From: Aurantiacibacter xanthus
GTDB taxonomy: Bacteria > Pseudomonadota > Alphaproteobacteria > Sphingomonadales > Sphingomonadaceae
Assembly (NCBI RefSeq): GCF_003584015.1
Contig: NZ_QXFM01000095.1
Location: 1 to 64,000 of the forward strand
Length of the DNA stretch: 64,000 bases
Direction: 5' to 3'
A program made the position numbers and the translations under genes. The notes under the pieces are model-generated. The model did not search any database and was not told the origin of the DNA. It worked only from the letters and a program-made list of their open reading frames with translations. This document shows, in pieces, positions 1-64,000 of this stretch; positions within the stretch are counted from its first letter, which is position 1; each line of letters begins with the position of its first letter.

Positions 1-294
1 CATCCTGCTGGAAAACTACTTCCTGCCCGGCGACCTCGAGGCCCGGATCGAGGCCTTCGTTGAGCACTACAACCACCAGCGTTACCACGAGAGCCTCAGC
101 AACGTGACGCCCGCCGATGCCTACTTCGGCAGGGCACCGGCAATCATCAAACTGCGCGAAAGGATCAAGCGACAGACCATCGAACATCGGCGCTTGCAGC
201 ACCGCAAGTTCGCCGCCTAACATCAACCCCCTGACGAGGTCCGCACTCCGCTAATCTACGCCGCGAGTTGTGCCGAATGTTCTGACGACGGACA
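1..294 (+). mobile_element. Right end of an IS3-like insertion sequence (left part outside window)
   Basis: The window opens inside the end of a transposase gene and the element seems to finish shortly after it. After the transposase stop comes about 70 bp of non-coding sequence ending GTTCTGACGACGGACA near position 294, which ends in CA as IS3-type elements do. The matching left inverted repeat and any target duplication lie outside the window, so the exact border is a guess. Confidence 0.5.
2..220 (+). CDS. IS3-family-type transposase (integrase core), C-terminal 72 residues
   Basis: This is the last part of a DDE transposase, which cuts and joins DNA during transposition. The reading frame enters at base 2 and stops at 218-220. 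Visible are HYNHQRYHESLSN and VTPADAYFGR, the typical end of an rve-type integrase core (Tyr-Asn, Arg-Tyr-His, Leu, Thr-Pro), followed by a basic tail ending HRKFAA. The catalytic DDE residues should lie upstream, outside the window, so activity cannot be judged. The family call is firm; the IS subgroup is not. Confidence 0.78.
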   Translation: MLLENYFLPGDLEARIEAFVEHYNHQRYHESLSNVTPADAYFGRAPAIIKLRERIKRQTIEHRRLQHRKFAA

Positions 295-515
295 TCATAT
301 TGAAGATATGTGATTAATCAAGTATATTGCAGCGGGCAAGGTATGGGCTGTCCCGGAGCCGGCGGAAAGCGAGCTGTCGCAGGCCCGGTCCGAGCGCCGT
401 TACCCGCCTTGTATTTTTCGGATGCTGGTCGATAACACGCACCGTGGCTCTGCCTTGAGAACAAACACCGTGGCGAGCCGGCAACGAGAAAAGATCTCAA
501 CGGAGAGGATGGGAG

Positions 516-1634
516 ATGATCGGATCGGATGCTCTGCTTGAGCTGTACAGCTGCCCGACTGAGCCGAAGCGATGGTGCTCGATACTTGACTGGGTGTGCA
601 AGAAGGTTGGTGCCCGCAGCGCCGTGGTTCAGCGCTTTCACCGCGCCGATGGCATGCTGGAACAGACCTGGATCGTGCGCGATACGAAGTCGATCCGCGA
701 TGCGCAGCTGCACGATACGCTCGTCAATAACGCCTCCAATCCGCGGCTCAATCTGGGGGAGGTGCGGCTCTATCCGGCCAATGGCCTGATCCGCGACAGG
801 GACATATTTCCCGCAGGCTCGCCTCACCTGCTCGAACTGCAGAAGCGATTGCGGGCGGCCGGCCTGGGGGAATCGCTAAGCGTGGATATCCATCGCGACG
901 ATCAGCAATCGGTGGCCTTCATTCTTCACCGTCATTCCGGCGATGCCCGCCCCTATACGCGTGAGGACGAGGAGTTCCTGCTCAACCTGCGGCCCCACGT
1001 GGGCAAGGCCGCCGAACTGAGCTGGGTCATCGACCGTCAGGCGGAAGAGATCCGGCAGATCGAGACCATCGCCGATGCGCTCCAGGTCGGGATCGTCCTG
1101 TGCGACGATGCAGGCCAGGTGCGCTGGGCGAACGAGTCGGCCGAGGAAGTCCTCAGCCGATCGTCCTGTCTTTCCGGTGAGGGCGGACGGTTGCGCGGTG
1201 GAAGTCTTGCGCAGGAGAAGGAGTTGCAGGCGCTGCTGCAGACGCAGCAGGGCGGCCTTGCCGAGACCCTCGTATTCGGGGCCGGGGATGAAGGCGAGCT
1301 TCATCTCGCCCGCATCCGCCTGACCAACTCGCGCGGCATGTCGGCCTTGCTCATCAGCGAGCCGCGCCGGTCTCTCACCCCGTCGATCAAGGATATCGCC
1401 GCGCTGTTGCAGCTGACGCAGGCCGAAGCCCGCGTAACGGCGGCCCTGTGCACCGGCAGCACGCTGAAGGAATATGCGCAGAGCCGCGGGATCAGCGAAG
1501 GCAGCGCGCGCAACCAGCTCAAGCAGGTGCTGTCGAAGACGGGTGCCAGACGGCAGACCGAGCTTGTTCTCCGCCTGTGCAGTTCGGTCCTTTTCCAGAC
1601 GCGAACGCAGCCGGGCTCGCGGTTGCTTTCCTGA
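516..1634 (+). CDS. LuxR-type HTH transcriptional regulator
   Basis: A 372-residue DNA-binding regulator. The C-terminal 60 residues carry a LuxR/FixJ-like helix-turn-helix (LTQAEARVTAALCTGSTLKEYA, then GISEGSARNQLKQVLSKTGA around residues 295-345). The first 250 residues look like GAF/PAS-type sensory sequence with no recognised ligand. There is no receiver domain or signal peptide. An AGAGGATGGGAG stretch precedes the ATG. The 295 bp upstream hold the IS end and nothing else I recognise. It lies just before a secreted hydrolase and a TonB receptor that share an upstream 17-bp palindromic element, so it is the best local candidate to bind that element; this is inference. Confidence 0.82.
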   Translation: MIGSDALLELYSCPTEPKRWCSILDWVCKKVGARSAVVQRFHRADGMLEQTWIVRDTKSIRDAQLHDTLVNNASNPRLNLGEVRLYPANGLIRDRDIFPAGSPHLLELQKRLRAAGLGESLSVDIHRDDQQSVAFILHRHSGDARPYTREDEEFLLNLRPHVGKAAELSWVIDRQAEEIRQIETIADALQVGIVLCDDAGQVRWANESAEEVLSRSSCLSGEGGRLRGGSLAQEKELQALLQTQQGGLAETLVFGAGDEGELHLARIRLTNSRGMSALLISEPRRSLTPSIKDIAALLQLTQAEARVTAALCTGSTLKEYAQSRGISEGSARNQLKQVLSKTGARRQTELVLRLCSSVLFQTRTQPGSRLLS

Positions 1635-1660
1635 GAAAAGACCGGGTTGCCCGGTCCGCC

Positions 1661-1677
1661 TATCCCATTTGGGACTT
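1661..1677 (+). promoter_or_regulatory. Putative operator/promoter element, copy 1
   Basis: TATCCCATTTGGGACTT lies 53 bp upstream of the hydrolase start. Its core TCCCA-TT-TGGGA is an inverted repeat, and the same 17 bp recur exactly upstream of the TonB receptor gene at 3080. It could be the binding site of the adjacent LuxR-type regulator. The repeat is seen directly; its role is inferred. Confidence 0.55.
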
Positions 1678-1730
1678 CATTGTCCGCCGGTGGATGACCT
1701 AGCCTCTGCTGAGATCAAGGAGAGATAATC

Positions 1731-2966
1731 GTGAGAATGCAAAGAGCCCTTCTTTCGGCTGCGGCTGTGTTCACCCTCGGGGTGGCGCCGCTTACTGCTC
1801 TGGCACAACCCGTCCTGCCGCCGCAGGTCGCGAGCGGGGCGCATTCGGATGTGCCCGTCGCGGTTCAGGGACTGCGCTGGGCGATGAACGATGCGAACGT
1901 CAACAGCCTGACCTTCCGCAGCATGGATACGTTGTTCACCACCCGCTCGGTGCCGCGCTCTGGCCCGGTGTGGCAGCTGCCGCGCAACGATCACCAGCTC
2001 GATTTCACATACGATTTCCAGGGGCAGACCTACACGCCCGAGCAGTTCCTCGACCGCACCTTCACCAACGCCCTGCTGGTGATGAAGGACGGCAAGATCG
2101 TCTATGAGAACTATCTCAACAACAGCGACCCCTCGACCCGGTTCATGGGCTGGTCGATGACCAAGTCGCTGACATCGCTGCTGGTCGGGTTCGCGCTGGA
2201 AGAGGGGCGCATCCAGTCGCTCGACGATGCCATCGACAGCTATCTGCCCGAACTCAAGGGCTCCGGCTATGAGGGCGTGACGATCCGTCAGGTGCTGCAG
2301 ATGCGCTCGGGCGTCGACTACGAGGAGCGCTACGATTTCGCCAATCCCGGCGTCGCGGCGACCAATCACATCAATGCCCTGGTCAAGAACACCGAGCGCT
2401 TTGTCACGCCCGCGCTGACGCTGAAGCGGCTGCACGCGCCGGGCGAGGTGTTCCAGTACAAGACCATCGACACGGCGGTGCTGGGGCTGCTGGTCGAGCG
2501 GGTCAGCGGGGGCAGCACGATTGCCTCCTACATGGCGCAGCGCCTGTGGGAGCCGCTGGGGGCCGAAAGCGACGGCTTCTTCATCATGGACGGCCCTCCG
2601 GGTGTGGGGCGCGAGTTCAACGGCGCGGGCTTCAATGCGACCCTGCGCGACTATGCCCGCGTGGGGCTGATGATGATGAACGGCGGACGGGCCAATGGCC
2701 GGCAGGTGGTGTCGCCCGAATGGGTCGCCCTGTCGACCGCGCCGACCGAAGCCGCGCCTGAGGGGCAGATGGGCTATGGCATGCAATGGTGGACCTTCGG
2801 TGACACCGCCTATGCCGCGCTCGGCTTGCAGGGGCAGTACATCTATGTCGACCCCGAGACACGGACCGTGGTGGTCAAGCTCAGCTATTTCCCGCCAGCC
2901 GATATGACTGCGTCCGACGAGACGGCGGCGTTCCTCGCGGCCGCTTCTGCCTGGACGCCGGACTGA
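1731..2966 (+). CDS. Secreted serine hydrolase, beta-lactamase/NylB fold
   Basis: A 411-residue serine hydrolase of the class C beta-lactamase/penicillin-binding-protein fold, of the type that includes 6-aminohexanoate-dimer hydrolase and esterases. A signal peptide covers about residues 1-26 (ending TALAQ), so it acts in the periplasm or outside. The Ser-x-x-Lys motif is SMTK (Ser142, Lys145) and the likely second-motif tyrosine is Tyr243 in FQYKT, where relatives usually have Y-x-N. AAGGAG at 1718 fits either the GTG at 1731 or the ATG at 1737. A conserved 17-bp element lies upstream and a strong hairpin follows. It may hydrolyse an amide or ester imported with the neighbouring TonB receptor. 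The substrate is unknown. Confidence 0.85.
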   Translation: MRMQRALLSAAAVFTLGVAPLTALAQPVLPPQVASGAHSDVPVAVQGLRWAMNDANVNSLTFRSMDTLFTTRSVPRSGPVWQLPRNDHQLDFTYDFQGQTYTPEQFLDRTFTNALLVMKDGKIVYENYLNNSDPSTRFMGWSMTKSLTSLLVGFALEEGRIQSLDDAIDSYLPELKGSGYEGVTIRQVLQMRSGVDYEERYDFANPGVAATNHINALVKNTERFVTPALTLKRLHAPGEVFQYKTIDTAVLGLLVERVSGGSTIASYMAQRLWEPLGAESDGFFIMDGPPGVGREFNGAGFNATLRDYARVGLMMMNGGRANGRQVVSPEWVALSTAPTEAAPEGQMGYGMQWWTFGDTAYAALGLQGQYIYVDPETRTVVVKLSYFPPADMTASDETAAFLAAASAWTPD

Positions 2967-2995
2967 TCCGCACCGCCATTGACGATCCGATTGAG

Positions 2996-3030
2996 CCGGG
3001 CGGCAACGAGCAATCGTTGTCGCCCGGTTT
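2996..3030 (+). terminator. Hairpin terminator after the serine hydrolase gene
   Basis: CCGGGCGGCAACGA at 2996-3009 pairs with TCGTTGTCGCCCGG at 3014-3027 (14 bp with one G-T pair) around a GCAA loop, and a TTT follows. It lies between the hydrolase stop and the promoter region of the TonB receptor, so the two genes are probably separate transcripts. Confidence 0.7.
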
Positions 3031-3079
3031 GCTATGTGGGCTCCGGGTGAGCGGGCCCTTGGTGCGGGGCCTGCGAGCA

Positions 3080-3096
3080 TATCCCATTTGGGACTT
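3080..3096 (+). promoter_or_regulatory. Putative operator/promoter element, copy 2
   Basis: An exact copy of TATCCCATTTGGGACTT, the element also found at 1661, here 55 bp upstream of the TonB receptor ATG. Distance to the start codon is nearly the same in both places (53 and 55 bp), which suggests a fixed position relative to a promoter. Confidence 0.55.
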
Positions 3097-3151
3097 ACGC
3101 GGCCCGTCATCGGGCCATTAGCTTCTTCGCGAATATGGGAGGAGAGAACTA

Positions 3152-5437
3152 ATGGTCGAGTACAACAAGGTGGTCGCTGGGAAGCGTCGTTCGCTGGCAG
3201 GCCGCACCCGAAAACTGCTGTTGTCGGCAACGATGGCAGCCATCGTCTGCCCGGCAGCACATGTCAGCGCGCAGGAGGCAGGCAGCGCGCAGCAGATGCC
3301 AGCCGGGCAAGGGAGTTCGGCGGACGCCGCCAACCCGCTCGGCACTATCGTGGTGACGGCACAGCGCCGCAATGAGAACCTGCAGGACGTGCCGATCGCG
3401 GCAACGGTCTTCGGCGGCGCGCAGCTCGATTCCAAGGCGGTCGATACGGTGGCCGATCTGCAATTTTCCGCGCCTTCGCTGTCGATCACCGACGCGGGCG
3501 AGACGCAGTCCGTCAATATTCGCGGCATCGGCATTGCCGCCAATTCGCCGAATATTTCCAACGGTGTGGCGACCTATATCGATGGCCTGTTCCAGCCGCC
3601 GATCGTGACCGGCATTCCCTTTTACGACATCGCCAGCATCGAGGTTCTGCGCGGCCCGCAGGGAACGCTGGTGGGCAACAACTCGACCGGCGGCGCGATC
3701 TTCATCAACTCGGCCAACCCCACCACGCGGGGGATCGAAGGCTATGCCAAGGCCGGGCTGGGCAACTACGGGCTCTATGAAGGCGAAGGGGCGATCAACC
3801 TGCCGCTGACCGACACGCTCGCGGTGCGCGCCGCGGGCACCTATCGCAACCGGGATAGCTTCTATGAAGATATCGGCCCGTTCAAGAACGACGCCGGCAA
3901 GCTGGAGGAGATCGGCGCAAGGCTGGGCGCCATGTTCGAAACGGGCGGGTTCAGCGCTCTGCTCAAGCTGCAATGGCACGAACAGGATACGGGCGGCTAT
4001 GCCTTCAGGCCTGCCCCGAACACCAACTTTGGCTCCTTTGCGCAAGGCGATATCCGCACTCTCAGCTACGACACCGATGTGTCCAAGGTGGAGCGGGCTT
4101 TCCTTGCGAGCCTGGAACTGCGCTACGAATTTGCCGGTGGGCTGACCCTGCGGTCATTGAGCGGCTACCAGTACAAGCGCAACGACTTTGTTTCGGATGC
4201 CGATGCGTCACAGGCGCCCCCGGCGGTGGGCGGCGGTCAGGTCACCGACTATTTCGCTGGCGAGCGGCAATACAGTCAGGAGATCAACCTGATCTCGCCC
4301 ACCGCGGGTGCGTTCGACTGGATCATCGGCGGCTATTATCAGCGCAATGATATCATTGTTAATATTGATAATCTTGCGGCTCCCGGAACCTATGTGACGC
4401 CGAGGAACAACCGCGATATCATTGGGGTTTTCGCGCAGGGGAACTACGAGCTGACCGACAGCCTCGAGTTCCAGCTCGGCGCGCGCTACTCGCACTACAA
4501 GGCGAGCGGCACGGGCACGGTCGTGCTTGGCCGGGGCGTGCCCGGCTTCCCGCCCGAGGGGCTCGTCATCGCGGACCTGACGGGTCAGCACGATGATTCG
4601 ATGATGACCGGCAAGGCCGCGCTCAACTGGACCGTGGCCGACGGGCACCTGATCTATGCCTTCGCCGCGCGCGGCTACAAGCCGGGCGGCTTCAACTGCC
4701 TCCCGAGCCCGCAATGCGACAGACCCGAGTTCGCCCCGGAAACGGTCATGAACTATGAACTCGGGTGGAAGGGCGCGCTGGCCGACCGGCGGATCAATGT
4801 CCAGCTCTCGGCGTTCTATAACGACTTCAGCAACCTGCAGTTCGACGTGATCGAGACCGCAACCGGAACGACCGGCGTTCGCAATGTCGGCAGCGCCACG
4901 ATCAAGGGCTTCGAGGGGCAGATCCAGGGCCGCTTCGGCGGTTTCGGGTTCGACGCGGGCTTCGGCTATCTCGACACCGAGCTTTCGAGCCTCACCTTCG
5001 TCAACGCCCGCCTGCTGCCGCCGGGGCAGCTGGGGCCGCAGTGCGCGCCCGGTGTTGCATCCAATCCGCCCACCTGTTTCGACTACGACCCGTTCATCAT
5101 CACCACCGGCGGCGGCGACAATCTCTATTCGCCCGAATGGACTTACAATTTCGGCGTCGAGTACGAGGCGCTCATCAGCGACCGGGCGTCGATCACGCCG
5201 CGCATCAACTATGGCTATCAGGGCTCTCGCTACAATTACCTGGCCTACGGACCGGGTGACCTGTTGGAATCGCGTGGCTTGCTGTCGGCGCTGGTGACGC
5301 TGCGGATCGATGACTGGACCATCGAGGCCTACGCCACCAACCTTACCGATAAGGAATATGTGGTCGGCCGCTCGGGCGACAACCTGTTTTACGGCGCGCC
5401 GCGTCAGTACGGGCTGCGCACGTCGATCCGGTTCTGA
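3152..5437 (+). CDS. TonB-dependent outer-membrane receptor (LuxR-linked)
   Basis: A 761-residue outer-membrane beta-barrel with an N-terminal plug, which takes up substrates using TonB/ExbBD energy. A long signal region ends near AAHVSAQ (about residue 42). The plug follows, with VVTAQRRNENLQDVPIA, FYDIASIEVLRGPQGTL and NSTGGAIFI. The barrel ends in an aromatic residue (RTSIRF), as outer-membrane proteins do. GGGAGGAGAG precedes the ATG. It has its own upstream element, shared with the preceding hydrolase gene, so the two are probably co-regulated. Receptors of this sphingomonad type often import plant or aromatic compounds; the substrate here is unknown. Confidence 0.9.
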   Translation: MVEYNKVVAGKRRSLAGRTRKLLLSATMAAIVCPAAHVSAQEAGSAQQMPAGQGSSADAANPLGTIVVTAQRRNENLQDVPIAATVFGGAQLDSKAVDTVADLQFSAPSLSITDAGETQSVNIRGIGIAANSPNISNGVATYIDGLFQPPIVTGIPFYDIASIEVLRGPQGTLVGNNSTGGAIFINSANPTTRGIEGYAKAGLGNYGLYEGEGAINLPLTDTLAVRAAGTYRNRDSFYEDIGPFKNDAGKLEEIGARLGAMFETGGFSALLKLQWHEQDTGGYAFRPAPNTNFGSFAQGDIRTLSYDTDVSKVERAFLASLELRYEFAGGLTLRSLSGYQYKRNDFVSDADASQAPPAVGGGQVTDYFAGERQYSQEINLISPTAGAFDWIIGGYYQRNDIIVNIDNLAAPGTYVTPRNNRDIIGVFAQGNYELTDSLEFQLGARYSHYKASGTGTVVLGRGVPGFPPEGLVIADLTGQHDDSMMTGKAALNWTVADGHLIYAFAARGYKPGGFNCLPSPQCDRPEFAPETVMNYELGWKGALADRRINVQLSAFYNDFSNLQFDVIETATGTTGVRNVGSATIKGFEGQIQGRFGGFGFDAGFGYLDTELSSLTFVNARLLPPGQLGPQCAPGVASNPPTCFDYDPFIITTGGGDNLYSPEWTYNFGVEYEALISDRASITPRINYGYQGSRYNYLAYGPGDLLESRGLLSALVTLRIDDWTIEAYATNLTDKEYVVGRSGDNLFYGAPRQYGLRTSIRF

Positions 5438-5445
5438 GCCGGCAG

Positions 5446-5479
5446 GACAGGGACCTCGGGCATCGCCGAGGTCCCTGTC
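5446..5479. terminator. Bidirectional hairpin between TonB receptor and hemA
   Basis: GACAGGGACCTCGG at 5446-5459 pairs perfectly with CCGAGGTCCCTGTC at 5466-5479 around a 6-base loop. It lies between two convergent genes and has no long T-run, so it may serve both directions weakly. Confidence 0.65.
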
Positions 5480-5489
5480 TGCGCCCGGA

Positions 5490-6746
5490 TTAACCTGCCA
5501 GTTCGGGCACAGCTTCGGGGCGGGCGCTGTCCATGATTTCACGCCAGCGCGGGAAGGCCTCGCGGGTGGCAATCAGCGCAGCGATCAGGGCGTCTTCGTC
5601 CTCGTCGGTGTGGAGCGGGGTGGGCGTGACGCGCAGACGCTCGGTTCCGCGCGGGACGGTCGGATAGTTGACCGGCTGGATGTAGATGCCGTGCTCGGTC
5701 ATCAGGTGATCGGTGATCGCCTTCGCCAGTGCCGCATCGCCGATCATCACCGGCAGAATATGGCTTGGGCTGGGCAGCACGGGGATGGCGTTGGCGAGCA
5801 GCCGTTCCTTCAGCGAAGCCGCCCGTCGCGCCAGTGCCTGCCGGGCCGAACCGTCTTCCTTCAGGTGTCGCAGCGCCGCTCGGATTCCCGCGACCACGGA
5901 CGGTGGCAGCGCCGTGCTGAAGATGAATCCCGGCGCGAAGCTGCGGACATAGTCGACCGCATCGTGGCTTCCGGCGATGTAGCCGCCGATTGCACCGAAC
6001 CCCTTGCTGAGCGTGCCCTGAAACATGTCGATCCGGTCAAGCAGGCCATCACGCTCGGCAATGCCCGCGCCGCGCGCGCCGTAAAGGCCGACCGCGTGAA
6101 CCTCGTCGACATAGGTGAAGGCGTTGTACTTCCCGGCAAGGTCGCAGATCGCTTCCATCGGGGCGAAATCGCCGTCCATCGAGTAGCAGCTCTCAAAGCA
6201 TATCAGCTTGGGGCGATATTTGCACACGGATGCCAGCTTGCGTTCAAGGTCGCGCCAGTCGTTGTGGGCGAACACGCATTTGTCGGCGCCGGAGTGGCGG
6301 ATACCCTCGATCATCGAGGCGTGGTTTAGCGCATCGGAGAAGATCATGCAGCCCGGCAGCAACCGGCCCAGCGTGGCGATCGCGGCATCGTTGGCGACAT
6401 AGCCCGAGGTGAACAGCAAGGCCGATTGCTTGCGGTGCAGGTCAGCCAGCTCCTGCTCCAGCAGCACGTGTTCGTGGCTGGTGCCGGAGATGTTGCGCGT
6501 GCCGCCGGCGCCCGCGCCATACTGTTCCAGCGCCTCACGCGCGGCCCCGATCACCTCGGGATGGACGCCCATCGACAGATAGTCGTTCGAGCACCAGATC
6601 GTGACGCGCCGCCTGGTGCGGTGATCGAAGGCGTAGATGTCGCTCTCCGGCTCGCGCTCCAGATCGGCGAAGACGCGATAGCGCCCCTCGCGGTGCAACT
6701 GGGCAAGTTCGTTGGTGAAGAAATGCTGATAGTCGAAAAGGCTCAT
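5490..6746 (-). CDS. hemA: 5-aminolevulinate synthase
   Basis: A 418-residue PLP enzyme that condenses glycine with succinyl-CoA to 5-aminolevulinate, the first step of haem synthesis in alphaproteobacteria. Family signatures are [17 protein letters not shown] at residues 78-94, [11 protein letters not shown] near 213 and the PLP lysine in [12 protein letters not shown] (Lys248). Length matches the family (about 400 residues). The ATG overlaps the pdxY stop by 4 bp (ATGA), which argues against any longer start. It is the last gene of benE-pdxY-hemA, so pyridoxal kinase, which makes the cofactor of this enzyme, is co-expressed with it. Confidence 0.96.
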
Positions 6747-7594
6747 TGGATAGTCTCCGGCGGATTTGGCAAGAGCGCGTCGATGACGCTGGCGAGGCGC
6801 ATTTCCTGTTCCCCTTTGGCGATCATCCGCGCGAGCACTTCGAGCAGCACCCCGGCGGCATCGCGGGCGGCGTCGACAAGCGAGAGTTCGCGCGCAAGGT
6901 TGGCGGTGAGCAGGCCGGTGAACAGATCGCCCGTCCCGACCGGAACGATCGGCAGGCGCGGGATGGTCAGGCGTCGGCGGCTGAGGCCTGTAAAGACGAT
7001 GTTCTCCAGCGAACCCAGCGGCGTATCGGCGAGCGTGCAGCCGGTCACGACCACCTGTGCTCCGCGATGCGCCCGGATTTTCGCCACTGCCGCAGCCAGC
7101 TCGGCGATGGTCGAAGGCTTGCTGCCCGCGATCAGCCCCGCCTCGAACTGGTTGGGCGTGAGCACATCGGCCAGCGGCACCAGCCGGTCGAGCAGGCATT
7201 CCACCACATGGTCGGCCACGAACAGGCCGAGGTTGGTATCGCCCATCACCGGGTCGCAGATATAGACGATGTCGGGATTGATCCGCCGCGCCCGCTCGAC
7301 AAAGGCGGCCACCACGTCTCCGTTGGCGCGTGAGCCGAGATAGCCCGAGACGATAAAGCTGCTCGTCTCGATCAGTCCGCGCTCCTCGACCCCGCGCAGC
7401 AGGTCGCCGACCAGCTCGGATTCGAGCACGCGCCCGCGCATGGTTTCGAAATGCGGGTTGTTGGAGAGCAGGGTCGTGGGCACCGCCGCCACGGTCAGCC
7501 CGCGCACCTGCATCGGCAGGACGGCGGAGCTGTTGCCGACGTGACCATGCACGACCTGGCTCTGGATGGAGATGACGGTGGTCGGCATCGTCAT
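6743..7594 (-). CDS. pdxY: Pyridoxal kinase PdxY
   Basis: A 283-residue ribokinase-superfamily enzyme that phosphorylates pyridoxal to PLP in the salvage pathway. Visible are the N-terminal [18 protein letters not shown], the central [22 protein letters not shown] and the anion-hole/catalytic [10 protein letters not shown] near residue 230. The start ATG shares its A with the benE stop (TGATG), and the gene overlaps hemA by 4 bp, so all three are translationally coupled. A second ATG two codons downstream is also possible. Its pairing with a MocR-type regulator is typical of vitamin B6 regulons. Confidence 0.94.
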
Positions 7595-8829
7595 CACTCT
7601 GCCGCCACTTCGCGGGTTGCCAGCGCAGCAGGGGAGCGGCGCGGCAGCTGGCCGTTCAGCATGGCATAGGCAACCAGACCGATCACCAGCCCCCAGAAGG
7701 CTCCGCCGATGCCGAGCAGGGTGATGTTGGCCGCCGAGGCGAGGAAGGTGATCAGCGCGGCCTCGCGCGAGGCAGGCTCGGCCATGGCGCTGGCAAGGCT
7801 GCTGCCGATGGTGCCGAGCAGCGCAAGGCCTGCCAGAGTGGTGATGAAGGTCGCCGGAAAGGCCATGAACACCGCGGCCAGCGTCACGCCGAACACGCCG
7901 ACCAGCACGTAGAAGACGCCTGCCGCTATCCCCGCGATCCAGCGCTTCGACGGGTCTTCGTGCGCCTCTCTGCCGGTGGCGATGGCTGCCGTGATAGCCG
8001 CGATGTTGAAGGCGTGCGAGCCGAACGGCGCCATGATGAGTGAGCCCAGCCCGGTCACGGTGACGATCGGGTTGGCGCTGGTGGTGAAGCCGTCGTTTCG
8101 CAGCACCAGAATGCCGGGCATGTACTGGCCGGTGAGGGTGATGAGAAACAGCGGCAGCGCCACGCTCAGCAGGGCGTTGAGGGTAAAGACCGGCATCGTG
8201 AAGACGGGCGCGGCAAGCTGCAACTGCAAGCCGGACAGATCGACCCGGTCCTGTGTCAGCAGGAAGGCGAACCCCAGCATGAGGATGCCGACCACCGCAT
8301 AGCGGGCGGTAAACCGCTTCAGCGCCACATAGGCGACCACCAGCAGCCCGACCAGCGCCGGATCGACGCTCGCCCCGCCGAAAGCCCCGATTCCGAATTG
8401 CAACAGGATGCCGGCGAGCAGACCTGCTGCAATACCGGGCGGGATCAGCCGGATGACCTTCTCGAAACAGCCCGAAAGGCCGAGGAGGACGAACGCGAGG
8501 GCCGAGAGAATGTATGCCCCGACCGCCTCGGCATAGGAGGTTGTCGCCAGTGCGGTGACGAGGAATGCCGCCGCCGGGGTCGACCATGCGGTGATGATCG
8601 GCTCGCGGTAGCGCCAGCTCAGCAGGATCCCCGTCAGGCCGACACCGATGGAGACCGACCACACCCACGAGGCGGTGAATTCGGGGCTGAGGCCAGCCAC
8701 CCGCGCGGCCTGAAACACCAGAATGAAGGTGCCGCCATAGTTGACGATCACCGAGATCAATCCGGCGACCACGGGATGCGCAAGATCCTTCAGCCCGATT
8801 GGCGAAGGTGGCGGCAAGCAACTGGGCAT
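7594..8829 (-). CDS. benE: BenE-family membrane transporter
   Basis: A 411-residue inner-membrane protein with about 11-12 hydrophobic segments, of the BenE family (benzoate/proton symporter type). Recognisable stretches are [33 protein letters not shown] and [20 protein letters not shown]. No benzoate pathway genes lie nearby. It is instead the first gene of an operon with pyridoxal kinase and 5-aminolevulinate synthase, facing a MocR/PdxR-type regulator. A role in importing a B6 vitamer or a related small ring acid is therefore worth considering; that is inference from context only. Confidence 0.9.
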
Positions 8830-8876
8830 TGGTGTTCCGAGGCTCCTGAATCGCGGGGGGCGATCCCTTCTCTGGC

Positions 8877-8945
8877 TTGACTTCTAGTGGACAAATGGCC
8901 TGATAATACCGGCCATTTATCGGAAGAGGTGCAGACCATTTGTTC
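8877..8945. promoter_or_regulatory. Divergent control region benE / MocR gene with three operator half-sites
   Basis: Three related boxes are visible. GGCCATTTGTCC lies on the minus strand at 8889-8900, GGCCATTTAT on the plus strand at 8911-8920 and GACCATTTGTTC at 8934-8945. The first two form a perfect inverted repeat AAATGGCC-N10-GGCCATTT; the last two are direct repeats 23 bp apart, the mixed arrangement known for MocR/PdxR regulators. A possible plus-strand promoter is TTGACT (8877-8882) with TGATAA (8901-8906), with box 1 in the spacer. This suggests autorepression combined with control of benE-pdxY-hemA. Confidence 0.6.
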
Positions 8946-10430
8946 AAGCATTCGCAACTGGAGACGGTGAAGGCCTGGCTTGCGCACCCCGCGCATGCGG
9001 CGATGCCGCTCCACGCCCGCATTCAGCGCGCCATCCGGCAGTTGATCGTCGATGGTGCGCTTGGTCCCGGCAAGCCGCTACCGGCATCGCGGGCACTGGC
9101 GAAATCGCTCGGCGTTTCGCGCGACACCATCGAATCCGCCTATTCCCAGCTTCACGCCGAGGGTTTTATCGAGCGGCGCGTGGGCAGCGGCAGTTTCGTT
9201 GCGGAAAAGACCGATTTTACGCCCGGCCGTCGGCTGGCGCAGCGCGATACGCTGCTGCGCAATCAGGCCCCGAACCTCAGCAAGCGCGGTGCGGCGATGT
9301 TCCGCAACAGCGGCGTGCGCGAGATGCTGTCGCCGCGCCCCTTTGCCCATGGCGTGCCGGAGACGCGCAGCTTCCCGCTGCAATTGTGGGAACGGCTGGA
9401 GCGGCAAGTTCTGAAGGAGAAGGGGGCCCAGGCGCTGTTGCACACCGATCCGCAAGGGGCGGAACCCCTGCGCCGCGCCATTGCCGACTATGTGAACCTC
9501 GAACGCGGCGCGCGCGCGACCGCTGATCGGGTTGTCGTGCTGACCAGTTCGCAGCAGGCGATGGCACTGTGCGCGAATATGCTGCTCGATCCCGGCGAGC
9601 AGATATTCGTCGAAGACCCGGCCTATTACGGCGCGCGCAAGGCCTTCGATGCCGCGGGGCTCGGCTGCGTTCCAGTTCCGGTCGACCGGCAGGGTATCGT
9701 GGCCGAACGGATCATCGCCGATCCGCTCAGGGCCAAGGCCGTGTTCCTCACCCCCTCGCACCAGTTCCCCACCGGCGCGAGCCTGGCGCTCGATCGCCGC
9801 CTTGCCCTGATCGAATGGGCCGCGCGGCATCAGGCGTGGATCATCGAGGACGATTACGACAGCGAGTTCCACTATGCGGGCAAGCCCACCGCCTGTGTGC
9901 AGGGGCTCGATCCGCATGACCGGACCATCTATGTCGGCACCTTCACCAAGGCGCTCTTTCCCGGCCTGCGGATCGGGTATGTCGTATTGCCGCCGCAGCT
10001 GGTCAAACCTCTGACAGTGGCGCGCACCCTGCTCGACGGGCACACGGCCTCCATCGCGCAGTTGACGCTGGCCCGCTTTATCGAGGGCGGGCATTTCGGC
10101 GCGCATGTCCGGGCGATGCGCAGTATCTACGCACAGCGGCTTGAGGTTCTGACTGCGCTCGTTCGCCGGCATCTGGCCGACTTCGTCGAACCGCAGGTGC
10201 CCATCGGCGGCTTGCAGCTGCCCTGCCTGCTGACGGGCGGCCTTGAGGAGCGGACGGCGGTCGATGCGGCGCGGCGGGTGGGGGTCGAGCTTCTCGGCCT
10301 GTCGGCGCTGCACGCCGCGGGGGGCGGGAAGCCCGGCTTTCTGATGGGTTTTGCCGCCTATACCCCACACGAGATCGAGCAGGCCGTAAGCAAGCTGGCC
10401 ACAGCCCTGCGCGCGGCCACCACCGCCTAG
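8940..10430 (+). CDS. MocR/PdxR-type regulator (GntR HTH + aminotransferase domain)
   Basis: A 496-residue fusion of a GntR-type winged helix (about residues 20-90, with LPASRALAKSLGVSRDTIESA) to a class I aminotransferase-like domain that senses PLP. The aminotransferase part shows DPAYYGARKA, LTPSHQFPTG and IIEDDYDSEFHY, and the PLP lysine should lie in GTFTKALFPGLRIGY. The longest start is TTG at 8940, which lies inside an operator-like box; ATG at 9003 (before PLHARIQRAIRQLI) is a credible alternative. Divergent from benE-pdxY-hemA, it probably adjusts B6 salvage to PLP level. The family is clear; the target set is inferred. Confidence 0.9.
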   Translation: MFKHSQLETVKAWLAHPAHAAMPLHARIQRAIRQLIVDGALGPGKPLPASRALAKSLGVSRDTIESAYSQLHAEGFIERRVGSGSFVAEKTDFTPGRRLAQRDTLLRNQAPNLSKRGAAMFRNSGVREMLSPRPFAHGVPETRSFPLQLWERLERQVLKEKGAQALLHTDPQGAEPLRRAIADYVNLERGARATADRVVVLTSSQQAMALCANMLLDPGEQIFVEDPAYYGARKAFDAAGLGCVPVPVDRQGIVAERIIADPLRAKAVFLTPSHQFPTGASLALDRRLALIEWAARHQAWIIEDDYDSEFHYAGKPTACVQGLDPHDRTIYVGTFTKALFPGLRIGYVVLPPQLVKPLTVARTLLDGHTASIAQLTLARFIEGGHFGAHVRAMRSIYAQRLEVLTALVRRHLADFVEPQVPIGGLQLPCLLTGGLEERTAVDAARRVGVELLGLSALHAAGGGKPGFLMGFAAYTPHEIEQAVSKLATALRAATTA

Positions 10431-10431
10431 T

Positions 10432-10507
10432 CACCCATGGTGCCGGCATCGGATTGGTCTGCTCGCCTTGCGCAAAGTGGCGGGGAGTAACCTGCCACAC
10501 CCATGGT
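10432..10507 (+). repeat. Direct repeat CACCCATGGT upstream of glyA
   Basis: The 10-mer CACCCATGGT occurs at 10432-10441 and again at 10498-10507, 66 bp apart, inside the 147-bp gap between the MocR gene and glyA. Each contains the palindrome CCATGG. It may be a paired operator for glyA; no function is shown by the sequence. Confidence 0.35.
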
Positions 10508-10577
10508 AGGTGCCGCGCCACCCCCGGATGCGGAGTGCAGGGGGCATTCTTACGCTCAGCTCAAAGGGAGACTCGCG

Positions 10578-11882
<1,305 letters not shown>

Positions 11883-12017
11883 GCGGCGATGGCGCGGGCC
11901 ACCATCCGGCCTGTCTGGCAAATGCGATCCGGTTCTCCCGAGGCAGGGCGGCGGTCAATACTCGGAGGATCGGCTGGTTTCGAGGAAATTGGCCGATCAA
12001 TCAAAGGAGTATCGATC

Positions 12018-12254
12018 ATGGTGGAAAAGGCCGTCTTTTATCACGCGGGCTGCGGTGTTTGCACCGATGCGGAAGAGCGCTTCGTCGAGGCGCTCGACCC
12101 CAACCGTTTCGCCGTGGAGAGCGTGCATCTGGGCGAGACCCCGGAGCGGGTGGGCGAGGCCCGCGCGGTGGGTGTCGAATCGGTGCCGGCGCTGGTGATC
12201 GACGGTGCGGTCTATCACATCAACCATGGTGCAGACCTGTCGGCACTGGGCTGA
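12018..12254 (+). CDS. Small thioredoxin/glutaredoxin-like CxxC protein
   Basis: A 78-residue protein with the redox motif CGVC (residues 12-15, after FYHAG) and a later cis-proline-like SVPALVIDG, which are the two active-site elements of the thioredoxin fold in minimal form. There is no signal peptide, so it should be cytoplasmic. AAAGGAG lies 8 bp before the ATG. It follows glyA by 135 bp and precedes the amidotransferase gene by 28 bp. The redox partner is unknown. Confidence 0.75.
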   Translation: MVEKAVFYHAGCGVCTDAEERFVEALDPNRFAVESVHLGETPERVGEARAVGVESVPALVIDGAVYHINHGADLSALG

Positions 12255-12282
12255 TGCCGCGGCTGCAACCGGAGTACGCGCC

Positions 12283-12987
12283 ATGCTGAAAGCGGCCGCA
12301 GTCATTCGGCATCTCCACTTTGAAGATCTCGGAACCCTTGAGGCCGTACTCACGGCCTCGGGGTATCGGGTCCACTATTACGATATCGGGGTGAGCGAGC
12401 TGTGGACGCTCGACCCCGAGAGCCCCGACCTGATGGTCGTGCTCGGCGGCCCGGTCGGGGTCTACGAGACCGAGGCCTATCCCTTCCTTGAAGAAGAGCG
12501 CCAGCTTCTCAAGCGCCGCCTTGCCCTGGGGCGGCCCACGCTGGGCATCTGCCTCGGCGCGCAGATGATCGCCCAGGTGCTCGGGGCGAAGGTTGCGCCG
12601 ATGGGGCACAAGGAGATCGGCTTTTCTCCGCTTCTGCTGACCGGGGCGGGGCGGGCTGGTCCGCTGCGCCATCTGGAGGGCGTTCCGGTGCTCCATTGGC
12701 ATGGCGACGCTTTCGCCATTCCCGGTGGCGCCGACAGTCTTGCTGCGACGGCACTGTGTGCCACACAGGGCTTTGCTTTCGGTCGCAACGTGCTTGGCTT
12801 GCAGTTCCATCCGGAAGTGAATGCCTGTGCCGGGATCGAGCGCTGGCTGGTCGGCCATGCTGCCGAAATCGCCGCCGCCGGGATCGATCCATGTGCTTTG
12901 CGGCGCGACGCGGCGGCGCATGGCCCGGCGCTGCGGGATGCAGCCCGCAAAATGCTCACCGAATGGCTGGAGGGGACGGTCTTCTGA
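12283..12987 (+). CDS. Class I glutamine amidotransferase (GMP-synthase-like)
   Basis: A 234-residue stand-alone GATase1 domain. The nucleophile is Cys90 in GICLGAQM and the His-Glu pair is His176/Glu178 in QFHPEVN, so the triad is complete. Such proteins hydrolyse glutamine or gamma-glutamyl compounds (compare the gamma-glutamyl peptidases in this family). GGAG lies 8 bp before the ATG. The gene closes a short run glyA, CxxC protein, amidotransferase, and a terminator overlaps its stop codon. The substrate cannot be read from the sequence. Confidence 0.85.
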   Translation: MLKAAAVIRHLHFEDLGTLEAVLTASGYRVHYYDIGVSELWTLDPESPDLMVVLGGPVGVYETEAYPFLEEERQLLKRRLALGRPTLGICLGAQMIAQVLGAKVAPMGHKEIGFSPLLLTGAGRAGPLRHLEGVPVLHWHGDAFAIPGGADSLAATALCATQGFAFGRNVLGLQFHPEVNACAGIERWLVGHAAEIAAAGIDPCALRRDAAAHGPALRDAARKMLTEWLEGTVF

Positions 12988-13000
12988 CCGCCCCCTTTTT
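12972..13000 (+). terminator. Rho-independent terminator after the amidotransferase gene
   Basis: GGGGACGGTC at 12972-12981 and GACCGCCCCC at 12986-12995 form a stem with one mismatch around TTCT, directly followed by TTTTT. The stem includes the stop codon of the amidotransferase gene. Confidence 0.75.
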
Positions 13001-13017
13001 GCCTGGGCTTTCCCGCC

Positions 13018-13716
13018 TCAGCTCGTCTTGTAGCGCCGGGTGCTCTTTCCCTCAGTCAGCCGGGCCAGCACCGTCTCGCCGACGATCGCAGTCTGCCCGA
13101 CCGTGACGCAGAGCGGCGTGCCGAGGGGCAGATAGACATCGATCCGCGAGCCGAAGCGGATCAGGCCGAAGCGGTCGCCCACTTCGAGCCTATCGCCTTC
13201 GGCAACCCAATGCTCGATGCGCCGGGCGATCAGGCCTGCAATCTGCACGAAGACCACCAGACCATAGGGCGTTTCGATCGCGAGGGCATTGCGTTCGTTA
13301 TGGTCGCTGGCCTTATCGAGATCGGCGCTGAAAAAGCGCCCCGGCGTATAGGCGATGGTCTTGATCCGGCCGCTCACCGGGGTGCGGTTCACGTGGCAAT
13401 CGAAGATGCTCATGAACACCGAAACGCGCAGCATCGGCTCGGGGGGCAGGTTGAGTTCGCGCGGCGGCAGAACCTCGGCGATCATGCTGATGTGCCCCTC
13501 TGCCGGAGCCACCACGATCCCGTCTTCAACCGGCGTAGTGCGTGGCGGGTTGCGGAAGAAATAGCCGGCCCAGACCGTGACGATGGCTGCAATCCAGGCG
13601 AGCGAGACCGAAACGAGGCTCAGTCCGACCGTCGCCGCGAGACCGATCGCGATGAACGGATAACCCGCCTTGTGGATCGGAACGAGGCTGTTCCTGATCG
13701 ATGAAGAGATGCTCAC
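13018..13716 (-). CDS. psd: Phosphatidylserine decarboxylase, short form
   Basis: A 232-residue membrane-bound proenzyme that makes phosphatidylethanolamine from phosphatidylserine. Visible are two N-terminal hydrophobic stretches (residues 20-52), FFRNPPRTTP, SIFDCHVNRTP, and the self-cleavage site Gly189-Ser190 in RFGSRIDVYLP, where the serine becomes the pyruvoyl group. I chose GTG 13716 because it overlaps the stop of the aminotransferase gene (GTGA) and gives a normal N-terminus; a start at 13749 would overlap 37 bp. No pssA gene is adjacent, which is unusual. Confidence 0.9.
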   Translation of the reverse strand: MSISSSIRNSLVPIHKAGYPFIAIGLAATVGLSLVSVSLAWIAAIVTVWAGYFFRNPPRTTPVEDGIVVAPAEGHISMIAEVLPPRELNLPPEPMLRVSVFMSIFDCHVNRTPVSGRIKTIAYTPGRFFSADLDKASDHNERNALAIETPYGLVVFVQIAGLIARRIEHWVAEGDRLEVGDRFGLIRFGSRIDVYLPLGTPLCVTVGQTAIVGETVLARLTEGKSTRRYKTS

Positions 13717-14981
13717 AGCCGGGCTCCCGCATTCGCGGGCAGCGCGCAAGGATCCACCGATAAGGCCGCGTTGGTCGATATCGGCTGTGCGCCGGGTTTC
13801 TCGCGCTGGCTTTCGCGACAGAGGTCGGCCGTCATTTCAATGCGCCGGATGGCGTCGCCGATCTCCTCGGGCAGAACGGTCAGGGGCGGGGCAAAGCGCA
13901 CTACGTTCTCCCGCGCGGGCACCGCCAGCAGCCGATGTATGCGCAGCAGCTCGACGAGGGGCGCGGTCTCGCCGTGCAGTTGCAGCCCTTGCAGCAAGCC
14001 TGTGCCGCGCACCTCGGCGACGATATCGGGGTAGTCGTGTGCGATCCGGTGGAGCCCGTCGTGCAGCAGTTGCGCGGTCTCCAGCACCCGGTCGAGAAAG
14101 GCCTGATCGAGCACGATGTCGAGCACGGCGTTGCCTGCGCTCATCGCCAGCGGATTGCCGCCGAAGGTGGTGCCATGCGCGCCCGCGGTCATGCCGCTGG
14201 CGGCCTCGCGGGTGGCAAGGCACACGCCCATCGGAAAGCCGCCGCCAATGCCCTTGGCGAGGGTGGCGATGTCGGGCTCGATGCTGCTCCATTCATAGGC
14301 GAAGAACTTGCCGGTGCGGCCGACGCCCGACTGCACCTCATCGAAAATCAGCAGAATGCCGTGCTCGTCGCAGAGCGCGCGGAGGCGTTGCAGGGTTTCG
14401 GGCGCGAGGCAGTGCAAGCCGCCTTCGCCCTGAATCGGCTCAAGCAGGATCGCCGCCGTCTGCGGGGTGATCGCCGCCTCAAGCGCATCCCAGTCGCCCA
14501 ACGGCACCTGATCGAAGCCATCGACGCGCGGGCCGAAGCCTTCGAGATAGGGCGCATATCCGGTGGCCGCGATCATGGCCAGCGACCGCCCGTGGAACGC
14601 TCCGGCAAAGGTCACGATGCGATAGCGTTCGGGCGAGCCCTTGGCCGAATGATAGCGCCGGGCCATCTTCACGGCGGCCTCGTTGGCCTCGCCGCCCGAA
14701 TTGGCGAAGAAAGCGACATCGGCAAAGCAGGCGTCGGTCAGCCGGGTGGCCAGCCGCTCGCCATCGGGGATGCGCACGAGGTTGGAGGTGTGCCAGAGCT
14801 TGTCGAGCTGTGCCTTCACGGCGGCGACAAGGTGCGGGTGGTTGTGACCGAGCGAATTGACCGCAATGCCGGAGGCGAAGTCGAGATAGGCCTCGCCGTC
14901 CTCAGTGTAGAGCCATGATCCCTCTCCGCGTTCGAAGCAGAGGTCGATCCGCCGGAAGACCTTCAGCAGCGGATCAGGCAT
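13713..14981 (-). CDS. argD: Acetylornithine aminotransferase-like class III aminotransferase
   Basis: A 422-residue PLP aminotransferase of the ArgD/ornithine aminotransferase type. Signatures are DFASGIAVNSLGHNHP, FFANSGGEANEAAVKMAR, EPIQGEGGLH, LLIFDEVQSGVGRTG and the PLP lysine Lys243 in IATLAKGIGGGFP. About 30 extra C-terminal residues follow the conserved end. It is coupled to psd by a 4-bp overlap and lies downstream of a MocR-type regulator on the same strand. No argF or other arginine genes are adjacent, so a catabolic role (ornithine, GABA or succinylornithine) is also possible. Confidence 0.85.
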   Translation of the reverse strand: MPDPLLKVFRRIDLCFERGEGSWLYTEDGEAYLDFASGIAVNSLGHNHPHLVAAVKAQLDKLWHTSNLVRIPDGERLATRLTDACFADVAFFANSGGEANEAAVKMARRYHSAKGSPERYRIVTFAGAFHGRSLAMIAATGYAPYLEGFGPRVDGFDQVPLGDWDALEAAITPQTAAILLEPIQGEGGLHCLAPETLQRLRALCDEHGILLIFDEVQSGVGRTGKFFAYEWSSIEPDIATLAKGIGGGFPMGVCLATREAASGMTAGAHGTTFGGNPLAMSAGNAVLDIVLDQAFLDRVLETAQLLHDGLHRIAHDYPDIVAEVRGTGLLQGLQLHGETAPLVELLRIHRLLAVPARENVVRFAPPLTVLPEEIGDAIRRIEMTADLCRESQREKPGAQPISTNAALSVDPCALPANAGARL

Positions 14982-15080
14982 GAGCGTGCCGCGTCGTCTT
15001 GTGGGGTGTAGCTGGGTGGTGAAAATGGGGGGTGTCGGTCACAATGACGCTCTCCTGCAAATGCCGGAGTGTCTAGCGCT

Positions 15081-15106
15081 GGTGCGGACTGCCAATCAGG
15101 TGCGGA
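15081..15106 (+). repeat. Direct repeat GGTGCGGA upstream of the argD-like gene
   Basis: GGTGCGGA occurs at 15081-15088 and 15099-15106, 18 bp apart, in the 186-bp gap between the MocR gene at 15168 and the argD-like gene. Direct repeats are a common MocR operator form, but these differ from the repeats upstream of the MocR gene itself, so the link is weak. Confidence 0.3.
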
Positions 15107-15167
15107 TCGCAGATGTTATCTGGGCCGGATAGGATAGGGCCACGCGCTGTGGCGCCAGCCGATGTTC

Positions 15168-16607
15168 TCAGCGGGGCATGGCCCGCGTAAACAGGTCGAT
15201 GGCGCGGGTCAGCTCCTTGTCGTCGAGGCTCGCGAACCCGAGCCGGAAGGCTTCAGCCGGCTTCACCGTCTCCAGATCGAACTGGATGCCCGGCATGACC
15301 GAAAGGCCGAGCTTGGCGGCATTGGCGGCCCATGTCTCGGCGCTCAGGCCGTCGGCGATGCGCAGCCATATTGCCAGCCCACCGGCGGGCAGAGCGAACT
15401 CGACATGGTCTGACAGCCGTTCGCGCAGCAGCTCGGCCATGAGGTCGCGCCGTGCGTGATAGACCCGGCGCGCCTTGCGGGCATGGCGTTTGATCGTCCC
15501 CTCCTCGATGAGGTCGGCCAGCGCATATTCGAGTGGCAGATCCCCCTGCCGGTCGAGCGCCTCGCGGCGGTCGGCCATCTGGGTGAGGATTTGCGGGGAA
15601 GCGACCGCGTAGCCAAGGCGAATGCCGGGCGCGAGCAGCTTGGACAGCGATCCGATGTAGATGATCGGCAGGTCGCTGTCGGCCCGTGCCGCCAGCGGCA
15701 GGATCGGGCGGCCATCGAAGCGGTATTCGTTGTCGTAGTCGTCCTCGATCACGACCAGGCCATAGCGGCGCGCGACTTCGAGCAGCCGCAGGCGCCGTGC
15801 GACGCCCATCGTCACGGTGGTGGGGTACTGATGGTGCGGGGTGACATAGACGGCGCGCAGGCGGCCATTGGCGCGGGCGATCTGCTCCAGCGCCTCGACA
15901 TCGATCCCGCCCGCATCGACCGGCACGCCGACGACATCCGCACCCGCTGCGCGAAAGGCCGACCATGCGAGCGGATAGCCGGGCCGTTCAACCGCGATGA
16001 GCGAGCCGGGATCAGCCACCGTGGAGGCCGCCAGAAAGAGCGCCATCTGGCTGCCGCGCGTTACCAGAATTTCGGAAGCGGCGGCGGTCAGCCCGCGCTC
16101 GTCGCGCAGATATGACGATAGGGCATCGCGCAGCTTGCCGTTCCCGCGCGGGTCGCCGTAGCCGCCGCCCGAGGTGAAGGCGGTGCTGGCGAGCGCGCGG
16201 CGGAACGCCTGCGCAAAGGCGGTGGTCGGCACCAGCCGCACGTCGGGGGACCCGTCGGACAATCGCAGCAGCGACCGCTCCGGCGTGAGGGCAGGGTTGC
16301 TGGCTGGGGGCACCGGGCGTGTGGGCAGCCGGTGCAGCGCCATGTCGGGAAGATCGGTGGCGACGAAAGTGCCGCGCGAAGGCTCGGTTACAAGCCAGCC
16401 CTGCATCGCCAGCTCGTGATAGGCGGCATCGACCGTGTTGCGATTGAGCTTAAGGCTGCGCGATAGCGCCCGCGTACCGGGCAGGGGATCGCCCGGCTTC
16501 AGACGGCCCCGCTCGATCTCCTGCACGATGGTGCGCGCCAGCGCGAGGAACACCGGCTCGCGCGCCTGCGGACTGACTTCGATCGTGAGCGTGGTTCCCT
16601 TGCCCAT
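15168..16607 (-). CDS. MocR/PdxR-type regulator, second copy
   Basis: A 479-residue GntR-HTH/aminotransferase fusion. The winged helix lies at about residues 18-85 (LPGTRALSRSLKLNRNTVDA); the aminotransferase-like part shows ERPGYPLAWSAFRAAG, VTPHHQYPTTVTM, VVIEDDYDNEYRF and the expected PLP lysine in GSLSKLLAPGIRLGY. It is clearly a different subgroup from the regulator at 8940. It lies upstream of, and on the same strand as, the argD-like and psd genes, so it may activate them. Direct repeats lie before its start. Confidence 0.88.
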   Translation of the reverse strand: MGKGTTLTIEVSPQAREPVFLALARTIVQEIERGRLKPGDPLPGTRALSRSLKLNRNTVDAAYHELAMQGWLVTEPSRGTFVATDLPDMALHRLPTRPVPPASNPALTPERSLLRLSDGSPDVRLVPTTAFAQAFRRALASTAFTSGGGYGDPRGNGKLRDALSSYLRDERGLTAAASEILVTRGSQMALFLAASTVADPGSLIAVERPGYPLAWSAFRAAGADVVGVPVDAGGIDVEALEQIARANGRLRAVYVTPHHQYPTTVTMGVARRLRLLEVARRYGLVVIEDDYDNEYRFDGRPILPLAARADSDLPIIYIGSLSKLLAPGIRLGYAVASPQILTQMADRREALDRQGDLPLEYALADLIEEGTIKRHARKARRVYHARRDLMAELLRERLSDHVEFALPAGGLAIWLRIADGLSAETWAANAAKLGLSVMPGIQFDLETVKPAEAFRLGFASLDDKELTRAIDLFTRAMPR

Positions 16608-16646
16608 CCGGCATGCTTTCCTGATATGCTGGACGCCATTTTGGTG

Positions 16647-16669
16647 GGCCAGACTTCGATGGCCAGACT
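16647..16669 (-). promoter_or_regulatory. Direct repeat GGCCAGACT upstream of the second MocR gene
   Basis: GGCCAGACT occurs at 16647-16655 and 16661-16669, spaced 14 bp, 40-62 bp before the start codon of the regulator gene. Tandem half-sites close to the gene's own promoter fit autoregulation by a MocR dimer; this is inference. Confidence 0.45.
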
Positions 16670-16728
16670 AGGCGCGCCCTGTCGCCGGTGCAATCCGCCC
16701 GGCGGGCCGCATGGCCGCCTGCGCCGGG

Positions 16729-17424
16729 TCAGGCCGATGCGGGCGGCGTTTCGTTGAGGCGGCGCGACCAGTCTTCGACCTTGCGCGTTGCAAGCCGCTT
16801 TCTGGCATAGCCGCGCCAGCCTTCGGGCAGATGCTCAAGGTCGACCATCGCGGCCAGTTCGTCATGGTTCATCGTATCGATATAGAGCACGCGCCAGAGC
16901 CGCTGGATCGTCCATTCGGGCGAAAGGCGATCCACCAGTTCGAGCCCGTCACCCGGCTCGACATGGCCGGTTTCCAGCACCCGGTAATACCATCCGGTAA
17001 GACCCGACTTCTGGACCTGAATGGCCATGTCGGCGGCATCGAAGCGCGCATTGAGCTTCCAGCACGGCTGGCGTCCCTGACTGACCTGAATCACCGCCTC
17101 GCCAAGCCGGAAGGTATCGCCGATGGCGACATCCTGTTCGGTAAGGCCACGGGTCGACAGGTTCTCGCCGAAGGCACCGGGGCGGGTGAGCACGTCGCGC
17201 TCGCCAATCGCGGCTATCCAGTAGGGGTAGTGCTCATAGGCATAGTGGTGGACAGCTTTTTCGACGCCGCCATGATGCTTGCGATCGCCCTGAGCGTCGC
17301 CTGTGAAGCCCTCCGGTCCGAGGAAGAGGCGGCCTTGCACCGGGCTCTTGGCGATCCCGCTGGGCGCGGCGCGCAGACCGAGCGGCGCGATTGCCCCGAC
17401 CAGAATTTCGTCGACTGGTATCAT
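16729..17424 (-). CDS. MOSC-domain protein (YiiM-like)
   Basis: A 231-residue protein with a MOSC domain, the fold of the molybdenum-cofactor sulfurase C-terminus, followed by a short helical extension as in YiiM. Visible are GDAQGDRKHHGGVEKAVHHY, GAFGENLSTRGLTE, and the conserved cysteine in VSQGRQPCWKLNARF. These proteins bind molybdenum cofactor or reduce N-hydroxylated compounds. I start it at the ATG at 17424 because the longer frame would read through the tRNA-Cys gene. Confidence 0.88.
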   Translation of the reverse strand: MIPVDEILVGAIAPLGLRAAPSGIAKSPVQGRLFLGPEGFTGDAQGDRKHHGGVEKAVHHYAYEHYPYWIAAIGERDVLTRPGAFGENLSTRGLTEQDVAIGDTFRLGEAVIQVSQGRQPCWKLNARFDAADMAIQVQKSGLTGWYYRVLETGHVEPGDGLELVDRLSPEWTIQRLWRVLYIDTMNHDELAAMVDLEHLPEGWRGYARKRLATRKVEDWSRRLNETPPASA

Positions 17425-17453
17425 CTCGCGAGCCCTTAGCCATGGCAAACTGG

Positions 17454-17527
17454 TGGAGGCCGGACCTGGAATTGAACCAGGCTGCACGGACTTGCACTCC
17501 GCTGCGTAACCACTCCGCCATCCGGCC
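17454..17527 (-). tRNA. tRNA-Cys (GCA)
   Basis: On the minus strand a full cloverleaf can be drawn. The acceptor stem is GGCCGGA/TCCGGCC. The anticodon arm is GCGGA-GTGCAAG-TCCGT with anticodon GCA, and the T-arm is CCTGG-TTCAATT-CCAGG. The 3' CCA is encoded. It lies between the MOSC gene and serC. Confidence 0.93.
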
Positions 17528-17709
17528 TCGTCGCCCCCAACTAGCGGCATATCCGGCTCTCGTTATCAGCCGGTTCAGCAATTGTGGGTGGGCCGGATGG
17601 ACCACCGGCCCAGTGCGCTTGCCCAATCCGGCACTCCCGCAAGGCGCGGCGGCGATCATGGCTCGCGCGGCCGCACTTATCGCCGGTCTCGCTTTGTCAG
17701 GAAACCCCC

Positions 17710-18900
17710 GTGCCCATCGATCTGCCCAAACCGCAACGACGCCCCGAGCGCCCCTATTTCTCCTCCGGGCCATCGGCCAAGCGACCGGGCTGGGAGCCGC
17801 GCGCGCTGGCGGAGGCTACGGTCGGCCGCTCGCACCGCTCGGCCGCGGGCAAGAACAAGATCCGGCAGGTGCTTGACCTGACGCGCGAGGTGCTCGGCAT
17901 TCCCGAGGACTATGGGATCGCGATTGTGCCGGGGTCGGATACCGGCGCGATGGAGATGGTGCTGTGGTCGATGCTCGGGCAGCGCGGGGTCGATGTGCTG
18001 TCGTGGGAGAGCTTCGGCGCCGAATGGCTGCACGATATCCTGCGCGAATTGCGGCTCGACGACGTTCGCAGCCTGACCGCGCCCTATGGCGCACTGCCTG
18101 TGCTTGCGGATGTCGATCCCGCGCGCGATACGGTCTTCACCTGGAACGGGACGACCTCGGGCGTGCGCGTGCCCGATGGCGACTGGATCGCCGACGACCG
18201 GGCGGGCCTCACCATCTGCGACGCCACTTCGGCGGCTTTCGGGATGGAGCTGCCCTGGCGCAAGCTCGATGTCGTGACCTGGTCATGGCAGAAGGTGCTG
18301 GGCGGGGAGGGCGCGCATGGCGTTGTGGTCATGAGCCCGCGCGCGGTCGAGCGCCTTGAAAGCTATGTTCCGCCGCGGCCGCTTCCGAAGCTGTTTCGCG
18401 TGGTCAGCAACGGCAAGGTCGCGCCCGGCTTTTTCGCGGGCGACACGCTCAACACGCCGTCGCTGCTGGTCATCGAGGACGCGATCGACGGTCTCTTGTG
18501 GGCGCAGTCGATCGGCGGTCTGGCGGAGCTGGTACGCCGCTGCGAGGCCAACCTCGCCAGTGTCGACGAGTGGGTCCGCCATACCGACTGGATCGAGTTC
18601 CTCGCGCAAGACCCGGCGACCCGGTCCTGCACTGCGATCTGCCTGCGCATTGCCGATCCCGCGATTGCGGCGCTTGGTGCGGAAGAACAGGCTGCTTTCG
18701 TGCGCACCATGGTGACGACGCTCGAACAGGAAGGCGTCGCCTATGACATTGCCTCCTATCGCGCCGCACCGCCCGGACTGCGGCTCTGGAGCGGAGCGAC
18801 GGTTGAGAATGGCGACATGGTCGACGTGCTGCCCTGGCTCGACTGGGCCTTCCGCGATGCAATGGCAAAACAGGCGATCCGGCCCAGAGGACTTCTCTAA
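17710..18900 (+). CDS. serC: Phosphoserine transaminase
   Basis: A 396-residue PLP aminotransferase of the alphaproteobacterial SerC type, converting 3-phosphohydroxypyruvate to phosphoserine in serine synthesis. Seen are RPYFSSGPSAKRPGWEP at the N-terminus, SHRSAAGKNKI, VPGSDTGAMEMVLWS, CDATSAAFGMELPW and the PLP lysine Lys195 in WSWQKVLGGEGAHG. Start GTG 17710 has AGGA just upstream; longer starts lack homologous sequence. The usual partner serA does not follow; cydD does. With glyA and hemA it completes a serine-to-glycine-to-aminolevulinate route inside one 13-kb stretch. Confidence 0.92.
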   Translation: MPIDLPKPQRRPERPYFSSGPSAKRPGWEPRALAEATVGRSHRSAAGKNKIRQVLDLTREVLGIPEDYGIAIVPGSDTGAMEMVLWSMLGQRGVDVLSWESFGAEWLHDILRELRLDDVRSLTAPYGALPVLADVDPARDTVFTWNGTTSGVRVPDGDWIADDRAGLTICDATSAAFGMELPWRKLDVVTWSWQKVLGGEGAHGVVVMSPRAVERLESYVPPRPLPKLFRVVSNGKVAPGFFAGDTLNTPSLLVIEDAIDGLLWAQSIGGLAELVRRCEANLASVDEWVRHTDWIEFLAQDPATRSCTAICLRIADPAIAALGAEEQAAFVRTMVTTLEQEGVAYDIASYRAAPPGLRLWSGATVENGDMVDVLPWLDWAFRDAMAKQAIRPRGLL

Positions 18901-19052
18901 CCCGGTTCTTAGTAGCCCTCCGGATGGGGGCTAATGAGCGAGCGACAGTTAGTCGCGAACTGTTGTTGGTGGTGCGCAGGGTGCGTGTGAGGTCTCTGTT
19001 TCCGTGGGGTCCTCGCCGCCATTTGCTTTGGCAAAGGGAAACACCGAGGCTG

Positions 19053-20744
19053 ATGAAGAACCTGCGCACCAGCTTCCCCCGCAATGAGCGCGATGGGCGT
19101 GAGCGGGGCATCCCGCGCCTGGCCATTGCGCTGCAGACGGCGGCGTCGTTGCTGTGGATCGCGCAGGCGGCGCTGATCGCCATTGCGATTGGCACGATTG
19201 CCGATGACGCTGGTGCTCAGGCTGCGGCCTGGCCTGCTGCGGGGGTCTTCGCTCTCGGTCTGGTGCGCGCCGCGCTTGAGCGGGCGGGCACCACGCGCGC
19301 TTATGACGTTGCCCGCTCCTATCTCTCGGCTTTGCGCGCGCGCGCCGCTGTGGCCGTTGCCGGTCGCTCGCCGCTTGATATCACGCGCCCGTCGTCCGGG
19401 CTGGTTGCCAGCGTGCTGACCGAGCAGGCCTCTGCCATTGTGCCGTATCTGGCCCGGTTCGGGCCGCTCCGTTTCCGCGCCACCGTCGTGCCGGTGGCCA
19501 TTCTTGCCATCGTTTTCGTCTTTTCGTGGGTAGCGGCGCTGGTGCTGCTGGTGGCCGCGCCCGTCATCCCGATCTTTATGGCGCTGATCGGCTGGCGGGC
19601 GAAAGCTGCCAGCGAAACGCAGCTCGAACGCGTGGGCGATATGAACGCCTTTCTGCTTGACCGGCTGCGCGGGCTTGCCACCATTCGGGCCTTCGGCGCG
19701 GTCAACCGCACGGCGGACAGCGTGCGCGCCAATGCCGAGGACTTGCGGATCTCGACGATGGCCGTGCTGCGCATCGCCTTCCTCTCCTCTGCGGTGCTGG
19801 AGCTGTTCGCCTCGCTGGGGGTGGCGCTGGTCGCGGTCTATGTCGGTTTTCACTACCTTGGCGAGCTGAACTTCGGAGCCTGGGGCGAAAAGCTCACGCT
19901 GGCGCAGGGCCTGTTCATCCTGCTGCTGGCTCCCGCCTTTTTCGAACCGCTGCGCGATCTGTCGTCGGTCTGGCATGACCGCGCGGCAGGCGAGGCCAGT
20001 CTCGAGGCGCTGGAACGCCTCGCCGTTCCCGGCCCGGCGATTGTCGGTGCGCTGGAAAGCGTGGCCGCCTCGGAGGAAGGGCCGCTTTCGGTCGAGGTCG
20101 TAGATCTCGCCTTTCGCCACGCCGGAACTCGCCATCCTGTGCTTGACGGCCTGAACCTCTCCATCCGTGCCGGCGAACACGTTGCCTTCATGGCCCCGAG
20201 CGGCAGCGGCAAGTCGACCTTTCTGGCCCTTCTCGCCGGGCTGGCCGAGCCGCATGCCGGCGCGATCCTGCTTGGCGGCGAGCCGATGGACGAGGCCAAT
20301 GCCGCGCGCCTGCGCGCCCGCATCGGCTGGCTTGGCCAGCCGCCGCACATTTTCTCAGGCACGCTGGCCAGCAACATTGCGCTGGGACGGCCAGCTCTGG
20401 GCCGCAAGGAGATCGACCACGCCGCGATGCTGGCGCAGATCGGTCCGCTGGCGGCACGGCGCGGCGGCGCTCCCATTGGCGAGGGCGGGGCGGGGCTGTC
20501 GGGTGGTGAGGCGCTGCGTCTCGCATTGGCGCGCGCGGCGGCGGGATCACGGCCCGGCCTCATTCTGGTCGACGAGCCGACCGCCCATCTCGACCGCGCA
20601 ACCGCTCACGAGATCACCGAACGGCTGCTTGCACTGGCGCAGGAAAGCACGCTGATCGTTGCCACGCACGATCCGACGCTCGCTGCGCGCGTGGACCGCA
20701 TCATCGCCTGCCCCACCGGTGCGCTCGCACAGGTGCCGGCATGA
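19053..20744 (+). CDS. cydD: ABC transporter CydD (cysteine/glutathione exporter subunit)
   Basis: A 563-residue fused membrane/ATPase half-transporter. Six transmembrane segments lie in about residues 25-310. The ATPase follows with Walker A APSGSGKST, signature LSGGEALRLALARA, Walker B LILVDEPTAHLD and a switch histidine in IVATHD. With CydC it exports thiols to the periplasm and is needed to assemble cytochrome bd. Start ATG 19053 follows GAGG; a start at 18924 would add a non-homologous basic stretch. It overlaps cydC by 4 bp. The 152 bp before it hold no clear regulator site. Confidence 0.93.
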   Translation: MKNLRTSFPRNERDGRERGIPRLAIALQTAASLLWIAQAALIAIAIGTIADDAGAQAAAWPAAGVFALGLVRAALERAGTTRAYDVARSYLSALRARAAVAVAGRSPLDITRPSSGLVASVLTEQASAIVPYLARFGPLRFRATVVPVAILAIVFVFSWVAALVLLVAAPVIPIFMALIGWRAKAASETQLERVGDMNAFLLDRLRGLATIRAFGAVNRTADSVRANAEDLRISTMAVLRIAFLSSAVLELFASLGVALVAVYVGFHYLGELNFGAWGEKLTLAQGLFILLLAPAFFEPLRDLSSVWHDRAAGEASLEALERLAVPGPAIVGALESVAASEEGPLSVEVVDLAFRHAGTRHPVLDGLNLSIRAGEHVAFMAPSGSGKSTFLALLAGLAEPHAGAILLGGEPMDEANAARLRARIGWLGQPPHIFSGTLASNIALGRPALGRKEIDHAAMLAQIGPLAARRGGAPIGEGGAGLSGGEALRLALARAAAGSRPGLILVDEPTAHLDRATAHEITERLLALAQESTLIVATHDPTLAARVDRIIACPTGALAQVPA

Positions 20745-22429
20745 CCGGGCGCGCCAACCTGCTGCCGATTGTCGCTCTGGTCAGGGCGAGCGACCGGCGG
20801 GCGCTCCTGCGGGGCGTGGTGCTGTCGCTCACCACTGCGCTGGCCGGGATCGCGCTGCTGGGGTTGTCGGGCTGGTTCATTGCCGCCACCGCTCTGGCGG
20901 GGGCGACGGTGGCGAGCGCGCTGGCCTTCGATGTGTTCATGCCCTCGGCAAGCATCCGCTTGCTGGCGATCGACCGCACCGCCTCGCGCTATGGGGAGAG
21001 GCTCGCTACCCACGATGCCACTTTGCGTGTGCTGGCGGGGCTGCGCGAACGCCTGTTCCGCGGTTTTGCCCAGCCCGATGCGGCCCATGGCCTTGCCGCC
21101 AACCCGTCGCGGCGTCTGTTCCGGCTGACAATCGATATCGACGCGCTCGATTCCCTGTACTTGCGTGTGATCGCTCCCTTGTGTGCCGCAGTCGGCGCGG
21201 CACTGGCTGTCGCTCTTGCCCTTGCCTTTGTTCATCCGCTGCTTGGGCTTGCTGTCGGCGGCGCGCTGCTGGCCGGTGGGCTCGGCATTCCCTTGTGGGC
21301 GGCGAAGCGTGCGCGCACCGCGGCTCGCCGGCGGGGGCACGGGCTTGAGATCCTTCGCTCGCGCACGATAGATCTGGTGCGCGGACAGGCCGACCTTGCC
21401 GTTGCCAATCGCCTAGGCGCGCAGGTGCGGGCGCTGGCAGCCGCCGATACGCGTGTCGGCGAAGCCGACCGGGCGCTCAACCGCACCGAGGCCGATACCG
21501 GCTTTGGTTTCGGCATCGTCTCGGCGGCCCTTCTGGCAGGCACATTGCTGGCGGCGGCATGCCTTGCCGAGGCTCAGGCAATCGGCGCGCCGATTGCGGC
21601 CTTCGCCGTGCTGCTCGTGCTCGCCGCCTTCGAGCCGTTCGCACTTCTGCGGCGGGGCGCTATCGAATTGGGCGGCACCCTTCAGGCGGCATCCCGGCTC
21701 GGGCCGCGTCTGCAAAGACCGGCTCACCAAAACGCGCCCGCGCTCACGCGGGAGGGTTTTCCGGTTGGCCTCGACAATGTCGATGTCCTCTATCCGGGCG
21801 CGGCCACGCCGGTCCTCTCGCGAATATCGTTATCCGTCCGAGCGGGCGAGCGCATTGCGCTGGTCGGGCCGAGCGGGGCGGGCAAGTCCACGCTTCTGGC
21901 ACTGCTGGCGGGCGAGCTGGCAGCCACCAGCGGCCAAGTCCGCACCTCGCAATTCGCGCTGCTTACCCAGCGCACCGAGCTGTTCCGCGACACGCTGCGC
22001 GGAAATCTCGCGGTCGCGCGCGCCGATGCGTCCGACACCGAAATGCTGGATGTGCTGGCGGCGGCGGGCCTGTCCGATCATGTCACTGCTCTGCCCGAGG
22101 GGCTATGCACCATGCTCGGCGAGGGCGGGGCGGGGCTTTCGGCGGGGCAGGCACGGCGGCTTGCCCTCGCGCGGCTGCTGCTGCGCGCCGCACCGCTGTG
22201 GCTGCTCGATGAGCCGACCGAGGGCCTCGATGGCGACACCGCGCGCGACCTGCTTGCGCGCCTGCATCAGCGCGCAGCCGGACGCACGCTGGTTATCGCC
22301 ACCCACACCCGCCGCGAGGCCGCTCTGGCCGACCGCATCATCGTGCTGCGCGACGGCCGCATCGGCGCCGATCTCGCGCGCGGCAGCATGGCATTCGATA
22401 CTCAGCTCAAGGCGCTGAGACCCGATTGA
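20741..22429 (+). CDS. cydC: ABC transporter CydC (partner of CydD)
   Basis: A 562-residue half-transporter with the same order as CydD: six membrane segments, then the ATPase with Walker A GPSGAGKST, signature LSAGQARRLALARL and Walker B LWLLDEPTEGLD. The ATG overlaps the cydD stop (ATGA). It is part of the heterodimer exporting cysteine/glutathione for cytochrome bd maturation. It ends 21 bp before cydA. Confidence 0.93.
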   Translation: MTGRANLLPIVALVRASDRRALLRGVVLSLTTALAGIALLGLSGWFIAATALAGATVASALAFDVFMPSASIRLLAIDRTASRYGERLATHDATLRVLAGLRERLFRGFAQPDAAHGLAANPSRRLFRLTIDIDALDSLYLRVIAPLCAAVGAALAVALALAFVHPLLGLAVGGALLAGGLGIPLWAAKRARTAARRRGHGLEILRSRTIDLVRGQADLAVANRLGAQVRALAAADTRVGEADRALNRTEADTGFGFGIVSAALLAGTLLAAACLAEAQAIGAPIAAFAVLLVLAAFEPFALLRRGAIELGGTLQAASRLGPRLQRPAHQNAPALTREGFPVGLDNVDVLYPGAATPVLSRISLSVRAGERIALVGPSGAGKSTLLALLAGELAATSGQVRTSQFALLTQRTELFRDTLRGNLAVARADASDTEMLDVLAAAGLSDHVTALPEGLCTMLGEGGAGLSAGQARRLALARLLLRAAPLWLLDEPTEGLDGDTARDLLARLHQRAAGRTLVIATHTRREAALADRIIVLRDGRIGADLARGSMAFDTQLKALRPD

Positions 22430-22450
22430 TATGACCTACCGGAGCCAGTC

Positions 22451-24028
22451 ATGGACCTAAATATCGTCGACTTGTCGCGGCTGCAGTTCGCCATCACGGT
22501 GCTGTACCATTTCCTGTTCGTGCCGCTCACCATCGGCCTGTCGGTGCTGATCGCGAGCATGGAGACGGTCTATGTCATGACCGGGCGCGAGATCTGGCGG
22601 CAGATGACCAAGTTCTGGGGCGTGCTGTTCGGCATCAACTTCGTGCTCGGCGCGGCCACCGGCATCGTGATGGAATTCCAGTTCGGCATGAACTGGAGCT
22701 ATTACAGCCACTACGTCGGTGACATCTTCGGCGCGCCGTTGGCGATCGAGGGGTTGATGGCCTTCTTCCTTGAGGCAACCTTCGTCGGGCTGTTTTTCTT
22801 CGGCTGGGACAAGCTGTCGAAGCTCGGGCACCTCGCCGCGACCTGGGCGGTGGCGCTCGGCTCCAACTTCTCGGCGCTGTGGATTCTGATTGCCAACGGC
22901 TGGATGCAGAACCCCGTCGGCGCGGTGTTCAATCCGCAGACCATGCGGATGGAGGTGGAAGACTTCGCCGCGGTCGTGTTCAACCCGGTGGCGCAGGCCA
23001 AGTTCGTCCACACGGTTTCAGCCGGGTACGTCGTGGCGTCGATCTTCGTGCTGGGGGTCTCGGCCTGGTATCTGCTCAAGGGGCGGCATACCGCGCTCGC
23101 CAAACGTTCCATGACCGTGGCCGCCTCGTTCGGCCTCGCGTCATCGCTTTCGGTGGTCGTGCTCGGCGACGAGAGCGGCTACCTCTCCACCGAGCACCAG
23201 AAGATGAAACTCGCCGCGATCGAGGCGATGTGGCACACCGAACCGGCTCCCGCCGCTTTCACCCTCGTCGGACTGCCCGACAACACCGAGCGCAAGACGC
23301 ATTACGCCGTCCATATCCCCTGGGTGATGGGCGTGATCGGGACGCGCTCGCTGACCAGTGAAATTCCCGGCATTCACGATCTGGTCGACCTCGCCGAAAC
23401 GCGCATCAGGCAAGGGATCGTCGCCTTCGATGCGCTGCAAGCGATCCGCAAGGCGGGGAGCAGCGAGGCGATCCCGAGCGATGCCGCCGCCGCCTTCGAG
23501 GATACCGGCCACTACCTCGGCTATGCGCTGCTGCTCAGGCCCTATCTTGACGATCCACGCGAGGCCAGTGACGCGCAGATCAGGCAGGCGGCCTGGGACA
23601 CGGTGCCGCATGTCCCGACGCTGTTCTGGGCTTTCCGCACCATGGTCGGGCTCGGGTTCTTCTTCATCGTCCTGACCGCGACCTTCGTCTACCTGTCGGC
23701 ACGACACCGGCTCGACCGGCATCGCTGGCTGCTGAAGGTTGCCGTCGGTGCGATCCCGCTGCCGTGGATCGCCGCAGAGTGCGGGTGGATCGTGGCCGAG
23801 GTCGGTCGTCAGCCCTGGGTTATCGAGGGCGTGTTGCCGACCGCTGCCGCCGTGTCCGATCTCGGCGCGGCGACCGTGCTCTCGACCATTGCCGGCTTCA
23901 CCGTCATCTACACGATCCTCTTCATTATCGAGACGAAGCTGATGCTCGCCGCGATCCGCAAGGGACCGGAAAAGGACAATTCCCCCAACCAGAAGCTCGT
24001 CCCCGACGCGCTCGCACCCGCGGAGTGA
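22451..24028 (+). CDS. cydA: Cytochrome bd ubiquinol oxidase subunit I
   Basis: A 525-residue integral membrane subunit that oxidises quinol and carries haems b558, b595 and d. Expected haem ligands are present: His20 in LYHFLFVPLTIG, His187 in KFVHTVSAGYV and Met398 in FWAFRTMVGLG. Proton-path glutamates Glu100 and Glu108 and the GRQPW signature (452-456) are intact. The periplasmic Q-loop is the long type, as in E. coli CydA rather than the short CioA type. The enzyme works at low oxygen and resists several respiratory inhibitors. Confidence 0.97.
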   Translation: MDLNIVDLSRLQFAITVLYHFLFVPLTIGLSVLIASMETVYVMTGREIWRQMTKFWGVLFGINFVLGAATGIVMEFQFGMNWSYYSHYVGDIFGAPLAIEGLMAFFLEATFVGLFFFGWDKLSKLGHLAATWAVALGSNFSALWILIANGWMQNPVGAVFNPQTMRMEVEDFAAVVFNPVAQAKFVHTVSAGYVVASIFVLGVSAWYLLKGRHTALAKRSMTVAASFGLASSLSVVVLGDESGYLSTEHQKMKLAAIEAMWHTEPAPAAFTLVGLPDNTERKTHYAVHIPWVMGVIGTRSLTSEIPGIHDLVDLAETRIRQGIVAFDALQAIRKAGSSEAIPSDAAAAFEDTGHYLGYALLLRPYLDDPREASDAQIRQAAWDTVPHVPTLFWAFRTMVGLGFFFIVLTATFVYLSARHRLDRHRWLLKVAVGAIPLPWIAAECGWIVAEVGRQPWVIEGVLPTAAAVSDLGAATVLSTIAGFTVIYTILFIIETKLMLAAIRKGPEKDNSPNQKLVPDALAPAE

Positions 24029-24034
24029 TCCGGC

Positions 24035-25189
24035 ATGATCCTGCACCAACTCATCGATTATGAAACCCTGCGCCTGATCTGGTGGCTGCTGCTGGGCGTC
24101 CTGCTGATCGGCTTTGCGGTGATGGACGGGTTCGACCTCGGCACGCAGATCCTGCTGCCCTTCGTCGCCAGCGACGACCTTGATCGCCGCGTGGTGATCA
24201 ATGCTGTCGGCCCCGTGTGGGAGGGCAATCAGGTCTGGCTCATTGTGGGTGGGGGCGCGATTTTCGCGGCATGGCCGCCGCTTTATGCGGTGTCGTTCTC
24301 GGGCTTTTATCTGGCGATGTTCGCGGTGCTGGCCGCGCTGATCCTGCGCCCGGTCGGGTTCAAGTACCGCTCCAAGCGCGACAGCCAGCGCTGGCGCAGT
24401 GGCTGGGACTGGGCGCTGTTTGTCGGCGGCATCGTTCCGGCGCTGATTTTCGGCGTGGCGGTGGGCAATGTGCTGCAGGGCGTTCCGTTCCATCTCGATC
24501 AGGATCTGCGCATTTTCTACGATGGCACCACGCTGGTCGAACTGCTCAATCCGTTTGCGCTGCTGTGCGGGGCGCTGTCGGTTGCGATGCTGACCATGCA
24601 CGGAGCCTCATGGCTGATCCTCAGGACCAGCCGAGCGGTCGCCTGGCGCGCGCGCCGCCTCGGGACTTTCGCGGCGCTTGCCACTTTCGCCCTGTTTGCT
24701 CTGGGCGGGGTGTGGGTCAGCGACGTCGACGGGTTCCGCTTCGCTTCGCAGATCGTCACCGATGCGCCGTCCAACCCGTTGACGAAGGTGGTCGAACAGG
24801 GCCCCGGCTTCTGGTTTGCGAACTATGCCGCCTATCCCTGGATGATGGCCGCCCCTGTGCTCGGCTTCGCCGGAACGCTGTTCATGCTGCTGTTCTGCTT
24901 CCTGCGCCGGGAGGTGCTGACGCTCCTGGCGAGCGGGCTTTCGGTGCTTGGAATCATTGCCACGGTTGGCCTCGCGATGTTCCCGTTCATTCTTCCCTCC
25001 TCGGTCGATCCGCGTTCGAGCCTCACGGTGTGGGATGCCTCCTCCAGCCACCTGACGCTGTTCGTCATGCTGGTTGCGACGGGGATCTTGCTGCCGCTGA
25101 TCGTGCTCTACACCACCTGGGTTTACCGCGTTCTGTGGGGGAAGGTGGATGCGAAGCAGATCAGCAGCGGCGACGGCCACGCATACTGA
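24035..25189 (+). CDS. cydB: Cytochrome bd ubiquinol oxidase subunit II
   Basis: A 384-residue subunit with about nine membrane segments that forms a heterodimer with CydA. The family marks [11 protein letters not shown] near residue 30 and [20 protein letters not shown] near 55 are clear. It starts 6 bp after the cydA stop and is followed 25 bp later by the small subunit gene cydX. Confidence 0.97.
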
Positions 25190-25214
25190 AAGCAGAGATT
25201 TTAGGAGAACAACG

Positions 25215-25343
25215 ATGTGGTATTTCGCCTGGCTGCTTGGCTTTCCGCTGGCCGCCGCTTTCGCCGTCCTCAACGCCATGTGGTACGAACTGATGGCCAG
25301 GGAAGACGACGCAGAGCCGGTTCAGCCCGCCAAACCGGCCTAG
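25215..25343 (+). CDS. cydX: Cytochrome bd small subunit CydX
   Basis: A 42-residue single-pass protein that starts MWYFAWLLGFPLAAAFAVL, the classic CydX N-terminus, followed by a conserved NAMWYE at the end of the helix and an acidic, proline-rich tail. CydX stabilises the CydAB dimer and its haems. AGGAG lies 7 bp before the ATG. It is the last gene of the operon, and a strong terminator follows within 10 bp. Confidence 0.93.
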   Translation: MWYFAWLLGFPLAAAFAVLNAMWYELMAREDDAEPVQPAKPA

Positions 25344-25352
25344 CAACGAATC

Positions 25353-25393
25353 AAAAAGCCCCAGGGGTGCAGAGAGATGCCCCTGGGGTTTTT
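25353..25393. terminator. Strong bidirectional terminator after cydX
   Basis: AAAAAG, then CCCCAGGGG at 25359-25367 and CCCCTGGGG at 25380-25388, followed by TTTTT. The A-run on one side and the T-run on the other allow it to stop both cydDCABX and the convergent permease gene. Confidence 0.88.
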
Positions 25394-25413
25394 GCATGCG
25401 GATCGGGTGACCT

Positions 25414-26877
25414 TCAGATGATCTTCAGCGCGATCAGCAGCGAACCGATGAGGGTTACCACCACGGTCGCGATGCCAAACGGGAACATCGTGCGATAGGC
25501 CTCCCGTTCGCGCCCCGGTGTCCCGGCCATGCCGCACACGATCGACATCCGAACCGGCGAGATCATGTTGAGCGACTGCGCGGCCGCCTGCTGTAGCGCG
25601 ACCACGGCTTTCACATTCAGCCCGGTGCTGATGGCGAGATTGACCTGAGACGACATGAACAGCCCGTTGGCCGCGTTGCCGCTGTTGGCGAGCGCGCCGA
25701 AAATCGCCGAAAGCTGCGGGGTGAGGACGACTGCCCATGCCCCGAGCGCCGAGGCCATGCCCGTGGCCAGACCCTCGGCGACACCCGAGCCGGTAAGTAG
25801 CTCGGCCATCATCGCAAAGGTCATGACGGTGACGATGGCCAGCCGTCCTGTCTTCCATGCCGACCTGATCTCCGCGCCGAAAATCGCCGCGTCTCCGCGC
25901 AGCAGGCCGGTCAGCACAGCGCCGACGATCAGCCAGGTGCCCGCGTGGAACAACGGCGACCAGGCGGGCAGCCCTGCGAACGGCGCGATGCGGATCGCCT
26001 GTTCGAGGACATGGGTGAGAGGGGCAAACAGCCTTGTCGCCACCAGCCACCCGATCAGCACCACGAACGGCATCATCCGCTGCACGGAGCGGGCAAGGGT
26101 GCGGCGGTCGGGCCGCTCATCGACGAGATAGCGCAGCACGATGATCGGTCCATAGGATGCGAGCATCGCCGTCTCCGGCCCCAGCACGGCAGTGGCGGCA
26201 ACGACGCTGACGAGGCAGAGGCCAAGCCATGCGGCCTCGCTCGCGCATTCGCGCGGGTCGGCGGCAATGCCGACCTTGTCGGCCATGCGCCAGTAGAGCG
26301 GCAGCCACAGGATATTGAACACGACCAGAAACAGGCTGGCGTTGACGGCCAGCGTTGTGGGATCGGCGCGCGCGAGTGCTGCCGCGATGATGGAACTGCT
26401 ACCCATGCCTCCCCACAGGATCATGGTCTGGCTGAGCAGCGCGAAACAAATGAGGTAGACAGGCGGCAGGTCGAGCCGCCGGATCAGCACGATCGTGCCG
26501 ATGATGCCGATGCCAAATCCGGTGGCGGACTCTGCAAATGGGCCGATGAGGAAGCAGGCCGAAAACAGCAGCCTCCGCCGCGCGCGCGGATCGCCGGGGC
26601 CGCCGTCGACCGGCATGGCGGCGTTGCCGGGGCGGATTGCCATCTGCCAGAACAGGAGCCCGCCCAGAATGTAGGGCAGCACGTTCCAGCCGATCCAGAT
26701 CCCGCGCAGCAGCGAGACAGCCGCATGTGCGGCCAGAAACTCGTGCGGTGCGCTGCTGAGCGTTACAACAAGCGCAACCAGAAGCCCGACGAAGGAAGCT
26801 GCCAGCGTCCCCAGTCGCCCGCTTGCGATCAGGGTAATGATCGCGAGGGCAGGCATTGCCCAGACAAGATAGATCAA
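25414..26877 (-). CDS. lctP: LctP-family (L-lactate/glycolate) permease
   Basis: A membrane transporter of the lactate permease family with about 12-14 hydrophobic segments. Family hallmarks are GPFAESATGFGIGIIGT in the first half and FGALANSGNAANGLFMSSQ in the second. I start at TTG 26877, which begins just before the first membrane helix and has GGGGG about 9 bp upstream. A longer GTG start at 26955 would add a His/Pro/Arg-rich stretch unlike the family. No lactate dehydrogenase gene is adjacent. Lactate would feed electrons to quinol and thus to the neighbouring bd oxidase, but this is only suggestive. Confidence 0.85.
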   Translation of the reverse strand: MIYLVWAMPALAIITLIASGRLGTLAASFVGLLVALVVTLSSAPHEFLAAHAAVSLLRGIWIGWNVLPYILGGLLFWQMAIRPGNAAMPVDGGPGDPRARRRLLFSACFLIGPFAESATGFGIGIIGTIVLIRRLDLPPVYLICFALLSQTMILWGGMGSSSIIAAALARADPTTLAVNASLFLVVFNILWLPLYWRMADKVGIAADPRECASEAAWLGLCLVSVVAATAVLGPETAMLASYGPIIVLRYLVDERPDRRTLARSVQRMMPFVVLIGWLVATRLFAPLTHVLEQAIRIAPFAGLPAWSPLFHAGTWLIVGAVLTGLLRGDAAIFGAEIRSAWKTGRLAIVTVMTFAMMAELLTGSGVAEGLATGMASALGAWAVVLTPQLSAIFGALANSGNAANGLFMSSQVNLAISTGLNVKAVVALQQAAAQSLNMISPVRMSIVCGMAGTPGREREAYRTMFPFGIATVVVTLIGSLLIALKII

Positions 26878-26955
26878 CGGTCTGACCCCCGGCTGGTGAA
26901 CGTGGTGGTGCGGATGCCGTTCGGTGAGGGCTGGGCGTGCCAGCGGTCGTCGCAC

Positions 26956-27144
26956 CCTTTGGGGGACCGGTTAGAAGGCGGGGCAGGAGATGGGAGGGCC
27001 GGTTAACAAGGACAGCGCAGGCCGGTGCTTTGCCGTGCGCTTTTCCGAGAGCAGGCCGGTCTTGTCCCCGCACCAGCGCGCCGTTTTCGCCTGCGTGCGC
27101 ACGAAGTCGAACACCTCCGGGGCGGTCAGAAGAGCGTTCACACC
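26956..27144. other. Non-coding or degraded stretch beside the permease gene
   Basis: No supported gene is seen. Short frames on both strands look like noise. The sequence joins directly to the AraC-type remnant at 27145 and may be the eroded middle of the same lost gene. Confidence 0.4.
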
Positions 27145-27255
27145 GCCACGCGCCAGGCCGGGCTCGGCTCGGCGGAGACCATGCGGCGGGTGTTCCTGCG
27201 CCGGTTGGGTGTGGGGCCGAGGGAGTGGCAGCAGCGGTTTTACGAGGGCGGCTAG
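27145..27255 (+). pseudogene. C-terminal remnant of an AraC/GlxA-type regulator
   Basis: A frame ending at 27255 reads ATRQAGLGSAETMRRVFLRR and then LGVGPREWQQRF. This matches the last helix-turn-helix and end of GlxA-type AraC regulators (typically A..AGFGSAETMRRAFLRRLGVSP...). The upstream frame lacks the rest of the HTH and the PfpI-like domain, so only about 36 residues survive. It is a relic of a gene that once stood between the permease and the acetyltransferase. Confidence 0.6.
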
Positions 27256-27256
27256 G

Positions 27257-27802
27257 CTAGGCCTTCGCACCCGGCCATTCTGCACGCAGCAGGCCGTAGA
27301 TCAGCAGGTCGCACAGGCCCTTGTGGGTCACTTCGTGTTGCCGCAGGCAGCCCTCGCGGGTGAACCCGAGCCGCTCAACCACCCGCACCGAGGCGAGGTT
27401 CTCGCCGTCGAGTTCGGCATAGACCTTGCGGTAGGGGCCCTCTGCAAACAGATGGTCGATCAGGCCGCTCATACACTCGGTCGCCACACCGTGCCCCTGA
27501 TATTCGGCAACGGTGATATAGCCCAGTTCCAGTACGCCCTCGTCAAGCCCCGGATAGGCGACGTAGCGTCCGGCCAGCGTGCCGTCTGCCTTGTCGATGG
27601 CAACCCATGTCCTGCCGGGCCATTCCGGGTCGGTCAGCCAGTCCGCCAGTTCTTCCACCGAGGTGAAATGCGGCCGCGACAGATATCGGCATTGGGTTTC
27701 GTCCGCCAGCGTCGCGAATAGGGCGGCGGCATCCGAACGCTCCAGAGCCCGCATTGTAAAGCGCTGCGTACTGAAGCTCGGGGTGGGGAGAGGGGATGGC
27801 AT
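27257..27802 (-). CDS. GNAT-family N-acetyltransferase (RimJ/RimL-like)
   Basis: A 181-residue acetyltransferase of the RimJ/RimL subgroup, which transfers acetyl from acetyl-CoA to amino groups of proteins or small molecules. It shows the N-terminal FTMRALERSDAAALF, the central LELGYITVAEYQGHGVATE (acetyl-CoA loop region, Q-G-x-G-x-A) and the late NLASVRVVERLGFTREG. It stands alone and convergent to the AraC remnant. The substrate is unknown. Confidence 0.85.
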   Translation of the reverse strand: MPSPLPTPSFSTQRFTMRALERSDAAALFATLADETQCRYLSRPHFTSVEELADWLTDPEWPGRTWVAIDKADGTLAGRYVAYPGLDEGVLELGYITVAEYQGHGVATECMSGLIDHLFAEGPYRKVYAELDGENLASVRVVERLGFTREGCLRQHEVTHKGLCDLLIYGLLRAEWPGAKA

Positions 27803-27878
27803 CTGACTATTCCTGTATCGACCGTCGACTGCGCGAACCTTGTCCGCGGCGCTCCTATCTGCTGACTGGCCGAAAACA

Positions 27879-27919
27879 GCAACGGCACCGCTACGCCGCT
27901 GGCGAAGCGATGCCGTTGC
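27879..27919. terminator. Hairpin between the GNAT and phosphatase genes
   Basis: GCAACGGCA at 27879-27887 pairs with TGCCGTTGC at 27911-27919; the 23-base interior can fold further. It follows the end of the phosphatase gene on the minus strand. There is no clear T-run, so strength is uncertain. Confidence 0.45.
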
Positions 27920-27952
27920 AAACGGGCACCCGAAGGGCGGGCCGTTGCCGCG

Positions 27953-29218
27953 TCAGTCCTTGTGCAGATCCAACGTATCGAGCAGCGCGCCGGTTGCGTC
28001 GTAGGCGCGATAGGCGAGGTCGGCGCCGTCGATGTCGATCACCTGATAGGCCTGCGTGCGCGAGGCCGTCTTGCGCGCCCAGGCGAGATTGCCGACTTCG
28101 TACATTTTCGGCCCGGCCACCGAGACGACATAGGTCGCCCCCGCATCGTCCGCGCTCGGACCGTCCGGGCCGACCGCGCCGCGGGCGTAGCCATGATCGT
28201 GCCCTTGCAGCACGAGATCGACACCGTACTTGTCGATCAGCGGCTTGAGCGCATCGCGCACCTTCGGATTGTCGCGATCCGGGTCGCTCGAATAGAGCGG
28301 GAAGTGCAGGAAGATCACCGTCCAGCGGTTGGGGTTGTTGCTGAGCAGGCCATCGAGCCAGGCGACCGTCGCGGTGCGCTCGGTTTCGTTGCGGTCAAGC
28401 TGCGGTGCGTCGACCGAGATCAGGCGCAGGCCCTGATAGTCGGTGTACCAGTGCGTTTCGAGCGCCTCGGGCACCGAGGCGGGGCCGTTCTCGGGCAAGG
28501 TGAACTGCCGCCGCCACTGGCCGGTGAGCGACGATCCGGCGCGGGCGCTTTCATCCCGCACATATTCGTGATTGCCCGGCGTGGGCATTTGCGGGGTCTG
28601 GGCATAGAGGAACCCGCCAGCGGCAAACCACTCGCCCCATTCGCGATCCGAGCTGTGGCGGTTGATGAGGTCGCCCGCGTGGATGGTGAAGGCCGCGTCG
28701 CCTGCCGTGCGGAAGGCCATGCGCAGCGTGCGCGAGGCTTCCGACAGCACCTGGTTCTGCATGTCGCCCATGTAGATGAACCGGAACGGCCTGGCCTCGG
28801 CGGCGGCGGTGCGGAACTGGAACCATTCGGACCAGTGCGTCCCGTCGCCCACCCGGTAGGCATAGACGGTGTCGGGTTCGAGCCCGGTCAGTACGGCGGA
28901 GTGGTAGGCGGCGGAAAAGGCCGGATCTTCCTGCACCGCGAAGGTGGCGTCGTCGGTGATGGCCTCCTGTGTTTCGGGGTTCTGCACGAAGTCGGGCCCG
29001 GCCGTGGCGCGTGCATATTGCACAATACCGGCAAGGCCCGGTGCGCTGCGCCAGGTGATCGCCATTTCGTGCGCCGTGTCGGCGGTGAGGTTGAGGATAA
29101 TGCGCTCGGGCTGCACCGTTGCGGGCGCAAGCGCCGGGGCGGGCGCGTCCTGCGCCGCCACGGGGGCGGCGCAGGTTGCAAGAAGGGCGGCGGCGAAGAG
29201 GGCTTTGCGAATGCTCAT
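27953..29218 (-). CDS. Secreted purple-acid-phosphatase-like metallophosphoesterase
   Basis: A 421-residue enzyme with a signal peptide (to about residue 22, APVAAQ), an N-terminal fibronectin-like purple acid phosphatase domain (AHEMAITWRS, GLEPDTVYAYRVGDG) and a calcineurin-like phosphoesterase domain. Metal-binding motifs in order are YMGDMQNQ, HAGDLINR, TPGNHEY, FLHFPLYSSD and LQGHDHGYAR. It should cleave phosphomonoesters in the periplasm. The ATG at 29218 has GGAAG 7 bp upstream; an ATG at 29230 overlapping the receptor stop is possible. It is coupled to the large TonB receptor gene under the FecI/FecR pair. Confidence 0.9.
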   Translation of the reverse strand: MSIRKALFAAALLATCAAPVAAQDAPAPALAPATVQPERIILNLTADTAHEMAITWRSAPGLAGIVQYARATAGPDFVQNPETQEAITDDATFAVQEDPAFSAAYHSAVLTGLEPDTVYAYRVGDGTHWSEWFQFRTAAAEARPFRFIYMGDMQNQVLSEASRTLRMAFRTAGDAAFTIHAGDLINRHSSDREWGEWFAAGGFLYAQTPQMPTPGNHEYVRDESARAGSSLTGQWRRQFTLPENGPASVPEALETHWYTDYQGLRLISVDAPQLDRNETERTATVAWLDGLLSNNPNRWTVIFLHFPLYSSDPDRDNPKVRDALKPLIDKYGVDLVLQGHDHGYARGAVGPDGPSADDAGATYVVSVAGPKMYEVGNLAWARKTASRTQAYQVIDIDGADLAYRAYDATGALLDTLDLHKD

Positions 29219-29229
29219 GATCACTTCCA

Positions 29230-32200
29230 TCAGAAGATCAGGTTGAAGCCGAGCGAGATCGTCCGCCCGTTCTTGATATAGGCGCGGCTGGCCCCTTCGC
29301 TGCTCGACACGGTCTGCCAGTAGGTGTGCGAGTCGAACAGATTCTGCACCTGCACCTGCACCGACGACTTCTTCAGGAAGCTGCGGCGGAAGGTCAGGTC
29401 GACGAAGCTGTAGGCCTGCTCGTAGGGGTCGTTGCCGAAGTCGTTGATGCCGGCCATGAACCGCGACTGATAGTTCCACGCGCCGTAGACTTCCCAGCCA
29501 TTGCGCTCCCAGAACAGCTGGAGGTTGGCGATGGTCTCGGGCGTCTCCATCAGCGGCAGGGTATAGCCATCCGGGTGCCACGAGAGCCCCGTGGCCGCCT
29601 TCGAGCGTTGCAGCGTGACGTTGCCGCCAATGCCCAGCGAGCCGAACACGCCGGGCAGCCAGTGCAGCAGTTGCTGGCCGCTGATTTCCACGCCGTAGAC
29701 CTCGGCCCACTTGCCGTTGTTGGGCATGGTGATGGCGACGCCTTCCGGGTTCACGTTCACGCCCGCCGTGCCGTGGCGGATGTTGCTGGAGGACGAGCGG
29801 AACAGGAAGTTCTCGATATCCTTGTAGAACACCGCAATCGAGTAGGCCCCGGTGGTGCCGTTGTAGCGTTCGAGCGAGATATCGAAGTTGGTCGAACGCA
29901 GCGGCTTGAGGTCGGGATTGCCCATCTCGATGCCGGTCAGGATCCACTCGCTGGTGGGGTTCTGCACACCGTTGCCATCGGGATCGCGGTCGTAGGAGTA
30001 CTCGCGGGCCGAGCTCATGCGGGCGATGTCGGGCCGGGCAAAGCTGGTCCAGATCGCCGCGCGCAGCTTGGTCTTGCGGTCGATGTCGTAGTTGACGTGG
30101 ACCGAGGGCAGCCAGTTGGTGAAGCTGGTGCGGTCGCGGGTATAGCGTTCGCCGTTGACCGGGTCGGTGTTCCAGGCGTCGATGGTGTTGCGCGTGTTCT
30201 CCATGCGCACACCGGCGATGATCTGCGCGCGCCCGACATAGGCGGTGCCCATCAGGTAGCCCGAGATCACCCGCTCCTCGAAGGTGAAGCTGTCCTCGTC
30301 GGAGATTTCGGCCTGCGACGGGTCGACCGCGAAGCCATCGAACAGGCTGCTGTCGCCATTCTCGGCGCGTTGCAGCTCGGCCATCATGGCATCGTTGTCG
30401 AGCGTGGTGCCAAGGCGATAGTCGCCGGTATAGGCCCCGCCGAACAGGCTGGTAATCTCTTCGCCGTAGAGGTCGGAGAAGTCGGCCAGCGTGCCATCGG
30501 CGTTGAGGTCGAGGAACGAGCCTTCATAGGTGCGGCGGCGCGAGTTGTAGTACTTGGCGCCGGTGCGGATCGTGTCGAGGAAGCCCGAGCCGATCTCCCA
30601 TTCGAGGTTGGCCTGGCCCTGCCACAGCTTCTCGCTCGAACCGCCGATCTCGCCTTCGAGGCCGCTGAAGTTGTATTCGGCCGGGTCCTGCACGCCCGCA
30701 AGTCCGGCCGGGTTCAGCAGCCACTTGGGGAAACGCGCATCTTCGGCGGCCGAGAACAGCACGCCGCGATTGCCGCGCCAGCCATACTTGTCGCTGCGGA
30801 ACTCCAGTTCGTAGCCATCGTCGAGGTTGTCCTCTGACTGCGAGTAGGACACGTCGTAGTCGATCGTCACCGCGTTGAAGCGCGAGACGCCGCCGATGTT
30901 GGCCGAGGCGAGGCTGCCGGTTTCGTTCTTGCCTTCCCAGAACCGGCGCAGGCGGAAGCCAGCCGGGTCCCAGGTGCCCGACTTGCCGACCAGACTATAG
31001 GTCGAACGGGATGAGCGGTCGGCATCGGTGATGCGGCCATCCTTGTCGCGGTCGACGATCTGGGCGGTGGTGTAGCCATAGATCCGGCCCAGCGTATCGT
31101 CGAAGCCGACCACATTGTCATCCGGCTGAAGCAGGCTCGTATCGTCGCGGTTGACCTGCGAGAGGCGGGCCGAATTGCGGCTGGTGTCGTTGCGGAAGTT
31201 CAGGCGGTTGAGAAACTCGGTCTTGCGGAACCGGTTATACTGCCCGCGCAGGTGGAGGTCATGGTTGTCCGAGCGGAAATCGAGGCTCGAATTGACGCCC
31301 CAGCGCTCGACTTCGGTTTCACCGAAGCCCAGGTTCATCCCGCGCAGCACGAAACGGTTGGGGTCCCAGCCCAGCGTCTCGCTGTCGGCATACCAGGTGT
31401 CGGGCTGGTTATCGCCGTCGACCCCGTTGCGCTCGAACCGCGACTGGCGGCGGCTCCAGCTGCCCGAAACGAACAGGCCGAGCTGATCCGAGAACTGGCG
31501 CGAGGCTGCGCCCGAGAACTGACCGCTGAGCGGGGTGTCGTACTTGTCGAGCATGCTGGCCTCGCCCGACAGGCGCAGATAGGTCGGGTCCTGATCGAAG
31601 GCGGTGGGGGTGGAGATATCGACCGAGCCGCCCAGCGCGTCGCCGTCGCGGTCGGGGGTGAGGGTCTTGAAGACGGTGATTTCCTTGATCCCGTCCGGCG
31701 GCAGGACCGAGAGGCGCACGCCGCGATAGAACACATCGTCGCGCGAGCCGGCGCCTCCAAGGCGCACGCCGTTGATCGAATAGTTGTTCAGCTCGGTCGA
31801 GAGGCCGCGCACGGTGATGCGGTCGCCTTCGCCGGTGGTGGCATCGCGCACCGCGTTGACGCCGGGCAGGCGGGCGAGCGCTTCGGAAACGTTGTTCGCG
31901 GGCAGATCGCCCATGTCATCGGCACTGACGGTGTCGGAAATGACATCGGAATCGCGCTTCTTGCCGAGCGAGGCCTGTACGGCTTCGAGATAGCCGGTCA
32001 CGATGATCTCGTTGTGCTCGCCCGGTTCGACGGTCTGCTGCGGGCTCGGCGCGGTGCGGGTCGGTGCCGAACGGGCCGGAGCAGCGGCAGCGGACCGGGT
32101 CGCCCGTGCCGGGGCGGGGGCGGGATCGGCGAGCGAAACGATGATGGTGCGGCCCTGACGGCGGGTTGCGACACCTGCGCCCGCCACGATGCGAGCCAGC

Positions 32201-32457
32201 GCCGTTTCAGCCGTCAGCCGGCCCGAAATCGCGCGGCTGGTGCGGCCACGCAGCACGTCGGACGAGGCGGCGACCTGAATGCCGGTGACGCGCGAATATT
32301 CGCGCAGCGCGCTCGCCAGATCCTGCGACGGGATCGCGAAGCTGAAAGCACTTTCCCCCGAGGCGTAGGCCGGAGTCGAAACCATGGTGAGCGGAATGAT
32401 GGCGCACGAAAGTGCAAGCGCCGTGAGATTGGCGCGACCGGTTTTTGAGCGAAGCAT
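29230..32457 (-). CDS. TonB-dependent transducer-type receptor with STN domain
   Basis: A 1075-residue outer-membrane receptor. After the signal peptide (to about residue 33) comes an STN domain (FAIPSQDLASALREYSRVTG, then TAETALARIVAGAG) that signals to a FecR protein. An Ala/Pro-rich linker and the plug (NEIIVTGYLEAVQASL, NNVSEALARLPGVNAV) follow, then a very large barrel ending LGFNLIF. The GYLEAVQASL-type plug marks the large receptors typical of Caulobacterales/sphingomonads, often for sugars or phosphorylated compounds. ATG 32457 follows AAGGACAGGGACAAA; an earlier ATG at 32520 is less likely. Its partner genes suggest uptake of a phosphate ester. Confidence 0.92.
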   Translation of the reverse strand: MLRSKTGRANLTALALSCAIIPLTMVSTPAYASGESAFSFAIPSQDLASALREYSRVTGIQVAASSDVLRGRTSRAISGRLTAETALARIVAGAGVATRRQGRTIIVSLADPAPAPARATRSAAAAPARSAPTRTAPSPQQTVEPGEHNEIIVTGYLEAVQASLGKKRDSDVISDTVSADDMGDLPANNVSEALARLPGVNAVRDATTGEGDRITVRGLSTELNNYSINGVRLGGAGSRDDVFYRGVRLSVLPPDGIKEITVFKTLTPDRDGDALGGSVDISTPTAFDQDPTYLRLSGEASMLDKYDTPLSGQFSGAASRQFSDQLGLFVSGSWSRRQSRFERNGVDGDNQPDTWYADSETLGWDPNRFVLRGMNLGFGETEVERWGVNSSLDFRSDNHDLHLRGQYNRFRKTEFLNRLNFRNDTSRNSARLSQVNRDDTSLLQPDDNVVGFDDTLGRIYGYTTAQIVDRDKDGRITDADRSSRSTYSLVGKSGTWDPAGFRLRRFWEGKNETGSLASANIGGVSRFNAVTIDYDVSYSQSEDNLDDGYELEFRSDKYGWRGNRGVLFSAAEDARFPKWLLNPAGLAGVQDPAEYNFSGLEGEIGGSSEKLWQGQANLEWEIGSGFLDTIRTGAKYYNSRRRTYEGSFLDLNADGTLADFSDLYGEEITSLFGGAYTGDYRLGTTLDNDAMMAELQRAENGDSSLFDGFAVDPSQAEISDEDSFTFEERVISGYLMGTAYVGRAQIIAGVRMENTRNTIDAWNTDPVNGERYTRDRTSFTNWLPSVHVNYDIDRKTKLRAAIWTSFARPDIARMSSAREYSYDRDPDGNGVQNPTSEWILTGIEMGNPDLKPLRSTNFDISLERYNGTTGAYSIAVFYKDIENFLFRSSSSNIRHGTAGVNVNPEGVAITMPNNGKWAEVYGVEISGQQLLHWLPGVFGSLGIGGNVTLQRSKAATGLSWHPDGYTLPLMETPETIANLQLFWERNGWEVYGAWNYQSRFMAGINDFGNDPYEQAYSFVDLTFRRSFLKKSSVQVQVQNLFDSHTYWQTVSSSEGASRAYIKNGRTISLGFNLIF

Positions 32458-32516
32458 TTTGTCCCTGTCCTTGTGCTTGAAAGCATCGGGATGACGGCGG
32501 GAAATATAAAAACCCG

Positions 32517-32547
32517 ACAAAAAATTTTTGTTACATTTCAGTGAAAT
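32517..32547 (-). promoter_or_regulatory. AT-rich palindromes upstream of the STN receptor gene
   Basis: ACAAAAAATTTTTGT (32517-32531) and ATTTCAGTGAAAT (32535-32547) are two neighbouring palindromes in an AT-rich island of an otherwise GC-rich region, about 60-90 bp before the receptor start. This is the likely promoter for the ECF sigma factor or another regulator; the exact signal is not recognised. Confidence 0.35.
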
Positions 32548-32581
32548 TATTGCAGGTTTTCGACGCGGTCATGGTCTGTGC

Positions 32582-33568
32582 TCAAGAGCGTGAGACAAGC
32601 AGCTGATCGCCATCGTCTTGCCAGCGCAGGCCGTAGATCAGAGCGAGCGTGTCGAGCACTTCGCGCGGGTGATCGAGCTGGAACCGCCCCGAGATCCGCA
32701 GCGCGCCAAGGCCGGGGTCGGTGAGCACGATCGGGCTGTCCGCGCTGCGGTTCACCTGCTCGACCAGATCGTCGAGCGCGGTGTCCTGCGCGTCGAACCA
32801 GCCATCGATCCAGCCCGGTCCGTCGCCTTCCACATCGTCGAGGCTGCGCATGTGCGAGCCCATGATGGCGACCCCGACTCCGGCCGGAACGCGCCATTCG
32901 CCATTGCCCGCCTCGACATTGACGAGCCCGCGATAGACGCGAACCTCGCGCTCGCCATGATCGCGCAGGTTGATGTCGAAAGCGGTTCCGAGCACCGACA
33001 CGCTGGCGCTGCCGGTATCGACGGTAAAGCTGCGGAGCGGTTCGTGGGCGACATCGAAATAGGTCTGCCCGCGCGCCATCGTCACCTTGCGCGACCATGG
33101 GGTGATGCGCACCGACAGCTGGGTCCCGCCGCTCAGGTGCAGCTGCGAGCCGTCGGCCAGTTCCACGATCCGGTCCTCGCCGCGGGGCGCGGAATAGGTG
33201 GTGACGGGGGCGAGCGCACCCTGTGCGATGAGCGCGGCAGGCACGAGCACGATAGCGGCCAGCGCCGCCAGCCGCGCAAGGCGCTTGAGCGACCCGAGCG
33301 GCCCGCGCCCGGTCTGTTCGGCAAAGCCGGGCAGGTCGAGCTGGCCCTCGTCGTTGTCGTTGTGCGGCACGCCCGCTGTGAGCGCGCGGGCAAGGCCATC
33401 GGCGTTCCACACCGAGGCCAGACGCGCATAGCTTTCCAGGTGGCGGGGATCTTCGCTAATCCAGCGGTCGAACTCCGCTGCGATCTCGCTATCCAGCACC
33501 GGGCGGCTCATTCTCTCGATCCAACTGGCTGCCTGGTTATCGAGATCTGCCGTATCTCGCAGTCTCAT
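32582..33568 (-). CDS. FecR-family anti-sigma factor / signal transducer
   Basis: A protein of about 328 residues with the FecR layout. A cytoplasmic N-terminus (AASWIERMSRPVLDSEI, FDRWISEDPRHLESYARL) is followed by one membrane helix near residues 98-118. The periplasmic FecR domain comes next (EDRIVELADGSQLHLS, ARGQTYFDVAHEPLRSFTV, SVLGTAFDI), then a C-terminal STN-like part. It carries the signal from the STN domain of the TonB receptor to the ECF sigma factor. I chose ATG 33568 because it overlaps the sigma stop (ATGA); ATG 33577 is equally open. Confidence 0.9.
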   Translation of the reverse strand: MRLRDTADLDNQAASWIERMSRPVLDSEIAAEFDRWISEDPRHLESYARLASVWNADGLARALTAGVPHNDNDEGQLDLPGFAEQTGRGPLGSLKRLARLAALAAIVLVPAALIAQGALAPVTTYSAPRGEDRIVELADGSQLHLSGGTQLSVRITPWSRKVTMARGQTYFDVAHEPLRSFTVDTGSASVSVLGTAFDINLRDHGEREVRVYRGLVNVEAGNGEWRVPAGVGVAIMGSHMRSLDDVEGDGPGWIDGWFDAQDTALDDLVEQVNRSADSPIVLTDPGLGALRISGRFQLDHPREVLDTLALIYGLRWQDDGDQLLVSRS

Positions 33569-34026
33569 CCGTCCCATCCCGGCCGGTCTATGCCAGCCTT
33601 TTCCATTGCGCGGCGCAGGTCGATCAGGCCGCGTGTGATGTGTTTTTCCACCGCCTTCGGGCTGAGCGACAGATCCTCGCCAATGGCCTGGCAGCTTTCC
33701 TGACCCAGCCGGCGGCGGACCAGCACCTCGCGCCGCAGCCGGGGCATGCGGTTGAGACAGCGCTGGAACACCTCGACCGCGCGGCGCGAATCCATCACCC
33801 GGTCAAGCGAGGGGGTATCGCCCTGGATTTCCGGATCGGGCGCGAGGCCGTGGCGGCTGTCCCAGCGATGGCGGTCGATCAGCAGGTTGTCGGCAATGCG
33901 GAAACCCAGTGCGAACAGGCTGACGATCTCCTTTTCGCGGCTGATTGCGATCAGCCGGGCGAGCGTTTCCTGCGCAATGTCCTCGGCGATATCTATCCGC
34001 GCACCCTGCGCACGCAGATAGCGCAC
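33565..34026 (-). CDS. ECF RNA polymerase sigma factor (FecI-like)
   Basis: At least 153 residues, with sigma region 2 (DIAEDIAQETLARLIAI, FRIADNLLIDRHRW) and region 4 (LPRLRREVLVRRRLGQ-like helix, SLSPKAVEKHITRGLIDLRR). It is coupled to the FecR gene by a 4-bp overlap. GTG 34026 is the only ordinary start codon in frame, yet the frame stays open about 40 codons upstream with sigma-like sequence (PDWAEVQSGLVRYLRAQG). The real N-terminus may therefore use a rare start or be damaged. It should activate the STN receptor and phosphatase genes. Confidence 0.85.
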   Translation of the reverse strand: MRYLRAQGARIDIAEDIAQETLARLIAISREKEIVSLFALGFRIADNLLIDRHRWDSRHGLAPDPEIQGDTPSLDRVMDSRRAVEVFQRCLNRMPRLRREVLVRRRLGQESCQAIGEDLSLSPKAVEKHITRGLIDLRRAMEKAGIDRPGWDG

Positions 34027-34605
34027 GAGCCCGGACTGGACTTCGGCCCAATCCGGAATGCGTGCAGGCTCGCCCTTGGCGAGTGGTCTGGTCTCGTTAC
34101 GCGGCAGAAATCGCCCCCGATATGATCGGCCCGAAGGCTGCCGCTAGCCGCGTTTCATGACAGTTCGGCGACGATTGGAGGAGGCTGGCGCGCCAGCGGG
34201 GCGGACGCCTCTGCTTCAGGGTTTCGAAATGGGCGCTGATGGCCGCGCGTCCCCGATCGTCGGGCACTGCCACCAGCATCTGCGTGCCGGGGATATCGGC
34301 GCCCGATAGGGAGATCCTGAACGTCAAGGTCGATCTCACCATCGTCGATGGCGCGGTGCTGGTCGATCGCAGGCAGGCGCTTTCCTCTCGTTGGAAACAT
34401 GATATTCGGCGGCTACGTAACGCGCATGTAACGGCGGCTGTTGCCGTAAATAACTTACCTCTGCCCCTGTCTTCCGGCCATGAGAGCGCGAGAGAGAGGG
34501 CATTCTGACAGCTTTGGTACTTGCGTTGGCGCTGGAGTGCTGGCGCTAGGCGCCTGCGGGTTGAAATCCTTCTCCGCCAGGTACTGAAACAGAAAAAGAG
34601 TTGTC
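34027..34605. other. 579-bp region between the ECF sigma gene and the hmu-like operon
   Basis: No confident gene. The part next to 34026 continues the sigma factor frame back to a stop near 34146 without a normal start codon. A minus-strand frame at 34097-34342 (81 codons) has no recognisable similarity. On the plus strand a 35-codon frame at 34480-34587 contains LALGAC, which looks like a lipoprotein box, but it lacks a convincing ribosome site. The region must hold the promoter of the operon starting at 34606. I looked for a cobalamin riboswitch and did not find one. Confidence 0.5.
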
Positions 34606-36516
34606 ATGAGGAAGTCCTTCACCCTTGCGCCGCTGTGCGCCTTTTCCCTGCTGCTGCCTGCTACGGCACAGGCCAGCGAGGATGTCGGCGCAGCCCCCGA
34701 CCAGAACGACGAGCGCATCGTCGTCACTGCGAACCGCACGCCGGTTTCGCTCGATCAGGTCGGTCAGAGTGTGACCGTGCTGACCGAGGCGCAGATCGAG
34801 GCCAGCCAGAAGATCGGCGTGACCGAGCTGATCGCGCTGACCCCCGGCGTGCAGTTCCGCCGCAACGGCGGGCCGGGCACGGTGACTTCGGTGTTCATCC
34901 GCGGGGCCGACAGCGGCCAGACGCTGATCCTCTACGACGGCGTGCGCCTGCACGACCCGTCGAGCACCGACGGCGGCGCGACGCTCAGCGATGTCACCAC
35001 CAGCGGCCTGGGCCGGATCGAGATCCTGCGCGGCACCCAGTCGGTGCTCTACGGCAGTCAGGCCATCGGCGGCGTGATCAACATCATCTCGAAGCAGCCG
35101 AGCGAGCCGTTCGAAGCCCGGTTCCAGGCCGAAGCGGGCGAGCTGAACAGCTATCTCGTCAACGGTTCGGTGGGCGGCAAGAGCGGCGGGCTGACCTGGA
35201 ATGCCGGTGCCAGCCATTCGACCTCGGACGGCGTCTCGGCCTTTGCCGCGGGCACCGAGCGCGACGGCTACAAGAACAGCTCGCTCAATGGCCGGATCGG
35301 TTATGCCTTTTCCGACGATGTCTCGCTCGACCTGCGCACCTATTATGCGGAAGGGGATGTCGAATATGACAGCTTCAACGGCGACGGCGCCAACCGCGGG
35401 CTGAACGATAGCTGGGCCAGCTATGCCGGGGTCAACTTCCGCCTGTTCGACCGGCTCTCCAACCGCGTTTCCTATGGCCGCACCGAGATCAACCGGATCA
35501 ACCTCGACGAGACCAATCCGATCAAGCCGGTGCAGACCTTCGACGGCCATGGACGCAGCGACCGGTTCGAATATCAGGGCACCTTCGACCTGGCGGCGGG
35601 TAGCTTCGTGGTCTTCGGCGTCGAATATGCAGAAAACGAGTTCGACGGTTCCTCGGCGACGGTCAGCGTGGGCGACAACACGCTGGGCTTTTACGGCAAT
35701 GTCACGGTCGAGCCGGTCAAGGGGCTGACGCTTACCGGCGGCCTGCGTCATGAGGACCACAGCAACTTCGGCGGGGCCACGGTGGGCGCGGCATCGGTTG
35801 CCTATACGCCCAACGATGGCGAGACCGTGTTGCGCGCCAGCTATTCGGAAGGGTTCAAGGCTCCCGGCCTGTTCCAGCTCTATGCCCCCGGCTACGGCAC
35901 GCCCGATCTTCGGCCCGAAGAGTCCAAGAGCTGGGAAGTGGGCGGTGAGCAGATGTTCGGCGATTTGTTCCGGCTCTCGGCGGTCTATTTCAACCGTGAG
36001 ACCGAGAACCTCGTCTCCTATGTCGGTTGCGGTGCGATCCCCGATAATCCGCGCTGCGCCTCCGATCCCAACCTCTACGGCATTTACGCCAATCAGGGAC
36101 TGGTCGATGCCGAGGGTGTCGAGCTGGGGGCTGGGCTTGAGCTGGGCGGCCTCAGCCTCTCGGCCAACTATACCTATCTCGATGCGCAGTACGCCACCCC
36201 GGGCGATCCCAACAAGGGCAAGCAGCTGACCCGCCGGGCGAAGGACACCTTCAACGCCACCGCCAGCTATACCGCGCCGTTCGGACTGAACCTCGCGACC
36301 ACGGTGAGCGTGGTGGGCGACCACTTCAACGATGCGGCCAACACCGTGGTGGTGCCCGGCTACACCACGGTCGACCTGCGTACATCTTACCCGATCAACG
36401 ATGCGGTCGAGATCTATGCCCGCGTCGAAAACCTGTTCGACGAGGACTACCAGACCATACTCAACTACGGCGCGATGCCGCGGATGATCTACGGCGGGGT
36501 GCGGGTGCGGCTGTGA
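34606..36516 (+). CDS. TonB-dependent receptor of the chelatase operon (BtuB/HmuR-like)
   Basis: A 636-residue outer-membrane receptor of the smaller BtuB/haem type. The signal peptide ends near TAQA (residue 23). The plug shows IVVTANRTPVSLDQVGQSV, IRGADSGQTLILYDGVRL and RIEILRGTQSVLYGSQAIGG, all close to BtuB-like plugs. A 22-strand-size barrel follows and ends GGVRVRL. It heads an operon whose other genes encode a PepSY protein, an ExbB/ExbD-like pair and a periplasmic CobN-family protein, so the cargo is likely a metal tetrapyrrole (haem or a corrinoid). No haemophore or HmuY-like gene is seen beside it. Confidence 0.9.
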   Translation: MRKSFTLAPLCAFSLLLPATAQASEDVGAAPDQNDERIVVTANRTPVSLDQVGQSVTVLTEAQIEASQKIGVTELIALTPGVQFRRNGGPGTVTSVFIRGADSGQTLILYDGVRLHDPSSTDGGATLSDVTTSGLGRIEILRGTQSVLYGSQAIGGVINIISKQPSEPFEARFQAEAGELNSYLVNGSVGGKSGGLTWNAGASHSTSDGVSAFAAGTERDGYKNSSLNGRIGYAFSDDVSLDLRTYYAEGDVEYDSFNGDGANRGLNDSWASYAGVNFRLFDRLSNRVSYGRTEINRINLDETNPIKPVQTFDGHGRSDRFEYQGTFDLAAGSFVVFGVEYAENEFDGSSATVSVGDNTLGFYGNVTVEPVKGLTLTGGLRHEDHSNFGGATVGAASVAYTPNDGETVLRASYSEGFKAPGLFQLYAPGYGTPDLRPEESKSWEVGGEQMFGDLFRLSAVYFNRETENLVSYVGCGAIPDNPRCASDPNLYGIYANQGLVDAEGVELGAGLELGGLSLSANYTYLDAQYATPGDPNKGKQLTRRAKDTFNATASYTAPFGLNLATTVSVVGDHFNDAANTVVVPGYTTVDLRTSYPINDAVEIYARVENLFDEDYQTILNYGAMPRMIYGGVRVRL

Positions 36517-36533
36517 AGCGGCTCGCTCGCTAG

Positions 36534-37724
36534 ATGCGCAAGGCCCTGTTGATCGCGCACCGGTGGACCGGGGTGATCGTCGCTCTGGCGGTGATCATCA
36601 CCGGGCTCACCGGGGCGATCATTCCCTATCAGGACCAGATCCGTTCGCTGGTGGCGGGCGAGGTATGGGACGCTGCGCCGCCCGAGCCGGGCGCGCGCGT
36701 CCTGTCCGGGCTGGAGCTGAAGCGCATCGTCGAGGCGGAAACGGGCGGCGAGGTTGGCTTTATCCAGCTCGTGCCCGCCTCGGATCATGCCCATTCGGTC
36801 TTCGTCAGCGCCCCAAGCGGCGAACCCCCGCTGCCGTTTCGGCAGTTCTTTCTCGACCCCTACACCGGCGAGATCCGCGCGCGGGTGAACTTCGCCGAGC
36901 TTGCAGACGGCCCGATCAATATCGCCCCGTTCCTCGTCTCGCTGCATTACAGCCTTGCCGCCGGACAGACCGGACGACTGCTGCTTGGTGTGGCGGCGCT
37001 GGCGTGGCTGCTGCTGTCGCTGGCGGGGCTGGTGCTGACTTTCCCGCGCAAGGGCCCGCGCAAGGGAAGCCCGACCTTCTGGCGCGACTGGGCGGGGGCA
37101 TGGCGCTTGCGGCGCAAGGGCGCGCGCAAGGTGCGCCTGTACGACTTTCATCGCGCGACCGGCCTGTGGCTGCTGCCGTTCACCGTGGTCTTCACCTGGT
37201 CGGCGGTCGCCTTCAACCTCGATGCGGTGCATCAGCCGGTGCAGGCGATGCTGGGCGGGAAGGGGCTGTTCGCGCCGGTCGACAATCCCGCCCCCGATCC
37301 GGGCGCGGCGATGTCTGCCGAGCAGGCCGAACAGGTCGGCGCGCGGCTGATGCGCGAGCAGGCCGAGGCGCGCGGCTTCACCATTCGCGGGCCCGAGGCG
37401 CTGAGCTTCCGGCCCTATGCCCATGTCATTGGCTACTACGCGCGCACCAGCCTCGATGGGCCGACCGGGAACGGTTCGACCGCGGTATGGTTCGATCAGG
37501 CTTCGGGGCGGCTCATCGCGTTCCGCCATCCCTATGGCGAGACCTCCGCCGATACTTTCGATAAGGTGCTGCGGCTGCTGCACACCGGCGAGATGTTCGG
37601 CGGGGTCTACAAGCTGGCGATCAGCCTGTTCGGCCTGCTGATTTCGGCGACGACCATTGCGGGCGTGGTGATGTGGTTGAAGAGCAAGCGGCGGCCTGCG
37701 CGCAGTCGGAGAGAGGTCCGGTGA
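36534..37724 (+). CDS. PepSY-associated membrane protein (PiuB-like)
   Basis: A 396-residue inner-membrane protein with four main helices. The first spans residues 13-33 (HRWTGVIVALAVIITGLTGA), two lie in the middle around residues 140-225, and the last is near 350-375. Between them are periplasmic PepSY-type segments, as in IGYYARTSLDG and FDQASGRLIAFRHPYGE. Paired histidines such as His11 and the HRATG pair fit haem-binding, and such proteins are often linked to siderophore or haem uptake, where a reductase role is proposed. It starts 17 bp after the receptor gene; the next gene overlaps its stop (TGATG). Confidence 0.85.
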   Translation: MRKALLIAHRWTGVIVALAVIITGLTGAIIPYQDQIRSLVAGEVWDAAPPEPGARVLSGLELKRIVEAETGGEVGFIQLVPASDHAHSVFVSAPSGEPPLPFRQFFLDPYTGEIRARVNFAELADGPINIAPFLVSLHYSLAAGQTGRLLLGVAALAWLLLSLAGLVLTFPRKGPRKGSPTFWRDWAGAWRLRRKGARKVRLYDFHRATGLWLLPFTVVFTWSAVAFNLDAVHQPVQAMLGGKGLFAPVDNPAPDPGAAMSAEQAEQVGARLMREQAEARGFTIRGPEALSFRPYAHVIGYYARTSLDGPTGNGSTAVWFDQASGRLIAFRHPYGETSADTFDKVLRLLHTGEMFGGVYKLAISLFGLLISATTIAGVVMWLKSKRRPARSRREVR

Positions 37725-38302
37725 TGCTTCCCTATACCATCCCGCTGATCTGGCTGCTCGCCCTGCTGGCGGCAGCGATCCATCTGCGCGACGGCGGGCG
37801 CACGGTTCGCTCGGCGCTGTGGGCAGCGGCAGGCTTTGCGCTGGTGCTGCCCGCTGCGCTGTGGCTCGCGCCGCAGCCGAACTGGATCGCGGTGCTGGTC
37901 ACGATCGGGGCGATGGCGCGCCTGATCGCCGGTGGCGGCAAACGAAGCGGGCCGTTGCTGGCGGGGATCAGCGCCGGACTGGCTGCCTCCCTTGTCGCGG
38001 CGGCAGGGATTGAGCCGTGGCCGGCAGCGATGGTGACCTTCGCTGCCTTGCTGGCGGCCTTCGGCTTGCAGTCCGGCTCAGCCAGGGCCAGCCCGCGTGA
38101 CGAGCATCTGCTGGTGGGCGTGGCCCTGATGCTGCCGGTGGTCGGCCTTTCGGGCGATCTCATATACGGCTGGCAAGCAGCTGGAATGCTGGGGGAAGGT
38201 GCCAAGGCTGCCGGTGCATTGGAGCCGCCGGTCTGGGCGCTGGCAATTGTGGGGCTGGCCATTGTGGCCGGACTGGTGAGAGGATTGTGGGCAAGCCGAT
38301 GA
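37724..38302 (+). CDS. Unrecognised multi-pass membrane protein of the chelatase operon
   Basis: A 192-residue protein with about six hydrophobic stretches (for example YTIPLIWLLALLAAAIHL, WAAAGFALVLPAALWLA and VWALAIVGLAIVAGLVRGLW). I do not recognise a family. It sits between the PepSY and ExbB-like genes, sharing a TGATG start with the former and an ATGA overlap with the latter, so it must be made with them. It could be an extra channel or scaffold component. Confidence 0.75.
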   Translation: MLPYTIPLIWLLALLAAAIHLRDGGRTVRSALWAAAGFALVLPAALWLAPQPNWIAVLVTIGAMARLIAGGGKRSGPLLAGISAGLAASLVAAAGIEPWPAAMVTFAALLAAFGLQSGSARASPRDEHLLVGVALMLPVVGLSGDLIYGWQAAGMLGEGAKAAGALEPPVWALAIVGLAIVAGLVRGLWASR

Positions 38303-38919
38303 ATTTTGGAGACGTGCTGGAACAGGGCCTGTTCGCCCTCGGTCAGGTGTTGCGCCTGCCGGTGTTCATCCTGCTGTGGATCTGCGTGGCGGCAACGCTG
38401 TTCTATGCGGCGAGCTATCTCGTGGTCGCCGTCAGGCGCCGCAAGCAGCGCGCCGGGTTCGATATCAAGCAGTGGCTGCAACAGGACCGGGTGCTCGATG
38501 CCGATCCCGCGCGCCGGGCCGAGCTTCCCGGCAGCCTGGGCGCGATGCTGGTCGATATTCAGGCGCTCGATGCCCATCAGGCATTGCACCATGGCGGGCT
38601 CGAAAACGTGGTCGCCGAATATGAGGAGAAGCTGCGCCACGGTCTCGACGGGCCGCGCGCGCTGGTGAAGATCGGGCCCAGCCTCGGCCTGATCGGCACG
38701 CTGATCCCGATGGGCACCTCGCTTGCGGCCATGGCGGGCGGCAACCTCGGCGCGATGGCGGGGCAGATGGTGGTGGCCTTCACCAGCACGATCATCGGAC
38801 TTGCCACCGGCACGGTCGCCTATGGCCTCGTGGCGCTGCGGCAGGGCTGGGTCAGCGCCTCGATCCGCGAGCAGCGCTATCTCGCCGAAGTCGCCGCCGC
38901 CGAGCTGGAGAACCGCTGA
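38299..38919 (+). CDS. MotA/TolQ/ExbB-like proton channel protein
   Basis: A 206-residue protein with the three-helix ExbB layout: a helix near residues 21-46, a cytoplasmic domain, then two helices at about 121-148 and 152-180. The channel signature is KIGPSLGLIGTLIPMGTSLA and the last helix is VVAFTSTIIGLATGTVAYGL, with the threonines that line the proton path in ExbB/TolQ. It overlaps the preceding gene (ATGA) and the next (TGATG). With the downstream ExbD-like protein it should form a proton-driven motor dedicated to the chelatase, not the general TonB system. Confidence 0.88.
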   Translation: MNFGDVLEQGLFALGQVLRLPVFILLWICVAATLFYAASYLVVAVRRRKQRAGFDIKQWLQQDRVLDADPARRAELPGSLGAMLVDIQALDAHQALHHGGLENVVAEYEEKLRHGLDGPRALVKIGPSLGLIGTLIPMGTSLAAMAGGNLGAMAGQMVVAFTSTIIGLATGTVAYGLVALRQGWVSASIREQRYLAEVAAAELENR

Positions 38920-39308
38920 TGGGCCGCTTCATCAAGCTTGCCGCCCCCGATGAGCCCGCCGAGGAAGATCCGCTGGCGGGCGTCGCCAACCTGTTCGACG
39001 CTTCGATCGTGTTCATCGTCGGGCTGATGATCACGTTGTTCTCGGTCTACAACATGGGCGATCTGATGAGCGGCGAGGGCACCGTCACCATGATCAAGAC
39101 CGACGCAAACGGGATGCAGGAGATCGTGGTCAAGGAAGGTGAGACGATCACCGCTTACAAAGTCACCGGCGAGGAAGGCTCGGGCGACGGCGAGCGGCTC
39201 GGCTCGGCCTACCGGCTCGCGAACGGCCAGATCATCTACGTGCCCGACGGCGAAACCCCTGAGGCGGAAAACCCCGAGACGGCGGCAGGCAGTGAGCAGG
39301 CTCCTTAA
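38919..39308 (+). CDS. DUF2149-type, ExbD-like membrane protein
   Basis: A 129-residue protein with a short cytoplasmic N-terminus, one helix at about residues 26-46 and a periplasmic domain of about 80 residues. Asp27 opens the helix (NLFDASIVFIVGLMITLF), exactly where ExbD, TolR and MotB keep their essential proton-carrying aspartate. I assign it to the DUF2149 group from memory of its pairing with ExbB- and CobN-like genes. The start shares a base with the ExbB-like stop, and the chelatase gene begins 17 bp before its end. Confidence 0.78.
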   Translation: MGRFIKLAAPDEPAEEDPLAGVANLFDASIVFIVGLMITLFSVYNMGDLMSGEGTVTMIKTDANGMQEIVVKEGETITAYKVTGEEGSGDGERLGSAYRLANGQIIYVPDGETPEAENPETAAGSEQAP

Positions 39309-42300
39309 GTCCTTCTTCCTGCTGTGGGCGCTGCTGGCCCTGCCCGCCGCGCTGGCCGCGCAGGACGAGCCGGAGGTGATCCGGCTCGGCTACCTGTTTT
39401 CGGATGGGCAGACACCGGGCACCGTCGCCGCGCTGCGCGCGCTGTTCGCGGAGCGGCCGGACCTCAGGGACCGGATCGAAGTGCGCATTCTCACCGAAAG
39501 CTCGTTTTCCGACACCGATGCCGCTGCCTTCCGGCAGAACGACGTGCTGGTGTTCGACGTCATGAACCAGCAGATGCTCGATCAGTTCGACGAGCAGAAC
39601 AAGGCCGACCTGCTGGCCGAAACGGGCCGCGTTCTCGGGGTGGGCGTGGGGCTTCAGGGCGAGGGGCACTACACCGAACTGGGCGTCGAATGGGATGCCC
39701 GCGCACGGGCCTACTGGGAGCATGGCGGGCTCTCGAACCAGCTCGGCCTGCTCAAGCTCGCCTTGCAGCGCGCGGGGGTCGAGGGGCTGGAGCTGCCCGA
39801 GCCGCAGCTCTCGCTCGATTTTGGCTACTACTATCCCGATGGCGGCACGGGCCGCGTGTTTGCCGACTGGGATGCCTTCCAGCAATGGCGGGCCGAGCAC
39901 GGCAAGCTGAAGCAAGGCGCGCCGCGGGTGGCGATCGGCTTCTTCAAGGCGAACTACTATTCCGGCGACATGGTGCTGATCGACGCGCTGATAGCCGAGG
40001 TCGAGGCGCGAGGGGCCGAGGCGGTGCCGATCTTCGGCTATCCCGGCGCCGTGGCCTTCCGCGAACTGCTCGGCACGGGTGACACTGCGCGCGCCGATGT
40101 CGGGCTGGGGCTGTCGTTCCAGTTCAACGATGCCGAGGCGGCAAAGCTGCTTGAAGAGGTCGGCATTCCGGTCATCAACCTCATCAGCCTCTATGGCCGC
40201 AGCGAGGAGGACTGGCGCAATTCGCCGACCGGGCTTTCGGCCTTCGAGGGCACCTTCAACCTCGCCTCGCCCGAGCTGGCAGGCACCGTTGCGCCCACGG
40301 TGGTGGGCACGAAGGAGCGGGTGAACGATCCGGCGACCGGGCTGACCTCGGTCGTCACCAGACCTATCGCCGAGCGGGTCGACATGGCGGTGCGCCGTGC
40401 GCTCAACTACGCCGACCTCTCCCGCACCGCCAATGCGGATAAGCGCCTGGCGATCATGTACTACAGCTACCCGCCGGGCCGGGCGGGCATCGCCGCAAGC
40501 TATCTCAACGTGGCGGAATCGCTTGAACGGATTATGCAGCGCCTGTCCGAGGAAGGCTACGACATCGGCGGCGAACCCCCGAGCGCCGAGGCGATCCTCG
40601 CCGACATCACCAGCCGCGCACGCAACGTGGGCAGCGATGCGCCGGGTGAACTGGCCGAGCTGATCGCGCTGGGCGGCGCGCAGCGGGTGCCGCTGGCGCA
40701 GTATCGGGCCTGGCTCGATGCGCTCGATCCGTCACTGCGCGAAAAGATGCTGGCCGACTGGGGCGATCCGGCCGACAGCATGCTGATGACCGAGCATCGC
40801 GGCGAGGAGGTCAACCTGATCGTCCCCGCGCTCGAATACGGCAATATCCGCCTGATGCCGCAGCCTTCGCGCGCCTGGGGCGAAGACCTCGAAATGCTCT
40901 ACCACGCGCAGAACCTCGCGCCGAGCCACCAGTATCTCGCCGCCTATGCCTGGGTGCGCGAGACATTCGATGCCCATGCTGTGGTCCATGTCGGCACCCA
41001 CGGCACGCTCGAATGGCTCGACGGGCGCGATGCGGGGCTTGGCCCCGACGATGCTCCCGATGCCATGATCGGCGATCTGCCCGACGCCTATATCTACAAC
41101 GTCGACGTGGTCGGCGAAGGGCTGGTCGCGCGGCGGCGCGGGATGGCGACGCTGGTCGATCACATGGTGCCGCCCTTCGTGCGCGGCGGCCTCACCGAAG
41201 ACCTCGCCCGCCTGAGCGAGCTGATGAACGACCACATCCAGAACGAGAGCAAGAACCCCGAACTGGCCGCGATCTACGCCCGGCAGGCGCGCGATCTGGC
41301 GGTGGAGCTGGGCATCGCCAAGGATCTCGATCTCGATCCGGCATCATCGTGGTCCGACGAGGAACTGCACCGGGTGGAGGATTACATGATCGCGCTGCGC
41401 GGCCAGATCATTCCCTATGGCCTCCACGCCTTCGGCCGCACCCCTGCGCCCGAGGCGGTGGACAGCACGGTGGAAGCGATCCTCAGCATCGACCGCTCGG
41501 CACTGCCCGAGGCGGTGAACCTGCTCGGCGAGGAGATGGAGCAGCGCATTCTCGCCTCGGGCCCGCGCGAGCTGGACGGGCTGATGCTGGCGCTTGGCGG
41601 GCGGTTCGTGCCCGCAGGCAAGGGCGGTGAGCCGGTGCGCAACCCCGACAGCTATCCCACCGGCGCGAACTTCTACGGCATCGACCCCGACAAGATCCCC
41701 AAGCCCGCCGCCTGGGAGATGGGCAGCACGCTCGCGCAGCAGATGCTTGACGATCACGTCGCGAAGCACGGACGCTACCCGGAGAAAATCTCGTTCGTGA
41801 TCTGGGGCGACGAGACAATGCGCCACGAGGGCGTGCTCGAAAGCCAGATCTTCTACATGCTGGGGACGCGGCCCGTGTGGGATGCGCGCGGGCGGGTGGT
41901 GGACGTGAAAGTGATCCCGCGCGAGGAGCTGGGCCGACCGCGCGTCGATATCGTGATCGCCTCGACCGCTTCGGGCCTGTTCGGCGGGCTGACCCGGCTG
42001 ATGGACAAGGCGGTGCAGGCGGTGCGCGTGCTCGACGAGCCCGACAACCAGATCCGCCAGCACTATATCGAGATCAAGCAGGCGCTGATCGCCAGCGGCG
42101 TGCCCGAGGCCGAGGCCGACCAGATGGCGGGCGTGCGTATCTTCGACGAGCCGCCCGGCACCTTCAACCTCAACACCTCCGACATCGTCGCCACCAGCGG
42201 ATCGTGGGACAGCGACGCCGGCTTCGCCAACGAATATATCCGCAAGATGGGCCACGCCTATGGCAACGGTTACTGGGGCCAGCCGATGCCCGATGTGTTT

Positions 42301-43419
42301 GCGCTGAACCTCTCGGGCACTGAGAAGGTCGTCCACTCGAACTCGACCATGCTCTATGGCACGCTCGATAACGACGACATGTATATGTACATGGGGGGGC
42401 TCTCCTCGGCGATCCGCAGCATCGACGGGGCCGACCCCGAACTGGTCATCACCGACACCCGCGATCCGGGCAATCCGGCGATGATCGGGCTTGAACAGTT
42501 CATTGGCCGCGAGTTCCGCTCGCGCTACGTCAACCCGAAGTGGATCGAGGGGATGCAGGCCGAGGGCTATGCCGGGGCCGGGGCGATGCGCGAATTCGTC
42601 GAATATCTGTGGGGCTGGGAGGCGACCACCACCGAAATCATTGACGATTCGATGTGGAACCAGACCTACGAAACCTATGTGCTCGACCGCCAGAACCTCG
42701 GCATGAAGCAGTGGTTCGACGCAAATTCGCCCTATGCCTATCAGGACATCACCGCACGAATGATCGAGACGATCCGCAAGGACTACTGGAACGCCGATGA
42801 GGAGACCCGCGCGACGCTGGTGCGCGAATATCTGGAGAACGTGGCCGAGCACGGGGTGAACTGCACGGCGGTGTCCTGCGGCAACGGGCGGATGCTCGAA
42901 TATGTCTATGCCGAGGCGGAGCGGACGGGCCTTCCGGCCGATCTGATCGCGCGCACCAAGGGGGCCTTCGAGACCGCCATGGGCCGCACGATCAGCGAGG
43001 CCGCCCGCGAGTTGGAGGCCTTTGTCGCCAGCAACGATGCGCGTGCCGAAGCCGAACGGGCCGAGCGGCGCGAACTGGTCTCGCGCCTGCCGTCCTCCAC
43101 GCGGCCGAACGACGCAGCGCGCGAGGCAAGGGGGGAAGGCACCGAGCCGGTGAGGGCACCCACGTCGCGCGCTGCATCGGGCGGGCCGACTGCCCCGCCT
43201 GCAACGGGCGATGCAGCCCCCGCCGGGCAACCTGCGCTGACCGGTCAACTCATGTCGGAGGAGATCACAAGGCGCGAAATTCCATTGCTGAAGGAGCCTG
43301 TGGTTGCGGCGATTTCGCTGCGTGATCTTGCCGGGGCTCTGGCGCTGTTCCTGATCGTGTTGCTTGGCTGGCAGTTCACCGATCGGCGGCGTGGCCGAGG
43401 CTCACTCGCTTCTGCCTGA
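39292..43419 (+). CDS. Periplasmic, membrane-anchored CobN/HmuS-family chelatase
   Basis: A 1375-residue CobN/BchH-family protein. Unlike cytoplasmic CobN, it starts with a signal peptide (SRLLKSFFLLWALLALPAAL, then AAQDE) and ends in one membrane helix (about residues 1343-1362) followed by a basic tail, so the catalytic part should face the periplasm. Family marks include VHVGTHGTLEWLDGRDAG (residues 565-582), YNVDVVGEG and PGTFNLNTSDIVATSGSW. GTG 39292 is chosen because it begins the signal peptide. There are no CobS/CobT or ChlI/ChlD partners; the ExbB/ExbD-like pair is encoded just before. Closest known role is HmuS, which removes iron from haem. Confidence 0.88.
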   Translation: MSRLLKSFFLLWALLALPAALAAQDEPEVIRLGYLFSDGQTPGTVAALRALFAERPDLRDRIEVRILTESSFSDTDAAAFRQNDVLVFDVMNQQMLDQFDEQNKADLLAETGRVLGVGVGLQGEGHYTELGVEWDARARAYWEHGGLSNQLGLLKLALQRAGVEGLELPEPQLSLDFGYYYPDGGTGRVFADWDAFQQWRAEHGKLKQGAPRVAIGFFKANYYSGDMVLIDALIAEVEARGAEAVPIFGYPGAVAFRELLGTGDTARADVGLGLSFQFNDAEAAKLLEEVGIPVINLISLYGRSEEDWRNSPTGLSAFEGTFNLASPELAGTVAPTVVGTKERVNDPATGLTSVVTRPIAERVDMAVRRALNYADLSRTANADKRLAIMYYSYPPGRAGIAASYLNVAESLERIMQRLSEEGYDIGGEPPSAEAILADITSRARNVGSDAPGELAELIALGGAQRVPLAQYRAWLDALDPSLREKMLADWGDPADSMLMTEHRGEEVNLIVPALEYGNIRLMPQPSRAWGEDLEMLYHAQNLAPSHQYLAAYAWVRETFDAHAVVHVGTHGTLEWLDGRDAGLGPDDAPDAMIGDLPDAYIYNVDVVGEGLVARRRGMATLVDHMVPPFVRGGLTEDLARLSELMNDHIQNESKNPELAAIYARQARDLAVELGIAKDLDLDPASSWSDEELHRVEDYMIALRGQIIPYGLHAFGRTPAPEAVDSTVEAILSIDRSALPEAVNLLGEEMEQRILASGPRELDGLMLALGGRFVPAGKGGEPVRNPDSYPTGANFYGIDPDKIPKPAAWEMGSTLAQQMLDDHVAKHGRYPEKISFVIWGDETMRHEGVLESQIFYMLGTRPVWDARGRVVDVKVIPREELGRPRVDIVIASTASGLFGGLTRLMDKAVQAVRVLDEPDNQIRQHYIEIKQALIASGVPEAEADQMAGVRIFDEPPGTFNLNTSDIVATSGSWDSDAGFANEYIRKMGHAYGNGYWGQPMPDVFALNLSGTEKVVHSNSTMLYGTLDNDDMYMYMGGLSSAIRSIDGADPELVITDTRDPGNPAMIGLEQFIGREFRSRYVNPKWIEGMQAEGYAGAGAMREFVEYLWGWEATTTEIIDDSMWNQTYETYVLDRQNLGMKQWFDANSPYAYQDITARMIETIRKDYWNADEETRATLVREYLENVAEHGVNCTAVSCGNGRMLEYVYAEAERTGLPADLIARTKGAFETAMGRTISEAARELEAFVASNDARAEAERAERRELVSRLPSSTRPNDAAREARGEGTEPVRAPTSRAASGGPTAPPATGDAAPAGQPALTGQLMSEEITRREIPLLKEPVVAAISLRDLAGALALFLIVLLGWQFTDRRRGRGSLASA

Positions 43420-44580
43420 TAGCGCGAAATGCGCGGTTGAACTGGTGACAGTGTCGTGGCCGCCACCTTCGGTCATCACGTAGTCGTTCCATGCGAGGAG
43501 AAACCCCTCGCGATAGGCGCGGATGGCGGGGACCGAGGAGTTTTCCGCGCTCTGGCTGAGGTTGCGCGGCGGCGAGAGCGGCTTGCCCTTGCTGTCGAAG
43601 GTCTGCAGGAAAATATCGCGCTGGCCGTTGTCATCGTCGCTCCAGGCAAGACCGAGCCTCGGGCCATTCCAGGTGAGATAGGCGCCGATGGACTGGGCTG
43701 GCCCATGGGTGATGCGTCGGGCCTCGCTTATCGGCGAAAGCTCGCCATCGCGCAGCGCGAACAGCTGGAGGTAGACTTCCTGATTGCCGTCGCGCTCATC
43801 GAACCAGGTCAGTGCAGCCGTGCCATCGGGCCCGAATTGCAGGTCGGGGTACAGCGAGGCGTGGCCATCGGGCGGCGTCAGCGTGATGGCTTTGGCGTCG
43901 TCGCCCTCGACCATGGCCAGCCGCGCTTCGTCGCTGCCGTCATCGAGCGCAGCATCGTAGATGACGAAGAACCGTTCGCCCAGCACCGCGGCATTGAGGT
44001 TCCACGTATCGTGATCGGCGCGGGCAATCTGCCGGGGCGCGCCAAGCGGGCGTCCATCGACGCCGAACCGTCGATGCATGACGCGCATCGCCCCCGTATC
44101 GTCCTGCGAGAGCCACGCGACATGCAGGGCTTCGCCCATGTGGCGCACCACCGGATTTTTCGCCTTGCCGCCATCCTGCAACGGGACGAGCCATTGCCGG
44201 GTGCCCGAAAGGTCAAGCCCGGCCAACCAGGCCTGAAGGCGTCCGCTCTCCCGGTCGCGGCCATACCAGGCGACCACCAGCCCGCCATCCACGGCGATCA
44301 GATCAGGCTCGTAGGCGTCAAATCCCGGTGGGCTGATCCGCCTTGGAGAGCCGTCGGGCCGACCAGCCGGATCGAGCGCCTGCAGGTAAATTGCGGCCTC
44401 GTCTCCGCGCCCGCCGTGCCAGGCGGCGAAGGCGGCGGGGTCGGCATTGGCAAGGCTCAGTTCGTGTGCGCGTGGCGCTGTTTCCTCACCTCCCTGACAG
44501 CTGGCGAGCAGGGCCAGAGCGCCGATGCTCGCCAGGGTTTGCGATGGGACGGCGAGCGTGAGGATAGTCCGCAATTGCAT
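43402..44580 (-). CDS. Predicted lipoprotein with beta-propeller-like repeats
   Basis: A 392-residue exported protein of unknown function. The N-terminus has a lipoprotein box LLASC (Cys28), so it should be lipid-anchored. The rest is built from repeated blade-like units of the type LVVAWYGRDRESGRLQAWL, LHVAWLSQDDTGAMRVMHRR, AALTWFDERDGNQEVYLQLF and LGLAWSDDDNGQRDIFLQTF, each about 45-55 residues, which suggests a six- or seven-bladed propeller. It overlaps the 3' end of the chelatase gene by 18 bp tail to tail. A link with that operon is not shown. Confidence 0.75.
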   Translation of the reverse strand: MQLRTILTLAVPSQTLASIGALALLASCQGGEETAPRAHELSLANADPAAFAAWHGGRGDEAAIYLQALDPAGRPDGSPRRISPPGFDAYEPDLIAVDGGLVVAWYGRDRESGRLQAWLAGLDLSGTRQWLVPLQDGGKAKNPVVRHMGEALHVAWLSQDDTGAMRVMHRRFGVDGRPLGAPRQIARADHDTWNLNAAVLGERFFVIYDAALDDGSDEARLAMVEGDDAKAITLTPPDGHASLYPDLQFGPDGTAALTWFDERDGNQEVYLQLFALRDGELSPISEARRITHGPAQSIGAYLTWNGPRLGLAWSDDDNGQRDIFLQTFDSKGKPLSPPRNLSQSAENSSVPAIRAYREGFLLAWNDYVMTEGGGHDTVTSSTAHFALSGRSE

Positions 44581-44689
44581 GGCCGGAAACTAGCCCAACG
44601 TGGGGTACAAGTCATGCAATCCCGCGTCAGGTGGCAGCGCGGGGATGCAGGCTGGTTTGACTGGTTTTGTCCCCACACCCTCGCTGAAC

Positions 44690-44733
44690 GAGTTGGAGGA
44701 CTTGAACCGCCGACACCCTTTGATGCTTTTCTA
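44690..44733 (-). other. Possible tRNA 3'-end fragment
   Basis: On the minus strand the sequence GGCGGTTCAAGTCCTCC resembles a tRNA T-arm (one stem mismatch). No matching 5' acceptor half or anticodon arm is found within 100 bp upstream. It could be a leftover of integration into a tRNA gene, or chance. Confidence 0.25.
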
Positions 44734-44797
44734 TAATAACGATGTCTGTACATATGATTCACCGCGATCGAAGGGCAAAACAAGGGGTGAGGATCGG

Positions 44798-46438
44798 ATG
44801 ACCATGCGTGTCTGGCTGGGGCTTGGAGCTATGGCCGCAACTGGGTTTGCCGCTGTCCCATTGCTCGGAGCATCGGAGGATGCCCGCGCGGACGAGCGGA
44901 TCGCTGCGAGCGAGACGATGGCACGGTGTACGGCGCTCGCCGATGCCGCTGCGGATGGTCTTGCTTTTTCCGCTGCCGAACTCGTCTCCGCAGGCCCCGG
45001 ACCGGCGGCTCCCGGCGCGGATCCCGCGCAACTGCCCGAGCATTGCCTCGTTCGCGGCACAATCGACCGGCGCGTCGGCGTGGGCGAGCGCGAGTTCGGG
45101 ATCGGCTTCGAGATGCGCCTGCCAAGCGACTGGAACGGCCGGTTCCTGTTTCAGGGTGGGGCGGGCCTCGATGGGCAGGTCATGCCTGCCGTCGGCACTG
45201 TCGCCAATTCCGCCAAGCCATCGGCGCTGGCGCGCGGCTTCGCGGTGGTCTCCACCGACAGCGGGCATACCGGCTCGATTATCGACGCAAGCTTCGGCCT
45301 CGATCAGCAAGCGCGGGTGGACTACGCCTACAACGCGCTCGACAAGGTGACCGCGCAGGCCAAGCGGCTGGTGCATGCCTATTACGGCGCGACGCCCGAC
45401 TATTCTTACTTCCTCGGCTGTTCGAACGGCGGGCGACAGGCGCTGGTTGCCTCGCAGCGTTTGCCGCTCGAATTCGACGGGATCGTGGCGGGCGATCCGG
45501 CCATGAGCTTCTCGCGCATCGCGCTGGGCGAAGTGTGGAACATGCAAGTGCTGGCCCGCATCGCCCCGCGCGACGAGGCAGGCCGCCCGATCTATGCCCG
45601 CGCCTTCAGCGAGGCCGATCTCGGCCTAGTGCGGAGCCGGGTGCTCGCGCAGTGCGATGCGCTCGACGGGCTGGCCGACGGCATGATCAACGACTGGCAG
45701 GGCTGCGCCTTCCACCCGCGCGAACTGACCTGCACCGGCGCAAAGACCGCGCAATGCCTGAGCGCCGATCAGGTCGGCGTGCTGCACGATCTGATGCAGG
45801 GGCCGATGACCAGCGCCGGAAAGCATGTCTACGGCCCGTTCACTTACGACACCGGTATTGCCTCGGGCGCATGGCGCGGGATGCGGCTCGGCACCTCGCA
45901 GACGGGCGAACCCAATTCTGCGGATTCCACCCTCGGCCTCGGCCAGTTCCGCTATTTGCAGCTGACCCCGCCTGAGCCGGAATGGAACCCGCTCACGCCC
46001 TATAGCGTCGATGCCATGCTAGATCGGCTGCGCTATCAGGGCGGCATCGGCGATGGCGACAGCCCGTTCCTTTCCACCTTTGTGCGGCGCGGCAAGATGA
46101 TCGTCTACAACGGCCTGTCGGACCAAGGCATGTCTACGCCCCACATCGCCCGCTGGTACGACGCCATGGTCGCTGCCACCGGCGAGGCGGCGCGCGATTC
46201 CGTCCGGCTGTTCGCCGTGCCGGGAATGCTCCACTGCGGCGGCGGCGAGGCGACCGATACGTTCGAGATGCTCGATGCCATCACCGACTGGGTCGAGCGC
46301 GGGCAAGCGCCCAACCGCGTGATCGCCACGGGCAAGACCATGCCCGGCATCTCGCGCCCGCTGTGCCCCTATCCGCAGGTGGCGCGCTACGAAGGCGGCG
46401 ACCCGGAGCTCGCCGCCAGCTTCTCCTGCCGCAGCTAA
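44798..46438 (+). CDS. Tannase/feruloyl-esterase-family enzyme
   Basis: A 546-residue secreted serine esterase of the tannase family (tannases, feruloyl esterases, MHETase). A signal peptide spans about residues 1-30. The family's paired Cys-Ser and His-Cys marks are present: GCSNGGRQ (Cys208-Ser209) and GMLHCGGG (His479-Cys480), whose cysteines form a disulfide next to the catalytic triad. It would release hydroxycinnamic, gallic or similar acids from esters. ATG 44798 follows GAGGA; longer frames upstream read through a tRNA-like stretch. It heads a series of esterase genes. Confidence 0.9.
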   Translation: MTMRVWLGLGAMAATGFAAVPLLGASEDARADERIAASETMARCTALADAAADGLAFSAAELVSAGPGPAAPGADPAQLPEHCLVRGTIDRRVGVGEREFGIGFEMRLPSDWNGRFLFQGGAGLDGQVMPAVGTVANSAKPSALARGFAVVSTDSGHTGSIIDASFGLDQQARVDYAYNALDKVTAQAKRLVHAYYGATPDYSYFLGCSNGGRQALVASQRLPLEFDGIVAGDPAMSFSRIALGEVWNMQVLARIAPRDEAGRPIYARAFSEADLGLVRSRVLAQCDALDGLADGMINDWQGCAFHPRELTCTGAKTAQCLSADQVGVLHDLMQGPMTSAGKHVYGPFTYDTGIASGAWRGMRLGTSQTGEPNSADSTLGLGQFRYLQLTPPEPEWNPLTPYSVDAMLDRLRYQGGIGDGDSPFLSTFVRRGKMIVYNGLSDQGMSTPHIARWYDAMVAATGEAARDSVRLFAVPGMLHCGGGEATDTFEMLDAITDWVERGQAPNRVIATGKTMPGISRPLCPYPQVARYEGGDPELAASFSCRS

Positions 46439-46468
46439 AGCGGGATGACATAGCATCGACCTGCAAAG

Positions 46469-46488
46469 CCCTTCCCCTTGGGGAAGGG
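46469..46488. terminator. Hairpin between convergent esterase genes
   Basis: CCCTTCCCC at 46469-46477 and GGGGAAGGG at 46480-46488 form a perfect 9-bp stem with a 2-base gap. It lies between the stops of two convergent genes. There is no T-run. Confidence 0.5.
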
Positions 46489-46504
46489 AGCAAGGTGTTA
46501 GCCT

Positions 46505-47407
46505 CTAGAAGCCCTTGCTTTCGTAGTCCCAGCCCGGAACGAGGCACAGGCGGCAGTTCGCGCCGACGAAGGTCCGCCCCGCGGCCTCGTCGCCGCGCAG
46601 GCGCCAGTCGAGCCAGTCGACCGAGATACTGGCCGCCGCGCCGCCATAAGGTTCGCCGAAGGTGCCGCCGTGGCCAACCGGCAGGTTGACGATGGCGGCG
46701 GGCACGTGGTCGATCCGGCGGTAGTCGTCCATGCCGTTGGCATAGGCGATGTCCTCCTCGCCGCCCTGCACATAGAGGATCGGGTGGGTGAGCTTTGCGA
46801 GATGCGCCTTCTCCAGCATCATGCCGGGAATGCGCGGATCGCCATCGGCGAGAATGCCGGTGTTGTTGCCGATCACGGTCTGGACGCGCGGATCGGTGCC
46901 GACTTCGAGCGCCTGAATGCCGCCACAGCTATGCCCCGCCGCAGCCACGGCAGACAGATCGAGCAGTCCGCGATATTTGCTGCTCGCCATGCCGTTTTGC
47001 GCGAAGGCCCAGTCGATCCCGTCGATCATGTCCTGCGCGGTGGTGGGCTGGGTGGGGAGTTCGCCCTCCTTGCGCGGCGGGCGGGCCTGCGCGCGCCGCT
47101 CGGCCTCTTCGGGTTCGTAGCCCGAGGCGATCACCAGATAGCCGTGGCTGGCGATCTCCAGCAGGTGCGCGGCGTGCGGGGCCGGGTTGTCGCTGCAAGC
47201 GCCGTTGCCCCACACCAGCACCCCGAGCGGCTGCGCGGTGGGGCGCGGCAAGGTGGCGGGACGGAAGATGACATGGCCGGGCAGTGACGGGTCGACCTCG
47301 CTGATCGCAGCATAGGGGCCGCTGCCGCCGTGTTCCCCGTTATGCGCCGCTGCCCCCGCCGCGATCAATGCCAGTGCCGAGCCAAGCAAAACCGTCGATC
47401 TGCGCAT
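46505..47407 (-). CDS. Secreted alpha/beta hydrolase (dienelactone/PAF-acetylhydrolase-like)
   Basis: A 300-residue alpha/beta hydrolase with a signal peptide (to about residue 21, GAAA). The nucleophile elbow is AAGHSCGG (Ser160), with GVLVWGNGACSDN as the likely oxyanion strand and VGHGGTF holding the likely catalytic histidine. A C-terminal cysteine pair (CRLC) may form a disulfide. It is a probable esterase on small or polymeric esters. It follows the SGNH esterase gene on the same strand, 36 bp away. Confidence 0.82.
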   Translation of the reverse strand: MRRSTVLLGSALALIAAGAAAHNGEHGGSGPYAAISEVDPSLPGHVIFRPATLPRPTAQPLGVLVWGNGACSDNPAPHAAHLLEIASHGYLVIASGYEPEEAERRAQARPPRKEGELPTQPTTAQDMIDGIDWAFAQNGMASSKYRGLLDLSAVAAAGHSCGGIQALEVGTDPRVQTVIGNNTGILADGDPRIPGMMLEKAHLAKLTHPILYVQGGEEDIAYANGMDDYRRIDHVPAAIVNLPVGHGGTFGEPYGGAAASISVDWLDWRLRGDEAAGRTFVGANCRLCLVPGWDYESKGF

Positions 47408-47443
47408 TCCTCACCACCCTTCGATTCTTACCCTGGAGAATCA

Positions 47444-48742
47444 TTACTCCGACTTGAAGATAGCAAGATCGACGGCCTGCGCCATGGCCGCGTTACCGGC
47501 ATCGTTGGGGTGGACGTGGTCGCCGGGGTCGAACGCGGGGTTGATCCGGAGCGGATCGGCCGGGTCGCGGGTGGCGGCGTCGAAGTCGATCACGGCATCG
47601 AAGCGACCGCTGGTGCGGATCCAGTGGTTGATCTCGGCGCGCATCGCTTCGCCTTCCTCGCTGTAGAAGAACAGGCCCTTGGTCGGCATCACTGTCCCAC
47701 CGGCGATCTTGAGGCCATGCAGGTGCGCGCGGGTGACAAGCTGGTCGAGCCCGGCGATGATCTCGGGCGCGGTAGCGGCCTGCGTGGCGGGCATTCCGGG
47801 CATGATCGACATGTTGATGTCGTTGATCGCCTCCAGCACGATCACCCAGCGCGCGCCGGGGCGGCTGAGCACGTCATCGGTGAAGCGCACAAGGGCGGCA
47901 TCGCCAGCGCCTGCTCGCAGCACGCGATTGCCCGAAATGCCGGTGTTGATGACCGACCAGCCTTCGAAGCCGGGGGTGGCCTGAAGCCGCTCGGCCAGCA
48001 GGTCGGGCCAGCTCTGGTAGGCGCCGGGCGTGGTGGCATAGCCTTCGGTGATCGAATCCCCGAAGGCTATGATCGCCCCGCCGTCCTGCGCGTCGGCATC
48101 GACGGCAAGCCCGCGCAGCCAGAAGTACGATGAGGCAATTTGCGGATCGGGAAGCGACGTGCTTGCCACAAGGTTGCCTTGCGCGATGTAGGTCGGCGCG
48201 AGGCCGATCTCATCGACGGTTTCGGTGGGCGTGGTGTCGGGCAGATAGATCGAGACCGCCAGCTCTGTGAGCGGCGGAACGGGCAGGTCAACGGGATCGC
48301 TCACCATGCGGGTGCCGGGTTGGAGGACGATCTCGTCCGCGCTGCCGAAGGTCACGACCCGGTCGGTGCTTTCATCGATCTGGCCGTCGCTTCCGGCGAT
48401 GGCGACATGGACCGCGCCGAGACGCACTGGCTGTGCTCCGTTGCGGTTGGCGAATTCGAGCCGCAGGCGTTCGCCGCCAATAGTGGTGCGCAGGGTCATG
48501 CGCACGGTCTGGTTATCGAGCGTTGCGGGATAGGGCAGGCGCGGATTGGGCGGCGGAGGCGCGTCTTTCGGCGGCGCGGGTGGCGGGCCGGGGGGCGGCC
48601 CGTCACCGAAAGGCGAGGGCGGGGGCGGCTGCAACGGCAGGGCCGTGCCCCAGCTTTCCACCCAGCGCTCGGCTTCGGTGGCATGGAGCGGTGCGCCGAG
48701 CAGGGCCAGCACAAGCAAGGTGATAAAGCGCACGTGTCTCAT
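47444..48742 (-). CDS. Secreted SGNH/GDSL esterase (two-domain)
   Basis: A 432-residue secreted esterase. After the signal peptide (ending LHATEAE) and a Pro-rich stretch (residues 38-70) comes a beta-sandwich carbohydrate-binding-like part, then the SGNH hydrolase. Its block I is IIAFGDSITEGYAT, block III has VLEAINDINMS and block V is DPGDHVHPNDAG. Such enzymes remove acyl groups from sugars. It is divergent from another SGNH gene, with a LacI-type operator-like site between them. Confidence 0.87.
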   Translation of the reverse strand: MRHVRFITLLVLALLGAPLHATEAERWVESWGTALPLQPPPPSPFGDGPPPGPPPAPPKDAPPPPNPRLPYPATLDNQTVRMTLRTTIGGERLRLEFANRNGAQPVRLGAVHVAIAGSDGQIDESTDRVVTFGSADEIVLQPGTRMVSDPVDLPVPPLTELAVSIYLPDTTPTETVDEIGLAPTYIAQGNLVASTSLPDPQIASSYFWLRGLAVDADAQDGGAIIAFGDSITEGYATTPGAYQSWPDLLAERLQATPGFEGWSVINTGISGNRVLRAGAGDAALVRFTDDVLSRPGARWVIVLEAINDINMSIMPGMPATQAATAPEIIAGLDQLVTRAHLHGLKIAGGTVMPTKGLFFYSEEGEAMRAEINHWIRTSGRFDAVIDFDAATRDPADPLRINPAFDPGDHVHPNDAGNAAMAQAVDLAIFKSE

Positions 48743-48786
48743 TCGTCTCTCCCAGTGGCGATGGTCTAGCCAAGCCGAGCAGGGGC

Positions 48787-48800
48787 TGCAAACGATTGCT
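48787..48800. promoter_or_regulatory. LacI-type operator-like site 1
   Basis: TGCAAACGATTGCT matches the palindrome TGCAATCGATTGCA at 12 of 14 positions. It lies between the two divergent SGNH esterase genes and could control both. Confidence 0.5.
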
Positions 48801-48849
48801 CAAAGCTGGCGATTGTCTATGTTCGCATCGTCTGATGCGGGAGGATGGC

Positions 48850-49764
48850 ATGACGATCTGGGTTCTGGCGACAATGGCTGCGGGGGCGATGATGGCTCTG
48901 GCAGGGGCGGCAGTGGCGCAGGACGTTGCGCCAACGCAGGCCTTGGGGCGGACCTTCGACGCGGTGAACGGCACCGCGATCCAGTGCCCCTTGCCGCAGC
49001 CTCGCCCGCAGGAGGTGCTCGACCGGCAGTTCGAAACGCGCCCGCAGGATCTCGACGCGCTGTCCGAGCAGGCCGCCGCCTTCTTCTCCGGCGACAGCGA
49101 AGTGGCCATGGCCTTCCGCGCCCGGCAGGCCGAGCAGTTTGCCACCGACTGGCCGTTCCGCTGCCGCTACCGCGACGCCAATGCCGATCTGGCCGAGCGC
49201 AATGTCAGGCCGCGCGTGGTGTTCATGGGTGATTCGATCACCGAGGGCTGGGTCGAGGCGGACCCTTCGTTCTTCGCCGACAACGGCTATGTCGGGCGCG
49301 GGATCAGCGGCCAGAGCAGCCCGCAGATGCTGGCGCGCTTCTGGCAGGACGTGGTCGCGCTGAAGCCGCAGGCCGTGCATATCCTGGCGGGTACCAACGA
49401 TATCGGTGGGGCGACCGGGGCGATCACCGAAGACGAATATCTCGGCACGATCGCCTCGATGATCGCCATTGCCCAGGCGAACGACATTGCGGTGATCCTC
49501 GCCGCCATGCCGCCGATGTCGCGCCTGTTGCCGCGGCCCGAGTTCGATACGCGGCCCGTGGTGCCTGCGCTGAATGCCCGGCTTGCCCTGCTGGCCGAGG
49601 AAAAGGGCGTGATCTTCGTGGATTACTTCACGCCGTTGAAAGCGCCCGATAATGCGTTCGACCCGGCCTATGCCAACGATGGCGTGCATCCGACGCGGGC
49701 AGGCTACGCCGTGATGGAGCCGCTGGCGCAAGCTGCGATAACAGCGGCGCTGGCGCAGGACTGA
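48850..49764 (+). CDS. Secreted SGNH/GDSL esterase
   Basis: A 304-residue SGNH hydrolase with a signal peptide (to about residue 23, AAVAQ). Blocks are VVFMGDSITEGW (Ser nucleophile), VGRGISGQSS (oxyanion Gly), HILAGTNDIGG (Asn) and NDGVHPTRAGY (Asp/His). It resembles PAF-acetylhydrolase-type and rhamnogalacturonan/acyl-sugar esterases. ATG 48850 follows GGGAGG. It is convergent with the LacI gene, with only 4 bp between the stops. Confidence 0.88.
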   Translation: MTIWVLATMAAGAMMALAGAAVAQDVAPTQALGRTFDAVNGTAIQCPLPQPRPQEVLDRQFETRPQDLDALSEQAAAFFSGDSEVAMAFRARQAEQFATDWPFRCRYRDANADLAERNVRPRVVFMGDSITEGWVEADPSFFADNGYVGRGISGQSSPQMLARFWQDVVALKPQAVHILAGTNDIGGATGAITEDEYLGTIASMIAIAQANDIAVILAAMPPMSRLLPRPEFDTRPVVPALNARLALLAEEKGVIFVDYFTPLKAPDNAFDPAYANDGVHPTRAGYAVMEPLAQAAITAALAQD

Positions 49765-49768
49765 TCGG

Positions 49769-50854
49769 TCAGTCGCAGGTCGTGCTGCCCCGCGTCACGA
49801 TCTGCGGCTTCAGCATCACCGTTTCCACGCTCTTTCCGGCGATCTTGCGGAACAGCAGGTCGACCAGCGCATCGGCCCCGGCCTCCAGATCCTGCCGGAT
49901 CGAGCTGAGCGCGGGCACGGTGCGGCGGGCGATTTCGAGATCGTCGAACCCGATCACCTTCACATCTTTCGGCACTGCGCGGCGGCGGTCGAGCAGCGCT
50001 TGTAGCGCGGTCATGGCGATGGTGTCGGAGGTGGCGAAGATGCCATCCACCTTGTCGGCCATGTCGAGGAAGCCGGAAATGTCTTCCAGCGCCTGTTCGG
50101 GCACGAAGTGGACGGGCAGGGTGGTGCCCACCGCGCCGTTGCCCTTGTCGCGCAAGGCGTCGCGAAAACCTTCGAGGCGTTGCTCGATCTCGGGCACCGA
50201 GGGGTCGCCGAAGAAGGCCAGCTTGCGGCAGCCGAGCGACAGCAGGTGTTCGGTCGCCATCCGCCCGCCGAGGCGGTTGTCGCTGCCGACCGAGCAATAG
50301 ATCTGCTCGTCCAGCGCCGCGCCCCAGACCACCAGCGGATCGTAATAGCGCGCCACCGAATTGATGACATCGGACTGATTCGACTGGCCGATGATGATCA
50401 TCCCGTCGACTCGCCCGCTGTCGACCTGCCGCGAGAGCCACTCCGGATCGTGCGGCACGACCTTGCTCAGCAGCAGGTCATAGCCGCGCTCGGCAATGCG
50501 GTCGGCGATCAGGGCCAGCAGGCGCATGAAGAACGGGTCGGAGAAATGCTGCGTCTTCTCGTGGCCGAGGGGAACGACCACGCCGATCGTCCCGGTGCGG
50601 CCCATGCGCAGGTTGCGTGCCGTGTTGCTGGGGCGGAAGTCGTACTGATGGGCAAGCGCGCGGATTTTTTCGCGCGTTGCCGAGGAGATATTGCCCGTTC
50701 CTGCCAGCGCGCGCGACACGGTTGCCGCCGAGACTCCGGCGATCCTGGCAAGATCCTGAATGTTCTGCGGCTTCTGCGCCTTGGCGGCGGCGGCCTTCTT
50801 GCTGCCGGACGACTTCTCCGCCCCGCCAACCTTTTTCACGCCCTTGCCACCCAT
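49769..50854 (-). CDS. LacI-family transcriptional regulator
   Basis: A 361-residue sugar-responsive repressor. A Lys/Ala-rich extension of about 28 residues precedes the HTH (NIQDLARIAGVSAATVSRAL, with the hinge near SNTARNLRMGRTG), then comes the periplasmic-binding-like effector domain with GCRKLAFFGDP and GFDDLEIARR. It is divergent from the ceramidase-family gene, and a perfect palindrome lies between them. Similar palindromes precede other genes of this region, so it is the likely regulator of the whole esterase/sugar set, with a fructose- or sucrose-related inducer as a guess. Confidence 0.92.
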   Translation of the reverse strand: MGGKGVKKVGGAEKSSGSKKAAAAKAQKPQNIQDLARIAGVSAATVSRALAGTGNISSATREKIRALAHQYDFRPSNTARNLRMGRTGTIGVVVPLGHEKTQHFSDPFFMRLLALIADRIAERGYDLLLSKVVPHDPEWLSRQVDSGRVDGMIIIGQSNQSDVINSVARYYDPLVVWGAALDEQIYCSVGSDNRLGGRMATEHLLSLGCRKLAFFGDPSVPEIEQRLEGFRDALRDKGNGAVGTTLPVHFVPEQALEDISGFLDMADKVDGIFATSDTIAMTALQALLDRRRAVPKDVKVIGFDDLEIARRTVPALSSIRQDLEAGADALVDLLFRKIAGKSVETVMLKPQIVTRGSTTCD

Positions 50855-50924
50855 CACCTGACCCTTCGAATACCGGCCCGACCATAGCGGACTTGCCCAA
50901 GTGAGCAATGCACAGTAAGAAGAG

Positions 50925-50938
50925 TGCAATCGATTGCA
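50925..50938. promoter_or_regulatory. LacI-type operator, perfect palindrome (site 2)
   Basis: TGCAATCGATTGCA is a perfect 14-bp palindrome with the central CG typical of LacI-family operators. It lies in the 111-bp gap between the LacI gene and the ceramidase-family gene, 27 bp before the latter's ATG, so it could control both directions. Confidence 0.75.
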
Positions 50939-50965
50939 AAAGTCGACCCAACGGGAGGAGACACG

Positions 50966-52348
50966 ATGCTGAATTTCAGGCGCTCTGCCGCATATGTCAT
51001 CGCCAGCCGCATGCTGGCATTTGTTGCACTGGTGTTTCTCCCCTTGTCTTCGGCTTCGGCGGAAGGTGTTTCCGGCCAGCTGCGTGCAGGTGCGGCGCGG
51101 GTGGACGTGACGCCTGCCGCAGACGATCTGCCGCCCGGATCGCAAGGCGTGCTCGATCCGCTCTATGCCCGCGCCATCGTGGTCGATAACGGCCATGAGC
51201 GTGCGGCCATGCTGACGGTCGATGCAGGTGCGCTCCTCACTCCGCTGTGGGAAGAACTTCGCCTGCGCGCCGAGCGCGAGCTCGATATTCCGCGCGAGAA
51301 CTTTCTCCTCACCGCCACCCACACGCATAGCGCGCCGTTCGTCCGCAACGACGGCTTTGCCGACAAGGTGTTCGAAGCGCTGCGACAGGCGAGCGGGAAG
51401 CTTCAGCCCGCGCGCATCGCCTTCGGCACGGGCAAATCGTGGATCAACGTCAACCGCAACATCATCAATCCGGAAAATCGCCGCTGGTGGGAAGGCCCGA
51501 ACTACGACGGCCCGTCTGACAAGACCGTCGCCGTCATGCGGGTGGAGTCGCTGGATGGCGCGCCCATCGCAGTCTATTACAACTATGCCGTGCATCCGGT
51601 GGTGACCGGCAACCTCGACATGATCAGCGCCGACATTCCCGGTGCCACGTCCAACTATCTCGAAGCCTCGATGGGCGGCGATGCGGTGGCGCTGTGGTCG
51701 AGCGGCGCCTCGGGCGACCAGAACCCGATCTTCTTCAACCAGACCTATGACCTGCGCGAAATCCGCATTGCCGACTATGCCGCGCGCGGCGAGGATATCT
51801 CGAACGCCATGCCGCCGGGCGGGATGGGCCTCGATCGCAGCAATCCGCGTGTGCAACTGCTGCTCGACCAGCAGAAGCAGGTGAACGCCGCGCTCGGCCT
51901 GATGCTGGCGGAAGAGGTGCTCCATGTGATGCGCTCCAGCCTGCAACGGCCGCAGGAGGACATGGTGATCGCTGGCGGTTTGCAGACCGCGACCTGTCCG
52001 GGCCGGCGGCGGCTCGACAGCGGGCGCGCGGGCTATGCCGGCACCTATGAGGATGCCGATCCGATCGACCTTCAGCTCTCCATGCTGCGGCTGGGCGATG
52101 TCTATATCGGCGGTGTCGATGCCGAACTGTTCACCGTGATCGCGCAGCGCTTCAAGAGCGAGTCGCCCCACGCCAACACGATGCTGGCGACGCTGACCAA
52201 CGGCGTGGCGCAGTCGGGCTATATCCCCAACGATGCCGCCTATGGGCAGTACACCTTCGAAGTGGTCTCCTCGCGTCTCCAGCCAGGCTGCGCCGAGAGC
52301 GCGATCGTCGACGGGCTGACCGATCTGATCGCACAGGTCGAAAAGTGA
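50966..52348 (+). CDS. Neutral/alkaline ceramidase-family secreted hydrolase
   Basis: A 460-residue exported protein with the N-terminal domain of neutral/alkaline (non-lysosomal) ceramidases, zinc amidases that cut N-acyl bonds. Signal peptide to about residue 34 (LSSASA). The zinc motif is TATHTHSAP, and YNYAVHPVV and WSSGASGDQNP are further family stretches. Bacterial members without the ceramidase C-terminal domain may act on other acyl substrates. ATG 50966 follows GGGAGGAG. It begins a coupled run with an alpha/beta hydrolase, MFS transporter and GH68 enzyme. Confidence 0.82.
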   Translation: MLNFRRSAAYVIASRMLAFVALVFLPLSSASAEGVSGQLRAGAARVDVTPAADDLPPGSQGVLDPLYARAIVVDNGHERAAMLTVDAGALLTPLWEELRLRAERELDIPRENFLLTATHTHSAPFVRNDGFADKVFEALRQASGKLQPARIAFGTGKSWINVNRNIINPENRRWWEGPNYDGPSDKTVAVMRVESLDGAPIAVYYNYAVHPVVTGNLDMISADIPGATSNYLEASMGGDAVALWSSGASGDQNPIFFNQTYDLREIRIADYAARGEDISNAMPPGGMGLDRSNPRVQLLLDQQKQVNAALGLMLAEEVLHVMRSSLQRPQEDMVIAGGLQTATCPGRRRLDSGRAGYAGTYEDADPIDLQLSMLRLGDVYIGGVDAELFTVIAQRFKSESPHANTMLATLTNGVAQSGYIPNDAAYGQYTFEVVSSRLQPGCAESAIVDGLTDLIAQVEK

Positions 52349-53427
52349 GCAAGCTGCGACGCCTTGGCGCGGTCGGTCTGGCCGCTCTGGTCGGCCTGTC
52401 CGCGCCTGCGATGGCGCAGGGTGACGACCGGATTTCCGAAAACGGCACCGTGCGCCTCGACGGGGTGGAGGTGCCGCTGTCGAGCTTCCTCAGCGAAGAG
52501 GGACGCGAATATCTGCGCCACCTCATCGTCGATAAGCCCTTCGGCAATGCCGTGCCCGATATCGCCGAGGAGCGTCTGCGGCAGGACGGCATCATGGCCG
52601 CCTTCCTCAAGCCGATGCGTGAGCGTTACGCGGTCGATATCCACGAGGATCGCATCGGCGGGGTGGTGGTCGATGTCGTCACTCCGGCCGAGGGCATCGC
52701 GCCGGAAAATGCCGACCGCCTGCTGATCAACGTCCACGGCGGCGGGTTCACCACCGGCGGGCGTTCGGCCTCGCTGGTGGAATCGGTGCCGCTGGCGGCG
52801 CTGATGAAGATCAAGGTCGTCTCGATCGACTACCGCATGGCGCCCGAATACCAGTTTCCCGCCGCGAGCGAGGATGTGGTGGCGGTCTATCGCGAGCTGC
52901 TCAAGAGCTACGATGCGACGAAGATCGGCCTTTATGGCTGCTCGGCTGGTGGTGTGCTGGCGGCGCAGTCGGTGGCGTGGTTCCAGGCGCATGAGCTGCC
53001 TGCACCCGCTGCACTCGGGGTGTTCTGCGCCTCGCTCGGCGGCTATTTCGGCGGCGACGCGACGATGACCGCCGGTGCGCTCAACGGCTATCTGCCGCCA
53101 CTCGATCCGCCGCCTGCGGCCAATGGGCCACCGCCCGTGCCGGGCTATCTCGACGAGGCCGATTCGTCCGACCCGCTGGTCTATCCGTTGTCCTCCGACA
53201 CGGTGATGGCGCAGTTTCCGCCCACGCTGTTCATCAGCGGCACGCGCTCGTTCGAATTCTCCGCCGCGCTCAATTCGCACAACGCGCTGGCGCGGGTCGG
53301 GGTGGAATCGCAGCTCCACGGTTGGGACGCGATGTTCCACGGCTTCATCTACAATTCCGACCTGCCCGAAGCACGAGAGGCCTACGATATCATGGTCCAC
53401 TTCTTCCAGACTCACCTGGCCGACTGA
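52345..53427 (+). CDS. Exported alpha/beta hydrolase, HSL/acetyl-esterase type
   Basis: A 360-residue esterase of the hormone-sensitive-lipase family. Signal peptide to about residue 25 (APAMAQ). The oxyanion motif is HGGGF (131-135), the nucleophile is Ser200 in GCSAGG, where cysteine replaces the usual acidic residue, and the late HGWDAMFHGF carries the likely catalytic histidine. Its GTG start overlaps the ceramidase-family stop by 4 bp. It probably removes short acyl chains from a sugar or steroid-like ester. Confidence 0.88.
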   Translation: MSKLRRLGAVGLAALVGLSAPAMAQGDDRISENGTVRLDGVEVPLSSFLSEEGREYLRHLIVDKPFGNAVPDIAEERLRQDGIMAAFLKPMRERYAVDIHEDRIGGVVVDVVTPAEGIAPENADRLLINVHGGGFTTGGRSASLVESVPLAALMKIKVVSIDYRMAPEYQFPAASEDVVAVYRELLKSYDATKIGLYGCSAGGVLAAQSVAWFQAHELPAPAALGVFCASLGGYFGGDATMTAGALNGYLPPLDPPPAANGPPPVPGYLDEADSSDPLVYPLSSDTVMAQFPPTLFISGTRSFEFSAALNSHNALARVGVESQLHGWDAMFHGFIYNSDLPEAREAYDIMVHFFQTHLAD

Positions 53428-53430
53428 GCG

Positions 53431-54708
53431 ATGACACAGCCCCGCCAATCCGTTGCCGCTCACGGCAGCCCGCTGCTGCTCAAGCTGCTGGTGTTCAGCA
53501 TGTTCGCGATGTTCGCGATGACGACCGACTCTGTCGGCACGGTGATCCCCGAGGTGATCCGCGAGTTCGAACTCGGCCTCACGGCGGGCGGCTCGTTCCA
53601 GTATGCGACCATGTCGGGCATCGCGATTTCGGCCATCGGACTGGGCTTTCTGGCCGACCGGATCGGTCGCAAGACCACGATCCTGCTCGGGCTGGTGATG
53701 TTCGGGCTCGGCTCGGCGCTGTTTGCGGCGGGGCATGACTTCCTGTTCTTCACCACGCTGCTGTTCATTTCGGGGCTTGGCATCGGGATCTTCAAGGCGG
53801 GCGCGCTGGCGCTGATCGGCGACCTGTCGAAGTCGACCACCGACCATGCCCGCACGATGAACCTGATCGAGGGTTTCTTCGGGGTCGGTGCCATCGTCGG
53901 TCCGGCCATTGTCGCCTACCTGTTGCAGGTGGGGGCGAGCTGGAAGTGGGTCTATCTGGTCGCGGCGATCATGTGCGGCTTGCTGATCCTCGGCACGGTC
54001 TTCGCCCGGTTTCCGCAGCCAATCCGCACCAATGAGGAGCCGACGCGCGCCACCGACGCGATCCGGCTCGTGGGCGATCCTGCTGCAATCTTCTTCAGCC
54101 TTGCGCTGATGGCCTATGTCGCGGCGGAGGCGGCGATCTACGTCTGGGTGCCGACCTACCTTGCCGGTTACGAGGGCTCGTGGCTGGCGCTGGCGGGCTA
54201 TTCGGTGTCGATCTTCTTCGTGCTGCGCGCGGCGGGCCGCTTCCTTGGCGTGTGGCTGTTGGGGCGCTTCAGCTGGCCCCTGGTGCTGCTCACCTGTAGC
54301 GGCGCGATGACACTGCTGTTCTGGGTCGCCGTATCGGGCGGGATGGATGCTGCGGTCTTCGCCTTGCCGGCGACGGGCCTGTTCATGTCGGTGCTGTACC
54401 CCACGATCAATTCGACCGGGATCAGCTGTTTCGACAAGGGACATCACGGCTCGATTGCCGGACTGCTGCTGTTCTTCACCTGCGTCAGCGCGGTCTTTGC
54501 TCCCATGGCGATGGGCGCGTTGGGCGATGTGATGGGCGACAGCCGCTATGCCATCGTGCTGGGCGCGATCTTTTCCACCCTGCTGGTAGCGCTGTGCCTG
54601 TGGAACGCGCTGCGCCAGCCTTTCCGTGAACGACTGGAGGCAAGAAATTCCGCCGATTACCGTGATGCCGAACTGCGCTCGGCCGAAGCCGAGGTGACGA
54701 TTCCATGA
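53431..54708 (+). CDS. MFS transporter
   Basis: A 425-residue major facilitator with twelve predicted helices. The loop 2-3 motif is GFLADRIGRKTTILLG, followed by RTMNLIEGFFGVGAIVGPAI in helix 5. It starts 3 bp after the hydrolase stop and overlaps the GH68 gene by 4 bp (ATGA). From context it should import the sugar left after esterase action, such as sucrose or a fructoside. The substrate is inferred only. Confidence 0.9.
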   Translation: MTQPRQSVAAHGSPLLLKLLVFSMFAMFAMTTDSVGTVIPEVIREFELGLTAGGSFQYATMSGIAISAIGLGFLADRIGRKTTILLGLVMFGLGSALFAAGHDFLFFTTLLFISGLGIGIFKAGALALIGDLSKSTTDHARTMNLIEGFFGVGAIVGPAIVAYLLQVGASWKWVYLVAAIMCGLLILGTVFARFPQPIRTNEEPTRATDAIRLVGDPAAIFFSLALMAYVAAEAAIYVWVPTYLAGYEGSWLALAGYSVSIFFVLRAAGRFLGVWLLGRFSWPLVLLTCSGAMTLLFWVAVSGGMDAAVFALPATGLFMSVLYPTINSTGISCFDKGHHGSIAGLLLFFTCVSAVFAPMAMGALGDVMGDSRYAIVLGAIFSTLLVALCLWNALRQPFRERLEARNSADYRDAELRSAEAEVTIP

Positions 54709-55868
54709 GCACTGCACACATGACATGCGCCGACACCGGACTTGGCGGGAATGGCCCTGCCCGGTGGACGCCGCCGCAATCGGGCGCGTTCGAGGCGCCG
54801 ACCTCTTCGGTCATCCCGCTGATCGCTGCCGACGATTTCGCGCCCGTTGACGAGGATCTGGGCATCTGGGACGCTTGGCCAATTCAGGACCCGGCGGGCT
54901 ATCCTGCCGTGCTGGCCGATGGCGGCACCTTGTGGATGGCGCTGGGCGCACCGCATTTCGACGATCCCGACAAGCGCCATCACCATGCGCGTATTCACCT
55001 GCTGCTCAAGCGAGACGGGGGCTGGACGCACCTCGGTCCGGCGATGCCCGACGGGTTTTCGCCCGGCAGCCGCGAGTGGTCGGGCTCTGCCGTGCTCGAT
55101 GCCGAGAGCGGCATGGTCACGCTGTACTTCACTGCCACCGGACGGCGCGGGGAGGGTGAACCGACCTTCCTTCAGCGGATGTTCCGCGCGCGCGCCACGC
55201 TGGTGCAGGGCGAGGCACCGCGCCTCACCGACTGGCGCGATCTCGACGAAGTGATCGTGCGCGATCCGGCGCACTACATGGCGAGCGAGAGCGGAACCGG
55301 CACCATCGGCACGATCAAGGCGTTCCGCGACCCGGCCTATTTCCTCGATCCGAAGGGCGGGAAGAGCCACCTGCTGTTCGCTGCTTCGGCTGCCGATGCG
55401 GGGTCGGACTACAACGGCGTGGTCGGCATCTCGACGGCGGACGATGCGAGCCTCGATGCCTGGCGCATCGGCGCGCCGATCGTCACTGCCTGCGGACTCA
55501 ACAACGAGCTGGAGAGGCCGCATGTGATCCATCACGGCGCCTTCTACTATCTGTTCTGGTCGACCCAGCGCCACGTCTTCAACCCGGACGGCGTGACCGG
55601 GCCGACCGGCCTTTATGGCATGGTGTCGGACAATCTGCTGTCGGGCTGGCGTCCGCTTAATGGCACGGGCCTTGTCTTCGCCAACCCGCCTGAAGCGGCG
55701 GCGCAGGCTTATAGCTGGCTGGTGATGCCCGATCTGCGTGTGATCAGCTTCGTCGACAACTGGGGGGCGGATCGCGCGCCGGACGCACCGCGCCGGTTCG
55801 GGGGCACCTTTGCGCCTGATCTGAGGCTTGTTCTCGAAGACGATCAGGCGCGCCTGATACCGTCCTAA
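54705..55868 (+). CDS. GH68-family fructosyl hydrolase/transferase (levansucrase or sucrase type)
   Basis: A 387-residue five-bladed propeller enzyme of glycoside hydrolase family 68, acting on sucrose or short fructans. Catalytic residues by family position are the nucleophile Asp56 (GIWDAWPIQD), the transition-state Asp209 (AFRDPAYF) and the acid/base Glu270 (NNELERPHVI); WSGSAV is also typical. There is no signal peptide. Its gene is coupled to the MFS transporter, so it may work inside the cell; sucrase and levansucrase of Zymomonas, another sphingomonad relative, also lack signal peptides yet leave the cell. Length is near the Gram-negative norm (about 400-430). Confidence 0.9.
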   Translation: MSTAHMTCADTGLGGNGPARWTPPQSGAFEAPTSSVIPLIAADDFAPVDEDLGIWDAWPIQDPAGYPAVLADGGTLWMALGAPHFDDPDKRHHHARIHLLLKRDGGWTHLGPAMPDGFSPGSREWSGSAVLDAESGMVTLYFTATGRRGEGEPTFLQRMFRARATLVQGEAPRLTDWRDLDEVIVRDPAHYMASESGTGTIGTIKAFRDPAYFLDPKGGKSHLLFAASAADAGSDYNGVVGISTADDASLDAWRIGAPIVTACGLNNELERPHVIHHGAFYYLFWSTQRHVFNPDGVTGPTGLYGMVSDNLLSGWRPLNGTGLVFANPPEAAAQAYSWLVMPDLRVISFVDNWGADRAPDAPRRFGGTFAPDLRLVLEDDQARLIPS

Positions 55869-55908
55869 GCGGCGGCAATACTGAGGGAGTTAGGCAATCG
55901 CCTGCGGA

Positions 55909-55922
55909 TGCAATCGATTGTC
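55909..55922. promoter_or_regulatory. LacI-type operator-like site 3
   Basis: TGCAATCGATTGTC matches 12 of 14 positions of the perfect palindrome at 50925. It lies upstream of the TonB receptor gene, 72 bp (centre to centre) from a second site, a distance that would suit looping. Confidence 0.65.
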
Positions 55923-55980
55923 TAAGTTTAGTGAGGAAGACGTGAAATGATTGACGGTGAAATTTTGGATTGCCGCAAGA

Positions 55981-55994
55981 CGCAATCGATTGAC
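55981..55994. promoter_or_regulatory. LacI-type operator-like site 4
   Basis: CGCAATCGATTGAC matches 11 of 14 positions. It lies 15 bp upstream of the TonB receptor ATG, right before its ribosome site, where a bound repressor would block transcription. Confidence 0.6.
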
Positions 55995-56009
55995 TTGGGG
56001 AGAGTCGTG

Positions 56010-58121
56010 ATGGGTATCGGACGGTTTTTGGGTGCTGGCAGCGCAATGGCGCTCGCCATGGCCAGTGCAACGGTGCAGGCGCAGTCCACCGATGGGGCGG
56101 GCAGTTCCGGCTCGCGTGATGAGAGCGACATGATCGTCGTCACCGCGTCGAAGACCGGCGCGCAGAACATTCAGGACGTGCCGCTGGCGATCCAGGTGTT
56201 CAACGGCGAAGCGCTGAAGGAGCGCAACATCTCCAACATCGGCGATCTCGTGTCCGCCGTCCCCGGCGCGCAGGAAGGTTTCCGCCAGTCGAACGGTGCG
56301 CGCTTCTACAACCTGCGCGGCAGCGTGACGCAGAACGGGGATTCGCCGATCGGCTATTACCTCGACGATACGCCCTTCGTGGTGACCAACTTCGGCATCG
56401 CCCCGCCGGTGCGCTTCCTCGATATGGAGCGCGTCGAAGTTCTGCGCGGGCCGCAGGGCACGCTTTACGGGCAGGGCTCGTCGGGCGGTGTGTTCATCTT
56501 CCACACCCGCGATCCGAACCTCAACGGCGTCGATGTCGCCTTCGAGGCGGAGGCGTCGCACACCCGCGGTGCCGATCAGCTGAACTACGGCTTTGCCGGG
56601 GCGCTGTCGCTGCCGCTGATCGAGAACAAGCTGGCCGTGCGCGTCAGCGGCGGTTTCTCGCGCGATGCGGGCTATGCCGATGCCTATTTCGGCGAGTTCG
56701 ACGGCACGCCGGATCAGACCAACGTCAACGAAGCGCGCAACGACGATCTGCGCATCGTGGCGCTGGCGCGCCCGACGGACAATCTGGAGCTGCGCGCGCA
56801 GTACTGGCGCTTCCGTCCGCGGCAGGATTTCACCGGCTTCACGTCGTCGGTCGATCCGGTGTACTATGAGAACACCGCCGGACAGGACAGCTTCTCGAAC
56901 GGCGACTTCAAGCTGCTGAGCTTCACCGCCACGCTCGATCTCGACGCGTTCACCATCACCAGCGCGACCAGCAATCTGGAAGGCGAGTTCGGCATCAACA
57001 TCCCGATTTCGCCCGAGGGCTTCTTCTCCAGCCAGTTCATGCCCGAGATGTTCGCGCAGGAACTGCGGATCAATTCCAACGGCGCAGGCCCGCTGCACTG
57101 GCTGGTCGGCGGTTCCTATCAGAACGGCAGCGGCCCGCAGGTCAATGCTTTGCAGATCCCGCCCTTCGTCGACATCAATGCCGATAACGACACCAAGACC
57201 GAAAACTGGGCGCTGTTCGGCGAGGTCAGCTACGAGCTGTTCGACGGCAAGCTGATCCCGCTGGCGGGCATCCGCACTTACCATGATGACCGCACGTTCA
57301 AGGACGGCGACGGCACAGTTCCGACCAAGGCGAACAAGGAAACCTGGCGCCTGAACCTCACCTATATTCCCACCGACAGCCTGACGATGTTCGTCTCGGC
57401 CTCGACCGGCTTCCGCCCCGGCATCGTGCAGTCGCGCGTGCAGGTGCAGTCGCTCGAAGCGGCGGGTGTCCCGGCTTCGGTGGCGCTCGAACCGGAAAGC
57501 TCCACCAACTACGAGTACGGGCTCAAGTGGCGCTCGCCCGACAATAACCTCAATGTGGGGCTTAACCTGTACTGGCTCGAATATACCAACCTGCAAACTT
57601 CCGTGACCGGCGGGATTCAGGGCGTGGACGGCTTCGCCAACTTCGGCGATGCGACCACCAAGGGTATCGACCTTGAGCTGTTCTGGCGCACGCCGTTGGA
57701 CGGGCTGAACTTCAGCCTCGCCGGCAACATCAACGACAGCGAGTACGACACCGTCAACGAGACCATCGCCGAGGCACAGCCGCTGCTGCGTCCGGGTGCA
57801 AGGCTGCTCAACACGCTGGGCAACAACCTGCGTTTCGATGCCAACTATGCCACCGACATCAGCAACGATGTCGAGGCCTTCGGCAACTTCTCGGTGAGCC
57901 ACAGCGGCGACCGGTTGCAGGCCAATGGCATTACGGTCGATCCGTACCAGCTTGTCGGCCTGACCGCTGGCCTGCGCAAGGGGCCGTGGGAACTGGCGCT
58001 GTTCGGCAACAACCTGTTCGACGAGCGTGGCCCGATCTTCATCGGCACCGGTGCTCAGGCGTCTGTTTCGGGTCCGACCCCGCGCACGATCGGCCTGCGC
58101 TTGCGGATGACTGGCTACTAA
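56010..58121 (+). CDS. TonB-dependent receptor of the LacI-linked sugar/ester region
   Basis: A 703-residue outer-membrane receptor. Signal peptide to about residue 25 (TVQAQ), plug with MIVVTASKTGAQNIQDVPLA, RFLDMERVEVLRGPQGTLYG and SSGGVFIFHTRDPN, and a barrel ending IGLRLRMTGY. ATG 56010 follows GGGGAGAG. Two LacI-type sites stand directly upstream, and GH68, esterase and fructokinase genes flank it. It should carry the same substrate as those enzymes attack, possibly an acylated sucrose or fructan; the cargo is inferred. Confidence 0.9.
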   Translation: MGIGRFLGAGSAMALAMASATVQAQSTDGAGSSGSRDESDMIVVTASKTGAQNIQDVPLAIQVFNGEALKERNISNIGDLVSAVPGAQEGFRQSNGARFYNLRGSVTQNGDSPIGYYLDDTPFVVTNFGIAPPVRFLDMERVEVLRGPQGTLYGQGSSGGVFIFHTRDPNLNGVDVAFEAEASHTRGADQLNYGFAGALSLPLIENKLAVRVSGGFSRDAGYADAYFGEFDGTPDQTNVNEARNDDLRIVALARPTDNLELRAQYWRFRPRQDFTGFTSSVDPVYYENTAGQDSFSNGDFKLLSFTATLDLDAFTITSATSNLEGEFGINIPISPEGFFSSQFMPEMFAQELRINSNGAGPLHWLVGGSYQNGSGPQVNALQIPPFVDINADNDTKTENWALFGEVSYELFDGKLIPLAGIRTYHDDRTFKDGDGTVPTKANKETWRLNLTYIPTDSLTMFVSASTGFRPGIVQSRVQVQSLEAAGVPASVALEPESSTNYEYGLKWRSPDNNLNVGLNLYWLEYTNLQTSVTGGIQGVDGFANFGDATTKGIDLELFWRTPLDGLNFSLAGNINDSEYDTVNETIAEAQPLLRPGARLLNTLGNNLRFDANYATDISNDVEAFGNFSVSHSGDRLQANGITVDPYQLVGLTAGLRKGPWELALFGNNLFDERGPIFIGTGAQASVSGPTPRTIGLRLRMTGY

Positions 58122-58122
58122 G

Positions 58123-58136
58123 CGCAATTGGTTGCA
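58123..58136. promoter_or_regulatory. LacI-type operator-like site 5 (weak)
   Basis: CGCAATTGGTTGCA matches 11 of 14 positions of the palindrome, directly after the TonB receptor stop and 54 bp before the next hydrolase gene. It is the weakest of the five sites. Confidence 0.4.
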
Positions 58137-58189
58137 CAATGTCTGCGCGCCGGCTCCTCCCGGCGCGCAGGCATTCAGGGGAGCGAGCG

Positions 58190-59263
58190 ATGCAGATCGA
58201 CAGGCGGAATTTCGGGCGGCTCGGGGCGAGCCTTTTGGCGGGTGCCATGCTGGCGCGTTCCGGCGTCGGGCTGGCGCAGGGCGCGAACAGCGGGGCAGCG
58301 CCAAGCGTGGCCGAGCGGCTCGCGCCGATCGCGCCCGAACTGCGCCCTGCCGCGCGGATGATGATCGAAAGCGGCTTTCCGGCGCTGACCGAGGAAGCCT
58401 TGAGCACCATCGGCCCGGATTCCGGCCCGCCGATGCCGGAACTGCTGCCCGATATCCCGGTTGCCGAACGCGATATCGAGGCACGTGGCTCGCTTCCGGC
58501 AGTCAAGCTATTCGTGGTCAATTCCGAGCCTACGCTGGCTCGACCGGCGATCCTGCATATCCACGGCGGCGGTCATCTGGTGGGCAGCGCGCGCGGCGAG
58601 CTGCTCTATTTGCAGGAGACCGCCCGAGCGCTCGACTGTACGATTGTGAGTGTCGAATACCGGCTCTCGCCCGCCGCGCGTTACACAGAAAGCACCGAGG
58701 ATACCTACGCGGGCCTCAAGTGGCTGTTCGACAACGCTTCGGCTCTGGGCGTCGATCCCTTGCGGATCGCGCTGATGGGCGAGAGCGCGGGCGGCGGCCA
58801 TGCGGCGATCCTTGCGATCAAGGCGCGCGATCGCGGCGAGGTGCCGGTGCTGTTCCAGTCGCTGGTCTATCCGATGCTCGACGATCGCACCGGCAGCACT
58901 GGCGCTGTGCCCCCGCATCTCGCCACCGTCGGCTGGAGCGCGCCGGAAAACCGGCTCGGCTGGCGCAGCTTCCTCGGCATGGAGCCGGGCGGGGCCGATG
59001 TGCCGGTGGCGGCGGTGCCCTCGCGTCTGGCCGATCTTTCCGGGCTTCCCCCGGCGTGGATCGGTGTGGGCGCGGTCGACCTCTTCGTCGGTGAAGACAT
59101 CGATTATGCCCGTCGGCTGGCGCTTGCCGGCGTGCCGGTCGAACTGCTGGTGACGCCCGGAGCCTTCCACGGTTTCGACCGTATTGCCGCCAGCACCGTG
59201 CTGGCGCAGACCTTTACCCAATCGAAGCTCGCCGCGCTGGCGCGGGCATTCTCGCAAGGCTGA
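58190..59263 (+). CDS. Tat-exported alpha/beta hydrolase, HSL type
   Basis: A 357-residue esterase of the hormone-sensitive-lipase family. The N-terminus has a twin-arginine motif (DRRNFGRLG) and hydrophobic stretch ending GLAQ (residue 30), which suggests export by Tat in folded form. HGGGH at 125-129 is the oxyanion motif, Ser199 in GESAGGG the nucleophile, and PGAFHGFD carries the catalytic histidine. It follows the TonB receptor gene and stands 14 bp before the fructokinase gene, probably in one transcript. Confidence 0.88.
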   Translation: MQIDRRNFGRLGASLLAGAMLARSGVGLAQGANSGAAPSVAERLAPIAPELRPAARMMIESGFPALTEEALSTIGPDSGPPMPELLPDIPVAERDIEARGSLPAVKLFVVNSEPTLARPAILHIHGGGHLVGSARGELLYLQETARALDCTIVSVEYRLSPAARYTESTEDTYAGLKWLFDNASALGVDPLRIALMGESAGGGHAAILAIKARDRGEVPVLFQSLVYPMLDDRTGSTGAVPPHLATVGWSAPENRLGWRSFLGMEPGGADVPVAAVPSRLADLSGLPPAWIGVGAVDLFVGEDIDYARRLALAGVPVELLVTPGAFHGFDRIAASTVLAQTFTQSKLAALARAFSQG

Positions 59264-59277
59264 GGCCGGAGGCACCC

Positions 59278-60177
59278 ATGGGGCTGGTTGGAATAGAACT
59301 CGGTGGCACCAAGTGCATCGTGGTGCGCGGGGATGCGGCAGGCATTGCCGAGCGCGTCGTCTTCGCGACGCTTACGCCGGAACAGACGCTCGGGGCCGCG
59401 CTCGACCAGATCGCGCTCTGGCACGCCGAGGCACCGGTCGCGGCCATCGGCATCGCCAGTTTCGGGCCGGTGCGCGTCAATCGTCAGGCGGCGGACTATG
59501 GCACCATATTGAACACGCCCAAGCCCGGCTGGTCAGGGGCAGAGGTGCTCGCCATGGTGCGCGAGCGGTTCGCCTGCCCGGTCGCGCTCGACACCGACGT
59601 GAACGCGGCTGCGCTGGCCGAGCATGCCCATGGCGCAGGGCAGGGCTGCGCAAACCTCGTGTACCTCACCATCGGCACTGGCCTTGGCGGCGGAGTGCTG
59701 GTCGAGGGGCGTCCGGTGCATGGCAGCATGCATCCCGAGATCGGCCATGTCCGCCTGCGCCGGGCTGCGGGCGACGTGTTTGCCGGGGTGTGCCCATTTC
59801 ATGGCGACTGCATCGAAGGCCTGATCGCAGGCCCCGCGCTGATCGCGCGCCTGCCTGTCGCGCCGGTCGAGCTTGGCCCTGACGCGCCGGAATGGGACCC
59901 GGTGGGACATGATCTGGCCGAACTGCTCGCCCAACTGATGCTCACGCTGTCCCCGCAGCGGATCATCATCGGCGGCGGGGTGGCCAACCGCCAGCCGCAT
60001 CTGCTGGCGCGGGCGCGCAAGATTGTGCCTAAGCTGCTGGCCGGCTATCTCGAACCCGCGGACGCGGCCTATTTCGAAGCGCTGATCTGCCCGCCTGCGC
60101 TCGGTGACGATGCCGGGCCGATGGGCGCGCTCTGTCTGGCGGCGCAAGCGCTGGCCGACGCCCAGGGTCGCCCCTGA
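59278..60177 (+). CDS. ROK-family fructokinase
   Basis: A 299-residue sugar kinase of the ROK family, fructokinase branch (Mak/ScrK-like). Phosphate-binding start GIELGGTKCIV, catalytic DTDVNAAALAE, GTGLGGGVLVEG, and the zinc region HPEIGHVRLRR with VCPFHGDCIEG, typical of ROK fructokinases. It phosphorylates fructose to fructose 6-phosphate, the expected next step after GH68 cleavage of sucrose or a fructan. No signal peptide, so cytoplasmic. It ends the sugar/ester gene set. Confidence 0.9.
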   Translation: MGLVGIELGGTKCIVVRGDAAGIAERVVFATLTPEQTLGAALDQIALWHAEAPVAAIGIASFGPVRVNRQAADYGTILNTPKPGWSGAEVLAMVRERFACPVALDTDVNAAALAEHAHGAGQGCANLVYLTIGTGLGGGVLVEGRPVHGSMHPEIGHVRLRRAAGDVFAGVCPFHGDCIEGLIAGPALIARLPVAPVELGPDAPEWDPVGHDLAELLAQLMLTLSPQRIIIGGGVANRQPHLLARARKIVPKLLAGYLEPADAAYFEALICPPALGDDAGPMGALCLAAQALADAQGRP

Positions 60178-60205
60178 GCGCCAGCCTGCCTTATCCGGCG
60201 CTCAG
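60174..60205. terminator. Hairpin between fructokinase and chemoreceptor genes
   Basis: CTGAGCGCC at 60174-60182 pairs perfectly with GGCGCTCAG at 60197-60205. It spans the stops of both convergent genes. There is no T-run, so it is a candidate only. Confidence 0.5.
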
Positions 60206-61596
60206 AACTCCGACCAGTCTTCGGCTGGCTCGACCACCTTCAGCGCGACATTGCCGTGCGTCATGGGGGCGCTGGCCATAGCGCTTCTGGCGACCGGCGC
60301 GATCCTGCGGCTTGCGAGCGTGGTGCCGGTTTCGAACTTGCTCACCACCTTTGACAGCTCCCCGGCCTCGTCGGCCAGCGAGCGCGCCGCAGCGGTCGAT
60401 TCCTCGACCATGGCGGCATTTTGCTGGGTCACGCGGTCCATATCGCCCACCGCGCTGTTGACCTGCTGGAGGCTGGCGGCCTGCGCCTGCGCGCGGGTGC
60501 TGATTTCGCCGATCACGCTGTTGATCTCGCCGATCCCGGCCACGATCTTGGTCAGCAGGCTGCCGGTCTCGCCGACCAGCGACACGCCCGAACCGACCTG
60601 TTGGCTCGATTCGGTGATGAGCGCGGCGATGTCCTTGGCCGCATCGGCGCTGCGCTGGGCGAGGGCGCGCACCTCGGTTGCCACGACGGCGAAACCCTTG
60701 CCCGCATCGCCCGCGCGCGCCGCCTCGACCCCGGCATTGAGCGCGAGGAGGTTGGTCTGAAACGCGATGCCGTCGATCACGCCGATGATCTGGCTGATCT
60801 TCTCCGACGATTGCTCGATCGCCGACATGGCGGCGACCGCGCGTTCGACCACGGCCCCGCCTTCGCTGGCCTCACGGTGAGCGCTGGCGATGGTCTGCTG
60901 CGCTTCGGCTGCGGCGACGGCGGTGCTGTTCACCCCTTGCGTGACCTGATTCATCGCCGCCGAGGTCTCTTCAAGGCTGGCGGCCTGCTGCTCGTTGCGC
61001 TGCGACAGGTCGTCGGAGGCGGTGTGGATCTCCTGCGCGCCGGTCAGCACCGAGTTGGCACTCTGGTTGACGGTGCTGATCGCCGAAGCGAGCGAATCCA
61101 CCGCCCGGTTGAAGTCGCGGCGAAGCTCCTCGTAGGCAGGGGGGAACTCGCGTTGGATCTGGCAGGTCAGCTGGTTGTCGGCGAGCGCCTTCAAGGCGGT
61201 GCTCAGAGACTCGACTACGTTCTTCTGCGCTTCGCGGCTGCTGTGCACCTCCACGGCGTTGTCGCGGAAGGTCGCCATCGCCTTGGTCATACGGCCGACG
61301 CAGTCGTTGTAGTCGACATAGTGGATCTCGCTCAGGGTATCCCCCGCTGCCAGTGCCTCCATCCGCATCACGGTATTGACGTAGGGCGTGCAGACCTTGT
61401 GCGAAGCGGTCCTGATTGTGGCGAAGGTCAAGGCCAGCGCCAGCGCGCCGATGCCGATGCCGACATAGCCGGGCACGAGACCGGCTGCGAGCAGCAGCAC
61501 AGCGCCAAGGCTCAGCGCGGAAAGCCCGGTCAGGGCTACTTGCAGCGCCTGGAATTTCGTCAGGATCGGAGCTTCTTTTTCAAACCAATCGAGCAT
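60202..61596 (-). CDS. Methyl-accepting chemotaxis protein without periplasmic sensor domain
   Basis: A 464-residue chemoreceptor. Two close hydrophobic stretches (residues 22-62) leave almost no periplasmic part, so any sensing is cytoplasmic or membrane-based. A HAMP-like region follows, then the signalling domain with its hairpin tip at [20 protein letters not shown]. The last residues, EDWSEF, fit the xWxxF tail that tethers CheR/CheB. No che or flagellar genes are beside it, so it is an orphan receptor. Confidence 0.92.
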
Positions 61597-61957
61597 CGTG
61601 TTGCCCCCACATTTCGTCTGCTGCCAGAATCACGCCAGAAAGCGTTGAAGATGCGGTGGATTTATCGCGAGCGGTTAACGATTCCCGATGCCGCAAAGCG
61701 AGGTAGAAATACCTAGTCCAGGGCTTTGGCTTTTTTGCTTTTGCGGGCCTCGATCGGCGATGGGCACCAGCGCGTCGAAGGCCGCCAGCAGGGTGAGGCC
61801 AAAATTCCTATCAGCACAAGTGATGGATAATCAGAAAAAGAATAAATTGGACTGATTAGCGCGCAGTTGGGATGGTATGTCGCGGCCCCGATCGAACAGC
61901 ATGACCGAGAAGTCAGGCAGCGTCGTGGACCGACGATACAGAGTTTGACGGGACGGG
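61597..61957. other. 361-bp intergenic region, no clear gene
   Basis: The region separates the chemoreceptor gene from the divergent monooxygenase gene. A minus-strand frame ending at about 61715 has a Lys/Ala-rich tail (IEARKSKKAKALD) that could be the last piece of a lost gene, but nothing upstream supports it. The part from 61800 to 61870 is AT-rich and may carry the monooxygenase promoter. Confidence 0.4.
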
Positions 61958-63076
61958 ATGATGCAAAACCTCACTATCTTGATCATCGGCGGCGGTATTG
62001 GCGGGATGACGGCCGCCATCGCGCTTGGCCGCGAGGGCCATACCGTGACCGTGATCGAGAAGGATCCCGAGTGGGCGGTCTATGGCGTGGGCATCATCCA
62101 GCAGGGCAATGTCCTGCGGGCAATGCATCAGCTGGGCCTGCTCGACGCCTATATGGAGGCCTCGGTCGGGTTCGATTTCGTCGCCATCCATGCGCCTGAC
62201 GGTACGCAGGTGGCCAAGGTGCCGAGCCCGCGTCTGGTGGAGGGCTATCCGGCGAATGTCGGTATCGGTCGTCCGGCACTACACAAGGTGCTGAGCGAGC
62301 GCACGCTGGCCTCGGGTGCCGAGGTGCGCCTCGGCGTGAATGCCAGCGAGATCATCGACGATGGCGAGGGCGTCACCGTGCGCTTCTCCGATGGGAGCGA
62401 GGGCCGCTACGACATCGTGGTCGGCGCGGACGGTGTCTATTCCGACACCCGCCAGAAGGTGCTGCCCGAGGCGGAAAAGCCCGAATTCACCGGGCAGGCG
62501 GTGTGGCGCTACAACCTGCCGCGCCCGGCCGATCTCGATTCGCTCCATGTTTACAACGGGCCGACCGGGGTGGGCCTCGTGCCGATGAGCGCCGACCTCA
62601 TGTATATGTATGTCACCACGCCCGAGCCCGGCAACCCGTGGTACGACAAGGAAGGCCTCGCGCAGACCATGCGCGGAAAGCTCGCCAACACGTCGCCGCA
62701 GATCCGCGAACTGGCCGAGCAGATCACCGACGACGACGGCGTGGTCTACCGCCCGCTTGAGGGGATGCTGGTGCGCGGGGACTGGAGCAAGGGCTGCGTG
62801 GTGCTGCTGGGCGATGCCGTCCATGCTACCACCCCGCATCTGGGGCAGGGCGCAGGCATGGCGATCGAGGACAGCATCGTGCTGGCCGAAGAGCTGGCCA
62901 AGGCCAACACGCCGGAGGAGGCCTTCGCCGCCTACCGCGAGCGGCGCTTCGAGCGCTGCCGCTACATCGTCGAGAGTTCGTTGGCGATTTGCCACGGCCA
63001 GCTGGGCAAGGGCCCTCCGGTCGACAACCACAAGGCCACCGCGGAGATGTTCGAAGTGACCGCGCAGCCGATCTGA
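61958..63076 (+). CDS. FAD-dependent aromatic monooxygenase
   Basis: A 372-residue class A flavoprotein hydroxylase (PHBH/salicylate hydroxylase type), which uses NAD(P)H and oxygen to hydroxylate an aromatic ring. FAD-binding GGGIGG at residues 11-16, DG motif VVGADGVYSDTR near 152-163, and GDAVHATTPHLGQGAGMAIE near 283-302. Length is slightly short but complete. It precedes an extradiol dioxygenase gene by 25 bp, so hydroxylation then ring cleavage is likely. The substrate is not evident. Confidence 0.9.
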   Translation: MMQNLTILIIGGGIGGMTAAIALGREGHTVTVIEKDPEWAVYGVGIIQQGNVLRAMHQLGLLDAYMEASVGFDFVAIHAPDGTQVAKVPSPRLVEGYPANVGIGRPALHKVLSERTLASGAEVRLGVNASEIIDDGEGVTVRFSDGSEGRYDIVVGADGVYSDTRQKVLPEAEKPEFTGQAVWRYNLPRPADLDSLHVYNGPTGVGLVPMSADLMYMYVTTPEPGNPWYDKEGLAQTMRGKLANTSPQIRELAEQITDDDGVVYRPLEGMLVRGDWSKGCVVLLGDAVHATTPHLGQGAGMAIEDSIVLAEELAKANTPEEAFAAYRERRFERCRYIVESSLAICHGQLGKGPPVDNHKATAEMFEVTAQPI

Positions 63077-63101
63077 TCTCACCCGTTCGAGGATACGCAT
63101 T

Positions 63102-64000
63102 ATGAGCCGAGTTACCGAGATCCGCTATGTCGGATATGGCGTCGAGGACTTCGACGCCGAGCGCGCCTTTTACGCCGACAACTGGGGCCTTGTCGAAGTG
63201 GCCGCCGAAGCTGGCATGGCCTGGTTCAAGACCCATGGGCATGACGAACACCATGTCGTGCGCATCCACCAGTCCGCCACCAACTGCGTCGAGGTGATCG
63301 CGCTTGCTGCCGATAGCCGCGCCGATGTCGATGCGCTGCACGGCAAGGTGGCTGAGGCCGGATGCAAGATCGTCCACGAGCCGCGCGAACTCACCGCACC
63401 GGGTGGCGGCTATGGCTTCCGGTTCTTCTCGCCCGATGGCCTGCCGTTCGAGATTTCGGCCGATGTCGGAAAGCTCGAAAAGCGGGCGATGGAGCGCTGG
63501 GAAGGCCTGCCGGTGAAGATCAGCCACATCGTGCTGCATTCGCCCGACCATCAGGCGGCGGTGAAGTTCTTCACCGATGTGCTCGGCTTCAAGGTGTCCG
63601 ACTGGCTGGGCGACTTCATGTGCTTCCTGCGCTGCAACAGCGCGCATCACCGCATCGCGCTGCTGCCGGGGCCGCCGTGCCTCAACCACGTCGCCTACGA
63701 CATGCTGGGCGTTGACGACATGATGCGCGGCATCTCGCGCCTGAAGCAGCGCGATATCGAATGCCGCTGGGGGCCGGGCCGCCATACGGCTGGCGACAAC
63801 ACCTTCAGCTATTTCGTCACGCCCAATGGCTTTGCGGTGGAATATACCGCCGAGCTGGAAGAGGTCGACTTCGAGACCTTCCAGCCCACCGTCTACGAAC
63901 CCGCCCCGCGCATCATGGACCAGTGGGGTGTAGGTGTCGGCGGTCCGCAGACCATGCCCAAGGCCGTGCCCGATCCGTGCCTGTTCCAGCCGGCGGAGGT
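63102..64000 (+). CDS. VOC-family extradiol ring-cleavage dioxygenase (3' end outside window)
   Basis: The first 299 residues of a two-domain vicinal-oxygen-chelate protein; the frame runs off the window without a stop. Domain 1 covers about residues 5-122 and domain 2 about 137-250. The iron ligands expected for type I extradiol dioxygenases are present in domain 2: His142 (ISHIVLHS), His196 (CLNHVAYD) and Glu247 (FAVEYTAE). It should open a catechol-type ring between a hydroxylated and the next carbon. It probably forms an operon with the upstream monooxygenase gene. Confidence 0.87.
   Translation, partial: MSRVTEIRYVGYGVEDFDAERAFYADNWGLVEVAAEAGMAWFKTHGHDEHHVVRIHQSATNCVEVIALAADSRADVDALHGKVAEAGCKIVHEPRELTAPGGGYGFRFFSPDGLPFEISADVGKLEKRAMERWEGLPVKISHIVLHSPDHQAAVKFFTDVLGFKVSDWLGDFMCFLRCNSAHHRIALLPGPPCLNHVAYDMLGVDDMMRGISRLKQRDIECRWGPGRHTAGDNTFSYFVTPNGFAVEYTAELEEVDFETFQPTVYEPAPRIMDQWGVGVGGPQTMPKAVPDPCLFQPAE

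Follow-up and report, generated by a model that had tools for sequence, protein, structure and literature searches.

Removal of iron from haem by HmuS, which yields protoporphyrin IX, was reportedly demonstrated in 2025. According to the parts of the published account drawn on here, the His of its HxGTHG motif is essential, the enzyme requires reduced haem, and purified HmuS acts for 1–2 turnovers without partner proteins (PMC12583661). Its neighbours have been given other duties: in the available descriptions HmuU/HmuV is assigned to powering the receptor, or HmuTUV to haem transport (PMC12583661, PMC13227078). In Pseudomonas aeruginosa, the related genes PA1922-1925 are described as Zur-controlled (PMC4542158, PMC8531726, PMC9431628, PMC11761036, PMC13083405).

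A 64-kb window of the Aurantiacibacter xanthus genome (the whole stretch of DNA that was analysed) contains an operon whose largest product is a relative of HmuS. The best explanation of this operon, with about an even chance of being right, is that a chelate gives up its redox metal, most likely iron, by reduction in the periplasm, in a process powered by an ExbB-like protein and a DUF2149 protein.

Organization of the operon

The operon consists of six coupled ORFs, all on the plus strand, at 34606–43419, as in the sequence-only reading that first described it; gene starts were set mechanically. The first gene (34606..36516) encodes a TonB-dependent receptor (TBDR; Pfam PF00593, PF07715). 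After a gap of 17 bases comes a gene for a PepSY_TM protein (36534..37724; PF03929, 169.7 bits against a cut-off of 28.8), which is proposed to be an inner-membrane reductase. The remaining neighbours abut or overlap: gene 3 for a membrane protein (37724..38302), in the place of HmuT/DUF2162, and genes for an ExbB/TolQ/MotA-like protein (38299..38919; MotA_ExbB PF01618, 41.2 bits), a DUF2149 protein (38919..39308; PF09919, 98.5 bits) and a CobN/HmuS/ChlH-superfamily protein, hereafter the CobN-like protein (39292..43419; CobN-Mg_chel PF02514, 1010.7 bits). The Pfam scores are too high for chance. The ORFs and Pfam matches thus agree with the six gene products listed in the sequence-only reading, gene 3 being without a match in Pfam or NCBIfam, and within the operon no CobS/CobT or ChlI/ChlD partners are encoded, as that reading had also noted. 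Gene 3 has relatives in three related loci (L006, L007, and L008). Its identification as DUF2162 was rejected, no profile similarity being detectable, and its predicted structure (mean pLDDT 51.3) was too poor for searching.

Outside the operon, on the minus strand at 43402..44580, lies a gene for a predicted lipoprotein (lipobox judged by eye). It contains W-words spaced 51 residues apart, a propeller-like pattern, and its relatives adjoin the chelatase gene in L005, L006, and L009. It has no family match worth the name, and candidate identities as BtuG or XusB were set aside since neither gave a sequence match.

The CobN-like protein

The start codon is most likely GTG 39292 (our choice), which gives a protein of 1375 aa. 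Hydrophobic residues 4–22 are followed by an A-L-A-A-Q word, and near the C-terminus a hydrophobic stretch (~1340–1363) is followed by arginines. The signal peptide and C-terminal anchor claimed earlier are therefore recovered as a signal-peptide-like start and a hydrophobic anchor, the topology being judged by hydropathy and not by SignalP. Both hydrophobic ends are present in the relatives L005, L006, L008, and L009, and the first end only in L007 at the threshold used.

The best PDB match is HmuS (9d26, 480 bits), with CobN and ChlH next. His-570 in HVGTHG corresponds to HmuS His-538 of HFG(T/A)HG and is kept. Other hallmarks of HmuS are missing. Its LSLDHxxEFMGG word reads LDNDDMYMYMGG here, with Asp-1029 in place of His-1209 and Met-1032 in place of Glu-1212, so that both HmuS residues are absent in the motif alignment. 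His-254, a haem ligand of site 1, is replaced by Phe in 6/6 rows of the window clade, that is, the clade of the A. xanthus operon's CobN-like protein. The Met-rich domain IV insert is also absent: only 43 residues with 2% Met lie between the flanking blocks, while the region spans 335 residues in L054 and 332 in L101 of the HmuS clade (the 9d26 row is a fragment, uninformative on this insert). The column of Met-79, also a site 1 haem ligand, is not decisive, as L054 and L101 themselves have Arg there. The HxGKHG(N/T)LEW word of the CobN clade is not found either; the protein reads HVGTHGTLEW.

A single clade with HmuS is rejected (AU p 0.0074; 27 rows, LG+G4), and in a 55-row tree the protein stands apart from HmuS and also outside the CobN clade; clade letters used here are our own labels, based on this tree and the motif words. 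To judge from the sequence, the CobN-like protein is a third clade, neither HmuS nor cytoplasmic CobN, and its sister clade contains relatives under riboswitch control or linked to hydrogenases. The protein was therefore rejected as an HmuS, and the term "Hmu-like", if taken to mean a haem enzyme, is not supported: the protein lacks three features that define HmuS and falls in another clade, and the receptor is nearest to a BtuB model (below its cut-off). Kinship with the hmu system is supported, in an HmuS-superfamily protein that is exported and anchored and has its own ExbB-like partner. The phylogeny with HmuS and CobN that had been suggested as a check gives no grouping with cytoplasmic CobN. 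What the sequence itself shows is which parts the system has and how they are arranged, that its CobN-like protein is exported and anchored, and to which superfamily and clade this protein belongs.

The ExbB-like and DUF2149 proteins

Thr-138 of the ExbB-like protein (numbered from GTG 38287) is kept in 42/42 of the set. By hydropathy, the DUF2149 protein has a single hydrophobic helix with an acid, Asp-27, at the helix start and a hydrophilic part after it; the membrane acid is present in 41/41 members (40 D, 1 E). The DUF2149 and ExbD profiles match weakly (hhalign probability 4.7, P 0.0026; control P 0.4), and an ExbD-like role is proposed for the DUF2149 protein, whose predicted structure (mean pLDDT 53.8) was too poor for searching.

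Genes for both proteins are close to the chelatase gene in 37/40 loci, 19 of the 40 having been found through DUF2149 itself, and in 0/10 loci of the CobN/BchH clades. The 40 loci comprise 19 from DUF2149 searches, 10 from CobN similarity within the taxonomic order, 6 from plasmid matches (7 records taken among the 40 matches listed of 159), 3 from a further search, the A. xanthus operon and a second system in its own genome. The CobN comparison within that order covered 18 places from 15/41 matching genomes; most other matches were one-piece proteins of 1200–1350 aa, near 32%, and presumed to be BchH. Excluded from the counts were L073 and L075, where the chelatase gene is absent or cut at the contig end (both with ExbB and DUF2149), L047 and L048 (weak DUF2149 matches), and L065 (twin of L045). 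Of the 21 loci reached solely through CobN similarity (L094–L102, L108, L050–L055, and L005–L009), 18 have both partners; the misses are L101 (cut at the contig end), L108 (ExbB only), and L052 (neither).

The pair could instead power the receptor, or transport the chelate across the inner membrane, the CobN-like protein working alone or as a passive chelate-binding chaperone. Such a role would suit the published assignments of HmuU/HmuV and HmuTUV, and the turnovers of purified HmuS described above (PMC12583661, PMC13227078), yet it is rather unlikely. The A. xanthus operon has no TonB gene by Pfam; L050 possesses a separate ExbB-ExbD-TonB set within the same gene run; and in L089–L091 the pair adjoins the chelatase with no receptor match within 6.5 kb. 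Furthermore, Methanosarcina acetivorans, used as a control genome, matches both PF09919 and PF02514. This organism has no outer membrane. That the pair stays with the chelatase and not with the receptor, together with the extra set in L050 and the M. acetivorans matches, suggests that the motor serves the chelatase. On these grounds the ExbB/DUF2149 pair may well be coupled to the CobN-like protein as a motor, and its replacement of an AAA+ motor, as put forward in the sequence-only reading, gains support while still being something that we infer.

Receptor, PepSY protein, and corrinoids

The best NCBIfam match of the receptor is TIGR01779 (BtuB) with 335.6 bits, far under the cut-off of 599.7. 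The same model is the best receptor match in L008 (252.3) and L006 (232.7), and an explanation by corrinoid handling has to be considered, in which a cobamide or a corrin lacking cobalt enters through a BtuB-like receptor and periplasmic cobalt removal or insertion is the task of the CobN-like protein. Several observations fit: cobalamin riboswitches control two sister-clade members, L050 and L079, the latter also having CbiZ, CbiK, and two Peripla_BP_2 domains; the active-site DNDD is common to the window and sister clades; and, of the other window-clade hosts, 4/5 have a B12-binding domain and 4/5 a cobalamin riboswitch. In Bacteroides, moreover, BtuB is described as pairing with a seven-bladed propeller lipoprotein (PMC10404256). 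However, the A. xanthus receptor stays far short of the TIGR01779 cut-off, while the scores of two E-clade receptors, likewise under it, are 466 and 564 bits; no cobalamin riboswitch is found at the A. xanthus operon, L006, L007, or L008; and the host genome, 99.86% complete, has 0 cobalamin riboswitches and 0 PF02310 (B12-binding) domains. Because neither was found, supply of corrinoid cofactor is unlikely in A. xanthus; it was set aside for this host and kept as a rival at the level of the clade. Corrinoid handling as a whole is unlikely.

A PepSY protein is encoded in 3/4 informative window-clade loci (the A. xanthus operon, L006, and L007), with no PepSY match in L008.

Control elements and host genome

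A promoter element, CSGTAAWTWACTT, is located at 34444..34456 on the plus strand, ~150 bases 5' of the TBDR start. It is also found 5' of the L006 PepSY gene, the L006 TBDR, and the L008 TBDR, and as a 26.2-bit match at position 6408 of L005, close to the contig end. The A. xanthus genome has 2 exact sites, against 0 for the reversed pattern, the second being in a ydbH/ydbL-like region (judged by eye). A weaker form (19.6 bits) in the same genome lies 5' of a TBDR gene that has a siderophore-interacting protein gene ahead of it and a PepSY gene after it; the other of the two non-training sites >19 bits is 5' of a GH3 enzyme gene (judged by eye). About 0.03 sites of at least 19 bits are expected in 536 kb, and another 213 kb gave no more sites of at least 15 bits. 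On this pattern of sites, the window clade is seen to have its own promoter motif.

No Rfam family reaches the gathering score in the 64-kb window, and 0 sigma-70-like promoters were found in 33900–43900. With what we take to be the consensus words of Fur, Zur, and NikR, no convincing pattern was found 5' of the A. xanthus operon. Among the clades, control is by Fur-like sites, Zur-like sites, cobalamin riboswitches, or location in a hydrogenase-maturation cluster (p values for Fur-like and Zur-like sites are from 200 Markov shuffles per promoter, uncorrected for several promoters per locus). For example, L051 of the sister clade lies among nickel hydrogenase genes, and a Runella relative among hyp genes. 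Such surroundings suggest that the relatives are adapted to different metals: iron, zinc, cobalt, or nickel.

Zinc or nickel release, as suggested for other clades of the family, is quite improbable for this operon. The published Zur control of PA1922-1925 and the Runella relative point that way, and so does the only other CobN-family gene found in the A. xanthus genome, which is part of a second exported system, assigned to the C clade and accompanied by DUF1826. Against this, there is no Zur-like or NikR-like site 5' of the operon, a PepSY reductase is without clear use for either metal, and the second system may already fill the zinc role.

A cobaltochelatase of aerobic B12 synthesis, to which CobN family membership and a CobT gene on contig C7, away from the operon, could be referred, has next to no chance and is already contradicted by location and context, as the CobN-like protein is exported and anchored by hydropathy, without the GKHG(N/T)LEW word of true CobN and outside its clade, while the host has no PF02310 domain and the Caulobacter control has CobT with no PF02514 match. 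The sequence-only reading had regarded cobS/cobT genes elsewhere as a potential objection to itself; cobT is indeed present, but no B12-binding domain was found in the host, and an ATPase in the cytoplasm cannot act on a CobN-like protein in the periplasm. No cytoplasmic CobN was found in the host genome, which does contain a haem-iron cluster of haemophilin, Slam, a TBDR, and haem oxygenase.

Proposed reductive metal release

For reductive release of a redox metal from a chelate, we infer the metal, the substrate, and the power link as follows. A metal chelate would pass the outer membrane through the receptor and be bound in the central cleft of the CobN-like protein, which would sit on the inner membrane at its periplasmic side. 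Electrons from the PepSY protein would let the metal leave more readily. A proton-driven motor, made up of the DUF2149 protein and the ExbB-like channel, would move the CobN-like protein and so do what an AAA+ ATPase does in cobalto- and magnesium-chelatase. The freed ion would then be imported by an ordinary importer. Removal of a metal is distinctly more probable than its insertion. Iron, the most likely metal, has about an even chance. The carrier is most likely haem-like or another tetrapyrrole chelate, haem itself being a possible substrate with the chances somewhat against it.

The presence of the PepSY protein points to a redox metal and to iron. Iron is also suggested by the weaker CSGTAAWTWACTT form at siderophore-linked TBDR-PepSY genes, by the missing B12-binding domain and riboswitch, and by the set of TBDR, propeller lipoprotein, and PepSY protein described for siderophore iron in Xus (PMC13142918). 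A reductive step is consistent with the PepSY genes in the A. xanthus operon, L006, and L007, and with the published need of HmuS for reduced haem (PMC12583661). Several findings speak against reductive iron release: the sister clade with cobalamin riboswitches (L050, L079) and nickel hydrogenase genes (L051), the BtuB-like score of the receptor, the lack of a Fur-like site 5' of the operon, a host haem oxygenase cluster that already serves haem iron, the CSGTAAWTWACTT sites at GH3 and ydbH/ydbL-like genes, the weak DUF2149-ExbD profile link, and L008 without PepSY.

More broadly, and more tentatively, there may be a whole class of periplasmic chelatases that run on protons, with an ExbB/DUF2149 motor in place of the AAA+ motor of class I chelatases and with metal-specific clades (for haem iron, zinc, cobalt or corrinoids, and nickel) under matching control; the window clade would then be a form that has its own membrane reductase. 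Neither the motor idea nor the metal-by-clade pattern was met with in those parts of the literature that were searched. If the motor idea is true, one enzyme family is driven by two unrelated engines. The A. xanthus operon supplies a candidate reductase (PepSY) and sharp test residues for the motor, Asp-27 and Thr-138. Matching control elements to metals by clade would give a first guess of the metal for each orphan CobN-like protein, and is relevant to P. aeruginosa, whose zinc-starvation operon is still unexplained.

Comparison with known systems

Like hmuYRSTUV of Bacteroidota, the A. xanthus operon encodes a CobN-superfamily protein that is periplasmic and anchored at both ends, with the catalytic His kept, going by the published descriptions (PMC12583661, PMC13227078). 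The TBDR, membrane protein, ExbB-like, and HmuV partners are also shared, HmuV being DUF2149 in the HmuY-linked locus L054. Unlike hmu, it is without HmuY, has another gene order and a PepSY gene, and belongs to an alphaproteobacterial host with haem oxygenase; its CobN-like protein differs from HmuS in the residues, insert, and clade described above.

XusABC of Bacteroides resembles the front end, with a TBDR, a propeller lipoprotein, and a PepSY protein, but its substrate is a siderophore, and chelatase, ExbB, and DUF2149 are not named in the available description (PMC13142918). In P. aeruginosa PA1921-PA1925, compared by description only, TBDR, CobN-like, ExbD-named, and DUF2149 genes likewise stand together; these genes differ in being Zur-controlled and in having no PepSY gene in the published descriptions found.

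The cobN cluster on pSZ77 of Trichlorobacter (Geobacter) lovleyi (L050) differs in its two cobalamin riboswitches 5' of the TBDR, in the cobalt transporter and B12 genes nearby, in having no PepSY gene in the stretch examined, and in its membrane protein, a DUF2162. Its CobN-like protein belongs to the sister clade, with 39.6% identity to the A. xanthus protein, and the cluster, as far as described, has TBDR, membrane protein, ExbB, DUF2149, and CobN-like genes in the same order as in A. xanthus (PMC3403914).

Operon structure and occurrence

The six ORFs of the operon (about 34606–43419, forward strand) touch or overlap their neighbors, except for a 17-base gap behind ORF 1, and by Pfam they read in order as a TonB-dependent receptor (TBDR), PepSY_TM, an unknown membrane protein, MotA_ExbB, DUF2149 and CobN-Mg_chel, so that the six-gene operon described in the sequence-only reading is borne out by ORF positions and family matches alike. 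For the CobN-like protein the GTG at 39292 is the likeliest start, giving 1375 amino acids; its hydropathy plot shows an N-terminus resembling a signal peptide and, at the C-terminal end, a membrane helix with arginines behind it. Within the window no Rfam family scores at or above its gathering threshold. An ECF sigma factor, FecR and an STN-domain TBDR are encoded divergently from the operon at 29230–34026 on the reverse strand.

Such genes are sparse among sampled genomes. The next best CobN-like protein in 196 genomes of the order scores 481 bits vs 3112 for the protein itself, and DUF2149 is found in 9 of 385 genomes of the class (7 above cut-off) and, across the phylum, in 17 of 398, with the own genome counted. 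Five relatives with 59–71% identity were retrieved from the genome collection via exact peptide words.

Phylogenetic position of the CobN-like protein

The closest solved relative is HmuS (9d26, 480 bits), followed by CobN and ChlH. In a 55-row tree, built by a quick method with SH-aLRT support only, the window protein and those of loci L005–L009 form one group (support 100), which is next joined by Trichlorobacter L050, Runella L051 and L079 (nine rows together, support 99) and stands apart from the HmuS, CobN and ChlH clades. A grouping with cytoplasmic CobN, named beforehand as refuting, is not seen in this tree, where the window protein lies outside the CobN clade. A single group of the window clade and HmuS was rejected (p-AU 0.0074; 27 rows, LG+G4).

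Judged by sequence, the active-site words differ from clade to clade (clade letters are our own): LDNDDM(Y/F)MYMGG in the window clade, LSLDHVYEFMGG in the HmuS clade, DDPF(Q/E)YFG in B, STDHPFEYLGG or ATDHPFEYLGG in C (the second system of the own genome, L055, L074, L076, L077, and L102), DNNDAFDYLGG or a close form plus HxGRHSTYEF in E, and a DSDD or DAND word plus GKHG(N/T)LEW in true CobN. L101 (G060), from a genome of the same taxonomic order as the window, encodes an HmuS-clade protein with the HmuS active-site word and a long domain IV insert. In the F-clade proteins of L086 and L094 no HxGTHG motif is seen on alignment, but ExbB, DUF2149 and Zur-like sites are kept; their chemistry is perhaps different.

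The ExbB-like/DUF2149 pair

ExbB-like and DUF2149 genes are both near the chelatase gene (gene centers at most 6.5 kb apart) in 37 of 40 exported-type loci; 19 of the 40 were found via DUF2149, which is therefore given there, and the pair is complete in 18 of the 21 found by CobN similarity. The count fails in L052, which has neither gene, in L108, where ExbB alone is found, and in L101, which is truncated at a contig end. L052 (Cupriavidus campinensis plasmid, 7551–16615) has no ExbB or DUF2149 match; there a CobN-like gene of the exported type, an ORF that by eye is CobW-like and a true-clade CobN gene adjoin one another. Neither gene of the pair is found in the CobN and BchH clade loci (0/10). 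Of the 14 control genomes, M. acetivorans alone has DUF2149, and it is one of the five that match PF02514.

An acid where the DUF2149 helix begins is conserved in 41/41 proteins (40 D, 1 E), in a word NLxDxxLV resembling fetched ExbD words, e.g., FVDVLLVVL and FIDIMLVLL. In a profile comparison with seven ExbD-type proteins the two acids are aligned in a weak match (P 0.0026, probability 4.7; control P 0.4). One Thr is kept in 42/42 of the ExbB-like set. L050 carries an ExbB-ExbD-TonB set in addition to the pair in the same gene run.

Metal context of the clades

A cobalamin riboswitch is held by 11 of the 40 loci, all of which were searched. In the A clade, L050 has two immediately ahead of its TBDR, with B12 and cobalt-transport genes nearby, and the L079 riboswitch operon (505–14095, reverse strand) runs riboswitch, TBDR, DUF2162, ExbB, DUF2149, Peripla_BP_2-CbiZ fusion, CobN-like, CbiK and Peripla_BP_2, and also holds a second ExbB/ExbD-like pair. 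L051, likewise of the A clade, has no cobalamin riboswitch; its module (4881–12915, Runella slithyformis plasmid) is placed between hypABF and hypCDE of a NiFe-hydrogenase cluster, its membrane protein bears a weak likeness to NicO/DsbD, below cut-offs, and it is possibly a nickel version. Riboswitches are present in six of seven E-clade loci (missing in L091), in both B3 loci (directly ahead of the TBDR in L088, at a distance of about 7 kb or greater in L087) and in one of six C-clade loci (L055, behind DUF2149); two E-clade receptors tested have BtuB as best model (563.6 and 466.2 bits, both below cut-off). None is found in B (0/11), B2 (0/2), F (0/2), the HmuS clade (0/2), L052, or the window clade (0/4: window, L006, L007, L008).

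Fur-like and Zur-like sites were counted at p up to 0.05. A Fur-like site lies in the receptor/ExbB promoter of 10/11 B-clade loci, the exception, L053, having it at a second TBDR, and in 2/2 B2 loci; the single B-clade receptor examined scores above the cut-off of the haem/haemoglobin model (471 vs 323.75). Zur-like sites are found in 2/2 F-clade and 5/6 C-clade loci. CobW-type genes occur in C-clade L074, L076, and L077, and DUF1826 in L004, L076, and L077. Crossing matches are Zur-like in L099 and L085, and Fur-like ahead of a second TBDR in L094 and of DUF2149 in L086; HmuS-clade loci, L051 and L052 have neither type. Passages of two sources report that zinc depletion raises P. aeruginosa PA1921-1925 and that Zur binds the PA1922 promoter in vitro (PMC4542158, PMC8531726), and a figure legend shows DUF1826 among Zur-regulated COG0523 clusters (PMC2770081).

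Own genome and control of the window clade

Two PF02514 genes are present in the own genome, an assembly of 4.38 Mb in 146 contigs with 99.86% completeness. The second, on contig C137, was ruled out as cytoplasmic CobN by its hydrophobic ends. It belongs to an exported CobN/ExbB-like/DUF2149 system with TBDR and DUF1826 genes (L004, C137:78000–97999; 6721–14066, reverse strand), the C-clade exception, with the word STDHPFEYLGG; it looks like a zinc type, and no convincing Zur-like site was found ahead of it. No cytoplasmic CobN was found in the genome. A CobT gene lies on a different contig from the operon (L114, contig C7; 7956–9776, reverse strand), with no CobS-like ORF evident next to it by eye; a CobT gene is by itself no proof of a cobaltochelatase, because Caulobacter, the only one of 14 control genomes with CobT, has no PF02514 match. 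No cobalamin riboswitch and no B12-binding domain were found in the own genome (present in 8/14 and 12/14 controls); each is found in 4/5 other hosts of the window clade. An ordinary route to haem iron is provided by a cluster of haem oxygenase, Slam, HphA-type haemophilin and a TBDR-type ORF (L116, C113:14000–33000; 9290–15568), with a TonB-like ORF adjoining (by eye).

No convincing Fur- or Zur-like site is found at the window, L006, L007 (ExbB promoter and whole-locus scan) or L008; L005 and L009 end before their operon promoters. The window, two L006 promoters and L008 have CSGTAAWTWACTT in common, with four matches in 1.36 Mb of fetched DNA, the pattern being derived from those very sites. 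The own genome has two exact sites, the second within a ydbH/ydbL-like region (by eye), and none for the reversed pattern. A matrix built from the window-clade sites gave two further sites of at least 19 bits in 536 kb of own DNA vs 0.03 expected, one ahead of a TBDR adjoining PepSY and SIP genes and the other ahead of a gene reading as a GH3 enzyme, and none of at least 15 bits in an additional 213 kb. Since just one further site adjoins such TBDR/PepSY/SIP genes, the iron link of the element rests on that site.

PepSY genes are present in the window, L006 and L007, with no match in L008. The L007 record is titled Bordetella parapertussis MAG, a label that may be wrong; its TBDR start, by eye, presumably resembles an acidobacterial carboxypeptidase-type receptor. 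In the window, L005, L006, and L009 the chelatase is accompanied by a predicted lipoprotein in which W-words recur every 51 residues; the window copy has five of them and space for seven. Propeller lipoproteins are described in parts of the literature as partners of B12 receptors (BtuG, PMC10404256) and siderophore receptors (XusB, PMC13142918) alike, so that the lipoprotein does not decide the metal.

Proposed mechanism and comparison with HmuS

What is established for the window system is confined to its parts and their history. A chelate would be imported via the receptor and bound within the CobN-like cleft at His-570/Asp-1029, the PepSY protein may carry out reduction, and the ExbB/DUF2149 motor would open or close the cleft through the anchored ends, upon which the metal would be released. 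HmuS requires reduced haem, and its route of reduction is given as not known (PMC12583661); that paper and PMC13227078 assign HmuTUV other roles.

The interpretation first drawn from the sequence thus holds in part: the protein is of the HmuS kind, exported and anchored, and accompanied by ExbB-like and DUF2149 proteins, but it is not of the HmuS clade, and HmuS His-1209, Glu-1212, the Met-rich insert and His-254, features described in the relevant part of PMC12583661, are missing from it in the alignment. We take the window system to be a variant of the HmuS kind, and offer as a lead that it points to a larger class sorted by metal.
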